Both the position numbers and the translations under genes were made by a program. A stretch of DNA of 34,158 bases, taken from a virus. The notes below the pieces were generated by a model. The model saw nothing but the letters and a program-made list of their open reading frames with translations, had not been told where the DNA came from and searched no databases. Of the stretch, positions 1 to 34,158 are shown in pieces. Within the stretch, counting starts at the first letter, position 1. Every line of letters begins with the position of its first letter. The stretch is taken from IMG/VR virus record IMGVR_UViG_3300023179_000297, positions 1 through 34,158 of that record; one strand, 5' to 3'.

Positions 1-14
1 TGGGAGCATAGTAA

Positions 15-344
15 ATGGCAACAGTATATAAGGTATTAGGTCAATCTAATCCAGCCGCTACAACGGCCACAACACTCTACACGGTACCGGCATCAACAAG
101 CACCGTGGTATCCACTATCACTATCTGTAATCAGACAGCAGTTGCTGCCACGTTCCGTATTGCGGTGCGTCCTGCTGGTGCGACTCTTGCTGCTCAACAT
201 TATGTAGCTTATGATGTGGCTGTGGGTGCTGCTGATACGACTGCGTTGACGCTTGGTATTACGTTGGCAACTACGGATGTTATTACTGTGTATGCGTCTA
301 CTGCAACATTATCGTTTTCTGCTTTCGGCAGTGAGATTGCTTAA
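15..344 (+). CDS. Small virion surface / tail-fibre associated protein
   Basis: A 109-residue protein rich in Thr, Ala and Val with alternating hydrophobic residues, which suggests an all-beta fold, and no Cys or membrane segment. The ATG at 15 follows a GGGAG ribosome site eight bases upstream. Its TAA overlaps the ATG of the next gene (TTAATG), so the two are translationally coupled. The 14 bases before it read in one frame as Gly-Ala-stop, like the ends of the downstream paralogues, so a truncated relative may precede the window. Similar small beta-rich proteins often lie beside tail-fibre genes in environmental phages; a role as a virion decoration or fibre component is inferred from position only. 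It lacks the FSSIP and LYG motifs of its neighbours, so it is not clearly part of that family. Confidence 0.6.
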   Translation: MATVYKVLGQSNPAATTATTLYTVPASTSTVVSTITICNQTAVAATFRIAVRPAGATLAAQHYVAYDVAVGAADTTALTLGITLATTDVITVYASTATLSFSAFGSEIA

Positions 345-925
345 TGTCTGCAAGCAGGGTTACTGCATCTAGTATTGCCCAGGGTTTGCCTAAGTCTCGG
401 TCTTTGTTGGCGGGAAATTATGCGTATGGTGGTGGTGCTACGTGGCTTATTGAACGTATCAACGTGGGGTCGGCGGGTGCGGCTTCTGTGACGTTTAGTA
501 GTATTCCTCAAACTTTTAAGCATTTGCAGATTCGATGCATTGCTCAACAAGCCTCTACTGGTGGTTATGTTTCTATGACATTAGGAAGTTCAACTTTTAC
601 ATATAGGCATTATTTGTATGGTAGTGGGGCTTCTGCATCTGCGGGTGCAGACACAACAAATGCGCCAGGAATTTTTACTTCTGCTTATTCAACAAACGCC
701 AACATTTTTGCCGCTTCAATAATTGATATATTAGATTATCGCAATGTAAATAAAAATATTACTACAAGGTCATTGGGTGGTGCAGATAGTAATGGTAGCG
801 GAAGTATGTATTCTATGTCTAGTTTGTTTACTTCATCTGCCGCAATTTCTTCCATTGCTTTAACTGCTGTTACTCAAAATTTTACTCAGTATTCTACATT
901 TGCTCTGTATGGGGTGGTGGGTTAA
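344..925 (+). CDS. Fibre-array paralogue, type A copy 1
   Basis: A 193-residue virion-type protein. After an N-terminal extension ending in SLLAGN (residues about 20-26) comes the array's shared core: a VTFSSIPQTFKHLQIR strand motif (about residues 49-64), a central HYLYGSG motif, a RSLGG..SNGSG motif and a C-terminal FALYGVV. The same order is found in the gene at 1929-2507, which makes these two the A-type members of a duplicated A-B-C cassette. Composition is Ser/Thr/Ala-rich and predicted beta-sheet. Start and stop overlap the neighbours (TAATG), indicating coupled translation. A role as a tail-fibre, whisker or head-decoration subunit is inferred from context; no enzymatic motif is seen. 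Confidence 0.65.
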   Translation: MSASRVTASSIAQGLPKSRSLLAGNYAYGGGATWLIERINVGSAGAASVTFSSIPQTFKHLQIRCIAQQASTGGYVSMTLGSSTFTYRHYLYGSGASASAGADTTNAPGIFTSAYSTNANIFAASIIDILDYRNVNKNITTRSLGGADSNGSGSMYSMSSLFTSSAAISSIALTAVTQNFTQYSTFALYGVVG

Positions 926-1419
926 TGCCTACACCAACTGAAGAGTTTATCGCTAAATACACAACCACTGGTTCTGCTTCCACTTACACGTTCTCTAGCA
1001 TACCAAACAATTTCACTGACCTCATTTTTGTCATTAATTACGATTCAGCCACAGCAGGCAACCAATCATTAAATATGCGTTTTAATGGTGATACAGCCAC
1101 TAATTATTCCTACACAATTTTAAGGGGTTCTGGTTCAGCCGCACAATCGGCCAGGGGTTCAACAGATGATCGTATTTACTGCGGCTCATCTTCAACCGGC
1201 ACAACAAATATCGCCTCAACCGCAATCATACAAATACAAAACTATTCCAACACGACAACATACAAGACGGCTCTCATTCGAGACAACAACCCAGATTATT
1301 ACGTTTTCGCAAACGTGGGGTTGTGGCGCTCGACTGCCGCCATCACCTCCGTCACTTTCTACCAAAGTTCATACAACTTTATTAACGGTTCTACATTCTA
1401 TCTGTATGGGGTGCTGTAA
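925..1419 (+). CDS. Fibre-array paralogue, type B copy 1
   Basis: A 164-residue beta-rich protein with the array signature: YTFSSIPNNFTDLIFV near residues 21-36, then MRFNGDTATNYS, IQNYSNTTTYKT, VGLWRSTAAI and a final FYLYGVL. The same motifs occur in the same order in the gene at 2507-3010 (RLNGDTGTNYS, LQNYSNSTTYKT, VGLWRSTAAI, FTLYGIV), so this is the first B-type member. It lacks the N-terminal LAGN extension of type A. Its start overlaps the stop of the preceding gene and its own TAA abuts the ATG at 1420. Codon usage is more C-rich than in its neighbours, which may mark a different history for this copy. It is probably a surface-exposed virion protein, inferred from position and composition. 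Confidence 0.65.
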   Translation: MPTPTEEFIAKYTTTGSASTYTFSSIPNNFTDLIFVINYDSATAGNQSLNMRFNGDTATNYSYTILRGSGSAAQSARGSTDDRIYCGSSSTGTTNIASTAIIQIQNYSNTTTYKTALIRDNNPDYYVFANVGLWRSTAAITSVTFYQSSYNFINGSTFYLYGVL

Positions 1420-1929
1420 ATGTATCAACGCTATCTCATACAAACCATTACAGTAGATTCTGGTGGTGCGGCTTCAGTTACTTTTAGTTCTATTCCTCAA
1501 ACGGGTTACACGGATCTTAAAATAGTTGTCAGTGCGCGAAGCAATAGGGCCGCTATTACAGATAACATTTCTTACACATTTAATGGAACTGCCGCTAGTG
1601 CGTTTAGTGATAGGGCACTAAATGGTACTGGAAGTGCGGCTACAAGTTTTACTGATGCAAATTTATTAACAGATTATTTAACTGGAAATACTGCAACTGC
1701 AAGTACTTTTTCTAATACAGAAGTCATTATTCCTAATTACACATCTGGCAATTACAAATCAGTGAGCATTGATACTGTTACTGAAAATAATGCTACTGCT
1801 GCTAATGCTGCCTTGTACGCTGGATTGTATTCAAATGTGAGTGCAATTAGTTCTATTAAACTGCAACCTTATGTTGGTTCATTTATGCAATACTCTACAT
1901 TTTCTTTGTATGGCATAAGGGGGGCATAA
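1420..1929 (+). CDS. Fibre-array paralogue, type C copy 1
   Basis: A 169-residue protein opening with GGAASVTFSSIPQTGYTDLK and carrying the type C set of motifs: SYTFNGTAA, NYTSGNYKSVSID, ENNATAANAALYAGL and a terminal FSLYGIRGA. The gene at 3010-4335 begins with a matching domain (NYTSSNYKSFSID, ENNATGAYNLLYAGL, TLYGVGY), so this is the C-type member of the first cassette and ends where the second C gene continues into a glycine-rich domain. It is beta-rich with no Cys residue. Start and stop codons overlap or abut the neighbours. A virion-surface role is inferred; no catalytic residues are recognisable. Confidence 0.65.
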   Translation: MYQRYLIQTITVDSGGAASVTFSSIPQTGYTDLKIVVSARSNRAAITDNISYTFNGTAASAFSDRALNGTGSAATSFTDANLLTDYLTGNTATASTFSNTEVIIPNYTSGNYKSVSIDTVTENNATAANAALYAGLYSNVSAISSIKLQPYVGSFMQYSTFSLYGIRGA

Positions 1930-2507
1930 TGAGTGTCACCAAATTAACGACCAATAGTTTTACTGGGTTGGAGAAGTATGATTCTTTTCTTGCCGGTAAT
2001 GGGCCTGTGTTGGGTGGATCATATCAATCTATTGCTACTTACACTTGCGCCACCGCTCAAAGTTCTATTGTATTTTCAAGTGTTCCTTCCACGTTTAGTC
2101 ATCTTCAAATTAGATGTATGAATAAACTTACATCTGGTGGAAACATTCGGCTTTATTTTAATACAGATACTGGAGCAAACGCAGTTTATGATACACACTA
2201 TTTGTATGGTGACGGTTCTACTGCTTCAGCGGCAAGAGGTTCACAACAACCTTATGCAATAAGCATTGGGTTTACTTATTACACTACACAGTTTAATGTG
2301 TTAGTTGCTGACGTATTAAATTACAGTAATACGACTACTAATAAAACTGTAAGGTCATTGTCTGGTTGTGACAATAATGGATCAGGTGATTTGCTTTTTA
2401 ATTCTGGTTTGTGGATGAGAACGAACGCTATTTCGACAATTACTCTTGCACCACAGTCCGGTAACTTTGCCCAGTATTCGTCTTTTGCATTGTATGGGGT
2501 GTTGTAA
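1929..2507 (+). CDS. Fibre-array paralogue, type A copy 2
   Basis: A 192-residue protein matching the gene at 344-925 in length and motif order: an N-terminal segment ending in SFLAGN, IVFSSVPSTFSHLQIR, DTHYLYGDG, VRSLSGCDNNGSGD, a GLW segment and a terminal FALYGVL. The two are clearly diverged, so the duplication is not recent. Its ATG overlaps the upstream stop (ATAATGAG), and its TAA overlaps the ATG at 2507. It is the first gene of the second A-B-C cassette. Predicted beta-structure and position among fibre genes suggest a virion-surface subunit; the exact place in the particle cannot be told from sequence. Confidence 0.65.
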   Translation: MSVTKLTTNSFTGLEKYDSFLAGNGPVLGGSYQSIATYTCATAQSSIVFSSVPSTFSHLQIRCMNKLTSGGNIRLYFNTDTGANAVYDTHYLYGDGSTASAARGSQQPYAISIGFTYYTTQFNVLVADVLNYSNTTTNKTVRSLSGCDNNGSGDLLFNSGLWMRTNAISTITLAPQSGNFAQYSSFALYGVL

Positions 2508-3010
2508 TGGCTGCTGGTAATACGTATGATCAACTGTTTACTACTACGCTTACGACTGATACTTCATCTGTAACTATTTCTAGCATCCCTGCCACTTATA
2601 CTGATTTAATTTTAGTTGCAAACGCTTGGACAACAAGCGGAGGAAACGCACCTTGGATTAGACTTAACGGAGATACAGGAACCAACTATTCTTCAACTAC
2701 CATTTATGGGACAGGCTCTGTTGCGGCTAGTTCTAGATCAACAAGTGCAGCAATTATGTACACGGGTGGTTACTATGTGGGAATTGGAACAACCATTTCA
2801 ACAATGACAATTCAACTTCAAAATTATTCAAACTCAACAACATATAAAACAGTTTTATCTAGATTAAATTCTAGTCAATATGAAACAGAAGCAGTCGTGG
2901 GTTTGTGGCGTTCTACTGCTGCAATTAACTCTATTACTGTCAGCATAGCAAGTTCACTAATTTATGCTGCTGGTTCTTCGTTTACGTTGTATGGAATTGT
3001 GGCTGCCTAA
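2507..3010 (+). CDS. Fibre-array paralogue, type B copy 2
   Basis: A 167-residue protein with VTISSIPATYTDLILV, RLNGDTGTNYS, LQNYSNSTTYKT, VGLWRSTAAI and a C-terminal FTLYGIV, in the same order as the gene at 925-1419. It is the B member of the second cassette. No signal peptide, Cys pairs or enzyme motifs are seen, and the composition (Ser, Thr, Asn, Gly, Tyr) is typical of extracellular phage beta-proteins. It is coupled to both neighbours by TAATG overlaps. Whether A, B and C form a hetero-oligomer or are alternative surface variants cannot be told; fixed order and coupled translation favour a complex. Confidence 0.65.
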   Translation: MAAGNTYDQLFTTTLTTDTSSVTISSIPATYTDLILVANAWTTSGGNAPWIRLNGDTGTNYSSTTIYGTGSVAASSRSTSAAIMYTGGYYVGIGTTISTMTIQLQNYSNSTTYKTVLSRLNSSQYETEAVVGLWRSTAAINSITVSIASSLIYAAGSSFTLYGIVAA

Positions 3011-4335
3011 TGTTAACTTATACTAAAATTGCTACAGTAACAGTTGGTTCCGGTGGTTCTGCAACTATATCGTTTAGTAATATTCCACAAACTTTTATGG
3101 ATTTAGAACTTGTCATTTCAGCACGTGGTAGCGGCAACGGCGGTGGCCCAGGTAACGCATATATTGCTGGAACATTTAATGGTTCATCAACGGGTTTTAC
3201 TGGCAAACAATTATGGAGCAATGGTAGCGCTGCTAACACTAATAGTCCTACTTCTGCCTACATTGGTGGAGCCATGACAGACGCATACTATACTGCTAGC
3301 GTATTTGGTAATGGCAAAACAACAATTAATAATTATACAAGTTCTAATTACAAAAGTTTTTCTATTGATTCAACTGATGAAAATAATGCTACTGGTGCAT
3401 ACAACCTTTTATATGCAGGATTATGGTCTAACACTGCAGCAATAACTAGCATTACTTTGAATCCTAGTTCTTCATTTGTTCAATACACTACGGCTACTTT
3501 GTATGGTGTGGGATATAAACCTCAAGCTACGGGTGGCAGTATTAGTAGTGATGGTACGTATTGGTATCACACGTTTACTTCAACTGGTTTATTTACGCCT
3601 TCCAAGAATCTTCAATGTGACGCAATAGTAGTTGCTGGTGGCGGTGGAGGAGGTTATGAAACCGGCGGCGGTGGCGGCGGCGGTGGATATAAAGTAGTTA
3701 CAGGGCTTAGCAAAATTGCTTTAACAAATTATGCTGTTGTTGTAGGTGCTGGAGGAACTGCATCAAGTAGCGGCAACGGTGGTAATGGTAACAATTCTGT
3801 TTTTGACACCATCACATCAACCGGTGGAGGTGGAGGTGGTGCGGCAAGTACTGCTGGATCGTCTGGTGGTTCTGGTGGTGGTGGTGGTCGCGGACTTTAT
3901 GCTGGAGGTTCTGCTTCACCATCAGGGCAAGGTTACGCGGGAGGCACCGGAGGTGCATCCATTAACACTTATCAAGCCGCGGGCGGTGGAGGCGGTGGTG
4001 CTGGAGCTGCAGGTGGTAATGCACAAACATCTGGTTCATATCTTCCAGGTAATGGTGGTGATGGGTTAACTAATTTAATTTCTGGAAATGGTGCCTATTA
4101 TGCTGGGGGTGGAGGCGGAGGTCGTTACCTTGATAACTCTACTACAGGCACTGGTGGAAATGGTGGCGGAGGAAAAGCCGCCAATTATAGTGGTGGTGTT
4201 GTAGCAGCAATAGCGGGTACATCTAACACTGGTGGTGGTGGTGGTGCAGGGATGCTCACTAACTCTGCTTCACCAAGCGCCTACAACGGAGCCGCTGGTG
4301 GTTCTGGTATTGTCATTATTCGATACAAAATCTAA
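3010..4335 (+). CDS. Fibre-array paralogue, type C copy 2, with glycine-rich adhesin-like domain
   Basis: A 441-residue two-part protein. Residues 1-170 repeat the type C domain (ISFSNIPQTFMDLELV, NYTSSNYKSFSID, LYAGLWSN, TLYGVGY). Residues 175-441 form a glycine-rich domain: it opens with a YWYHTFTSTGLFTPSKN strand segment and AIVVAGGGGGG, continues through many runs of four to eight Gly separated by short polar stretches, and closes with GGSGIVIIRYKI. This layout resembles the Gly-rich domain of phage tail tips and adhesins, which are known to form polyglycine type II sandwiches that contact the host surface. It is therefore the best candidate in the + strand array for receptor binding. It is the last paralogue, followed nine bases later by a small gene with a strong ribosome site. 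Confidence 0.7.
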   Translation: MLTYTKIATVTVGSGGSATISFSNIPQTFMDLELVISARGSGNGGGPGNAYIAGTFNGSSTGFTGKQLWSNGSAANTNSPTSAYIGGAMTDAYYTASVFGNGKTTINNYTSSNYKSFSIDSTDENNATGAYNLLYAGLWSNTAAITSITLNPSSSFVQYTTATLYGVGYKPQATGGSISSDGTYWYHTFTSTGLFTPSKNLQCDAIVVAGGGGGGYETGGGGGGGGYKVVTGLSKIALTNYAVVVGAGGTASSSGNGGNGNNSVFDTITSTGGGGGGAASTAGSSGGSGGGGGRGLYAGGSASPSGQGYAGGTGGASINTYQAAGGGGGGAGAAGGNAQTSGSYLPGNGGDGLTNLISGNGAYYAGGGGGGRYLDNSTTGTGGNGGGGKAANYSGGVVAAIAGTSNTGGGGGAGMLTNSASPSAYNGAAGGSGIVIIRYKI

Positions 4336-4343
4336 GGAGAAAA

Positions 4344-4568
4344 ATGGAAGAGTTAAAACGTATTGAAGTAAATTGTGCAACCGGAGAAATCACGGAGCAT
4401 ATATTGACTGCTGAAGAGATTGCACAACGGGAAGCAGACGCAGCAGCGTGGGCTGCTGAACAAGCAGCACGTGACGCTGAGGCTGCAGCAAAGGCTGCTG
4501 CTAATGCCAGTGCCCGAGCAAAACTTTCCGCCCTGGGTCTTACTGAAGAGGAAATCGCTGCGCTTTAA
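4344..4568 (+). CDS. Small acidic alanine-rich helical protein after fibre array
   Basis: A 74-residue protein with a short N-terminal beta-like segment (about residues 1-22), then a continuous Ala/Glu-rich helix with coiled-coil character, ending in KLSALGLTEEEIAAL. A strong AAGGAG site lies just before the ATG at 4344. The position directly after the adhesin-like gene and the helical C-terminus recall small proteins that follow fibre genes in many phages, some of which are fibre assembly chaperones. That role is a guess; no family could be confirmed by eye. It is the last gene of the fibre operon before a 110-base gap. Confidence 0.55.
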   Translation: MEELKRIEVNCATGEITEHILTAEEIAQREADAAAWAAEQAARDAEAAAKAAANASARAKLSALGLTEEEIAAL

Positions 4569-4679
4569 TATCCTTACTGATAGGCAGTTGTACAGATGCC
4601 TACTTAAGTAGATTACTGCAGTACCAGCGTAGCGCATAAAACGTGTACTAAGTGCACAATTTTATGTTAGGATGCTTTT
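4569..4679. promoter_or_regulatory. Gap with hairpins and possible promoter before sugar locus
   Basis: This gap separates the fibre operon from the sugar locus. It contains an inverted repeat TAGGCA/TGCCTA (4581-4586 with 4597-4602) overlapping a perfect 12-base palindrome CTACTTAAGTAG (4600-4611); no T-run follows, so neither is a convincing intrinsic terminator. Further on, TAGGAT at 4668-4673 matches the TANNNT form of a -10 box but has no good -35 box. The same bases include the AGGA ribosome site of the tiny reading frame at 4680. A promoter or processing site here is plausible but not shown. Confidence 0.3.
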
Positions 4680-4715
4680 ATGTCCAATAACGTATCCACT
4701 GTAGGTGTCGTTTGA
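4680..4715 (+). CDS. Possible 11-residue leader peptide coupled to 4712 gene
   Basis: ATG at 4680 is preceded by AGGA seven bases upstream and encodes MSNNVSTVGVV followed by TGA at 4713-4715. The stop overlaps the TTG start of the next gene (TTTGA arrangement). The downstream TTG has only a weak ribosome site of its own (TAGGTG), so translation of this short frame could deliver ribosomes to it by re-initiation. The alternative is that the short frame is chance. Confidence rests on the ribosome site and the exact stop-start overlap. Confidence 0.35.
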   Translation: MSNNVSTVGVV

Positions 4716-5722
4716 ACCTTGTACAAAACGTCGTAAGCAACGGTGGACGTCTGCGTCCATTAATCATACCTTCATCTATAACCGCTGGCACAGGTCTAAT
4801 GAACCCTTCCATTTTTATAGATGACGACGGAGATATTCTATGCATTCTACGTCATATAAACTACACGCTATACCACGCTGAGCACGAACAACGTTTCCCC
4901 AGCGTGTGGGGACCATTAGCGTACTTGCACCCAGAAGAAGACCAAAGACTTGTCACAACAAACTACTTGTGCAGGCTAGACTCTGATCTCAATATCACAG
5001 ACTATTGTTTAATAGACACATCTAAACTTGATGTAAAACCAATATGGACTTTTGTTGGTGAAGAAGACGCTAGGCTAGTAAAATGGGATGGTAAATACTA
5101 TGCTACTGGCGTTAGACGCGACACAACAACAACCGGCCAAGGTAGAATGGAATTATCAGAAATAAAAATAGACAAAAAGAAATGGACAGCAAAAGAAGTA
5201 TCTAGAATTAGAATACCTCCACCAGTAGATCTTGAAGCATACTGCGAAAAAAACTGGATGCCAGTGCTTGATAAACCATACTACTTTGTTAAATGGTCAT
5301 CTCCTACAGAACTTGTAAAAACGTACCCAGATCTTCCAGAACGCTGCGAGCAGGTGTCTGTAAAAGAAGGAATAGTACCTTACGCAGACCAACGAGGAGG
5401 CTCACAGGTAATACGCTGGGGTAACAAGTACATAGCATTAGCTCATGAAGTTGTCTTATACAAGAACTACATGAAACAGAAAAATGCCACGTACAGACAC
5501 AGACTTCTTGTATGGGATGATAAGTTTACACTTATCGGACTTTCACCGCAATCATTTTCTTTTCTAGACGCTCAAATAGAATTTGCAGCAGGCATGGCAG
5601 TCCACAACGAAGACGTGCTAATAACCTTCGGATTTCAAGACAATGCTGCGTTTATTTTAAGAGTGCCTAATGACATTATTGAAAGTATGATCAAGGAGGC
5701 TCTTTCTTATGGAAGAGTATAG
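4712..5722 (+). CDS. GH130/GH43-like beta-propeller glycoside-active protein
   Basis: A 336-residue protein with the look of a five-bladed beta-propeller of the GH130/GH43-like superfamily, whose known members are glycoside phosphorylases and hydrolases. Visible features are GTGLMNPSIFIDDDGD (about 26-41), the LRHINYTLYH segment, GEEDARLVKWDGKYYATGVR (116-135) with the EDxR arrangement that carries the catalytic Asp in GH130, and KNWMPV..PYYFVKWSSP (about 180-198), matching a second conserved blade. The first in-frame start is TTG at 4712; the conserved RPLIIP and GTGLMNPS segments support starting there rather than at Met30. It overlaps the next gene by 14 bases. With its methyltransferase and glycosyltransferase neighbours it probably acts on a glycan of the virion or host. 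Substrate and reaction are unknown, and activity is not assured. Confidence 0.6.
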   Translation: MNLVQNVVSNGGRLRPLIIPSSITAGTGLMNPSIFIDDDGDILCILRHINYTLYHAEHEQRFPSVWGPLAYLHPEEDQRLVTTNYLCRLDSDLNITDYCLIDTSKLDVKPIWTFVGEEDARLVKWDGKYYATGVRRDTTTTGQGRMELSEIKIDKKKWTAKEVSRIRIPPPVDLEAYCEKNWMPVLDKPYYFVKWSSPTELVKTYPDLPERCEQVSVKEGIVPYADQRGGSQVIRWGNKYIALAHEVVLYKNYMKQKNATYRHRLLVWDDKFTLIGLSPQSFSFLDAQIEFAAGMAVHNEDVLITFGFQDNAAFILRVPNDIIESMIKEALSYGRV

Positions 5723-7022
5723 CAAAATAGACGATCTAGTCGTTGAACTTTCTAATGATCCTTTTAATCCTCAAATTAACTTGTCACTTGCTATTGAGTA
5801 CGAAAAAATTGATCAAACCGCATCAGCTGTTTCTTTTTACTTAAGAACTGCTGAATACGGCTACTACTCGCATAGAGAACACGTATACGCCTCCTTATTG
5901 AAGTCTGCCCAGTGCTTTGAAAATCAGAAAAATAGAGACAGCACAGTACATAACCTTATTCTAAAAGCAGTAGCATACGAACCTACAAGGGCAGAAGCTT
6001 GGTTCTTCTTATCAAGGTACTATGAAAAGAATAATAAATGGCAAGAGTCGTACACCGCAGCAGAGACTGGTCTTAGCAGAGTAACTCACGCGCAAGCGCC
6101 TCTACCATTAGATATAAAGTGTCCAGGAGTTATCGGGCTACTATTTCAAAAAGCTATTGCCGCATGGTGGATCGGTAGACAAGACGAGTGTAGCGAAATA
6201 CTTATAAATCTAAACAAGGAATCGCTACCAAAGATGTATGAAGATGCAGTTAGATACAATATTGACAGACTAAATATTTTAGAAGAAGAAATAGCAGAAT
6301 CTAGTCTACTAGATAAGTATCTAAAAAATGGATTTTTTCAAGTACCAGGTTGGGTTGTAAGAACACTTCCAGAGTTTATGAAGGTTCTAAAAAACGTAGA
6401 GTGGAACAATTCAGGTGGCGTTGCTGAAATTGGTGTATATATGGGTAGGTTTTTCTTACTTCTTAGAGCACTGATAGACACTCCAGAAAAGTCTTATGGA
6501 ATAGACGTGTTTGAAGAACAACATCTAAACATTGACTATAGTGGGACAGACTTGGCAAGAAAAAATATATTTGAAGATAACGTAAGTAATTTTGACGCGC
6601 ACGGTGGAAAAGGCGTTGTGCCAATACAAGGAGACTCGACGTCTAGTGAAATGCATAAAAGACTAGATAGAATTATTCCTTCAGGCTCTATACGATTCTT
6701 CTCAATCGATGGCGGCCATACTAAGGTACATACAATAAATGATTTAAGATTAGCAGAAAAGTACATCAGCGATTCTGGAGTAGTAATATTAGATGATATT
6801 CTTCATCAACACTGGTTCGGTGTTGTAGATGGAGCTTTAGAATATTTAAGGAACTTCCCAACTCTTACACCGTTTGCTCTTGGTCACAATAAGCTGTTCT
6901 TGTGCAAATACTCATGTCACTCAAAGTATCTTAAAGAAGTAGAAAAAAGTGGACACGGTCAACGACTTATCACTATAATGGGGCACGAAGTATGGGCAGT
7001 AGAGAAAATAAACGTTCAGTAA
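5709..7022 (+). CDS. TPR-containing class I SAM-dependent methyltransferase
   Basis: A 437-residue protein. Residues 1-165 are helical repeats of TPR type, with hydrophobic/Ala spacing and SFYLRTAEYGYYS, AWFFLSRYYEKNNKW and similar helices. Residues 230-400 are a Rossmann methyltransferase: motif I VAEIGVYMGRFFLLL (238-252), an acidic residue after the second strand in YGIDVF (D266), IQGDS (D309), and the FFSIDGGHTKVH segment (330-341) followed by VVILDD (358-363). The IDGGH/LDD pattern is that of the Methyltransf_24/CmcI-like group, many of which methylate sugars or small molecules. The start has a strong AAGGAGG site nine bases upstream. It lies between the GH130-like and GT2 genes, so a sugar O-methyltransferase role is inferred. 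Confidence 0.75.
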   Translation: MEEYSKIDDLVVELSNDPFNPQINLSLAIEYEKIDQTASAVSFYLRTAEYGYYSHREHVYASLLKSAQCFENQKNRDSTVHNLILKAVAYEPTRAEAWFFLSRYYEKNNKWQESYTAAETGLSRVTHAQAPLPLDIKCPGVIGLLFQKAIAAWWIGRQDECSEILINLNKESLPKMYEDAVRYNIDRLNILEEEIAESSLLDKYLKNGFFQVPGWVVRTLPEFMKVLKNVEWNNSGGVAEIGVYMGRFFLLLRALIDTPEKSYGIDVFEEQHLNIDYSGTDLARKNIFEDNVSNFDAHGGKGVVPIQGDSTSSEMHKRLDRIIPSGSIRFFSIDGGHTKVHTINDLRLAEKYISDSGVVILDDILHQHWFGVVDGALEYLRNFPTLTPFALGHNKLFLCKYSCHSKYLKEVEKSGHGQRLITIMGHEVWAVEKINVQ

Positions 7023-7046
7023 ATATCAGTTAGGATATCATCTCAG

Positions 7047-8138
7047 ATGAAAGTAGCAGTTTACACAATTGCACTAAACGAAGAACAGTTCGTGCAACGC
7101 TGGTACAACTCAGCAAAAGACGCTGACTACATTCTTATTGCTGATACTGGATCTACAGATGCTACAATAGAAAAAGCACTAGGGCTAGGAATAAATGTTT
7201 TCTCAGTATCAGTAAAACCTTGGAGATTCGATGTTGCAAGAAACGCTTCTTTAGCGCTACTACCAGACGATATTGATTACTGCATTGCATTAGATATGGA
7301 CGAAGTACTTATTGCAGGCTGGAGAGAAGAACTAGAAATTGCTCACTCGCAGAACTGGACGCGTCCAAGGTACTCGTATACTTGGAATTGGAATGATGAC
7401 GGTACTCCTGGACTAACGTATGGTGGAGACAAGATACATAAAAGAAATGGCTACATGTGGAAACACCCAGTGCACGAAGTGTTAAGAACAGACAGAATTA
7501 CAGAAATTCAAGGATGGACAGGTTTACAAATTCATCATCACGCAGACGACTCTAAGTCGCGCTCGCAGTACATGCCTCTTCTACAACTTTCTGTAGAAGA
7601 AGATCCTAGTGATGACAGAAACGCGTTTTACTATGCTAGAGAACTTTTTAACTACAATGTGCTAGATAAAGCTGCAGAAGAATTCAAAAGACATCTTTCT
7701 CTTCCTAGAGCTTTATGGCCACCAGAAAGAGCAGCGTCAATGCGGTATCTTGCTAAGTGTCTACCAGAAGAAGCTGAGCATTGGTTAAAAATGGCAGTAG
7801 AAGAAGCTCCAGGTAGAAGAGAAGCTATTGTCGATTTAGCTCAGCACTATTACGAAAATAAGCAGTGGGAAGACTCTCTCAAGTATGCGGAGATGGCGTT
7901 GGAGATAAAAGATAAACCATTAGAATTTCTTTGCGAAGCGTACGCTTGGGGAGCAGCTCCGTTTGACTTTGCATCTATAGCTGCTTACAATCTAAAAATG
8001 TACGATAAAAGTATTACCTACGCTAATGAAGCTATTAAAATAGAACCAGATAACGAGAGACTAAAAAATAACTTAGCACTCTCCGTCAAAGCTACAGAAG
8101 ATGACGATCAGAAGGCAAAGCCAAAGAAGCTAACCTAG
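7047..8138 (+). CDS. GT2-family glycosyltransferase with C-terminal TPR repeats
   Basis: A 363-residue GT-A fold glycosyltransferase. The N-terminus has the GT2 nucleotide-sugar motif: VYTIALNEEQFV (5-16), the IADTGSTDAT signature (31-40), and DMDE (83-86) as the metal-binding DxD. Residues about 130-165 hold an acceptor-side segment with W and H residues (WKHPVHEVL, IHHHADD). From about residue 180 to the end are TPR-like helical repeats (YYARELFNYNVLDKAAEEF and similar). Sequences of this architecture are known from bacterial glycan and glycoprotein loci. It ends four bases inside the convergent WhiB gene. Together with the two upstream genes it likely builds or trims a glycan, possibly on the fibre proteins encoded just upstream, which is inference. 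Confidence 0.8.
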   Translation: MKVAVYTIALNEEQFVQRWYNSAKDADYILIADTGSTDATIEKALGLGINVFSVSVKPWRFDVARNASLALLPDDIDYCIALDMDEVLIAGWREELEIAHSQNWTRPRYSYTWNWNDDGTPGLTYGGDKIHKRNGYMWKHPVHEVLRTDRITEIQGWTGLQIHHHADDSKSRSQYMPLLQLSVEEDPSDDRNAFYYARELFNYNVLDKAAEEFKRHLSLPRALWPPERAASMRYLAKCLPEEAEHWLKMAVEEAPGRREAIVDLAQHYYENKQWEDSLKYAEMALEIKDKPLEFLCEAYAWGAAPFDFASIAAYNLKMYDKSITYANEAIKIEPDNERLKNNLALSVKATEDDDQKAKPKKLT

Positions 8139-8626
8139 TCTTTAGAGAACTTTTCTTTTCGTTTTTTTAGTTTTTCTTCTCTTCCATCGTGATACGCGTT
8201 TACTGCGTTAGCGCTTGTTCTACTTTTCCAAGAAAAATCACAGTCGCTGCACACGACTACTTTTACAGTATTCCATCGTCCACCGCCAGGAACATCAACT
8301 ACTATAACGTAGAGACGATTAGGTCTAGCTGAGCAGAGCGGGCATTGAGGATAGCGTTCCCTACGAGATTCTTGACCATTCCACGAGACTGAAAGAGCTC
8401 TTCTAATTTCTCCGTCATCTTTTCCTCCCCAGATTCCCCAGATCTGTCTGTGCTCAAGTGCCCACTTTAGACATTCTTTTCTTACTGGACACGAGAAACA
8501 AAGATTTTTTGCTTGATACTTTTCAGCAGGATCAGTTGAAAAAAAGTAGTCTCTTATTTTTTCATTTTCTTTCCTTGAGCATGCTGAATCTTTTTGCCAT
8601 GTAAGATCACCGGGATTTAGACTCAC
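8135..8626 (-). CDS. WhiB-family iron-sulphur transcription regulator with extra C-terminal zinc ribbon
   Basis: A 163-residue protein. Residues 1-80 are a WhiB domain: four cluster-binding cysteines C16, C43, C46 and C52 (CFSCPVRKEC) and the turn GIWGG (64-68). WhiB proteins are actinobacterial [4Fe-4S] regulators that bind the primary sigma factor; a mycobacteriophage TM4 WhiB is known to repress host whiB2 and affect superinfection. An unusual second half carries CPLC (95-98) and CSDC (126-129), a likely zinc ribbon, then a basic tail (KLKKRKEKF). The start is GTG at 8626, directly after the upstream TAA, with GGAGA ten bases before it. It is the last gene of the - strand block and meets the + strand GT2 gene tail-to-tail with a 4-base overlap. 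It strongly suggests an actinobacterial host. Confidence 0.85.
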   Translation of the reverse strand: MSLNPGDLTWQKDSACSRKENEKIRDYFFSTDPAEKYQAKNLCFSCPVRKECLKWALEHRQIWGIWGGKDDGEIRRALSVSWNGQESRRERYPQCPLCSARPNRLYVIVVDVPGGGRWNTVKVVVCSDCDFSWKSRTSANAVNAYHDGREEKLKKRKEKFSKD

Positions 8627-8965
8627 TTATACTATCTCCACCCAGGTAATGAAGATAACATCGTCTACATAGTCGCCTTCTCTTGTTTCCCCGTTCTCGT
8701 TGCATACGGAAAAATCAATTTCGCTATCTACTGCGCCAGCGTACCCGTAAGCCACATGCGATTTGTCTAAAGAAGAAAAGCTTTCTCCAAGAGATGAAAA
8801 TACTCCGTCTCTTTGTATTGCAGAGGCTAAGGCGCGTCTAATTACCTCATTTTCAATATCAACATGTTCTTCTGTAAAAAAGATAGTAGAAGTATCGTGA
8901 AGAGGTTCATGCCCTTCTCCAGTCCATTCTTTCCACAAAAGTTCGCCTATACGCGAGTCTTTCAC
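8627..8965 (-). CDS. Hypothetical acidic protein upstream of WhiB
   Basis: Unrecognised. The frame is open back to a TTG at 9034 and an ATG at 8995, but neither has a ribosome site. GTG at 8965 is preceded by AAGGAG with seven bases of spacing, so a 112-residue product beginning KDSRIGELLWKEW after the start is preferred. It is acidic, with a mixed alpha/beta look, a central Ser-rich segment (FSSLGESFSSLDKS) and a hydrophobic C-terminus (VIFITWVEIV). It has a single Cys and no known motif. Its stop abuts the WhiB GTG, so the two are co-translated and may share regulation; a role with WhiB is only suggested by that. Confidence 0.55.
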   Translation of the reverse strand: MKDSRIGELLWKEWTGEGHEPLHDTSTIFFTEEHVDIENEVIRRALASAIQRDGVFSSLGESFSSLDKSHVAYGYAGAVDSEIDFSVCNENGETREGDYVDDVIFITWVEIV

Positions 8966-9120
8966 AGCTATGCTCCTTACGCCAGTAAGGACCATTGTAT
9001 ATCGAGTAGAAATAGAATGTACGGTATAGAGCAATTTTTTACAACGTGTTACTACCCTAGCATGCTAGTGAAAGTGTCTCTAATCACTGTAGAGACGCTG
9101 TGTTTTTAACTAAAAGCTAG
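8966..9120. promoter_or_regulatory. Intergenic region upstream of the WhiB pair, with palindromes
   Basis: This is one of the few real gaps in the - strand block and probably regulates the two genes to its left. On the - strand, TACAAT at 8999-8994 fits an actinobacterial TANNNT -10 box, but no matching -35 box is seen. A perfect 12-base palindrome CTAGCATGCTAG (9057-9068) could be an operator. A stem-loop lies at 9076-9096 and is listed separately. No reading frame with a ribosome site is seen here. Confidence 0.35.
9076..9096 (+). terminator. Weak intrinsic-terminator-like stem-loop
   Basis: GTCTCTA (9076-9082) pairs with TAGAGAC (9090-9096) around a seven-base loop. On the + strand a T-run (TGTTTTT, 9101-9107) follows after a few bases, as in a rather weak terminator; on the - strand no T-run follows. 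It might stop + strand read-through from the sugar locus, or simply be an operator or RNA structure at the end of the gene at 9121-9648. Confidence 0.3.
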
Positions 9121-9648
9121 TTATGCAGCGTTATACGTGCCTAAGTACATGTCTCCTTGTGCGTCTGGCCACAGATACTGATAGTACTTTGGTTTCTCTC
9201 CAGTATCTTCTTTCCAGTTAAACTTAGAGTACCATTCATAATTTTTATATAATAGCGCTACCCTATGAGTAGAAGCAAGCTCTTCGTATTTTTCTGTGTC
9301 TTGCATCCAACTAGGAAGAGTAAGACTTTGCGATATAGAACCAGACATAACAGCAATATCGTATGTTTTATATATTTTACCAAGCATAGAAGATTTGAAG
9401 CCTCGGCTAATCCATTCAAAGTACGTGGCTGAAAGATAAGAAACAAGCGCAGTCTCGTGTCCTCTCCACATCTTCGTGGCTGGATGATTTGCCCAACCCT
9501 TAGGGTCTCTGTAGTTACCTTGTGGGTCTAACTTAGTTATTGCAAGAAGAATTTGCCATCCTTCTAAAGTTTGTTTGTTTAAGCGCTTATTATCAAGTTC
9601 TTTTGCTATGTGCTTGAATGAGCTAGTTTGCGATAGAAACGTTTGCAT
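9121..9648 (-). CDS. Pyrimidine dimer DNA glycosylase / endonuclease V-like (MSMEG_6728-type)
   Basis: A 175-residue protein that fits the small pyrimidine-dimer glycosylase-like family (PF03013, MSMEG_6728-type) common in actinobacteria. Seen are MQTFL at the start, LDNKRLNKQTLEGWQIL (18-34), GWANHPATKMWRGHE (51-65) and a C-terminal half with ASTHRVALLYKNYEWY followed by YQYLWP. Family members are expected to excise UV-induced pyrimidine dimers by base-excision repair, as T4 endonuclease V does; a sunlit habitat would favour this. The ATG at 9648 has a modest GGA-rich site. A 47-base gap separates it from the zinc-ribbon gene upstream. Assignment rests on the conserved N-terminal pattern, and repair activity is inferred. 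Confidence 0.75.
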   Translation of the reverse strand: MQTFLSQTSSFKHIAKELDNKRLNKQTLEGWQILLAITKLDPQGNYRDPKGWANHPATKMWRGHETALVSYLSATYFEWISRGFKSSMLGKIYKTYDIAVMSGSISQSLTLPSWMQDTEKYEELASTHRVALLYKNYEWYSKFNWKEDTGEKPKYYQYLWPDAQGDMYLGTYNAA

Positions 9649-9695
9649 TAGTTGTATCTTCCGTCCTTTTGTCTTTGCGTGTTTGTTCTATAATA

Positions 9696-9980
9696 TCACA
9701 AGTCATCTTCTTCGTCTATTATATCTGCGTAATGTTGAAGTATATCCATATTAGAAGTGTATATTCCAACAACTGTTACTTCTCCGCAAGAGTAGCATTC
9801 ATTTACCTCTGGCGACAGCTCCATAGGCACTTTTACGCCTATCAAACGAGAAACTAATTTACCATCTTGGCTAACGCTTTCTGGCTCCCAGAAACTGTTG
9901 TTGTCTATCCAACATTTTTCACACACCGGGACAAACTCTTCTTCTTGATATTCTTCGTCTTCAAAGTCTTCTGTACTCAT
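9696..9980 (-). CDS. Small acidic zinc-ribbon protein
   Basis: A 94-residue protein not matched to a named family. It has an acidic N-terminus (FEDEEYQEEEF), two Cys pairs CEKC (20-23) and CYSC (62-65) spaced as in a zinc ribbon, then an acidic C-terminus (ADIIDEEDDL). Such small treble-clef or ribbon proteins in phages often bind nucleic acids or RNA polymerase, but the acid ends point to a protein partner instead; no function is claimed. Its ATG overlaps the stop of the methyltransferase-like gene (ATGA), so the two are translationally coupled. Confidence 0.6.
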   Translation of the reverse strand: MSTEDFEDEEYQEEEFVPVCEKCWIDNNSFWEPESVSQDGKLVSRLIGVKVPMELSPEVNECYSCGEVTVVGIYTSNMDILQHYADIIDEEDDL

Positions 9981-11239
9981 ACAACACCAGTCTTATCTTC
10001 CAATGAATACCATCTTTTCTTCACCGCATGGCGTGAGAAACCTTTATCAGTCTCTATAAGATACTCTCTGTCACCTATAAGAACCGCGTCATCTCCTTGA
10101 GGATTACCATTCAAAGAATCTTTTATGCCCTTAGCGAGCCACGAGGCGGCTTGTACGGGTACCGCCTTGCCCCATACCGCACGAAGAGCGCTGTAGTCAC
10201 GGGATTCTGAAATATTCCATTCATCAGGAAGACCTTGCATACGCGCTGATTCTCTGTGCGTTATCAATCTTGGTTCAGTAGGGTGAACAACATGCTCAAG
10301 AGCTGATCCTGTAAGAACGTTGCACCAGTGATCTTCCTTCCAGCGATACGGCTGTGAGAATCCAAGCTTAAAGTTTTTTCTAATAACGCGAGGAGAAATA
10401 TCAATCCACTTCTGAGGAAATTCTCCATTATTAAGTTCTACTGCTTTTTTAAGAGCCCCGCCAAGATCTCCGTTTCCTTCCCAACCTTCATTTCCAATAA
10501 TGTCAAACACCTCTTGCACTCTTTGCGCGTGTATGTTCTCAACCCCAATGTGGCCGTCAACAAACCCGTCCTTTGAGATTAAGTGCTTTACCCACTTTGA
10601 AGAAGGAGAAGTGTACCGTTGCTTATTCCATGTATGAGGCAGTTTAGCAAGATCTCCAATAATATCCATTATTCTTGGGAGCTCTTCTGGTTCGTTAAGA
10701 GGTATTGACAACTTTAGACCAGTTTCTACTGCTACCCAGAAGTACCTTGGTCTGTACGAAAATCCACCAACTTGTAGATTATTTTCTTTTATGTGGTAAA
10801 GATCGTATTTTTTACCTGATATCTCTTCTACCATGCTTCGGTACTTAAGCATAGCGTCTCTTCCTTGATTGTATGCCTGTTGTACACACTCGAAAACAAT
10901 GGCGCGAGGCTTTACCCGTCCAGCGTACTTCATGAACGCCACGGTATGCTCGTGCGCCTTTGAGTCAGGTCCTCTATTAGCGGGACCAGACCAGACTGAC
11001 CAACCAGAGCAAGGAGGACACCCGAGAACAATATCTGCTTTCTGTAAAGGCCACTCATTAGGATCTTCAGAAAAGTAACTTGACCAATTGTTTCCAAGAA
11101 GATGTCGATTATTTTGAGCTACAACATTTCCAAAGTCGAGAGTGCCTGTACGAAGCATCATCTCCATGTCATTTTGAACAAAGCCAAGACTCATGAAAGC
11201 GGCAAGACCGTTACAGTCTATGAAACTTAGCTTACTCAA
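9977..11239 (-). CDS. C5 cytosine DNA methyltransferase-like protein
   Basis: A 420-residue protein with the C5-methyltransferase motif order: motif IV GCPPCSGWS (73-81) with catalytic Cys77, motif VI FECVQ (116-120), motif VIII YRPRYFWV (162-169), motif IX ITHRESARMQGLPDEW (326-341) and motif X WGKAVPVQAASWLA (356-369). Motif I is odd: FIDCNGLAAFMSLGF instead of the usual D-L-F-A-G-x-G-G, and motif VI has FEC where ENV is typical. The start is TTG at 11239, with AAAGG eight bases before it. A 66-base AT-rich gap upstream could hold a promoter (TAGAAT or TACTAT boxes). It may methylate phage DNA against host restriction. In a phage that may contain hydroxymethylcytosine, the altered SAM-site motif raises the question whether it uses a different cofactor or substrate. 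Confidence 0.8.
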   Translation of the reverse strand: MSKLSFIDCNGLAAFMSLGFVQNDMEMMLRTGTLDFGNVVAQNNRHLLGNNWSSYFSEDPNEWPLQKADIVLGCPPCSGWSVWSGPANRGPDSKAHEHTVAFMKYAGRVKPRAIVFECVQQAYNQGRDAMLKYRSMVEEISGKKYDLYHIKENNLQVGGFSYRPRYFWVAVETGLKLSIPLNEPEELPRIMDIIGDLAKLPHTWNKQRYTSPSSKWVKHLISKDGFVDGHIGVENIHAQRVQEVFDIIGNEGWEGNGDLGGALKKAVELNNGEFPQKWIDISPRVIRKNFKLGFSQPYRWKEDHWCNVLTGSALEHVVHPTEPRLITHRESARMQGLPDEWNISESRDYSALRAVWGKAVPVQAASWLAKGIKDSLNGNPQGDDAVLIGDREYLIETDKGFSRHAVKKRWYSLEDKTGVV

Positions 11240-11305
11240 AGAACACGCCTTTCGTATAGTACGTATTCTAACCCTATACTACTAACGCGCGGAATGAGTG
11301 GTAAA

Positions 11306-11623
11306 CTAAGAAGAAATGTTGGCTTGTTTTTCTAAGAAGATCATGCCTACTTCGTATCCGCATCCGGCGTAGCCAGCTACATCTATCCAAGTGTCACCTT
11401 GGAACCCTGACTTAGAAGCGTATCGTGCTACCTTTAGTCCAATCATCATCATAGCTACATCTTCACTAGTGACAGCAGAACCGAGTATAACAGACCAAAT
11501 CTTTGCTATTCGATCAAAGTTTTCTTCAGGGCCGCCGTACTGTATGTCTCTTTCACCAGAGATAATTTTTGCTGCTTCTCTTAAAGCTTCTACCCTGTAC
11601 TTTACTGGTTCTTCAGATGACAT
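11306..11623 (-). CDS. DUF6378-type phage protein
   Basis: A 105-residue all-helical protein. The pattern RDIQYGGPEENFDRIAKIW, TSEDVAMMMIGLKVARYA and DTWIDVAGYAG fits the DUF6378 family, widespread in phages and of unknown function. The order of conserved residues (YG, then D..K..R, then D..D..GYA) recalls DUF1599, a domain linked by others to nucleotide modification; that link is only an impression here. The ATG at 11623 follows AGAGG nine bases upstream and lies one base after the upstream stop. The 66-base gap downstream separates it from the C5 methyltransferase-like gene. Confidence 0.65.
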   Translation of the reverse strand: MSSEEPVKYRVEALREAAKIISGERDIQYGGPEENFDRIAKIWSVILGSAVTSEDVAMMMIGLKVARYASKSGFQGDTWIDVAGYAGCGYEVGMIFLEKQANISS

Positions 11624-11624
11624 C

Positions 11625-11834
11625 TTACTGTGCCTCTTCCATTTTTGCTCGTATTGTTACTTTAGCTACCATATCACTTTCTAACGTGCCATCTACATCG
11701 CTAACTTGTAGCTCGGTGTCGTACGGGAGATCTGCACTGTCATCATTAATGTATTTTTTCCATCTAGTGGTCGCATTAGACACTATTTCTTTTACATTTT
11801 TACCAGTTACAGTAAATTGCACTGTGGATCTCAC
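11625..11834 (-). CDS. Small conserved-looking hypothetical protein
   Basis: A 69-residue protein starting RSTVQFTVTGKNVKEIVSN after the start codon, with an alternating beta-alpha-beta pattern and ending in an acidic/basic mix (VTIRAKMEEAQ). It could be a small ferredoxin-like or dsRBD-like alpha/beta fold, but no motif supports a function. The start is GTG at 11834, whose G is shared with the TAG of the upstream gene, so expression depends on coupled translation. It lies between a KOW/SH3-like protein and the DUF6378 gene. Confidence 0.5.
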   Translation of the reverse strand: MRSTVQFTVTGKNVKEIVSNATTRWKKYINDDSADLPYDTELQVSDVDGTLESDMVAKVTIRAKMEEAQ

Positions 11835-12253
11835 TAGCTTATTCTTTTCTGTATTTGGTGAGGAGAGTAGTGCGAGCCGTCTAGTATTGGAAGTTTATCA
11901 TCTGTAGATTTAACAATGATATCTCCAAAACGAACTCCTACAACTTTTCCACGTCTACCATTGTGAAGTACGCCAGTTGAACCGTCATACGCATCGTTCT
12001 TAACACGTACTTCATCACCAACACTTATAAACCCTGGTCTAGCGTCTTCCCATTTCTCATCTTTTTTCTCTGGAACAACTGAGTGAGTTAGCGCTAGTTG
12101 AGAGAATAAGTTAACTACTTCTTTTGCACCTTGCGGTGAAATATTTATTTTTTCCCATGTTTCTAGCAATTTAAGAAGAGCGTTGCCTACTCCAACTTTT
12201 ACTCGTGCTTCTTGCATTTGAGAGCGCACCCACTCATAATTTACTTCAGGCAT
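11834..12253 (-). CDS. Hypothetical protein with C-terminal SH3/KOW-like segment
   Basis: A frame is open to 12286, but ATG at 12253 has an AAGGA site overlapping the upstream stop and is the preferred start, giving 139 residues (MPEVNYEWVRSQ). The N-terminal two-thirds is helical (NALLKLLETWEKI, QGAKEVVNLFSQLAL). Residues about 87-130 resemble a small beta-barrel: GDEVRVKNDAYDG, then RRGKVVGVRFGDIIV, as in KOW or SH3-like domains that bind nucleic acid or protein. No family was recognised. It follows the dUTPase-type gene by five bases and is co-transcribed with it. Confidence 0.55.
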   Translation of the reverse strand: MPEVNYEWVRSQMQEARVKVGVGNALLKLLETWEKINISPQGAKEVVNLFSQLALTHSVVPEKKDEKWEDARPGFISVGDEVRVKNDAYDGSTGVLHNGRRGKVVGVRFGDIIVKSTDDKLPILDGSHYSPHQIQKRIS

Positions 12254-12258
12254 GTAAG

Positions 12259-12738
12259 TTATCCTTCTTTCTTCTCTGGAGCGCATTTAGCGCATAAATC
12301 GCTTTCTGTGCCCACGCCAATATCATCTATAGCGCGCGTGCACATGCGACATTTTACTCCTACTTCTTTTACTTTGTACCCATCTAGTTGACGTTTTCTA
12401 TTTTTTTCCATTTTTTCTACGTAAAATGCGTCTAGTACTTCGTCTGTTCCTCCGGCCGCAACGATGATATTTGCAACAAAATGAAGAACATCAACAGCTT
12501 CTTTTATAATTTCTTCTCTATCAGCATACGGATCGTCATGCTGCCATGGCTTCCATGAGATTGCTTGACGCATCTCTGCCAGCTCATCGTCAATGGCTAG
12601 CATATTCCAGCGCATGTACTCGACTAAGTTTCTTATATTTTCAGGCGTGTCACCTTCTAGTTTTTCATAGTCAATTCGATACACGCTTTTTTGTAGATCT
12701 TTTGTTTTTTCTAACCATGTATTAAAAAGTATTCCCAT
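12259..12738 (-). CDS. All-alpha NTP pyrophosphatase (dimeric dUTPase / possible dCTPase) with zinc ribbon
   Basis: A 159-residue protein. Residues 38-122 match the dimeric dUTPase group of the all-alpha NTP pyrophosphatase (MazG-like) superfamily: IDDELAEM (E52xxE55), SWKPW (61-65), and EEIIKEAVDVLHF with E80xxD83 as metal ligands, followed by KNRKRQLDGY. These enzymes hydrolyse dUTP (and in T4 gp56 also dCTP) to the monophosphate. A C-terminal CRMC (130-133) and CAKC (149-152) form an added zinc ribbon not typical of the family. ATG at 12738 lies just after the upstream stop, with AAGGA about ten bases before it. It supplies dUMP, and if it acts on dCTP it would supply dCMP for the ThyA-family hydroxymethylase candidate and keep plain dC out of DNA. 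Substrate cannot be told from sequence. Confidence 0.75.
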   Translation of the reverse strand: MGILFNTWLEKTKDLQKSVYRIDYEKLEGDTPENIRNLVEYMRWNMLAIDDELAEMRQAISWKPWQHDDPYADREEIIKEAVDVLHFVANIIVAAGGTDEVLDAFYVEKMEKNRKRQLDGYKVKEVGVKCRMCTRAIDDIGVGTESDLCAKCAPEKKEG

Positions 12739-12739
12739 G

Positions 12740-13765
12740 CTATTTTGTTCCTTTCTTACTATATAAGCCAAGAGCGTTATGCAGTTCTACTGCAGCATCT
12801 CTTCTTGATGGCATACTTTTTACGTATGCTTCTCTCTGCTGGTACGCAAGTGCTACTCTATCTTCTTCAGAAAGATCTTCTATTCTTGCTGCAAGATACA
12901 TCCACGAGTCTCCTAGTACACTGCTTTCTTGCCAATTGGTAGCAATAGGAGTAAGAGAATTAAGACACTGCGGTATTCTGTAACTCCACCATGTTCCGTT
13001 TTGATGAGGAGTAATAAGTGCGCCTATTCCACTCGCTATTTGCGCAAGCACTTGCGCGTCAGTCCAGCCCTTGTGCCATTTCATTGGCACAGTAGGATTC
13101 GCTAATGTTGCTGCAGTAGACTTTATCCATGGAGTAGAATAGTTTTCTACTACCCATTTTTCTCTTCTTTCTATCTCTATAACATCTTGATTAGATAGTA
13201 AATACGAGTCAATATTTACAGCCATAAGTGAATCTCTAGCTAGTTCTGGTAATTGTTTTTTAACAGATTCTATGTCACCCCATGGAAGAGAAGGGTACAG
13301 CGTTACTGGCCATTTCTCGGTTATTAAGTAATCTATAACATCTATGAGACTGTCTAACACAGTTGGCTGCGTCGCGTAAGAAAAGCTTTTTCTGTACGAA
13401 TAGAAAGGCTTAGTTAAATTGTCTGGAGTTTTGCTTATTGCTTTTAAGCTAGAAGTAATGCGCGTAGGCTCTGGAGCGTCAATAAGTAGCCTAAGTTTTG
13501 GAGACTTTAGCATAACGTCAATTACGCTAAGAGCTCCATACACTCTGTTAGCGCTTAAGCTAGTTAAAGGGCTTATGCCTACTAGTACAGAATCGTATTC
13601 TTCTAAGTCTTTACTATTCCATGAAACGTCTGGGTCTTCTTGAATTACTATGTGTCCTTGTTCCTCGAGAACTTTAACTATTGCACCCGCAAAAGAAAGA
13701 GACCTGGTATTCGCGTCCTTAGACGTATGAGGCGCTGACATCCCAGTGACTAGTACTTTACTCAT
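12740..13765 (-). CDS. GT-B-like glycosyltransferase, paralogue 2
   Basis: A 341-residue protein related to the gene immediately upstream. Both start with a short strand and loop (KVLVTGMSAPHT here), then a helix of the form SLSFAGAIVKVLEEQGH, then YDSVLVGISPLTSLSANR, as in the N-terminal Rossmann domain of GT-B enzymes. The C-terminal half has HQNGTWWSYRIPQCLNSLTP followed by SVLGDSW, matching the upstream paralogue's GSGWWRSRFLYAAHVGSV and DPLGDSY; this is where GT-B enzymes bind the nucleotide sugar. The start overlaps the upstream stop (ATGA). It sits among replication genes, not in the + strand sugar locus, so DNA is a likely acceptor. It is shorter than its partner, mostly in the middle, and could have a different sugar or anomer. 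Function is inferred. Confidence 0.6.
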   Translation of the reverse strand: MSKVLVTGMSAPHTSKDANTRSLSFAGAIVKVLEEQGHIVIQEDPDVSWNSKDLEEYDSVLVGISPLTSLSANRVYGALSVIDVMLKSPKLRLLIDAPEPTRITSSLKAISKTPDNLTKPFYSYRKSFSYATQPTVLDSLIDVIDYLITEKWPVTLYPSLPWGDIESVKKQLPELARDSLMAVNIDSYLLSNQDVIEIERREKWVVENYSTPWIKSTAATLANPTVPMKWHKGWTDAQVLAQIASGIGALITPHQNGTWWSYRIPQCLNSLTPIATNWQESSVLGDSWMYLAARIEDLSEEDRVALAYQQREAYVKSMPSRRDAAVELHNALGLYSKKGTK

Positions 13766-14973
13766 GCGACAGTCCCGTCTGCGTTTAGCTCTAATCCTTT
13801 ATCTTCTAGTGCTGCGCGTTGAACAATACGATTGCAGTGCTCTACAAAACTTTCATAGGTTGGTATGTATTTTGAAAGCGCCGCGCGTTGAGCCATTGCA
13901 GCTTCGTGTAACTGCGTCTCATTCATCTTCTCTACATCTGATATTGTAAGTTTATATGAGTCTCCTAGAGGATCTCCTTCGCCTTTATCAGTAACAAGAA
14001 CAGAACCAACATGAGCAGCGTATAAAAATCTGCTGCGCCACCAGCCTGAACCCGCGTGAGGATACGGTGGCGAAAGAATTCCCCAGTGTCTATTGTAGAA
14101 CTCAAGAACGTCTTGCTCCGTATCAAATCGCTGTCCACCGAGCTTTTTAATAAGCTTTCTACTTCCAACTATTTCAACTGGCCAATTAAAGTTTTTCTTT
14201 TCTAGCCAAGTATCATGTGGCATTAGCGCTCCAAGCACCCATGCTTTCTTTTTAGCGTCTGGCGCATTTTCTATTACTGCCTGAAGAGAAGGAATAACAG
14301 TTGGCGTTGGGTCAAGAGCTTCTATAGGTCCAACTTCTTTTGGCATACGTTTACGCACTACTGATCTGTCACCAAACGAGTACATAGGGCACACAGGCAC
14401 CATACCAGCTTCCCAGCGGGCAGCAAGGAGATCTATTGCAGACTGCACTAAGCGTTTTTCATAAGGTTTTACATTTTCGTCGTTGTCCATCATGTAGTAA
14501 CGTTCTATGTAACACTTTTTAGCAGCGTCAGGGTTGAGCTCTCTAACACGTTCTAGTGCTGCTTCTATATCTTCTCTGCTAAAGTACGTAGCACCTTCGT
14601 CACCGCGATGGTCTGTTCCAACAAGTAAATGTTTGTAAAGCATTGCTGGTTTTCTCATAAGAGCACGCGCACCATTGAATACAGTATTAAATTGCCAGTC
14701 GTCAAAAAATCCTACGCAAGGTATACCAGACGACAGCGCATAAAGCGCTCCCATAGCTCCTTGTCGGCCATTTAAAGAATTTAGTGGAGCAAGATTTATC
14801 CATAAAACATCATAAGAAGATAGATCTTCACCTGGAGTAATTTTTCTCCAGTCTACTTCATGCCCTGATTCACGTAGTGCTTTAACGATAGATGCTGGCA
14901 CATCTATCTTTTGTATAGTGCGTCTTTCAGTGTTTATTTGTAAAGCAGTAAACCCACTCATAAGAATTTTCAC
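13762..14973 (-). CDS. GT-B-like glycosyltransferase, paralogue 1
   Basis: A 403-residue protein. The N-terminal domain begins ILMSGFTALQ, then IDVPASIVKALRESGHEVDW, YDVLWINLAPLNSLNGRQG and CVGFFDDW, which fits a GT-B Rossmann domain. The C-terminal domain contains KKAWVLGALMPHDTW, PVEIVGSRKLIKKLGG, LSPPYPHAGSGWWRSRFLYA and VLVTDKGEGDPLGDSYKL, the expected nucleotide-sugar side. The GTG at 14973 has GAAGG six bases upstream; an ATG four codons in is the alternative. It overlaps its paralogue by the ATGA junction. No signal peptide or membrane helix is seen, so it is a cytoplasmic enzyme. With the hydroxymethylase candidate in the same transcription unit, glycosylation of hydroxymethylated cytosine in phage DNA is the leading hypothesis; a protein or small-molecule acceptor cannot be excluded. 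Confidence 0.6.
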   Translation of the reverse strand: MKILMSGFTALQINTERRTIQKIDVPASIVKALRESGHEVDWRKITPGEDLSSYDVLWINLAPLNSLNGRQGAMGALYALSSGIPCVGFFDDWQFNTVFNGARALMRKPAMLYKHLLVGTDHRGDEGATYFSREDIEAALERVRELNPDAAKKCYIERYYMMDNDENVKPYEKRLVQSAIDLLAARWEAGMVPVCPMYSFGDRSVVRKRMPKEVGPIEALDPTPTVIPSLQAVIENAPDAKKKAWVLGALMPHDTWLEKKNFNWPVEIVGSRKLIKKLGGQRFDTEQDVLEFYNRHWGILSPPYPHAGSGWWRSRFLYAAHVGSVLVTDKGEGDPLGDSYKLTISDVEKMNETQLHEAAMAQRAALSKYIPTYESFVEHCNRIVQRAALEDKGLELNADGTVA

Positions 14974-15011
14974 TTACTACCTTCTTTCTTCTTTAAGTTG
15001 ATCTGGAACGC

Positions 15012-15058
15012 CATCTGTCACTACAACAGATGACGAACCAGACTAACTCAATGAGTTA
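15012..15058. other. Two inverted repeats between ssDNA-binding and GT genes
   Basis: In the 86-base gap between the gene at 15060-15608 and the GT-B gene are CATCTGT (15012-15018) paired with ACAGATG (15026-15032), and the near-perfect palindrome TAACTCAATGAGTTA (15044-15058). Neither is followed by a T-run on the - strand. They may slow or process the transcript after the abundant ssDNA-binding protein gene, or act as operators for the glycosyltransferase genes. Confidence 0.35.
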
Positions 15059-15059
15059 T

Positions 15060-15608
15060 TTAGAACGGTGATGCTGGAGGAGCTGCAAGTGCCGGTTCCT
15101 CAGCGCGTGCAGGCGCTGGTGCAGGCGCTGGTGCAGGCGCTGGTGCAGGCGCTGGTGCAGGCGCTGGTGCAGGCGCTGCAAAAGAATCAGCTGCAGACGC
15201 TGCCCCTGCTGGAAAATACATTTTAATTTCGTTCTTCTTTTGTCCTTGCCATACACGAGATCCAATTTGTGCGCGAAAGGAGCGTCCTTGCATTGCCTGC
15301 TCTATTTGAGCGTTAGATGGGCTTGACGCAAAGAAGTCACGTCCTAAGCCTAAAGCACCCATCTTACGGAAAAACATTCCAAGAGCAGAAGAGTTATCTG
15401 GAGTAACAACAAGGTTATCCCAGACCAGACGCTTAGAATGTGCTCCATTTTGCACTTGTGCCTTTACAGCAAACATTGTCTTACCAGATTGCGAAACCTT
15501 TGCAACAGCTTCAACAATCGTAAGATCATAGTCGCCATCTGGCAGTGGTTCGAAACTAGTGCCTTCTCCAGCGTCTTTTACAAGATCGCCCCAATTAAGT
15601 GTACTCAC
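15060..15608 (-). CDS. DUF669-like phage single-stranded DNA-binding protein
   Basis: A 182-residue protein. Residues 1-133 fit the phage DUF669 pattern, thought to be ssDNA-binding proteins: NWGDLVKDAG, then PLPDGDYDLTIVEAVAKVSQ (21-40), MFAVKAQVQNG, LVWDNLVVTPDN (61-72), FFRKMGALGL (79-88) and a final strand NEIKMYF. After it comes a flexible tail built of Ala-Pro dipeptides (about 145-167) and the end APPASPF, where SSBs of other types carry their partner-binding tip. The start is GTG at 15608, with GAAAGG eight bases before it. Its neighbours, a Sak4-like ATPase, a Cas4-like nuclease and an SNF2 helicase, are the partners expected in single-strand annealing and recombination. The tail is encoded by a 12-base tandem repeat. 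Confidence 0.65.
   Translation of the reverse strand: MSTLNWGDLVKDAGEGTSFEPLPDGDYDLTIVEAVAKVSQSGKTMFAVKAQVQNGAHSKRLVWDNLVVTPDNSSALGMFFRKMGALGLGRDFFASSPSNAQIEQAMQGRSFRAQIGSRVWQGQKKNEIKMYFPAGAASAADSFAAPAPAPAPAPAPAPAPAPAPAPARAEEPALAAPPASPF
15109..15180. repeat. 12-base tandem repeat encoding the Ala-Pro tail
   Basis: The unit GCAGGCGCTGGT occurs five times perfectly (15109-15168), followed by a sixth copy differing at the last two bases (15169-15180). On the - strand each unit encodes Ala-Pro-Ala-Pro. It is in frame, so copy-number change would lengthen or shorten the linker without breaking the gene. It is not a CRISPR array: there are no spacers. Confidence 0.9.
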
Positions 15609-15629
15609 TATGTATACCTTTCTCTATTG

Positions 15630-16388
15630 TTATTTCTTGTTTTTAACTTCGGGTTTAGGGCCAAAAACCATATCAAGCATGCGCTCTATTCCTAGATCTT
15701 CTTGCTCGACTATTTTTCCAAGTCTTCCTTGCACGCGTTCTCCAGCTTCGTATTCTGCAGTGCGTTCTACATACATACGACGAACTTTGTACGGAGGATG
15801 AAGAGGATCAGGGTTAGGCATCTGCTCTACAGTTATTGCTCCTAAAATGTCGTAAAAATAAGGAGCTTGAATTGCGAGCTGTCCTTGTAGATACGGGCGC
15901 GAACGGCCATCTCCACTCGGACGTGCCATAGCAGTTAGTACAACGGCTTCTAACGGCTGTGTAGGGTGCATTGTAAGGTCACGTAGATCACGCAATAGCG
16001 CTCCCATGTGACGAAGCAACTCGCCCCATTGCTGCATTTTCATTTGCTCAGTACCAGCAATTGAATCCATGCACTTCACTTGAAGTTCAGAGATAGAATC
16101 GATGATAAGAGATTTGAACTGGTGTTTTCCAGTTTGCAACCATTGGAACGTTTTAAGAACTACATCGTAGTCGCGAACGTTTACGACTACAGTGTCCCAA
16201 GTGCCATCAGCAACTGGCGGTTCTTCTCTAATTGGGTCCCAGTACTTAACTGTGATAGGCAAAAACCTATGCCCACCCTCAACGTCAAGCATGAGACGTG
16301 GATACGGTGCGGTGACTGCAAATGTTGACTTACCAACCTTTGATTCGCCATACACCATGATTGTCAACGAACGTTGTACGTCAGACAT
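15630..16388 (-). CDS. Sak4-like / RecA-fold phage ATPase (AAA_24 type)
   Basis: A 252-residue P-loop ATPase: Walker A GESKVGKST (about 14-22), then PRLMLDVEGGHRFLP, WDTVVVNV, and a Walker B-type strand SLIIDSISEL. This is the layout of the AAA_24/Sak4-like phage proteins, RecA-fold single-strand annealing or recombination proteins that work with a phage SSB. The C-terminus (IERMLDMVFGPKPEVKNKK) is basic. ATG at 16388 has AAGGA seven bases upstream; the GTG one codon earlier is less well spaced. It lies directly upstream of the DUF669 gene, a frequent pairing for Sak4. It could alternatively serve as a helicase-loader-like ATPase. Acts in the cytoplasm on DNA. Confidence 0.7.
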   Translation of the reverse strand: MSDVQRSLTIMVYGESKVGKSTFAVTAPYPRLMLDVEGGHRFLPITVKYWDPIREEPPVADGTWDTVVVNVRDYDVVLKTFQWLQTGKHQFKSLIIDSISELQVKCMDSIAGTEQMKMQQWGELLRHMGALLRDLRDLTMHPTQPLEAVVLTAMARPSGDGRSRPYLQGQLAIQAPYFYDILGAITVEQMPNPDPLHPPYKVRRMYVERTAEYEAGERVQGRLGKIVEQEDLGIERMLDMVFGPKPEVKNKK

Positions 16389-16436
16389 CACTTATTCCTT
16401 TCATCTCTTTTTGCAGTTTGTAGTATCTGTTTAACA

Positions 16437-17369
16437 TTATTCAGTACCACCTTTTTTCTCTTCGTTCCCGTAGTAAGCATACGGATCTGCAGATTCAAAA
16501 GCGTCTTCAATTGCTGCCTCTGCCGCACTTCCATCGTCAAACATTGGACATATAGAGAAAAATTGGCATTTCCATTTGCAGTCTCTGCTAGGTCTAGGGT
16601 AGACTACAAAGCGATGATCAGAGCCTTTGTCTAGCATCTCCCTAGAGTTTAGCATGTCTGCAAGAGTACCGTGAATTCTTTGCCAGAATGAGCGAAGCGC
16701 AAATACGTTATGACGTACTTCCATTTGCTCGTAGAAAGGAGGTCTAGCATTAGCAGACCTTTTTACTTTCTTAAGCATAGTGAATATGCCGCCTTCTGAT
16801 CTTTCGCCTTCTTTATTTTGTGCAGTCTCCAGCATCATGTACGTAAGAATCTGTTCGTTCATGTGCGCCATTGAAGTAAAATCAGTGAATGATCCACCGA
16901 CAGTCTTAAAGTCTCTAAACATACGCACGCCATCACCTTTTCGACGGACACGCATATCTATCTTACCTTGTAGCTCTACTTTTCCATCGAGTAGTGGCAT
17001 TGAAATAACTTCTTCTGTTGAAATCATTTCTAATTCTGCATCAATTCCATTTTCTTCTACCCACTGAAGGTATCCTTCAAGCATTATGCGTCCAAGCTCT
17101 GCTTCAGAGTCAAGATCGTAAGTATCACGATTTTCTAATTCAAGAGTAGCGTGATCTTGGCGTATCAATTGCGCGTGTGCTTCTAAAAGAGGTATTTCCT
17201 TAGAGTAATACATATCAAGAGCTTCGTGAATTCTAGAACCTAAAGCAAGAGCGCCAGTCATTTGTTTGCTTTTTGGCTGTAAACGGCGATAGTAACTTAA
17301 CCACCATTTTCTCTTACAGTCCTTGTAAGTTTGAATTTCTGAATTTGATATTCTAAGTGGTTCTATCAT
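16437..17369 (-). CDS. Cas4/RecB-like PD-(D/E)XK nuclease with iron-sulphur cysteines
   Basis: A 310-residue nuclease of the RecB/Cas4 group. Motifs seen are C18 in TYKDCKRKWW, GSRIHEAL with H48, GKIDMR with D138, RDFKTV with D153 and K155, and the QxxxY motif EQILTY (172-177). At the C-terminus CKWKCQFFSIC (264-274) supplies three cysteines which with C18 would hold a 4Fe-4S cluster, as in Cas4 and AddB. Such phage enzymes are 5'-3' or 3'-5' exonucleases that make single strands for recombination. No CRISPR array or other Cas gene is nearby, so a recombination role is preferred to adaptation. ATG at 17369 follows AGGA and overlaps the helicase stop (ATGA). Confidence 0.85.
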   Translation of the reverse strand: MIEPLRISNSEIQTYKDCKRKWWLSYYRRLQPKSKQMTGALALGSRIHEALDMYYSKEIPLLEAHAQLIRQDHATLELENRDTYDLDSEAELGRIMLEGYLQWVEENGIDAELEMISTEEVISMPLLDGKVELQGKIDMRVRRKGDGVRMFRDFKTVGGSFTDFTSMAHMNEQILTYMMLETAQNKEGERSEGGIFTMLKKVKRSANARPPFYEQMEVRHNVFALRSFWQRIHGTLADMLNSREMLDKGSDHRFVVYPRPSRDCKWKCQFFSICPMFDDGSAAEAAIEDAFESADPYAYYGNEEKKGGTE

Positions 17370-19168
17370 AGTTTTCCTGCCTTATCGTCTTTTAGAAGTA
17401 AGATAAGTTTATCCTTATCTTTAACTATTTGTTCAAAGTTATCAGCCTTAGTTTCAAGGACCTGAATTACGCGTTCTTCAATAGTTCCTTCAGTAACGTA
17501 GTCAGTGATCATAACTGAATCGTGTATCTCTGACCCAATACGGTGAACACGATCTAATGCTTGCTTGTAATCTACTAGTGACCATGGACGTTGTAGCATG
17601 ACAAGACGGCGAGCAGCAGTGAGCGTCACTCCGACACCACCAGCTTGCGCAGTAAACAGAATCCATTTAATTCTGCCAGACTGAAAATCGTCAATTGCTT
17701 GTTGACGTTCGTCTTCATCTTGAGCCCCAGTGATTAATCCATGTTCTATTTTTGCTTTAGTTAGCTCCTCGCTTAAAAGTTCAATAAGTTGTCGAGAAAC
17801 TGCGCATACTGCGACAGAGTCATTTCCAAAGTCTCCGTTAGATATATCGTTCATTAGAGCGTCAACTTTGCATGATGGGCCAGAAAGTATTGCGCGCATT
17901 TCACCGGTGTCTTCATTTACGTCCATTGTTGCGTACGAACTGGCGAATTGAAGAAGTCTTATCGTTTGCGTTAATGCACTTGGTGCTGTTAGTGCATCTC
18001 CAGATTCTAGTTCTGCTATCATAGTGTCGCGCATTTGCTTATAAGCTTTTTCTTGTTTTGTAGACATTTCAGTATCTCTACGCTCAAATAGCATTTCTGG
18101 TAGCCAAGGAAGCACACGAGCTTTTAGCATGCGCCTCATTCTAGGATTTACAGTTGCATAGAATTCTTCTTCCATGTGCGGTTTTACGCCAAGAACCATC
18201 ATGCCACCAAAAGCATTTAGCATTACATTTACCATACGGTCAACCCAACGTGTCTTGCTTGGCCACTCTTCAGGTGACAACCAGTGAAGGATTGACCATA
18301 GATCTAGCACGTTGTTTGCGATAGGTGTTCCCGTTAACGCGAAGCGAATATCTGCATCACCTGTTGCAGCCCATAGGGCACGAGATTGCTTAGACTTGGG
18401 CTCCTTCGAGCGATGGATTTCGTCTGCAACTACAGACTTAAAATCAATCATGTTGAGTTCTCGCTTATGAACCTCGCAGCGATTTTCTGTAACTTTGTCG
18501 TCATGGCCGCCGCACTCTATACATCTAGCTAATGCAATAGAGCCGTATGGAGAAAGTCTAGAATGTGCGCGTAGAGATTCCCAGTTTATGGCGAATACTT
18601 GCGAGTCTTCTTCAAACTGCTTGCGCCTTTGCCCAGCGGATCCTTTTATTACTGTCACGTTTACTTCAGGCCACCACATGGCGAATTCACGTTTCCAGTT
18701 TTTCTTAAGAGTATTAGGGCAAACGATTAGCGCAGGAAAAACTTCTTCGCCTTTATCTTGAAGTTCTTTTAGCGCTCTAATTGCCTGTGCAGTTTTACCT
18801 AATCCAGGTTCATCTGCTAGTAGAGCTCGTCTTGCTACTGATAGAAATTTTACTCCAGCGCGTTGGTGTGGGTACAGGTCTTCATTGCCCTCATCAAGGG
18901 TTTCTATGTCACGAAGCGCATTGGCTGGGGTAATACGCGTAGTTACTTCATTAGTTGCCCAGTCAGTCAATCTAGGGCCAATTTCAAGGCTTGTCTTAAA
19001 CGTAGAACGAAGTGCTAGGCACGTTGCCCAAGACGTAGGTACGCTCCATACTTGTGTTTTTGTATCCCACTTTGCGCCAGGTATGCTTTTACATAATTCC
19101 TTAAAACGCCACTCGGCGTTGATTATTATGTGCTTGCTCGATTCGTCGAGTTCGACTAAAACGTTCAC
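17366..19168 (-). CDS. SNF2-family DNA helicase/translocase with HARP-like N-terminus
   Basis: A 600-residue superfamily 2 ATPase. Residues about 15-60 (ELCKSIPGAKWDTKTQVWSV) resemble the HARP domain that directs SMARCAL1-type annealing helicases to forks. Then come Q-like YPHQRAGVKFL (99-109), Walker A ADEPGLGKTAQAI (118-130), DEIH (249-252), LTGTPIANN (278-286), and the C-terminal lobe with AQAGGVGVTL and the arginine-finger motif QALDRVHRIGS. An insertion between motifs Ia and II holds C216, C219, C231 and H234, a small zinc site. GTG at 19168 is preceded by GAAAGGA nine bases upstream; the 86-base AT-rich gap before it could hold a promoter. It probably remodels replication forks or recombination intermediates with the nuclease, Sak4 and RuvC neighbours. 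Confidence 0.85.
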   Translation of the reverse strand: MNVLVELDESSKHIIINAEWRFKELCKSIPGAKWDTKTQVWSVPTSWATCLALRSTFKTSLEIGPRLTDWATNEVTTRITPANALRDIETLDEGNEDLYPHQRAGVKFLSVARRALLADEPGLGKTAQAIRALKELQDKGEEVFPALIVCPNTLKKNWKREFAMWWPEVNVTVIKGSAGQRRKQFEEDSQVFAINWESLRAHSRLSPYGSIALARCIECGGHDDKVTENRCEVHKRELNMIDFKSVVADEIHRSKEPKSKQSRALWAATGDADIRFALTGTPIANNVLDLWSILHWLSPEEWPSKTRWVDRMVNVMLNAFGGMMVLGVKPHMEEEFYATVNPRMRRMLKARVLPWLPEMLFERRDTEMSTKQEKAYKQMRDTMIAELESGDALTAPSALTQTIRLLQFASSYATMDVNEDTGEMRAILSGPSCKVDALMNDISNGDFGNDSVAVCAVSRQLIELLSEELTKAKIEHGLITGAQDEDERQQAIDDFQSGRIKWILFTAQAGGVGVTLTAARRLVMLQRPWSLVDYKQALDRVHRIGSEIHDSVMITDYVTEGTIEERVIQVLETKADNFEQIVKDKDKLILLLKDDKAGKL

Positions 19169-19254
19169 AGCAAGACGTCCTTTCGTCGTTATTTTGCCAT
19201 ACTAACAGGAAACTGCAGAAAAGTAATTTTATTTTGACTTAGTATGTAGTTTTT

Positions 19255-19719
19255 TTACTGAAGCAGCCTCTTTGGTGACCAACCTAGCTTTATCGCCCTA
19301 AGTAGTCCATGCCGTATCGCGTCAAGAGCGTGACCTTCTCCGCCAACAAACCAGTAGTCTAATTTCTTTAATGCAGGGTTAGGGAACATTTTCTTAGCGT
19401 CTGCAGGAGACTGAAAAGTAAGTGAATCAGGATCTAAATCGCCATCTAACATAAGATGCTTAAGTATCCCGATCTGCTCTAAAGAGTACGGTGCCTGCGT
19501 GTTACGAACAGTTTGCGCGTTGATAATAAATCTCTCGCACACAACATCAAGATGAATATTATTGTTACGAGCATGTTCAATTGCATCACGAATAGGCTTA
19601 GCGTACTCACGCATTTGATATTCACCAGACCATAGAAGTTTAGGTTCTTCACCGCGCTCTAATTCTATAAGCGCAATTCCGCTAGCCTTACCTGGGTCTA
19701 CAGATAAAATAAACTTCAT
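19255..19719 (-). CDS. RuvC-like Holliday junction resolvase
   Basis: A 154-residue RNase H-fold nuclease. It opens with FILSVDPGKASGIAL, where D8 is the first catalytic acid, has VVCERF with E62, and HALDAIRHGL with H130 and D133 as the last catalytic group. This is the spacing of RuvC/YqgF-type resolvases; the length is typical of phage forms. Such enzymes cut four-way junctions before packaging. Its ATG overlaps the polymerase stop (ATGA). It lies between the DNA polymerase and the SNF2 helicase, as expected for a replication-recombination module. Confidence 0.85.
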   Translation of the reverse strand: MKFILSVDPGKASGIALIELERGEEPKLLWSGEYQMREYAKPIRDAIEHARNNNIHLDVVCERFIINAQTVRNTQAPYSLEQIGILKHLMLDGDLDPDSLTFQSPADAKKMFPNPALKKLDYWFVGGEGHALDAIRHGLLRAIKLGWSPKRLLQ

Positions 19720-21542
19720 CGGTACTTATCTCCCCACGTCTCCATTGGTCCGTCAATCCCAGCAGTAAGTGGGACAGCCCAGCCTTCTGTAGTTGTCATA
19801 CACTCTTTAACAGTCTGCATAATTTCTATAGCGTCTTTTCTCGGAGCATTAAGAACAATTTCATCATGCACTGGCACAATTAAAAGTTCTGTTAAATCTG
19901 CTTGATCTAACTTAACAAGATTAGACTTAAAAATTTCAGCCGCGCCTCCTTGAATTAGGTAGTTAACAAGAGTGTAAGCGCGATCTTCATCACAAGGAAG
20001 ACGCCTACCAGTCCAAGTATACACGTAACCTTGGCCTTCAGCTCGTAAACGACGCATACCAGCATCTTCTATTTGCTTTTGAAATAGCGCCATTCCAGGA
20101 AAACGAGTATCAAACGCATCTGACACAGAGCGCATCTGCGGCTCAGCAACACCAGCAGTTAGCGCTTGTTTTGCTACGCCAGCTCCGTAAAGACGACCAT
20201 ACACTGTTCCTTTAATAAGATTTCTTCTTTTATCAGAACGCTGCATGCTTGGATCATTATAGATCTCGCGACCAATTTCAGTGAAAGGATCTGACCCCGT
20301 TGCGTCAGCTCGATTAAATAGAGTAATAAGATTTGGATCACTAGATAGACTAGCAAACATTCTAAATTCTACTTGGTCAAGGTCGGACGTAATAATTACG
20401 TGATCCTCGTCTTTAGGAATAAACGCAGTCCGTACAGTATCATCGCCTTTAGGCAGTGTTTGAAGAGCTGGATTTTGTATAGACATACGGCTTGTGCGTG
20501 CACCTAGTGTTTTTACTGAAGGATGCACAAAACCATTAACGTTGTCATTGATAAAGTTGGCAAAATACGTATTAGCTAGCTTATCAGCCTTACGCTGCTT
20601 TAGAACAGTTTCTGCTAGCATTTTTACTTCATGATTTCCTTGAATAGAAAGAAGTTTTAACTGATCTTTACTTGCTGATTTCTGTCCAGAAGGAGTGTAT
20701 TCGTCAATATCCGCACCTAGGCTTTCAAATAGACGAACAAGTTGTACGTTGCTTGTTATCGAAACTCCACCGTATTTTTGTCGTGACCACTCCTTAACTT
20801 GTTCAGTGTAGGCAGTTAGCTCATCAAATTTCTTTTTAGAGTAGTCGAGATCTATTCTAGCTCCGTTTATTTCCATACGCGTAACAATTCGTCTAGCTGC
20901 CATTTCAAGTTCGTACGCTTTGTTATACGGACCTTCAGGACCACATTTTTTATAGAACATTTCCCATATTCTCATAGTAAGAACGCAGTCAAGTGCACCA
21001 TAAGCCCAATAAGGTTCAAAGTTAGTTGGAACAGTTCCCCATGTCCAACCATTTTTAGCAAGTTCAGTATCAAGAGTTTCTTGAAGCGCTACAGCACGAC
21101 TATCAACATGCAAAGCAGCAAGACGCTTAAGCGCTCCAGAGCCAAGTGGATCTATGATGTGTGCCATAATCATTGTGTCGTGCGCCCTGTGCCAAGGAAT
21201 TTTCCAACGAGAATGAACGTCAAACCATCGTGCTTCAAATGCAATGTTATGACAAACTATTGGACCATCGAACTTGTCCATTGCTTCATAGAAAACACCA
21301 GCCCACTCTGACCAAGACATTGCCCAAGATTGTTTACCGTCTCCTACTTGTACAAGACGTAGTTGACCATGCCAAGGAGAAAGAGCATCAGCACGATCTC
21401 TGCCAGGAAGCTCTCCAGTTTCTGTGTCAATTGCAATAGCATTATATGGACGACGTTCTCCTAGCCACGATATAAAGTCACGCGCCTTATCAGCACTGTC
21501 GACTAAATGTAACTGAATCTCACCTAATCCTTCATTTGGCAT
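19716..21542 (-). CDS. polA: Family A DNA polymerase with 3'-5' exonuclease
   Basis: A 608-residue replicative-type polymerase. The exonuclease domain shows Exo I AIDTETG (37-43, D39 and E41), Exo II HNIAFEARWFD (98-108) and Exo III YGALDCVLT (181-189, D185). The polymerase domain has motif A DLDQVEFRMFAS (387-398), motif B KRRNLIKGTVYGRLYG (438-453) and motif C VPVHDEIVL (556-564). No 5'-3' exonuclease domain is present, as in T7 and many actinophages. Tyr448 occupies the position of E. coli Phe762, as in T7 polymerase. ATG at 21542 lies inside the deaminase gene end, an 11-base overlap. It would copy phage DNA, and must accept the modified dCTP if the hypermodification route is real. Confidence 0.95.
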   Translation of the reverse strand: MPNEGLGEIQLHLVDSADKARDFISWLGERRPYNAIAIDTETGELPGRDRADALSPWHGQLRLVQVGDGKQSWAMSWSEWAGVFYEAMDKFDGPIVCHNIAFEARWFDVHSRWKIPWHRAHDTMIMAHIIDPLGSGALKRLAALHVDSRAVALQETLDTELAKNGWTWGTVPTNFEPYWAYGALDCVLTMRIWEMFYKKCGPEGPYNKAYELEMAARRIVTRMEINGARIDLDYSKKKFDELTAYTEQVKEWSRQKYGGVSITSNVQLVRLFESLGADIDEYTPSGQKSASKDQLKLLSIQGNHEVKMLAETVLKQRKADKLANTYFANFINDNVNGFVHPSVKTLGARTSRMSIQNPALQTLPKGDDTVRTAFIPKDEDHVIITSDLDQVEFRMFASLSSDPNLITLFNRADATGSDPFTEIGREIYNDPSMQRSDKRRNLIKGTVYGRLYGAGVAKQALTAGVAEPQMRSVSDAFDTRFPGMALFQKQIEDAGMRRLRAEGQGYVYTWTGRRLPCDEDRAYTLVNYLIQGGAAEIFKSNLVKLDQADLTELLIVPVHDEIVLNAPRKDAIEIMQTVKECMTTTEGWAVPLTAGIDGPMETWGDKYR

Positions 21543-22008
21543 AGTTGTCCTCTACTATAGTTACGTCTATGCCACAGTTTTTAAAGTAGTCAATTGTGAG
21601 CTCTGGTCTCCTGTACGAAGCAGTTCCACTAATTTTTGTAACCACTCTTTTTATACCTGAGTTAGAAACTAGTTTAGCGCATTGAAAACATGGTACATCT
21701 GTAATATAAATAGTTCCGCCTTCTATACGAGATCTATCAACGTAGAGAAGCGCGTTTGCCTCTGAGTGTATCGAAGGGCACGAGTCATACGTGTTATCAA
21801 GAGGAACAACCCCTTGCGCACGCGGGCACCAGTTTACGCAGTCTCCTTCAACTGGCAAACAAGCAGCAGGTCCATTGTAGCCAGTAGAGCTAACTCTTTG
21901 ATCCTTAGAAACTATCACCGCACCGATTTGTGCACGACTACAGCGCGAACGAGCTGCAATAGACTCAGCTACTTGCATCCACACTTCATCCCAAGATGGT
22001 CTACTCAT
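21532..22008 (-). CDS. Deoxycytidylate (dCMP) deaminase
   Basis: A 158-residue zinc deaminase: the HSEANAL motif (81-87) gives the zinc ligand H81 and catalytic E83, and PCFQCAK (106-112) gives C107 and C110. An upstream loop with extra cysteines (C50, C57, C61, C77) is typical of dCMP deaminases that bind a second metal. It converts dCMP to dUMP. The frame is open to 22041, but ATG at 22008 starts the conserved MSRPSWDEVWM. It overlaps the small gene upstream by eight bases and the polymerase downstream. In T4 the same enzyme coexists with dCMP hydroxymethylase and competes for dCMP; here it would feed host thymidylate synthesis, as no ordinary ThyA or ThyX is seen. Confidence 0.9.
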   Translation of the reverse strand: MSRPSWDEVWMQVAESIAARSRCSRAQIGAVIVSKDQRVSSTGYNGPAACLPVEGDCVNWCPRAQGVVPLDNTYDSCPSIHSEANALLYVDRSRIEGGTIYITDVPCFQCAKLVSNSGIKRVVTKISGTASYRRPELTIDYFKNCGIDVTIVEDNYAK

Positions 22009-22186
22009 GAAAATCATCCGGGCCATACGCCATAGAAGCAACTACTACCTTAGAAATAATTGTCAAGCTTTCCTTGCGTGAAAAACCAGACTTGCAGAGC
22101 TCAACGTACATCTCGTGCAGTTGCACAGTAGCGTCACGAAGAGGACTAGTATACTCTTTTGCTTCTTCGTTATCTTTATTTTCCAT
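22001..22186 (-). CDS. Small helical hypothetical protein
   Basis: A 61-residue protein. The frame is open to 22252 inside the ThyA-family gene, but ATG at 22186 with a GAGG site is preferred, giving MENKDNEEAKEYT at the start. The rest is mostly helix (LHEMYVELCKSGFSRKESLTII) with a final acidic stretch. No motif is recognised. It overlaps the ThyA-family stop by 11 bases and the deaminase start by 8, so it is coupled to both and is probably a real gene, perhaps an accessory of these enzymes. Confidence 0.5.
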   Translation of the reverse strand: MENKDNEEAKEYTSPLRDATVQLHEMYVELCKSGFSRKESLTIISKVVVASMAYGPDDFHE

Positions 22187-23036
22187 TTTTTGCCTCGTTC
22201 TTAGCAATAGCGTTCTGCATCGCAAGAGCGTACCATCGCGTATCGCTATCAATAAACGTAAGATACTCTCCGTCCTTTTTCGAAAAGGACAGTGCTTCTC
22301 TAGCTTTTATTTCTACTTCTTTCCACGTAGATCCAGTAAGAGAAGGTATATTCTCGTATTTATCAGTGTGCGCTAACTTAGTTGCAGATTGATAGTGCTG
22401 TTCGTATATATGAAGTGACCCTACGTGATGAGTGTACTTACCAGGTTCTATTCCTAGAACAGAAGCCATAGCTATTTGTACGCGAGTAAATTGAAAGAAA
22501 TCGTATGCTGCTCCAAGCCATACATCATTAGAGCGCATGTAAACACTCATATTTAATTTATTGTCGCGTATTCTAAACTGATGAAGTATTGTGCACGGGT
22601 AATCACGCTTTTTAGCAAGAAGATCAAGCTCAGGGTTCCATATAGTAACTACGCCTTGGCGTGAGTCTGGATCGTCTTTTAGACGAGAGATTATTTCGTT
22701 GTACTGTCCCTTAGTTCTTAAACCATACGCGCCATGAAACAGTCCATTGTCCTCAGTGTAGTTCTTAAACTGTGGTCCTATAGCAATAACAAGACTAGGT
22801 TCGCTAACTCCACCAATAAGCTGACAAGCTTCAACTGCACCAATACCAGCAACTGTGCCTCTGCCAACGCCTAAAGGTAGAGTATTAAACACGTCTGCTA
22901 TGCGAATAACAGCATCTTCTATTTCTAATGTCTTCATTCCACGAGGAGCTACTTCTACTCCATTATTTAGAACGTGTTTTACAAGATCGACGTAACCATT
23001 GACCCCGTCTTGTATATCTATTATCGCAGTATCCAT
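22176..23036 (-). CDS. ThyA-family enzyme, predicted dCMP hydroxymethylase
   Basis: A 286-residue thymidylate-synthase fold protein. Catalytic Cys148 lies in DYPCTILHQF (145-154); the phosphate-site motif MRSNDVWLG (167-175) has R168 and D171; SLHIY holds H209 and Y211; DSRQGVVTIWN (124-134) is the partner-subunit loop. The key point is D179 in AAYDFFQF: thymidylate synthases have Asn there (E. coli N177) to select dUMP, while T4 dCMP hydroxymethylase has Asp179 to select dCMP. It is therefore predicted to turn dCMP into 5-hydroxymethyl-dCMP using methylene-tetrahydrofolate. ATG at 23036 follows AAGGAG and overlaps the kinase gene by 16 bases, so the two are co-translated. Residue 127 is Gln where TS usually has a second Arg. 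An unusual thymidylate synthase is the main alternative. Confidence 0.75.
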   Translation of the reverse strand: MDTAIIDIQDGVNGYVDLVKHVLNNGVEVAPRGMKTLEIEDAVIRIADVFNTLPLGVGRGTVAGIGAVEACQLIGGVSEPSLVIAIGPQFKNYTEDNGLFHGAYGLRTKGQYNEIISRLKDDPDSRQGVVTIWNPELDLLAKKRDYPCTILHQFRIRDNKLNMSVYMRSNDVWLGAAYDFFQFTRVQIAMASVLGIEPGKYTHHVGSLHIYEQHYQSATKLAHTDKYENIPSLTGSTWKEVEIKAREALSFSKKDGEYLTFIDSDTRWYALAMQNAIAKNEAKNGK

Positions 23037-24034
23037 TTGTCTCCTTCTACACTATTGTCGCTAGACGCGTTTCTTTCTATAGCACGACCATATTCTTCTA
23101 TATCCTTATGGTGAAATCTTTTCACATATTGCGGGTGAGGTAAGACTGCGCACGGTTTAACTTTATGAGCAAGAAGAGTCTTCTCAGCAAGTCTACCAAG
23201 CGCAATAACTTTTGGTCGGCCAAGACACGTCCATAACTCGTCAAATGGTTGTTGCGTGTCGTTAACGTTTACTATTCCGATGTTCTTCCAAAAGGCACTT
23301 GGAAGCGAATTTAATAAAAATTCACCAGAATTGTTGTCAACAGGCATGAACGGCAGAATAGTTTCTTCTCCATGTTTTTTAGTAATGTTTCTTCTATCTC
23401 CAACCAGGATAGTCGACGGAGTAAGCGATCCTATATATTCAGGGAACAGATCCATTCTTTTTTCTTTTACAATAGTGGCTTTTCTTTCTGCAATATCAAC
23501 AATACTTTTAGCAATACTTGGTATCTGATCAATGCTATCTTTTTCAGGTTGTATTTTCTCTGTAGAGCACGATACTTCACCAGCAATCATGTACTGGTCT
23601 AGTATCTCTTTTAACTCGTAAGATGCTACAAAATCGTCACCGCGAAACTGCAAACGTTCTTGAATCACTTCTAAGGGCTGATAAAGCCAGAACTGTGAAA
23701 TACCTCGGGATTGCAAAAAGAGTTCAACCCAGCGCCACCCAGCCTTTCCTAATAGACCGTAGCCGTCCTTGTCAGTATGTGAGCGTTTTAGTGGCGCATA
23801 CGTAATTTCACCCCAGTGCCACCTGTCTGATATTGCGTGCTCTTTTGTCCAATTGTCTTTTTCAATAGAAAGAACATAGTCGTTTAGCACCCATCGACGC
23901 GTTTCTTCTAAGGGACGTCCTTTATGAAATGACTGAACGCTACTTAAAGGGTACCGTAGTGATATTTCGTCTTTTATTGCAGATATTAAAGACGTCTTGC
24001 CGCTGGCGTCTGTGCCTTCAATAACAACAAACAT
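23021..24034 (-). CDS. Thymidylate-kinase-like dNMP kinase fused to a UDG-superfamily-like domain
   Basis: A 337-residue two-domain protein. Residues 1-185 look like a thymidylate/deoxynucleotide kinase: P-loop EGTDASGKT (6-14), SDRW (69-72) in place of the usual DRY, and a lid with RGDD (131-134). Residues 195-325 recall the uracil-DNA glycosylase superfamily: ILVGDRRN (209-216), LPFMP..NNSGEFLLNSL (227-244), GIVNVND, PKVIALGRLAEKTL (274-287) and LPHPQYVKRF (298-307). The usual catalytic acid and Asn of active UDGs are not evident, so this may be a binding rather than cutting domain. The start has AAGGA ten bases upstream. Overlap with the hydroxymethylase gene suggests it phosphorylates the modified nucleotide, as T4 gp1 does. 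The domain call is by eye. Confidence 0.65.
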   Translation of the reverse strand: MFVVIEGTDASGKTSLISAIKDEISLRYPLSSVQSFHKGRPLEETRRWVLNDYVLSIEKDNWTKEHAISDRWHWGEITYAPLKRSHTDKDGYGLLGKAGWRWVELFLQSRGISQFWLYQPLEVIQERLQFRGDDFVASYELKEILDQYMIAGEVSCSTEKIQPEKDSIDQIPSIAKSIVDIAERKATIVKEKRMDLFPEYIGSLTPSTILVGDRRNITKKHGEETILPFMPVDNNSGEFLLNSLPSAFWKNIGIVNVNDTQQPFDELWTCLGRPKVIALGRLAEKTLLAHKVKPCAVLPHPQYVKRFHHKDIEEYGRAIERNASSDNSVEGDKWILR

Positions 24035-24093
24035 ACTAGTATCGTCCTTCGTCTCTTTGTACCTATTATTTTATTATATAACAAAAAGCAAGT

Positions 24094-24564
24094 TTAGGGA
24101 ATAAGCTCTATTCTATAGACAGATTCTATTCCTTTATCCTCATCGGCAGCAACTTCAAGAAGACGGTCTGCTACTTTAGTTAGATAGCGAGCTCCCCCTT
24201 GATCGTATTTGTACAAGGCGTCTAAGACAGCGTTAGGGTCATCACTTACTTGTGCCCAGTGACGATACTTTTCTGGGAAAACAAGAACAGCGCTTTTAGA
24301 AGGCTCGCACTCTTCGCAAGGGATAGCGTCTTTGCTTAGTATTGAAGCATTTACTTCACTTAAGCCATACCTTTTAACTAAAGGACAAGCTGCTCCGTGA
24401 AATATCAGTGATACGCCTATTCTGGACAATATATAAGAGCCATTGTCAGTTTTATACAGTGAAAATTCTATCCAACGATTAGAACCACGGCGCCAGGAAG
24501 ACGACTCACTTAGGAGCTTGCCACTAAACTTTAAAGTTCTAGTGTTATCTTTAACTTCAAACAA
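24094..24564 (-). CDS. Conserved-looking hypothetical phage protein
   Basis: A 156-residue protein starting at TTG 24564, which has GAGGAG eight bases upstream. The N-terminus is beta-rich (LKFSGKLLSESSS, RWIEFSLYKTDNGSYILSRIG). H56 with C60, C83 and C86 (FHGAAC, CEEC) could form a zinc site. The C-terminal third is helical (NAVLDALYKYDQGGARYLTKVADRLLEVAADE). The pattern recalls hypothetical proteins seen near nucleotide-metabolism genes in actinophages, but no named family is recognised. It lies 59 bases before the kinase gene in the same direction, with an operator-like palindrome upstream. Confidence 0.6.
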   Translation of the reverse strand: MFEVKDNTRTLKFSGKLLSESSSWRRGSNRWIEFSLYKTDNGSYILSRIGVSLIFHGAACPLVKRYGLSEVNASILSKDAIPCEECEPSKSAVLVFPEKYRHWAQVSDDPNAVLDALYKYDQGGARYLTKVADRLLEVAADEDKGIESVYRIELIP

Positions 24565-24594
24565 GAGATAGTCTCCTCAGCGTCGTTGCGTTTT

Positions 24595-24609
24595 TATACG
24601 TGTCGTATA
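24595..24609. promoter_or_regulatory. Operator-like perfect inverted repeat
   Basis: TATACG-TGT-CGTATA is a perfect 15-base inverted repeat with a three-base centre. It sits 31 bases upstream of the TTG start at 24564, in the 59-base gap behind the small gene at 24624-24788. A TATAAA-like box overlaps it on the - strand, so it could be a repressor site controlling the nucleotide-metabolism genes. No T-run makes it a terminator. Confidence 0.35.
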
Positions 24610-24623
24610 TTATCACTTTTTTG

Positions 24624-24788
24624 CTACAACGTGTCGGTATCTGCGGTAGTATTTACCGCTTCATCTATCTTCATCATCTGCGTTAAGTCTGCCCGTAATG
24701 AGGCTATTTGAACCTCGTAGTTAGCAGTGATCTCTCCTATGCGCTGTTGAAGAGCTAGTAACATGAGCTCTTGCTTAGTGTTTTCCAT
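24624..24788 (-). CDS. Small coiled-coil hypothetical protein (54 residues)
   Basis: ATG at 24788 opens a 54-residue frame beginning MENTKQELMLLALQQRIGEI and ending DTDTL-TAG. It is almost wholly helical with a heptad-like hydrophobic pattern (LMLLALQQRIGEI, VQIASLRADLTQMM). Composition matches its two right-hand neighbours, which are also small coiled-coil proteins. The ribosome site is weak. It fills most of what would otherwise be a 270-base gap, and its direction and spacing fit the operon. Function unknown. Confidence 0.5.
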   Translation of the reverse strand: MENTKQELMLLALQQRIGEITANYEVQIASLRADLTQMMKIDEAVNTTADTDTL

Positions 24789-24836
24789 CTCTGTGTCATC
24801 CGTTCTAGATTAGTAGTTATTGCTTAGTTTTGCAGA

Positions 24837-25067
24837 TTACTCTGCGTTTACTGCTGTTCTTTGAGCGCTAAGAGCTGCTAACTGAGCGTCACAATCAGCA
24901 ATCTGTGCTGTGGCACGAGCAATAGCGTTTGGTTCAGCGGTTTCTAATGCTTCTTGTTCAAGAATTATTAACTGAGAAGTGTACCTAGAAATTTCGATCT
25001 GTCTTACGTGTGAGTCTATTAATGCTAGCTTGTCTTCTTTACTGATACTATAATCATGGACTGTCAT
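24837..25067 (-). CDS. Small coiled-coil hypothetical protein (76 residues)
   Basis: A 76-residue protein from ATG 25067, preceded by a clear AGGAG site. It is helical: ISKEDKLALIDSHVRQIEI and ALETAEPNAIARATAQIADC both show heptad spacing, and the end is AALSAQRTAVNAE. It has one Cys and no known motif. It shares layout (short coiled coil, similar length) with the 54- and 120-residue neighbours. Such runs of small helical proteins between tail and replication genes are frequent in phages; some are chaperones or host-modifying proteins, but no function can be claimed. Confidence 0.55.
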   Translation of the reverse strand: MTVHDYSISKEDKLALIDSHVRQIEISRYTSQLIILEQEALETAEPNAIARATAQIADCDAQLAALSAQRTAVNAE

Positions 25068-25122
25068 TTTTTCTCCTGTATCTTTATAATAGATCTATAA
25101 TGTTAAAGTTATTATTACTATA

Positions 25123-25485
25123 TCATACATCTTGTGGAATCTCACGTCTTTCATGCTCTTCTAAAAATACTTCAGTAGGCAGACCATGACCTAAAGCTTC
25201 ACCGCTAGACGGTAGCAGTGCCAGAGAAATTTCTGCATCCAGCATAGGATCATTGTTTATAAGACGCACACTTTTACTAATATCATAGACATTTACGTGC
25301 TCCTCTTCTAATATCTTTTCTAGTTCATTATTGAGAGTGTCTACTCTATCCTCAAAGCTAGTTATAAGACTTAGAGCCCTCGCCGTGTCCGTGCGGTTAG
25401 CGATCAATTCGGTAATTATAGACTTTTTATACTCTAGAAGATTTATACGAAAAAGTATAGCTTTGACTCTGTCTTCATTATTCAT
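25123..25485 (-). CDS. Small coiled-coil hypothetical protein (120 residues)
   Basis: Two in-frame ATGs are near: 25494 directly abuts an AGGAGG box, too close to use, and 25485 has the same box nine bases upstream. The second is preferred, giving MNNEDRVKAILFRINLLEYK. Residues about 5-70 form a long charged coiled coil (SLITSFEDRVDTLNNELEKI), followed by a less ordered Pro/Gly-containing tail (LLPSSGEALGHGLPTEVF). It is the first gene after the tail-tip genes. Function unknown. Confidence 0.55.
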   Translation of the reverse strand: MNNEDRVKAILFRINLLEYKKSIITELIANRTDTARALSLITSFEDRVDTLNNELEKILEEEHVNVYDISKSVRLINNDPMLDAEISLALLPSSGEALGHGLPTEVFLEEHERREIPQDV

Positions 25486-25530
25486 ATATAGCATCCTCCT
25501 TATTTATTTTAGTAATTACTTCTATTAGCG

Positions 25531-27975
25531 CTATATAACAATTGGATTAGAACCACTAGCCCAAGTGTAGGCAGCGGAAAATGTTCCCAATCCGTAGTTA
25601 AAATTGTATACGTTCAAGTAAGCGTAGTATGACCCTGAAGGGTACGAGCTGAGATCCCAAGCGTATTTTAATGAGTTAGATGGGTTATTTGGGTATCCAG
25701 TTAAATTACTCGTAACTGTATAAACATATGGAAGAAAATATTGATAGTAAGTATTCTGATATACCCCGCCAACATAGCGGTCTAACGCTATAACTATATA
25801 ATGAGTATTAGTGTACGTATCAGCTATTTTCCACATATAAAGCGTATTACTACTATATTGTAGATAGAAATCTGTAACAGTAAATGTAGGAGCTACAGGA
25901 TCTGCAGCAGCATACTCAAAACCATTCTGATAATCTGAAGAGATAACACCGTTGTTATAACCGTAAATATAAGCAGACACCCAAGAAGCTTTTGTAACGT
26001 CCGTTTGAGTCATAGTCACTGTCGTAGCAGAAGCAGATACTGCAGTGTTAGTATTACTTACGGTAAAGACGCCATTTCCACCGTAGACTGCTGGAATAAA
26101 TCTACTAAAGTACCCCTGCCAGTATGGAGGACGATTACTTGCTCTAGTAATATTCCATATAATATACGCAGTACTTCTGGTGTTAACAGCAATACTAGTA
26201 GGTCCATAAAGATTATTGATACTTCCGCTCGTTGCATTTGCAATTGCGCCGTACCCTGCGTCGCCAGGAAATACTGCGTCAAGTGTGCTATCATTTGCCA
26301 CAATAGTTGATAAATACAAAGGTGATCCGTAGTTAGAGTCATTTGGTATTTGGTAACTATAAAATGATGGAACTGATTCCGCCCTTGTAGTAAAATTGTA
26401 CTGTCCGAAGCCGCTAGAAATAAGATAATCTTGCCCGGAGTCAACAAGAAAGTCTATAAGACGAACCGCAAGAACCGCTGAGCCGTCACCGTTAACCGTC
26501 CATGAACCCGGGGTAAGTGCGTAAATATCGCCCTCCCACGGGGAAGAAGAAGTACCATACCCAGAAACTTTAACAAAACTTGGAGAAGTAGTATTTACCG
26601 CACTTTTTGTGTTTAAAGAAACATTTCCACCACCAGACTGCTCTAGCGCAAGATTGTAGAAAGTATACGTATTACCAGCTATAGCACCATTATAAGGTGT
26701 TATAGAAAAAGAATAAATTTGATCTTTTAGATTATAGTTCCCACCAATACTAGTAAAAGAGTAAGAACTAACTGCACCTAAAGAGACAGTAGCAAAACTG
26801 CCACCAACACTTTGATAAAGAGATAAGCTATACCCGGTAGTGTTTGCTCCAGGGGTCCAAGACAATGTAATAGTATACGGAGTAGATCTAGTCTTATATG
26901 TGGCAGTACAACCAGAGGCGTAGTTTTGAGTAGGTATAGAGCCCCACGTACCTGAAGGATTGTATATATAAAATGTAGATCTATCTTGACCTCTAATTGT
27001 TACGTACGTTCCATTAACAATACTTTGTGAGCCTGTTGCTCCAGATATTGTTACAATACTTCCATCTTTTACAAAATCATCAGTACTCACTAAGACTAAA
27101 GCGTAGTTGGCACCAGCATTATATATAGTAGACACGTTAGTAGAAGAACCACTACTCTGGGAGGCACTTAAATAAGAATACCCGTTTGTAACATCACCTG
27201 GAGGAGAAAGCGTAGTAGACGAGACAGTACTAGAATTACCATAATAACCTTTAGAAGAAGAACTATTTATACGAACACCAGTATACGGAGTTAATCTAAA
27301 ATCATAGGAAGTTCCAGAAGACAGGCCAGAGACGGTAGTAAACCCAACACCGGTCTCATTTATGTGATCATAGGTAGTGTATGACCCAGAAATTGAAAGT
27401 TTATACTCTACTTTGTAACTTGATGTATACGCGCCTGGTGTCCAAAATAGATAGACAAAAGTAGTATCTGGAGAGGTAAAAAGACCTGAAATGTTTCTTG
27501 CTGCGTTTATTGTTACGTTAGTTGCGCTAGTTGATGTTGTTTGAGTAGAGTACGTGGTGTTAAAGCCAGTAACACGAAAACGATATAAGTTATCAACATT
27601 AGCAGTAACATCGGCTTGAGTCACAACATAGGATGCTGTGTTACTGGTGACAGGATTAGATATTGCACCTGTGCTAAGAAGAGACCATGACACGCCGTTG
27701 TTAGACGACACATCGAAAAAATAAGTAAGATAGGTAGCATTAAGCCATGGATAATTTATCCCAGTAAGCGTGACAATGCCAGTAGACGCATTAGTAGAAG
27801 AAGTTATATCAACTTGGAACGTTGTTGAAGGTGATAACGTACCTGGAAAGAAGTTTTTCCATACACCACCAACTCTCACGTGGCCAGCAGAAACTGTTTT
27901 CCACACACCACCAACTCTCACATGCATAGCAGAAACTGTTTTCCACACACCACCAACTCTAGAGCTAATTGTCAT
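25531..27975 (-). CDS. Large FN3-like tail-tip / receptor-binding candidate
   Basis: An 814-residue protein. Residues 6-42 contain three copies of a 14-residue repeat (RVGGVWKTVSAMHV, RVGGVWKTVSAGHV, RVGGVWKNFF). The rest is a string of beta-sandwich modules resembling fibronectin type III: about 55-155, 155-250, 365-470 and more, with patterns such as LSWTPGANTTGYSLSLYQS and FWTPGAYTSSYKVEYKLS. A GSIVTISG..NGTYVTI segment near 300 is related to modules in the two tail genes upstream. It is very rich in Ser, Thr, Tyr and Asn and has no catalytic motif. FN3 modules are common in tail-tip proteins that contact cell-surface carbohydrate. It is the last gene of the tail block, so a receptor-binding or tail-fibre role is likely. 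Confidence 0.65.
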   Translation of the reverse strand: MTISSRVGGVWKTVSAMHVRVGGVWKTVSAGHVRVGGVWKNFFPGTLSPSTTFQVDITSSTNASTGIVTLTGINYPWLNATYLTYFFDVSSNNGVSWSLLSTGAISNPVTSNTASYVVTQADVTANVDNLYRFRVTGFNTTYSTQTTSTSATNVTINAARNISGLFTSPDTTFVYLFWTPGAYTSSYKVEYKLSISGSYTTYDHINETGVGFTTVSGLSSGTSYDFRLTPYTGVRINSSSSKGYYGNSSTVSSTTLSPPGDVTNGYSYLSASQSSGSSTNVSTIYNAGANYALVLVSTDDFVKDGSIVTISGATGSQSIVNGTYVTIRGQDRSTFYIYNPSGTWGSIPTQNYASGCTATYKTRSTPYTITLSWTPGANTTGYSLSLYQSVGGSFATVSLGAVSSYSFTSIGGNYNLKDQIYSFSITPYNGAIAGNTYTFYNLALEQSGGGNVSLNTKSAVNTTSPSFVKVSGYGTSSSPWEGDIYALTPGSWTVNGDGSAVLAVRLIDFLVDSGQDYLISSGFGQYNFTTRAESVPSFYSYQIPNDSNYGSPLYLSTIVANDSTLDAVFPGDAGYGAIANATSGSINNLYGPTSIAVNTRSTAYIIWNITRASNRPPYWQGYFSRFIPAVYGGNGVFTVSNTNTAVSASATTVTMTQTDVTKASWVSAYIYGYNNGVISSDYQNGFEYAAADPVAPTFTVTDFYLQYSSNTLYMWKIADTYTNTHYIVIALDRYVGGVYQNTYYQYFLPYVYTVTSNLTGYPNNPSNSLKYAWDLSSYPSGSYYAYLNVYNFNYGLGTFSAAYTWASGSNPIVI
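27853..27960. repeat. 42-base tandem repeat at the start of the FN3-like gene
   Basis: Two and a half copies of a 42-base unit encode residues 6-41 of the FN3-like tail protein (copies at 27960-27919, 27918-27877 and a partial 27876-27853). The first two copies are nearly identical in DNA, so the duplication is recent or homogenised. Each unit encodes a VRVGGVWKTVSAGH-type segment. Confidence 0.85.
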
Positions 27976-27995
27976 CTGTACTTATGTCCTATTCT

Positions 27996-29423
27996 TTACG
28001 GTGTGTACTGTAGTAAAATCTCTCCGTCAACAATGCCGTCGCTGTGCGTTGAAAAACCAGACGTGCTTACTGATGAAGGTATAACGTAAGTATTTCTAAT
28101 ACTTTTAACAGCGTACACCGTGCTGCTAAGCGTGAAATGATTACCAACTTGTCCTTGAATATGCACAGCGTGCTTGGCTGCTCCTTCTCCAGTGCCAGTG
28201 TCATCTGCAGCTGCTCTGCCATACTCAAAAAGATTATTTGTAAGAATTACTCCAGGAGGGCGGTAAAAACCAGGTATTGTAGCTGGAACTATTTCATAAC
28301 TTTGAAAATACTGGTCAGGGCCACAAGGAAAACTACTGAAAGAAGCACCAGTTTTTTCAGTACGTTGTCTTATGTATCCATTAGTACTTCCAGAAATAAA
28401 AGTTCCATCATTTTCTACAGCGCGATAATAGATGTCAGTCTGGGCAGCGAGTATTTGTGTAGCGCCAGATCCAGTTATAAGATTAGACCAGTCAAATCGT
28501 AGACTATCGTTAAGAAAGTACAAAGCTCCTGTAGAAGTACTAAAGTTAACTAGTTTTTTGTCGGCTCCCGAGCTGTATTCAAAGATTTGAAAAGAAGACG
28601 ATGTAATAGAAATGCGACTTGCAGAAGTACTTGAAGTACTTTTAATAGTTGCACCTGTAAGAGTGAGGTTTCCTGACATATCAGCGTAAAATGACTTAGT
28701 ACTAGCTCCAGAGTAAATACTTAACCCACCATCCCAGCTGTATCCGCCAGAACTACCAGCCGCAGGGGCAAGAATAATTCTTGCTGAACTGTTACTTGCA
28801 CCAGCCTGTATGTATTGACCAGCTGCAATATTTCCAGCAAGAAGTTTAGTTACACTAATATTTGCAAACGCTCCGTCACCTAGAGGAGCATCAGACCAAG
28901 CAGTCCCATTCCATTTTGACAGTTTATAGTCTGCACTAGTATCAAACCAAGTATCACCAGTAACTAACGCGTAACCGTTAATAGGACTAGTAGGGGCTGT
29001 TGTTTGATAAAAAATCCTATTTCTACCGCCAGCAGAAGCAATAGCCGCAGTCGCGTCATATTGTGCATTTTCTGCTGCTTCCTGCGCAACAGGATCTGCA
29101 AAGTTAACAAAATCTCCAGTATCTTCATTCCATACTTTAGTACTACCATCACCTGGATTTGTCACAGTTGCTCCAGCTTTTAGAAGCGCTGCTTCAGGGT
29201 CTGTTGCGCTAACATAGTTTACACCAAAACCAGCTTCCTTAGGTGTAACTGCGCTATCCGCGATAGTCTTCGTTACAACAGCTCTATAACCAAGTTTCTT
29301 AGACGTGACAACGTTATTCTTTAGACGAAGAGCACCTGGTCGCGTTTCAACACGACGAAGTCTATCCTCTATACTTACAATTACTTTACCAACACTTTTT
29401 CGTCTACGACGTCTACTGGCCAA
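27996..29423 (-). CDS. Minor tail protein / tail fibre
   Basis: A 475-residue protein. The frame is open to TTG 29432, which directly abuts a GGAGG box; TTG at 29423 is nine bases from that box and is preferred, giving ASRRRRRKSVGK after the start. After the basic N-terminus comes a helical segment (SIEDRLRRVETRPGAL), then a structural repeat region with DGAFANISVTKLLAGNIAAG (about 186-205), a motif seen in host-specificity tail proteins just before their fibre region, and a Ser/Thr-rich beta C-terminus. The order after the tail hub gene and before the FN3 gene fits a central fibre or tail-tip protein. It overlaps the previous gene by 11 bases. Confidence 0.65.
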   Translation of the reverse strand: MASRRRRRKSVGKVIVSIEDRLRRVETRPGALRLKNNVVTSKKLGYRAVVTKTIADSAVTPKEAGFGVNYVSATDPEAALLKAGATVTNPGDGSTKVWNEDTGDFVNFADPVAQEAAENAQYDATAAIASAGGRNRIFYQTTAPTSPINGYALVTGDTWFDTSADYKLSKWNGTAWSDAPLGDGAFANISVTKLLAGNIAAGQYIQAGASNSSARIILAPAAGSSGGYSWDGGLSIYSGASTKSFYADMSGNLTLTGATIKSTSSTSASRISITSSSFQIFEYSSGADKKLVNFSTSTGALYFLNDSLRFDWSNLITGSGATQILAAQTDIYYRAVENDGTFISGSTNGYIRQRTEKTGASFSSFPCGPDQYFQSYEIVPATIPGFYRPPGVILTNNLFEYGRAAADDTGTGEGAAKHAVHIQGQVGNHFTLSSTVYAVKSIRNTYVIPSSVSTSGFSTHSDGIVDGEILLQYTP

Positions 29424-31611
29424 CTCTGTCAACCTCCGCTTCTGCTACTAGCGTTAACTCGACTTCTTCTGGAAAACTAGGAGAATCAGGTACATTTACT
29501 CTGTAACCTTCGATTTTACGAACAATAACAGTGTCGCGAACTTCAAGATCACTTGCAAGGCGCATGCGAATAAATTCATCATCCACTGCTATAGAACACC
29601 AATCTCCTGGACTATACTCTCCAACCTTAGGCGAAAGTGATCCATTTACTTTTACTTTAATATCAGAAATAGGTGGACGTGACTCAATAAGATACCTTTT
29701 TGCGTGATAATACAGTAAATCTTCATCATATATGTCGTTTTTATTTTCTTCTTTATCTAAAAGAGGCCAACCAAGAGACAATAAGTCTGTCGCAGTCGCA
29801 GCAGCGTAAGGCTGACTAACATCGTTACCTTGCTCAGGGATGTTACCAGTAACAAAAAATCTAGTAGCAGAATCTTCAGCAGATTCTTCCATGTTAACAT
29901 CTATGATACTACCAGGGTACTCAAAAACTAGTTGATCAGCGCCATAACGACTCGGTGGAGAAACTTCTCCTGCAGCCGGAGGACTAGGGAAGTCAATAGG
30001 TATAAGAACAAAAGTACGAGTAAACACTGGAGCAGCGCCAACATACTCGATAGCGCAATCAATGCGATACTCAAAACCCTTTACTGTATCAGAATAATCG
30101 TCTAGCTCTGAACCAACAGATTTTATTTCAAATCCACGATAATTCTTATTAGGTATACTTTTTCCACTATATTCTTCTGTGGAGTAAACCATGCCTATAT
30201 CAGCATTAGAAGGGAATGATCCACCAGACAAAACTACAACAGTAGCGTTCTTAGCATAGCTACCAGAAACAGTAACTTCAGCCATATCGCTATCAGTAAC
30301 GTACACTGTAAACGTTGTAGAAGTAGCTGAAACAACTTCCTTAATTCCGTTAAACACGCTGGAGTACACGTTAATAACAGCGTTACCACCTGAAACAACA
30401 GTACTAGCAACGTCGGGTGCTTCTAGATCATAGGATATCGTATTTGTAGTAACTTCCTTAGCAGAAGGGTAGATTCCGTTAAACGTAGCATCTACTCCTG
30501 TAACAGTTAGACTGTCTTCGATATTTGCTCCATGAGCTGCAGATGTAGTAATAGTTGCTACGTTATCTACAAGTTTCTTATTTATAACGCTAACTGATGC
30601 ACCATCTACACCAGATATAGTTACAACATCGCCAGCAACAAGCCCGTGCGCAGCCGATGTAGTAATTGTCCCAACAAAATCTACAATAGACTTTTTGGTA
30701 ATAGACCCTGAAGGGCTAGTTATAGAAGTAAGAGCAACATTACCGCCTGCTACTTGAAAAGTAAAAGAAGTAGTTGACGGAACAGACGTAACCAGCCATG
30801 TACCATCTAACTGAGAATCAACATTGTATATTCTAACAACTTGATTAGGTATAATGTTATGAGCTGTATCAGTAGTTATCGTAGCAACTCCGCTTGCTAC
30901 TTTCTTAGTAAGAATTCTTATCTTTGACTCAGTACCAGGAGCTATCTCGTCATTGGCAAAAGAAATATCTCCAAAATCTGTAAGAACGTTATCAAGAAGC
31001 TGCCTAACAAAGTCATACGTATCTACACGAGAATAGACTGTTACATCTTTATACGTCCCGTTTGGTATAGTTGTGCCAGTTACAGTAAAAGTCTCGTTTG
31101 TTGGAGAAGTAGCAATAGTATAGTAAGCGTTGTACTGGAACATATTAGCAGTCGGGAAAACTATCTTAACTGATGAACCTATTGGAAAATCATATGTTAG
31201 ATTTATTAAAGTACCAGTCACTGTGCCGCCAGAGACGACAAGATCCGCGCCTATATCGTGCGACCAAGTCTTCCATATGTTTCTATGGTGAAAATAACTA
31301 GTGAACTCAGATGCGCTAACACTCAAATCACGTTCAACAACATTATATGAACGATTCCATATTATCCCGCCCCACACGCACTCTTGGTCTCTTATAATGT
31401 ACAACGCAGTTTTACCTGGCATAGTACTATCGTAAAGATCCATAGAAGCAGTCCCAGGTATAACGTTAATATTACCACTAAACGATCCCGCTGCTTTTAT
31501 TGAACGCTCAAAAGAAACACCGCGAAAAGGTATCTCAGCTAAAACAGTATTAGACAATAAATCAGTAGTAAAATACCTATATACAGGAGCAGTCGTATCA
31601 CTTAAAGCCAT
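29413..31611 (-). CDS. Large minor tail protein, tail-hub candidate with repeated beta modules
   Basis: A 732-residue protein. The N-terminus (IPFRGVSFERSIKAAGSFSG, PGKTALYIIRDQECVWGGII) and C-terminus (SPGDWCSIAVDDEF, MRLASDLEVRDTVIVRKIEGY, VELTLVAEAEVDRV) fit the hub-type minor tail proteins found after the distal tail gene in actinophages. Between them are several inserted beta modules: about residues 131-195, 235-303, 303-345 and 345-415, each with a pattern like VATITT.AHG..GD.VTISGVD..NGT..V.S.....TFT. ATG at 31611 has GAGGA nine bases upstream. It likely forms part of the baseplate or tail tip. No lysozyme or peptidase motif was seen. Confidence 0.7.
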   Translation of the reverse strand: MALSDTTAPVYRYFTTDLLSNTVLAEIPFRGVSFERSIKAAGSFSGNINVIPGTASMDLYDSTMPGKTALYIIRDQECVWGGIIWNRSYNVVERDLSVSASEFTSYFHHRNIWKTWSHDIGADLVVSGGTVTGTLINLTYDFPIGSSVKIVFPTANMFQYNAYYTIATSPTNETFTVTGTTIPNGTYKDVTVYSRVDTYDFVRQLLDNVLTDFGDISFANDEIAPGTESKIRILTKKVASGVATITTDTAHNIIPNQVVRIYNVDSQLDGTWLVTSVPSTTSFTFQVAGGNVALTSITSPSGSITKKSIVDFVGTITTSAAHGLVAGDVVTISGVDGASVSVINKKLVDNVATITTSAAHGANIEDSLTVTGVDATFNGIYPSAKEVTTNTISYDLEAPDVASTVVSGGNAVINVYSSVFNGIKEVVSATSTTFTVYVTDSDMAEVTVSGSYAKNATVVVLSGGSFPSNADIGMVYSTEEYSGKSIPNKNYRGFEIKSVGSELDDYSDTVKGFEYRIDCAIEYVGAAPVFTRTFVLIPIDFPSPPAAGEVSPPSRYGADQLVFEYPGSIIDVNMEESAEDSATRFFVTGNIPEQGNDVSQPYAAATATDLLSLGWPLLDKEENKNDIYDEDLLYYHAKRYLIESRPPISDIKVKVNGSLSPKVGEYSPGDWCSIAVDDEFIRMRLASDLEVRDTVIVRKIEGYRVNVPDSPSFPEEVELTLVAEAEVDRVGQ

Positions 31612-31659
31612 TAAATGTATTCCTCGCTAAGTAGATTCGTCTTTGTAGTCATTATACGC

Positions 31660-33300
31660 CTATCCAAGCCAAGCTGAACGATAATACACTGACAATGAAG
31701 CGGTACTGTTTACTGCACCTTCATCATAGAAGCTAAACACGTTATCTCCAGGAGTAAGAAGCGTCCACTCTGCTAGAACATCAATAAGACTTCTCTTACC
31801 AACAGTATCACCATTAAAAGAAACTTCGTGATCCCTAGTGTCTATTTGAAGAATGTCTGGACCAAAAGTGATAGTACCACTCGCTGCAGCAGAAGGAACG
31901 TTAGCGCTAGTAGAAGAAAATGTAAAAGTAGTCGTTGTAGGAGTTGAAAGAATAACACGAGTACCATTAAATACAGCAGACCCCATAGCTGATACAACTA
32001 TGGAATCGCCTGCTTGTAGCCCGTGCGCTACTGTCGTAGTTAGTGTAACAATATTATTAGTTAAAACTTTATTAGACACTGTACGAGTTATATTAGTTCT
32101 TAAAGTAGAAATAATCGTGATAAGCTCATCTGTTGTTTCGTTAAGAATGTATGCAGGCCCAACTATAGGACCAGTTACTTCAAGAATAACTGGAGCATAG
32201 CCATTACCAGTATTAGTTACAGTGCCTCTACCAGTCGCAGCAGTTCCTGCATTCTGGGCTGGTATTAGCACTGAACGATAACCTAACTCATGGTTCTCGT
32301 ACCATTCATACTTCAATGGATCAGACGCGCGTAAACCAATAGAGAACTCTGTCCTGCCTCTAGCGTTCACTGTTGAAATCTCAGGGCGCCCGCTAAGACG
32401 CACATATGACGCTTTGGTAGGGTTCTCGTTAGTGCGCAACCAGTCGCCAACGTACACTAAATCAGTTTCTCTAATAAGCCTGTCTCGCGCAGCTGGGACG
32501 TATGAAGGATCAGGTACTAGAAAAACACCATTAAGAGTTATTTGACGCGCTTGATACCTTCCGCGAACATCGTACGAGCCGTCACCATATCCTCTAGGTA
32601 TATCGCGTACCTCTGGTTCAGGATGATTCCACCAACCATCAATTCCAGTACATACCCAGACAACACCATTCTCATCAATAGTATTAAGAATAAGACCACC
32701 AATAGAAACATCTGCATTTAACTGCATCCCTGTAATCTTAGGGATAGGTAGAGGAGTAAGTCCTAGGTTAACGTACTTGTTTTCCTGTGCCTGCGTTACA
32801 TCATCGAAGTACTCGCCAACATACGACGCAGCCTCAAACATAAACGCGTCTGCGTAAACCTTCTTACCTACAGTACCAGCCAACGGTTGAACAACTGCGA
32901 TTGACGCTCCAAGAGCTAGTGAAGGCGCAGTCATTACACCCATTAGTCTTACCCAGTCGTCACCTGGAACACTCTCTAAACCTATTGTAGACGTTGTAGA
33001 GATAAGGCTACCGCCTGTCAACGCGGTATACCAGCTAACGTTGATTTGGAAGGTGCCGGTCTCTTCTCCCGAAGGGACTTTTACATATCCAGCAACCGCG
33101 TACGAGGTAGCGGCGGTTACAGCAATACGAGACGCGATTACTGCACCTGAGTTTACAGCCGCAGCCTTAGTGATTTGTAAGCAGGAGGATCCAAAGAACG
33201 CGTCCGTAGTGATACGTGAAATCGTTGAAGACCCTGTAGCAGACCAGCCCGTCGTATCTGTCTTAAACGAAGGATTAACAACTAAGTTATTTCTCGCCAT
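31660..33300 (-). CDS. Distal tail protein (Dit-like) with N-terminal carbohydrate-binding-like domain
   Basis: A 546-residue protein. Residues 1-165 resemble a CBM4/9-type beta-sandwich: NLVVNPSFKTDTTGWSATG, SYAVAGYVKVPSG and VYADAFMFEAA are the typical opening, middle and closing strands of such modules. Residues about 185-545 fit the siphovirus distal tail family: RDIPRGYGDGSYDVRGRYQA (232-251), TLNGVFL, ARDRLI, and the closing IDTRDHEVSFNGDTVGKRSL and TPGDNVFSFYD. A further beta module (about 405-478, VTLTTTVAHGLQAGDSIVVS) is inserted in the C-terminal domain. The start has GGAGGAG at good spacing, overlapping the tape-measure stop. The protein would form a ring at the tail end; the extra domain suggests early glycan contact. 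Confidence 0.75.
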   Translation of the reverse strand: MARNNLVVNPSFKTDTTGWSATGSSTISRITTDAFFGSSCLQITKAAAVNSGAVIASRIAVTAATSYAVAGYVKVPSGEETGTFQINVSWYTALTGGSLISTTSTIGLESVPGDDWVRLMGVMTAPSLALGASIAVVQPLAGTVGKKVYADAFMFEAASYVGEYFDDVTQAQENKYVNLGLTPLPIPKITGMQLNADVSIGGLILNTIDENGVVWVCTGIDGWWNHPEPEVRDIPRGYGDGSYDVRGRYQARQITLNGVFLVPDPSYVPAARDRLIRETDLVYVGDWLRTNENPTKASYVRLSGRPEISTVNARGRTEFSIGLRASDPLKYEWYENHELGYRSVLIPAQNAGTAATGRGTVTNTGNGYAPVILEVTGPIVGPAYILNETTDELITIISTLRTNITRTVSNKVLTNNIVTLTTTVAHGLQAGDSIVVSAMGSAVFNGTRVILSTPTTTTFTFSSTSANVPSAAASGTITFGPDILQIDTRDHEVSFNGDTVGKRSLIDVLAEWTLLTPGDNVFSFYDEGAVNSTASLSVYYRSAWLG

Positions 33301-33301
33301 G

Positions 33302-34158
33302 TTATGCTCCTCCGCGACGAAGTTGGAATGCTATTTGACGAGACACAATTGACGCAAGCTCTGTTTCATTCATACCTGGAGAAGGATAAATATTAAATGT
33401 GTTCCCACCAGACCCGCCAGCAAGAAGTTGAATCATTGCCTTATCACGCTTTGATAGTCCGTCAGGGTCAAGAGGCTCGACACGCTCAGAGCGACCAGCC
33501 TCGCCAATCATTGCAAGTGTTCCACCAGGAGAAGATGGAACAATTCCACCCTTAGCAAACTTAACCGGAAGAATTTCTTTTATCTCTTTAATATCATCAC
33601 CAATTTTTACAGCGTTTGCTGCCTTGATGAGAAGGTTAATTCCTTTAATAATTAAGTTAACGCCGCGAATAACAAAGTTAACCACAGTCTCTAACCCGTT
33701 CTTTAGACCGTCCCACATTCCAGCCGCTGCTTTTACTATCTTGTCTTTTATTCCAGTAACAAAAGTAATAATAGTATTAAATATATTTTTTGCGCCGTTC
33801 CACACGTCGGAGAGCTTATCTGTAATCCAGCTCCACACGTTTCCAGCTGCTGTTGCAATACTTTTGCCAATACCAGTAAAGAACGGGACTACAGTTACGT
33901 TCCAGAAACCAGTAACTTTGTCCCAAGCATTAGAAATACCATTAGAAAACCAATTCCATGCAGCAGAAGCGTATTTTGCTATAGCATCACCAATACCAGT
34001 AAAGAATGGAACTATTGTATTATTCCAGTAGCCAGTAACTTTGTCCCAAGCATTAGAAATACCATTAGAAAACCAATTCCATGCAGCAGAAGCGTATTTT
34101 GCTATAGCATCACCAATACCAGTAAAGAATGGAACTATTGTATTATTCCAGTAGCCAG
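33302..34158 (-). CDS. Tape measure protein, C-terminal part (partial)
   Basis: The frame stays open to the right edge (first full codon at 34156), so at least 285 residues of a larger protein are seen; the short version starting at GTG 33838 is an internal start and is not used. The visible part has hydrophobic helices (NTIITFVTGIKDKIVKA, VNFVIRGVNLIIKGINLLIKAAN) and then the usual tape-measure end: FAKGGIVPSSPGGTLAMIGEAG, ERVEPLD and a final helix ASIVSRQIAFQLRRGGA. These GG-rich and GEAG motifs are typical of siphovirus tape measures. Upstream residues form 41-residue repeats with conserved Trp and Phe. The next gene's ATG follows the stop by one base. Confidence 0.85.
   Translation of the reverse strand, partial: GYWNNTIVPFFTGIGDAIAKYASAAWNWFSNGISNAWDKVTGYWNNTIVPFFTGIGDAIAKYASAAWNWFSNGISNAWDKVTGFWNVTVVPFFTGIGKSIATAAGNVWSWITDKLSDVWNGAKNIFNTIITFVTGIKDKIVKAAAGMWDGLKNGLETVVNFVIRGVNLIIKGINLLIKAANAVKIGDDIKEIKEILPVKFAKGGIVPSSPGGTLAMIGEAGRSERVEPLDPDGLSKRDKAMIQLLAGGSGGNTFNIYPSPGMNETELASIVSRQIAFQLRRGGA
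33790..34158. repeat. 123-base tandem repeat in the tape measure gene
   Basis: The unit is 41 codons with conserved VPFFTGIG, SAAWNWFSNGIS and NAWDKVTG. The copy beginning near 34036 is nearly identical to the one running off the right edge; the copy near 33913 keeps the first half (TVVPFFTGIGKSI) but diverges in the second half, and the one near 33790 (NTIITFVTGIKDKI) is only recognisable. Copies therefore decay toward the C-terminus. More copies may lie beyond the edge. Confidence 0.85.

Follow-up and report, generated by a model that had tools for sequence, protein, structure and literature searches.

A gene module in a phage of probable actinobacterial hosts probably replaces the cytosine of the phage DNA with glycosylated 5-hydroxymethylcytosine (hmC). 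The module lies in the window, by which we mean the whole stretch of 34,158 nt analyzed here (IMG/VR record IMGVR_UViG_3300023179_000297, positions 1 to 34,158; the record is a genome fragment), and all of its genes described below are on the minus strand. The first-pass annotation had named most of these genes, each of which was found in its place and orientation, and had proposed that they form one pathway, in which hmC is made at the nucleotide level and then glycosylated on DNA. Four lines of evidence point to such a pathway: an Asp at the selecting site of a ThyA homologue; a pyrophosphatase matching PF08761; a glycosyltransferase with a predicted BGT-like fold; and the tracking of hmC enzymes by that glycosyltransferase family. 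We infer the enzymatic activities, the degree of cytosine replacement, and the sugar from the sequence, motif, fold, and co-occurrence evidence obtained here. Few phages are known to glycosylate hmC, chiefly the T-evens and RB69. This kind of pathway is already known; what appears new is the GT-B family that would glycosylate the DNA.

In the proposed pathway, the pyrophosphatase would deplete the pool of dCTP by hydrolyzing it, along with dUTP, to monophosphate. The ThyA homologue would hydroxymethylate dCMP; the kinase, together with host nucleoside-diphosphate kinase, would carry the product to hmdCTP; and the phage PolA would incorporate hmdCTP into DNA. With a nucleotide sugar as donor, the glycosyltransferase GT1 would then glycosylate hmC within duplex DNA, whereas GT2 might add a second sugar, act at other sites, or assist. 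The dCMP deaminase would supply dTMP synthesis, in the fashion of T4.

The ThyA-family protein (22176..23036; Thymidylat_synt PF00303, E 2e-28) is the candidate dCMP 5-hydroxymethylase (HMase). It has the catalytic Cys148 along with Arg126 and Asp179. Residues C148, R126, and R168, which denote the ThyA fold with its catalytic Cys and phosphate-binding Arg, are kept in all 86 of 86 relatives. So too is D179, the pyrimidine-selecting residue, where Asp replaces Asn. The controls behave accordingly at this site: T4 gp42 has Asp, whereas SPO1 gp29 (a dUMP hydroxymethylase) and four true thymidylate synthases from related phages carry Asn. Where a phage encodes two ThyA proteins, the HMase copy has Asp and the thymidylate synthase copy Asn. 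The ThyA protein of phage VPE25 also has Asp, and experiment has shown that VPE25 cytosines are modified, with the behavior expected of glycosylated hmC (PMC4999554). On these sequence grounds, the window protein is a candidate dCMP hydroxymethylase of the T4 gp42 type.

GenBank annotation of the relatives instead suggests ordinary nucleotide metabolism, with a thymidylate synthase working alongside dUTPase, deaminase, and TMP kinase to make more dTTP, and such gene types are indeed found in plain dTTP-producing sets. We consider this reading very improbable. It conflicts with the invariant Asp179 and with the MRSND signature, common to the window-clade ThyA proteins and T4 gp42 but absent from thymidylate synthases; it leaves the coupled glycosyltransferases unexplained; and Gordonia phage GMA2 already encodes a separate ThyX of its own. 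Identity of the ThyA homologue as a thymidylate synthase was rejected on the Asp site, controls included.

The remaining nucleotide enzymes are consistent with a route through hmdCTP. The all-α NTP pyrophosphatase (12259..12738; dUTPase_2 PF08761, E 2e-11) is a candidate dCTPase/dUTPase with a T4 gp56-like role, and carries the ExxE...ExxD motif as DELAEM...EAVD. T4 also matches PF08761 above cut-off. Although its open reading frame reaches as far as a TTG at 12771, the Actinomycetia phage DSL-LC01 homologue starts at the ATG corresponding to 12738. The position of this gene directly after GT2 is conserved in relatives. Moreover, a T4-gp56-type pyrophosphatase is present in 13 of the 14 HMase-carrying records of the glycosyltransferase family (one below cut-off), in neither of two TET records, and not in SPO1. 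The dCMP deaminase (21532..22041; PF00383, E 2e-19; phrog_174, E 6e-48) and the PolA-family (family A) DNA polymerase (19716..21542; PF00476, E 2e-53) also match their families.

The candidate hmdCMP kinase (23021..24034) overlaps the ThyA gene by 16 bases. Its AF2 model (pLDDT 94) points to a dNMP kinase: the best Foldseek match is YorR (3kb2, E 4e-7), joined by thymidylate kinases. A UDG-superfamily-like domain appears to occupy the carboxyl-terminal half, which found no match in a sequence search against the PDB; PF03167 was detected in nine of 35 kinase relatives, below cut-off (best E 0.007). The dCMP-selecting Asp, the gp56-superfamily pyrophosphatase, the overlap of kinase and ThyA genes, the deaminase, and the polymerase all stand as first annotated.

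Might the ThyA homologue instead make 5-hydroxymethyl-dUMP, with the glycosyltransferases or other enzymes decorating 5-hydroxymethyluracil (hmU), as in the thymidine-hypermodified phages? The ThyA tree sets the window clade near SPO1 gp29 (support 92/93, with long branches), and the dUTPase_2 protein and dCMP deaminase are compatible with a dUMP route too. In addition, PW916, a dUMP hydroxymethylase by annotation only, likewise has Asp at the selecting site. However, that Asp, rather than Asn, occurs throughout the relatives of the window protein; the glycosyltransferase family is found also with TET, an enzyme known to produce hmC; and the hmU-DNA kinase PF18723 was absent from all 12 records searched, with a positive M6 control. 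The window kinase, searched separately in Pfam, had no match of this kind, and a thymidine-hypermodification role for it was rejected on the absence of PF18723. Overall, we judge the hmU route unlikely.

The case for hmC, as opposed to its synthesis, being the glycosylated species rests with GT1 (13762..14973) and GT2 (12740..13765). These genes overlap by four bases, and a gap of one base separates GT2 from the pyrophosphatase gene, so the three are tightly coupled. With 20% identity (BLAST E 1e-7), GT1 and GT2 are paralogues within a single family, whose sole profile match is phrog_14998, "unknown function"; neither has a Pfam match. Structure prediction, suggested by the first-pass annotation, was run for GT1 and gave an AF2 model with pLDDT 86 and pTM 0.86. 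Foldseek comparison of this model to the PDB returned T4 BGT as the best match (1qkj, E 6e-6; also 1bgt, 1j39, and 1bgu), with T4 AGT among the top 20. The match is remote, with a TM of about 0.5 and 11% identity. By sequence profile, the family had no significant PDB match, BGT included, and the T4 BGT family PF09198 was unmatched by P0005 and across a 36-member alignment. Both proteins had initially been described as unlike the T4 α- and β-glucosyltransferases. This holds for sequence, in which neither PF09198 nor PF11440 is matched, but not for fold, given the BGT-like GT1 model. Family context and predicted GT-B fold thus make GT1 a candidate hmC-DNA glycosyltransferase. GT2, more divergent, retains the equivalents of W311, W312, and R315 but lacks D92 and R313, both invariant in GT1; it may be a second DNA glycosyltransferase or an accessory protein.

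Members of the GT family are found in several phage lineages unrelated to one another, always near a source of hmC, which is a TET oxygenase in some and a hydroxymethylase of the ThyA type in others. It adjoins TET plus UGM (UDP-galactopyranose mutase) in each of the 17 contigs that extend far enough, and HMase plus deaminase in all 10 others. T4 AGT (PF11440) and BGT (PF09198) were found in none of 11 carriers of the family, with T4 as positive control.

A separate glycan-like island occupies positions 4712-8138 of the window, so the phage does employ glycan genes. Hydroxymethylation could accordingly be real while both glycosyltransferases act on virion protein, cell wall, or receptor, leaving bare hmC in the DNA; in a similar vein, the UGM of DSL-LC01 was interpreted by its authors as a cell-wall gene (PMC10611076). 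Against a non-DNA acceptor are the conserved coupling of GT1, GT2, and pyrophosphatase; the family's association with hmC enzymes, in the absence of AGT and BGT, across phages of unrelated hosts; and a top fold match that is itself a DNA glucosyltransferase. Such an acceptor therefore seems distinctly unlikely, and hmC in DNA is the more probable substrate.

Which sugar might be added? UGM lies next to the GT gene in four lineages: DSL-LC01, the Aeromonas/Erwinia T4-likes, the C48C1 type, and the L193 type. Aeromonas phages 60AhydR15PP and phiAS4 are among the carriers of UGM. This suggests galactofuranosyl-hmC as the product there. The association of this family with TET and UGM points to a DNA sugar, galactofuranose on hmC, that was reported nowhere in the literature searched. 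Within the window clade, UGM was found in none of 12 long relatives (the window record itself being a fragment), no sugar-nucleotide gene was consistently present in the relatives examined, and the fetched loci contained no RB69-style arabinose genes. A TET route for this clade was rejected: TET_JBP (PF12851) did not exceed cut-off in 16 actinophage-type records, with C48C1 as positive control, although G008 and G010 contain three sub-threshold matches.

Search for the same gene set in related phages, another early suggestion, revealed conserved synteny in DSL-LC01, in cultured Gordonia phages (GMA2, Forza/Mareelih, and GodonK), and in 80 IMG/VR loci, which excludes chance association. The DSL-LC01 module is identical in order, with UGM inserted between GT1 and GT2; the Gordonia phages share module and order but have an extra GT-B gene. 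An entire clade of phages, probably infecting freshwater actinobacteria, would carry the pathway, and the cultured Gordonia phages make it directly testable. If correct, a large group of phages is likely protected from restriction and Cas nucleases, and a widespread family labelled "unknown" in public databases would provide new DNA glycosyltransferases usable as reagents.

Comparison to known systems is instructive. The T-even pathway (gp42, gp56, gp1, α-gt, and β-gt) shares the D-type ThyA hydroxymethylase, dUTPase_2/dCTPase, dNMP kinase, dCMP deaminase, and a GT-B enzyme of BGT-like fold, predicted in our case. By contrast, the window phage is a probable actinobacterial siphophage with PolA rather than PolB, a GT family unrelated in sequence to AGT and BGT, a TMK/YorR-like kinase with the UDG-like domain, and a C5 methylase alongside. 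RB69, with its arabinosyl-hmC system (ORF003c, ORF055c, and ORF53_52c; PMC6024577), likewise uses an alternative GT-B enzyme on hmC without AGT or BGT. However, no homology between ORF003c and the GT family was detected (hmmsearch and hhalign were not significant), and no arabinose genes were found around the window module; in Gualtarvirus, a family member does sit near HMase, among arabinose genes like those of RB69. Enterococcus phages VPE25 and VFW, from Gram-positive hosts, have a related D-type ThyA adjoining dUTPase and a glycosyltransferase, which in their case is a T4-type BGT about 40% identical to that of T4 (PMC4999554). Finally, phage TET/5mC-oxidation systems carry the window GT family in TET-GT-UGM cassettes (L008, L094-L112), whereas in the window phage hmC is proposed to be made at the nucleotide level.

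The C5-cytosine DNA methylase (9977..11239; PF00145, E 2e-19), missed by the first-pass annotation, is part of the conserved module and travels with it, and its catalytic motifs are intact across 51 relatives. An intact methylase sits oddly with full cytosine replacement. One tentative extension, which we regard as possible but doubtful, is that phrog_14998-like enzymes are hmC furanosyltransferases acting on DNA in both ThyA and TET pathways, transferring galactofuranose where UGM is present; the two paralogues of the window phage would draw their sugar from the host and might assemble a disaccharide, and the methylase would act on hmC-DNA beyond ordinary methylation.

The window also contains matches to WhiB, a host marker, and to Dit and tape-measure proteins, markers of virion type. 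With the actinobacterial hosts of its relatives, these agree with the original description of an actinobacterial siphovirus. No relative of the window ThyA was present among 84,980 bacterial and archaeal genomes searched; the hosts are probably aquatic (freshwater) actinobacteria.

The putative modification genes form a block on the − strand of the window, a 34,158-base fragment of a virus record, and every gene named in the first-pass annotation is in place. In order of transcription, the block comprises a kinase (23021-24034), a ThyA homologue (22176-23036), a dCMP deaminase (21532-22041), PolA (19716-21542), and a small protein (19255-19719) annotated as RuvC-like in the related phage DSL-LC01. 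Genes for a helicase, a PD-(D/E)XK nuclease, a RecA/Sak4-like ATPase, and a DUF669 protein precede two paralogous candidate glycosyltransferase (GT) genes, GT1 (13762-14973) and GT2 (12740-13765); a dUTPase_2 pyrophosphatase (12259-12738); and, downstream, a C5-cytosine DNA methylase (9977-11239). A T4-DenV-like pyrimidine-dimer glycosylase (PF03013; 9121-9648) adjoins the module, and WhiB follows. The kinase and ThyA genes share 16 bases, GT1 and GT2 share 4, and a single base separates GT2 from the pyrophosphatase; such spacing would suit translationally coupled genes. (The 'phosphofructokinase' PHROGs label of the DUF6378 protein at 11306-11623 is doubtful, because the protein has only 105 residues.) A separate, glycan-like island on the + strand (4712-8138) encodes an unknown ORF, a Methyltransf_24 protein, and a GT-A with TPR (phrog_13126); related records G004 and G008 have an epimerase at about the same position.

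In thymidylate synthase (TS), an Asn residue selects uracil; Asp at this site favours cytosine, as established for T4 gp42 and the L. casei TS N229D variant. Alignment on PDB structures places D179 of the window protein at the TS Asn (3kgb) and the Asp of CMP hydroxymethylase (5b6d), confirming the dCMP-selecting residue first noticed by eye. Asp occupies this site in 86 of 86 relatives, and C148, R126, and R168 are invariant. Controls agree: T4 gp42 has Asp and the SPO1 dUMP hydroxymethylase Asn, and three T4-like phages (60AhydR15PP, FBB1, and Rgz1) each encode two ThyA proteins, a true TS with Asn and a hydroxymethylase with Asp. A related ThyA with Asp at the same site is encoded by VPE25, a phage of Gram-positive bacteria; the cytosines of this phage are protected from bisulfite, resist MspI, and are sensitive to PvuRts1I (PMC4999554). 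Since, in the ThyA tree, the window clade falls with SPO1 and PW916 (support 92/93, long branches), the cytosine-type assignment rests on the Asp site, not on phylogeny.

The pyrophosphatase belongs, as proposed, to the T4 gp56 superfamily, sharing profile PF08761 with T4. PF08761 was found in T4 and in 13 of 14 searched records containing both the GT family and a ThyA-type hydroxymethylase: seven long IMG/VR relatives, DSL-LC01, GMA2, Mareelih, GodonK, FBB1, and 60AhydR15PP (match below cut-off), several of them close kin. The exception, Manatee Spring phage, has another annotated NTP-PPase-like gene. The profile was found neither in the two searched records of TET type, in which an oxygenase would make 5-hydroxymethylcytosine (hmC), nor in SPO1. 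This distribution is as expected if only the nucleotide-level route must empty the dCTP pool. The kinase model (pLDDT 94) has an N-terminal domain matching YorR and thymidylate kinases. Its C-terminal domain (residues about 200-325), conserved in 35 aligned relatives, is probably UDG-superfamily-like; PF03167 matches 9 of 35 kinase relatives (best E 0.007, under the curated cut-off), and a sequence search of the C-terminal half against the PDB gave no match.

Neither GT had a Pfam match at E 0.01, and searching with an alignment of the family gave nothing meaningful. For GT1, the GT-B-like reading is upheld by a model built with 35 relatives (pLDDT 86, pTM 0.86), whose best match among 350,542 PDB chains is T4 beta-glucosyltransferase (BGT) 1qkj (E 6e-6; TM 0.48/0.54); three more BGT entries and T4 alpha-glucosyltransferase (AGT) are in the top 20, alongside other GT-B enzymes. 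Given how remote the match is and how closely other GT-B enzymes follow, fold alone is no proof of a DNA acceptor. The first-pass view that these enzymes are unlike AGT and BGT holds for sequence but, for GT1, not for fold. AGT and BGT were both missing from 11 of 11 tested carriers of the GT family (T4 control positive). Across the window clade and TET- and hydroxymethylase-linked members, GT1-type proteins have invariant D92-W93-Q94, E286, H306, W311-W312-R313-x-R315, and E332; GT2 lacks D92 and R313.

WhiB (E 3e-17), Dit and tape-measure matches, and relatives with actinobacterial hosts support an actinobacterial siphovirus. Related phages, where the same gene set was sought, do contain it. 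DSL-LC01, a 129 kb lake-water assembly with predicted host Actinomycetia (PMC10611076), has the window's gene order, except that UDP-galactopyranose mutase (UGM) is inserted between GT1 and GT2; identities are 64% (ThyA), 53% (kinase), and 63% (C5 methylase). The cultured Gordonia phages GMA2, Mareelih/Forza, and GodonK, in which the module is directly testable, encode GT1, GT2, a further GT-B gene, pyrophosphatase, C5 methylase, and WhiB; in GMA2 the kinase-ThyA-dCMP deaminase run is present too. That run recurs at 80 IMG/VR loci with a ThyA relative, in every contig covering it, followed by GT1-GT2-pyrophosphatase where the contig is long enough; in 8 of the 80, another, weakly similar GT-B gene (24-29 bits) replaces GT1-GT2. 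Such a substitute GT-B-like gene, about 425 aa long, stands at this position in the related contigs L062, L063, L067, L070, L078, L079, L080, and L082, suggesting that the sugar-transfer step has been exchanged. Among 80 loci found by GT1, 79 have GT2, and most run on to pyrophosphatase and C5 methylase.

Other phages place the GT family in different company. C48C1 (Kyanoviridae) and its IMG/VR relatives have TET-GT-UGM in 17 of 17 contigs extending far enough (Kyanoviridae-type cassettes: L008, L094-L112); ThyA was not found in four C48C1-type records checked. Aeromonas and Erwinia T4-likes have a UGM-GT pair, with a D-type hydroxymethylase elsewhere in the genome. L193-type contigs encode hydroxymethylase, dCMP deaminase, a cytidylyltransferase-like protein, NDP-sugar epimerase, GT, and UGM, possibly a complete UDP-Galf-to-DNA operon (L193:5325-10108); L195/L202-type contigs encode hydroxymethylase, deaminase, GT, and C5 methylase. 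In Gualtarvirus Rgz1 and PSTRCR_121, a SIS-domain 'arabinose 5-phosphate isomerase' and a nucleotidyltransferase flank the GT, with hydroxymethylase nearby, resembling the RB69 arabinose region (PMC6024577); RB69 ORF003c has no detectable relationship to the GT family. (The Gualtarvirus loci with a family member in an RB69-like arabinose gene set are L203:4363-7767 and L204.) The sixth context is the window/DSL-LC01/Gordonia type. In T4-likes, part of the GT-hydroxymethylase link comes from shared inheritance, which has no bearing on the TET cassettes. A divergent family protein in Vibrio phage 6E35.1a (L206, 6386-8640), a jumbo Straboviridae phage, is followed by a nucleotidyltransferase-like protein, with queC about 4 kb away.

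From the Asp site, the PF08761 pattern, the GT1 fold, and the GT's company, we infer the hmC and DNA glycosylation pathway originally put forward: an hmC pathway of known kind, with differing parts. dCTP would be converted to dCMP, hmdCMP, and then hmdCTP for incorporation into phage DNA, onto which GT1 (with GT2) would put a sugar; this is the best account of the module. In the four lineages where UGM adjoins the GT, galactofuranose is the suggested sugar; in Gualtarvirus, the gene context points to a pentose. The literature searched yielded no account of galactofuranose on DNA; for VPE25, a 2016 paper (PMC4999554) goes no further than to speculate that another enzyme of the phage, with 28% identity to a galactofuranosyltransferase, might add to the modification of its DNA. 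The window clade likely draws on a host UDP-sugar, since UGM was not found in 12 long contigs of the clade and no sugar-nucleotide gene recurs consistently (an epimerase is present in 2 of 8, in a variable + strand region as judged by position).

If all cytosine were hmC, the C5 methylase would be left without its normal substrate. Partial replacement, action at an early stage, or some other activity on hmC could each account for its presence. Its PPC, Glu117, and RxR are kept in 51 relatives, and a C5 methylase also adjoins hydroxymethylase and GT in the L195/L202-type phages. A C5 methylase with intact catalytic motifs is part of the conserved hmC module.

Follow-up and report, generated by a model that had tools for sequence, protein, structure and literature searches.

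A phage gene annotated as a thymidylate synthase is predicted to encode a dCMP hydroxymethylase and lies near glycosyltransferase-like genes

The window analysed here is the whole of IMG/VR virus record IMGVR_UViG_3300023179_000297, 34,158 nucleotides long. The translation of its minus-strand open reading frame 22176-23036, a ThyA-family protein, contains CTILHQFRIRDNKLNMSVYMRSNDVWLGAAYDFFQF and matches PF00303 (1.8e-28). A kinase and a dCMP deaminase are its immediate neighbours, followed by a replication block and two glycosyltransferase-like genes, GT1 and GT2 (Table 1). This order is conserved in a neighbourhood set of 81 loci (80 viral contigs and DSL-LC01): kinase (79 loci), ThyA-family enzyme (81), dCMP deaminase (79), DNA polymerase I (78), RuvC (73), helicase (72), nuclease (66), RecA (65), ssb-like protein (58), GT1 (45), GT2 (41) and dUTPase_2 (31), the fall in counts along the series being largely due to contig and flank ends. 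Some loci depart from the common layout. A helicase frame exceeds its orthologs by about 1.1 kb, as an intein or an insertion would give (L012, 13883-16771), and an extra segment of about 1.2 kb separates the ThyA-family gene from the deaminase gene in L025, L027, L029, L038-L040, L043, L046 and L081. Beyond the whiB-like gene of the window, the plus strand codes for a TPR/methyltransferase protein (5709-7022) and a family-2 glycosyltransferase with TPR repeats (7047-8138).

Table 1. Features of the window and, in the last row, of a related contig, with the evidence for each
Feature	Position	Strand	Evidence
Predicted dCMP hydroxymethylase, ThyA superfamily, 286 aa	22176..23036	-	ATG start; alignments, profiles, model, tree
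D179 codon (E. coli ThyA N177 position; cytosine-selecting)	22500..22502	-	translation, alignments
D145 codon, three before C148; T4 gp42 Asp145, Leu in synthases	22602..22604	-	alignment
C148 codon, catalytic nucleophile	22593..22595	-	translation, alignment
D171 codon (E. coli D169, folate-binding; Asn in RB69-type hydroxylase)	22524..22526	-	alignment
dCMP deaminase	21532..22041	-	PF00383 1.5e-19; phrog_174 6.4e-48; ortholog in 79/81 loci
P-loop kinase, annotated thymidylate kinase; candidate hm-dCMP kinase	23021..24034	-	phrog_761 5.3e-12; 79/81 loci
DNA polymerase I-type gene, same replication block	19716..21542	-	annotated DSL-LC01 ortholog and synteny
GT1, predicted GT-B glycosyltransferase; phrog_14998 (unknown function)	13762..14973	-	model, fold matches
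GT2, glycosyltransferase-like paralog of GT1	12740..13765	-	hhalign with GT1; phrog_14998 5.3e-4
dUTPase_2 / dCTPase-like pyrophosphohydrolase	12259..12771	-	PF08761 2.2e-11
C5-cytosine DNA methyltransferase-like gene	9977..11239	-	PF00145 2e-19
UDP-galactopyranose mutase	L002 28930-30039		beside GT1 relative

A sequence-only reading of this gene had proposed that its Asp179 stands where E. coli thymidylate synthase ThyA has Asn177, and that T4 dCMP hydroxymethylase (gp42) has Asp there as well. Alignments bear out both points, D179 falling on the Asn of PFNI in ThyA and on D179 of gp42, and MilA also has Asp (phmmer alignment). The codon is GAT on the minus strand (22502..22500), facing plus-strand atc. 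The residues said to be kept, Cys148, Arg168, Asp171, His209 and Tyr211, are all present, and alignment gives a catalytic set of C148, R168 and E69. An open frame, with active-site residues preserved in orthologs, speaks against a pseudogene. The reading was also right that the gene is called a thymidylate synthase by default, in Pfam and PHROGs and in the DSL-LC01 and GodonK records; against the NCBIfam synthase models the protein scores far below the cut-offs (for example 79.0 versus 108.35 bits). As a selector of substrate, D179 does speak for cytosine, but it does not tell which group is added. In RB69 the FAD-dependent dCMP hydroxylase has the same Asp at 179, so the case for hydroxymethylation must draw on D145, D171 and Y211.

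According to the accessible part of PMC6400193, Asp145 of gp42 is needed for activation of the attacking water and corresponds to Leu in synthases, D145N is inactive (synthases have a hydrophobic residue instead), D179N loses activity, and the E. coli ThyA D169 position binds the folate pterin. In the window protein Cys148 is followed by Thr149, where most synthases have His, and alignment with references finds no synthase-type C-terminal tail. In environmental DNA, positions 177 and 147 are reported to show the strongest association with modified cytosine (PMC8670742); here they are D and T. The part of PMC6400193 consulted also proposes T4 Ser94 as a component of the hydroxymethylation signature. 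A Ser or Thr two residues before the conserved Tyr is absent from the window protein, which has Gly102-x-Tyr104 where gp42 has Ser94-x-Tyr96, the Gly being invariant in 27 aligned family members. Ser94 is not treated here as defining, because the SPO1-like dUMP hydroxymethylase of Goe10 has Ala at this position in the alignment and because the T4 S94A variant is described as keeping about 25 percent activity (PMC6400193). The Goe10 enzyme combines D145 with N179, the pairing to be predicted if hydroxymethylation depends on 145 and the choice of base on 179.

The nucleotide form can be approached in the same way. In the available text of PMC5175136, Lys133 and Ala176 favour CMP, Arg and Ser favour dCMP. 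Alignment with MilA and references places R126 and S169 at these sites of the window protein, which by that rule should prefer dCMP; a CMP hydroxymethylase of the MilA/BcmA type, with its Lys133 and Ala176, was thus rejected. The supposed thymidylate synthase is very probably a dCMP hydroxymethylase of an actinobacterial phage.

The signature recurs in the viral relatives. At least 111 relatives of the window protein were confirmed in viral contigs, and D145 / C148-T149 / D171 / D179 / H209-Y211 occurs in 80/80 of the best 80 of these 111 IMG/VR orthologs, so that D179 is neither a sequencing slip nor a chance event. The ortholog count alone is biased, because 66 of the 80 loci were reached only through the pattern AAYDFFQF, which contains D179. 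A second scan using patterns off the site nevertheless recovered the same signature, with Asp in all 79 newly fetched loci, mostly on the contigs of the first set, several of them new. The five positions are identical in 80/80 T4-gp42-like viral proteins and read L / CH / D / N / HY in 80/80 E. coli-ThyA-like ones; two of the 34 rows classed as 'other' have no letters at the site. No relative was found when bacterial genomes were scanned with the window protein, nor when viral contigs were scanned with a SPO1-like query.

Two alternatives concern the product of the enzyme. The first, a dCMP methylase of the Xp12 type making 5-methyl-dCMP, draws on the report, in the accessible part of PMC8670742, that the single change Asn177Asp is enough to turn a synthase from dUMP to dCMP, with this very product. 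Such mutants, however, keep the Leu and the C-terminal tail, whereas the window protein has D145 and no tail, and we consider a methylase quite improbable within this comparison, which covers the N177D mutants. The second takes the default annotation (Pfam, PHROGs) at its word, as a divergent thymidylate synthase supplied with dUMP by the adjacent dCMP deaminase. The gene does adjoin that deaminase and a 'thymidylate kinase', and five long IMG/VR relatives and DSL-LC01 each have a single PF00303 match and no ThyX. Yet the synthase Asn177 and the Leu three residues before the Cys are absent in every ortholog examined, and T4 too has a dCMP deaminase. Furthermore, the D-type enzyme stands alongside a separate N-type synthase in phage G and Tulanevirus, and alongside ThyX in GMA2. 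In Bacillus phage G (L089, L103) the D-type enzyme is gp319, its N-type synthase being separate. In Aeromonas phage phiAS4 (L105/L114) the canonical synthase is split over two overlapping frames, by frameshift or sequencing error, and its four fragment rows give no signature call or a partial one.

Phylogeny points the same way. In a tree of 65 rows, 20 canonical synthases form one clade (100/98) with the window protein outside it, grouped with actinophage orthologs (18 rows, 100/96) that the Gordonia proteins adjoin (22 rows, 99/88). When RB69 is omitted the synthase clade keeps an SH-aLRT of 96.8 and the window protein is still excluded, although the AU test does not reject a topology that unites the 22 actinophage rows with the 20 synthases (p 0.378, RB69 left out). 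The sequence-only reading had accepted that a place deep inside the dUMP-specific synthases would count against it; the tree puts the protein elsewhere. A divergent synthase is the least probable of the enzymatic alternatives. The window family joins neither T4 gp42 nor MilA in this tree, whose deep branches give no support for common descent with either enzyme.

The structural model of the window protein has a pLDDT of 91.3 and a pTM of 0.90. The first seven Foldseek matches are chains of MilA, and among the matches listed in a second-look comparison MilA again comes first (Z 25.9-26.4 over 270-275 residues), next the dCMP hydroxylase of phage HY126 (Z 21.6 and 20.8), with synthases at 19.9 and below. 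T4 gp42 is absent among the structural matches listed, which says nothing for or against, while its rank in a PDB profile search is circular because the query alignment included it. The second place of HY126 brings in a third alternative, a FAD-dependent dCMP 5-hydroxylase (RB69/HY126 AfhB type), in which case a sugar would be joined directly to the C5-OH. The titles of PDB 9iqc and 9iqu describe a ThyA-fold dCMP hydroxylase of phage HY126, and RB69 ORF048c is nearly identical to 9iqc. AfhB belongs to the ThyA superfamily; it carries Asp at 179, follows its Cys with Thr and has Glu, likewise an acid, where the window protein has D145. The accessible text of PMC13390438 describes sugar cassettes in hydroxylase-bearing phages and, for RB69-type cytosines, arabinose on 5-hydroxycytosine. 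Against this, MilA is clearly the closer fold (Z 26.4 for 275 residues, versus 21.6 for 220), and in the tree RB69 ORF048c sits on a long branch distant from the window protein. At the three positions where the window protein keeps D171, Y211 and G175, RB69 ORF048c has Asn, Phe and Val. The Asn171/Phe211 pair, drawn from RB69 ORF048c alone, is a working mark rather than an established definition of hydroxylases, and the window protein lacks it. With D171, the folate-binding position, in place, folate chemistry is a better reading than flavin chemistry, and a hydroxylase seems very improbable.

Among the neighbours, the kinase profile-matches prophage protein YorR. It has a conserved extra C-terminal part, and six of 19 members of its family weakly match PF03167, the uracil-DNA glycosylase superfamily (best E 0.021); this part of the kinase is possibly a UDG-like domain. 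T4 gp56 matches PF08761 too (2e-5), but on a different stretch than the dUTPase_2 of the window, for which a dCTPase activity is conjectural. The C5-methyltransferase-like family, found in 13 of 14 related records searched, four Gordonia phages included, sits oddly beside such a module, and counts against full replacement of dC by hydroxymethylcytosine (hmC).

GT1 and GT2 are kin (hhalign 98.9 percent, E 1.9e-17), and phrog_14998 is the only PHROG that they match. In the model of GT1, the one of the pair modelled (pLDDT 78.3), the best Foldseek match is T4 beta-glucosyltransferase (BGT, E 2.1e-5), with the alpha-glucosyltransferase at 6.3e-4. A second-look comparison gives a tie between SenB (Z 15.7) and BGT (15.6; four BGT entries at 14.5-15.6). 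At the sequence level hhalign detects no kinship of GT1 with BGT (0.4 percent), Pfam gives no PF09198 match, and a search among solved structures finds no credible relative. We think that GT1 and GT2 probably hang a sugar on the hydroxymethylated base. The enzyme might instead make hm-dCMP while GT1 and GT2 act off DNA, on the cell surface, the virion or metabolites, an option that we hold unlikely, though it deserves its place: GT-B folds are common, and SenB, PimA and MshA, which are general sugar transferases, match GT1 with scores close to those of T4 BGT.

The genomic position of these genes argues otherwise. The slot between the replication block and dUTPase_2 could be scored in 51 of the 81 loci (the 30 left out comprise 23 without an ssb match and seven ending too soon), and a GT-type gene occupies it in 51/51, nine of these by motif only: GT1 in 41 (40 and DSL-LC01), GT2 only in one and another GT-like gene in nine. 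The slot is a site of exchangeable genes in relatives. After the ssb-like gene, in L057, L064, L072, L073 and L074, a different cassette replaces GT1/GT2; Pfam identifies the full set of APH kinase, HAD and nucleotidyltransferase in five of the nine alternative loci. This assembly of GT-like gene, APH-family kinase, HAD hydrolase and nucleotidyltransferase resembles a dedicated sugar-activation pathway. Its GT profile retrieves no credible solved structure, no Pfam family and no PHROG, and hhalign gives no relation with GT1, so that it is called a GT on the strength of motifs recognised by eye.

Relatives of GT1 occur in 55 phage records. The D-type enzyme accompanies them in nine of the 11 GT1-bearing records checked (DSL-LC01, phiAS4, 50AhydR13PP, IME13, MW202657, Forza, GMA2, Sixama and GodonK), a second point against action off DNA. 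As for the other two, Vibrio 6E35.1a has a GT1 match only near the C-terminal end and an N-type synthase only, and cyanophage C48C1 has a relative of GT1 over its full length (hhalign 99.7 percent) and no PF00303 match, so that the link between GT1 and the D-type enzyme is not absolute. C48C1, with its UDP-galactopyranose mutase (UGM) and no ThyA-family gene, speaks for activity off DNA, as does the interpretation of UGM as a cell-wall gene in papers, among them the accessible part of the one on DSL-LC01 (PMC10611076). UGM was found in five of 16 records searched (DSL-LC01, three Tulanevirus phages and C48C1) and adjoins the GT1 relative in 5/5. Forza, GMA2 and GodonK, all Gordonia phages, have dUTPase_2/MazG and a methyltransferase after their GT genes, as the window does. 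A bolder and rather doubtful extension would make GT1/GT2 a novel hmC-DNA glycosyltransferase family whose donor modules can be exchanged: UGM-adjacent members (DSL-LC01, Aeromonas/Stenotrophomonas Tulanevirus) might make galactofuranosyl-hydroxymethylcytosine, the kinase/HAD/nucleotidyltransferase cassette (up to 9/51 loci) might provide a different activated sugar, and freshwater actinophages might swap the sugar of their DNA at one fixed slot.

Taken jointly, a folate-dependent dCMP hydroxymethylase feeding an hmC pathway with its neighbour genes, GT1/GT2 glycosylating hmC, is the explanation that we regard as likely. The substrate dCMP would be bound through D179 and attacked at C6 by C148; a methylene group would be taken from methylene-tetrahydrofolate, and water activated by D145 would be added, yielding 5-hydroxymethyl-dCMP. 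The dUTPase_2 (dCTPase-like) and the dCMP deaminase would adjust the supply of dCTP and dCMP, the neighbour kinase would raise hm-dCMP towards the triphosphate, and the phage polymerase would incorporate the hydroxymethylated nucleotide into DNA. There, in T4-like fashion, GT1/GT2 would glycosylate hmC against host nucleases.

The consequence would be that 'thymidylate synthase', a label often met in environmental actinophages, gives way to a role in DNA modification, with at least 111 stretches of viral contigs encoding a close relative. If this is true, these phages would have cytosine-modified DNA, perhaps badly handled by restriction enzymes, CRISPR nucleases, some library methods and nanopore base-calling, and GT1/GT2 would become candidate DNA glycosyltransferases. 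A literature search on hmC in actinobacteriophages found nothing on these phages. The cultured Gordonia phages GodonK, Forza, Sixama and GMA2 have the same kind of genes, which makes the idea directly testable.

Among known systems, T4 gp42 shares with the window protein D179, D145, the C148-Thr pair, D171, the His/Tyr pair and the catalytic Glu, and its pathway has the same partners: a gp56-family hydrolase, a nucleotide kinase, a dCMP deaminase and glucosyltransferases, glycosyltransferase-like genes in the window. Identity is nonetheless limited to 26 percent in the multiple alignment, Ser94 contrasts with Gly102, and the window protein exceeds gp42 by about 40 residues, its C-terminal part being helical and alignable with MilA. 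As for the T4 glucosyltransferases (BGT/AGT), they have the GT-B fold in common with GT1, a likeness of fold only, where other GT-B enzymes tie. MilA, the CMP hydroxymethylase of Streptomyces rimofaciens, is the best fold match and shares Asp at 179 and 145 and Cys-Thr, but has Lys/Ala where the window protein has R126/S169, and serves antibiotic synthesis. The RB69/AfhB 5-hydroxy-dCMP synthase has the ThyA fold and the Asp and Thr in common, without D171, Y211 and G175, and is FAD-dependent according to PDB titles. Finally, the phage contigs of the metaGPA study (eLife 2021, PMC8670742, accessible part) follow the same logic of positions 177 and 147, and they or 'pyrimidine hmase' records such as MW202621 have, like the window, a deaminase and an NTP pyrophosphohydrolase near the gene. 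The N177D logic is therefore already published. That study, in the part available, followed carbamoylation of hmC, whereas the lineage of the window has glycosyltransferase-like genes instead, and it is this sugar module beside the enzyme that is the newer part.
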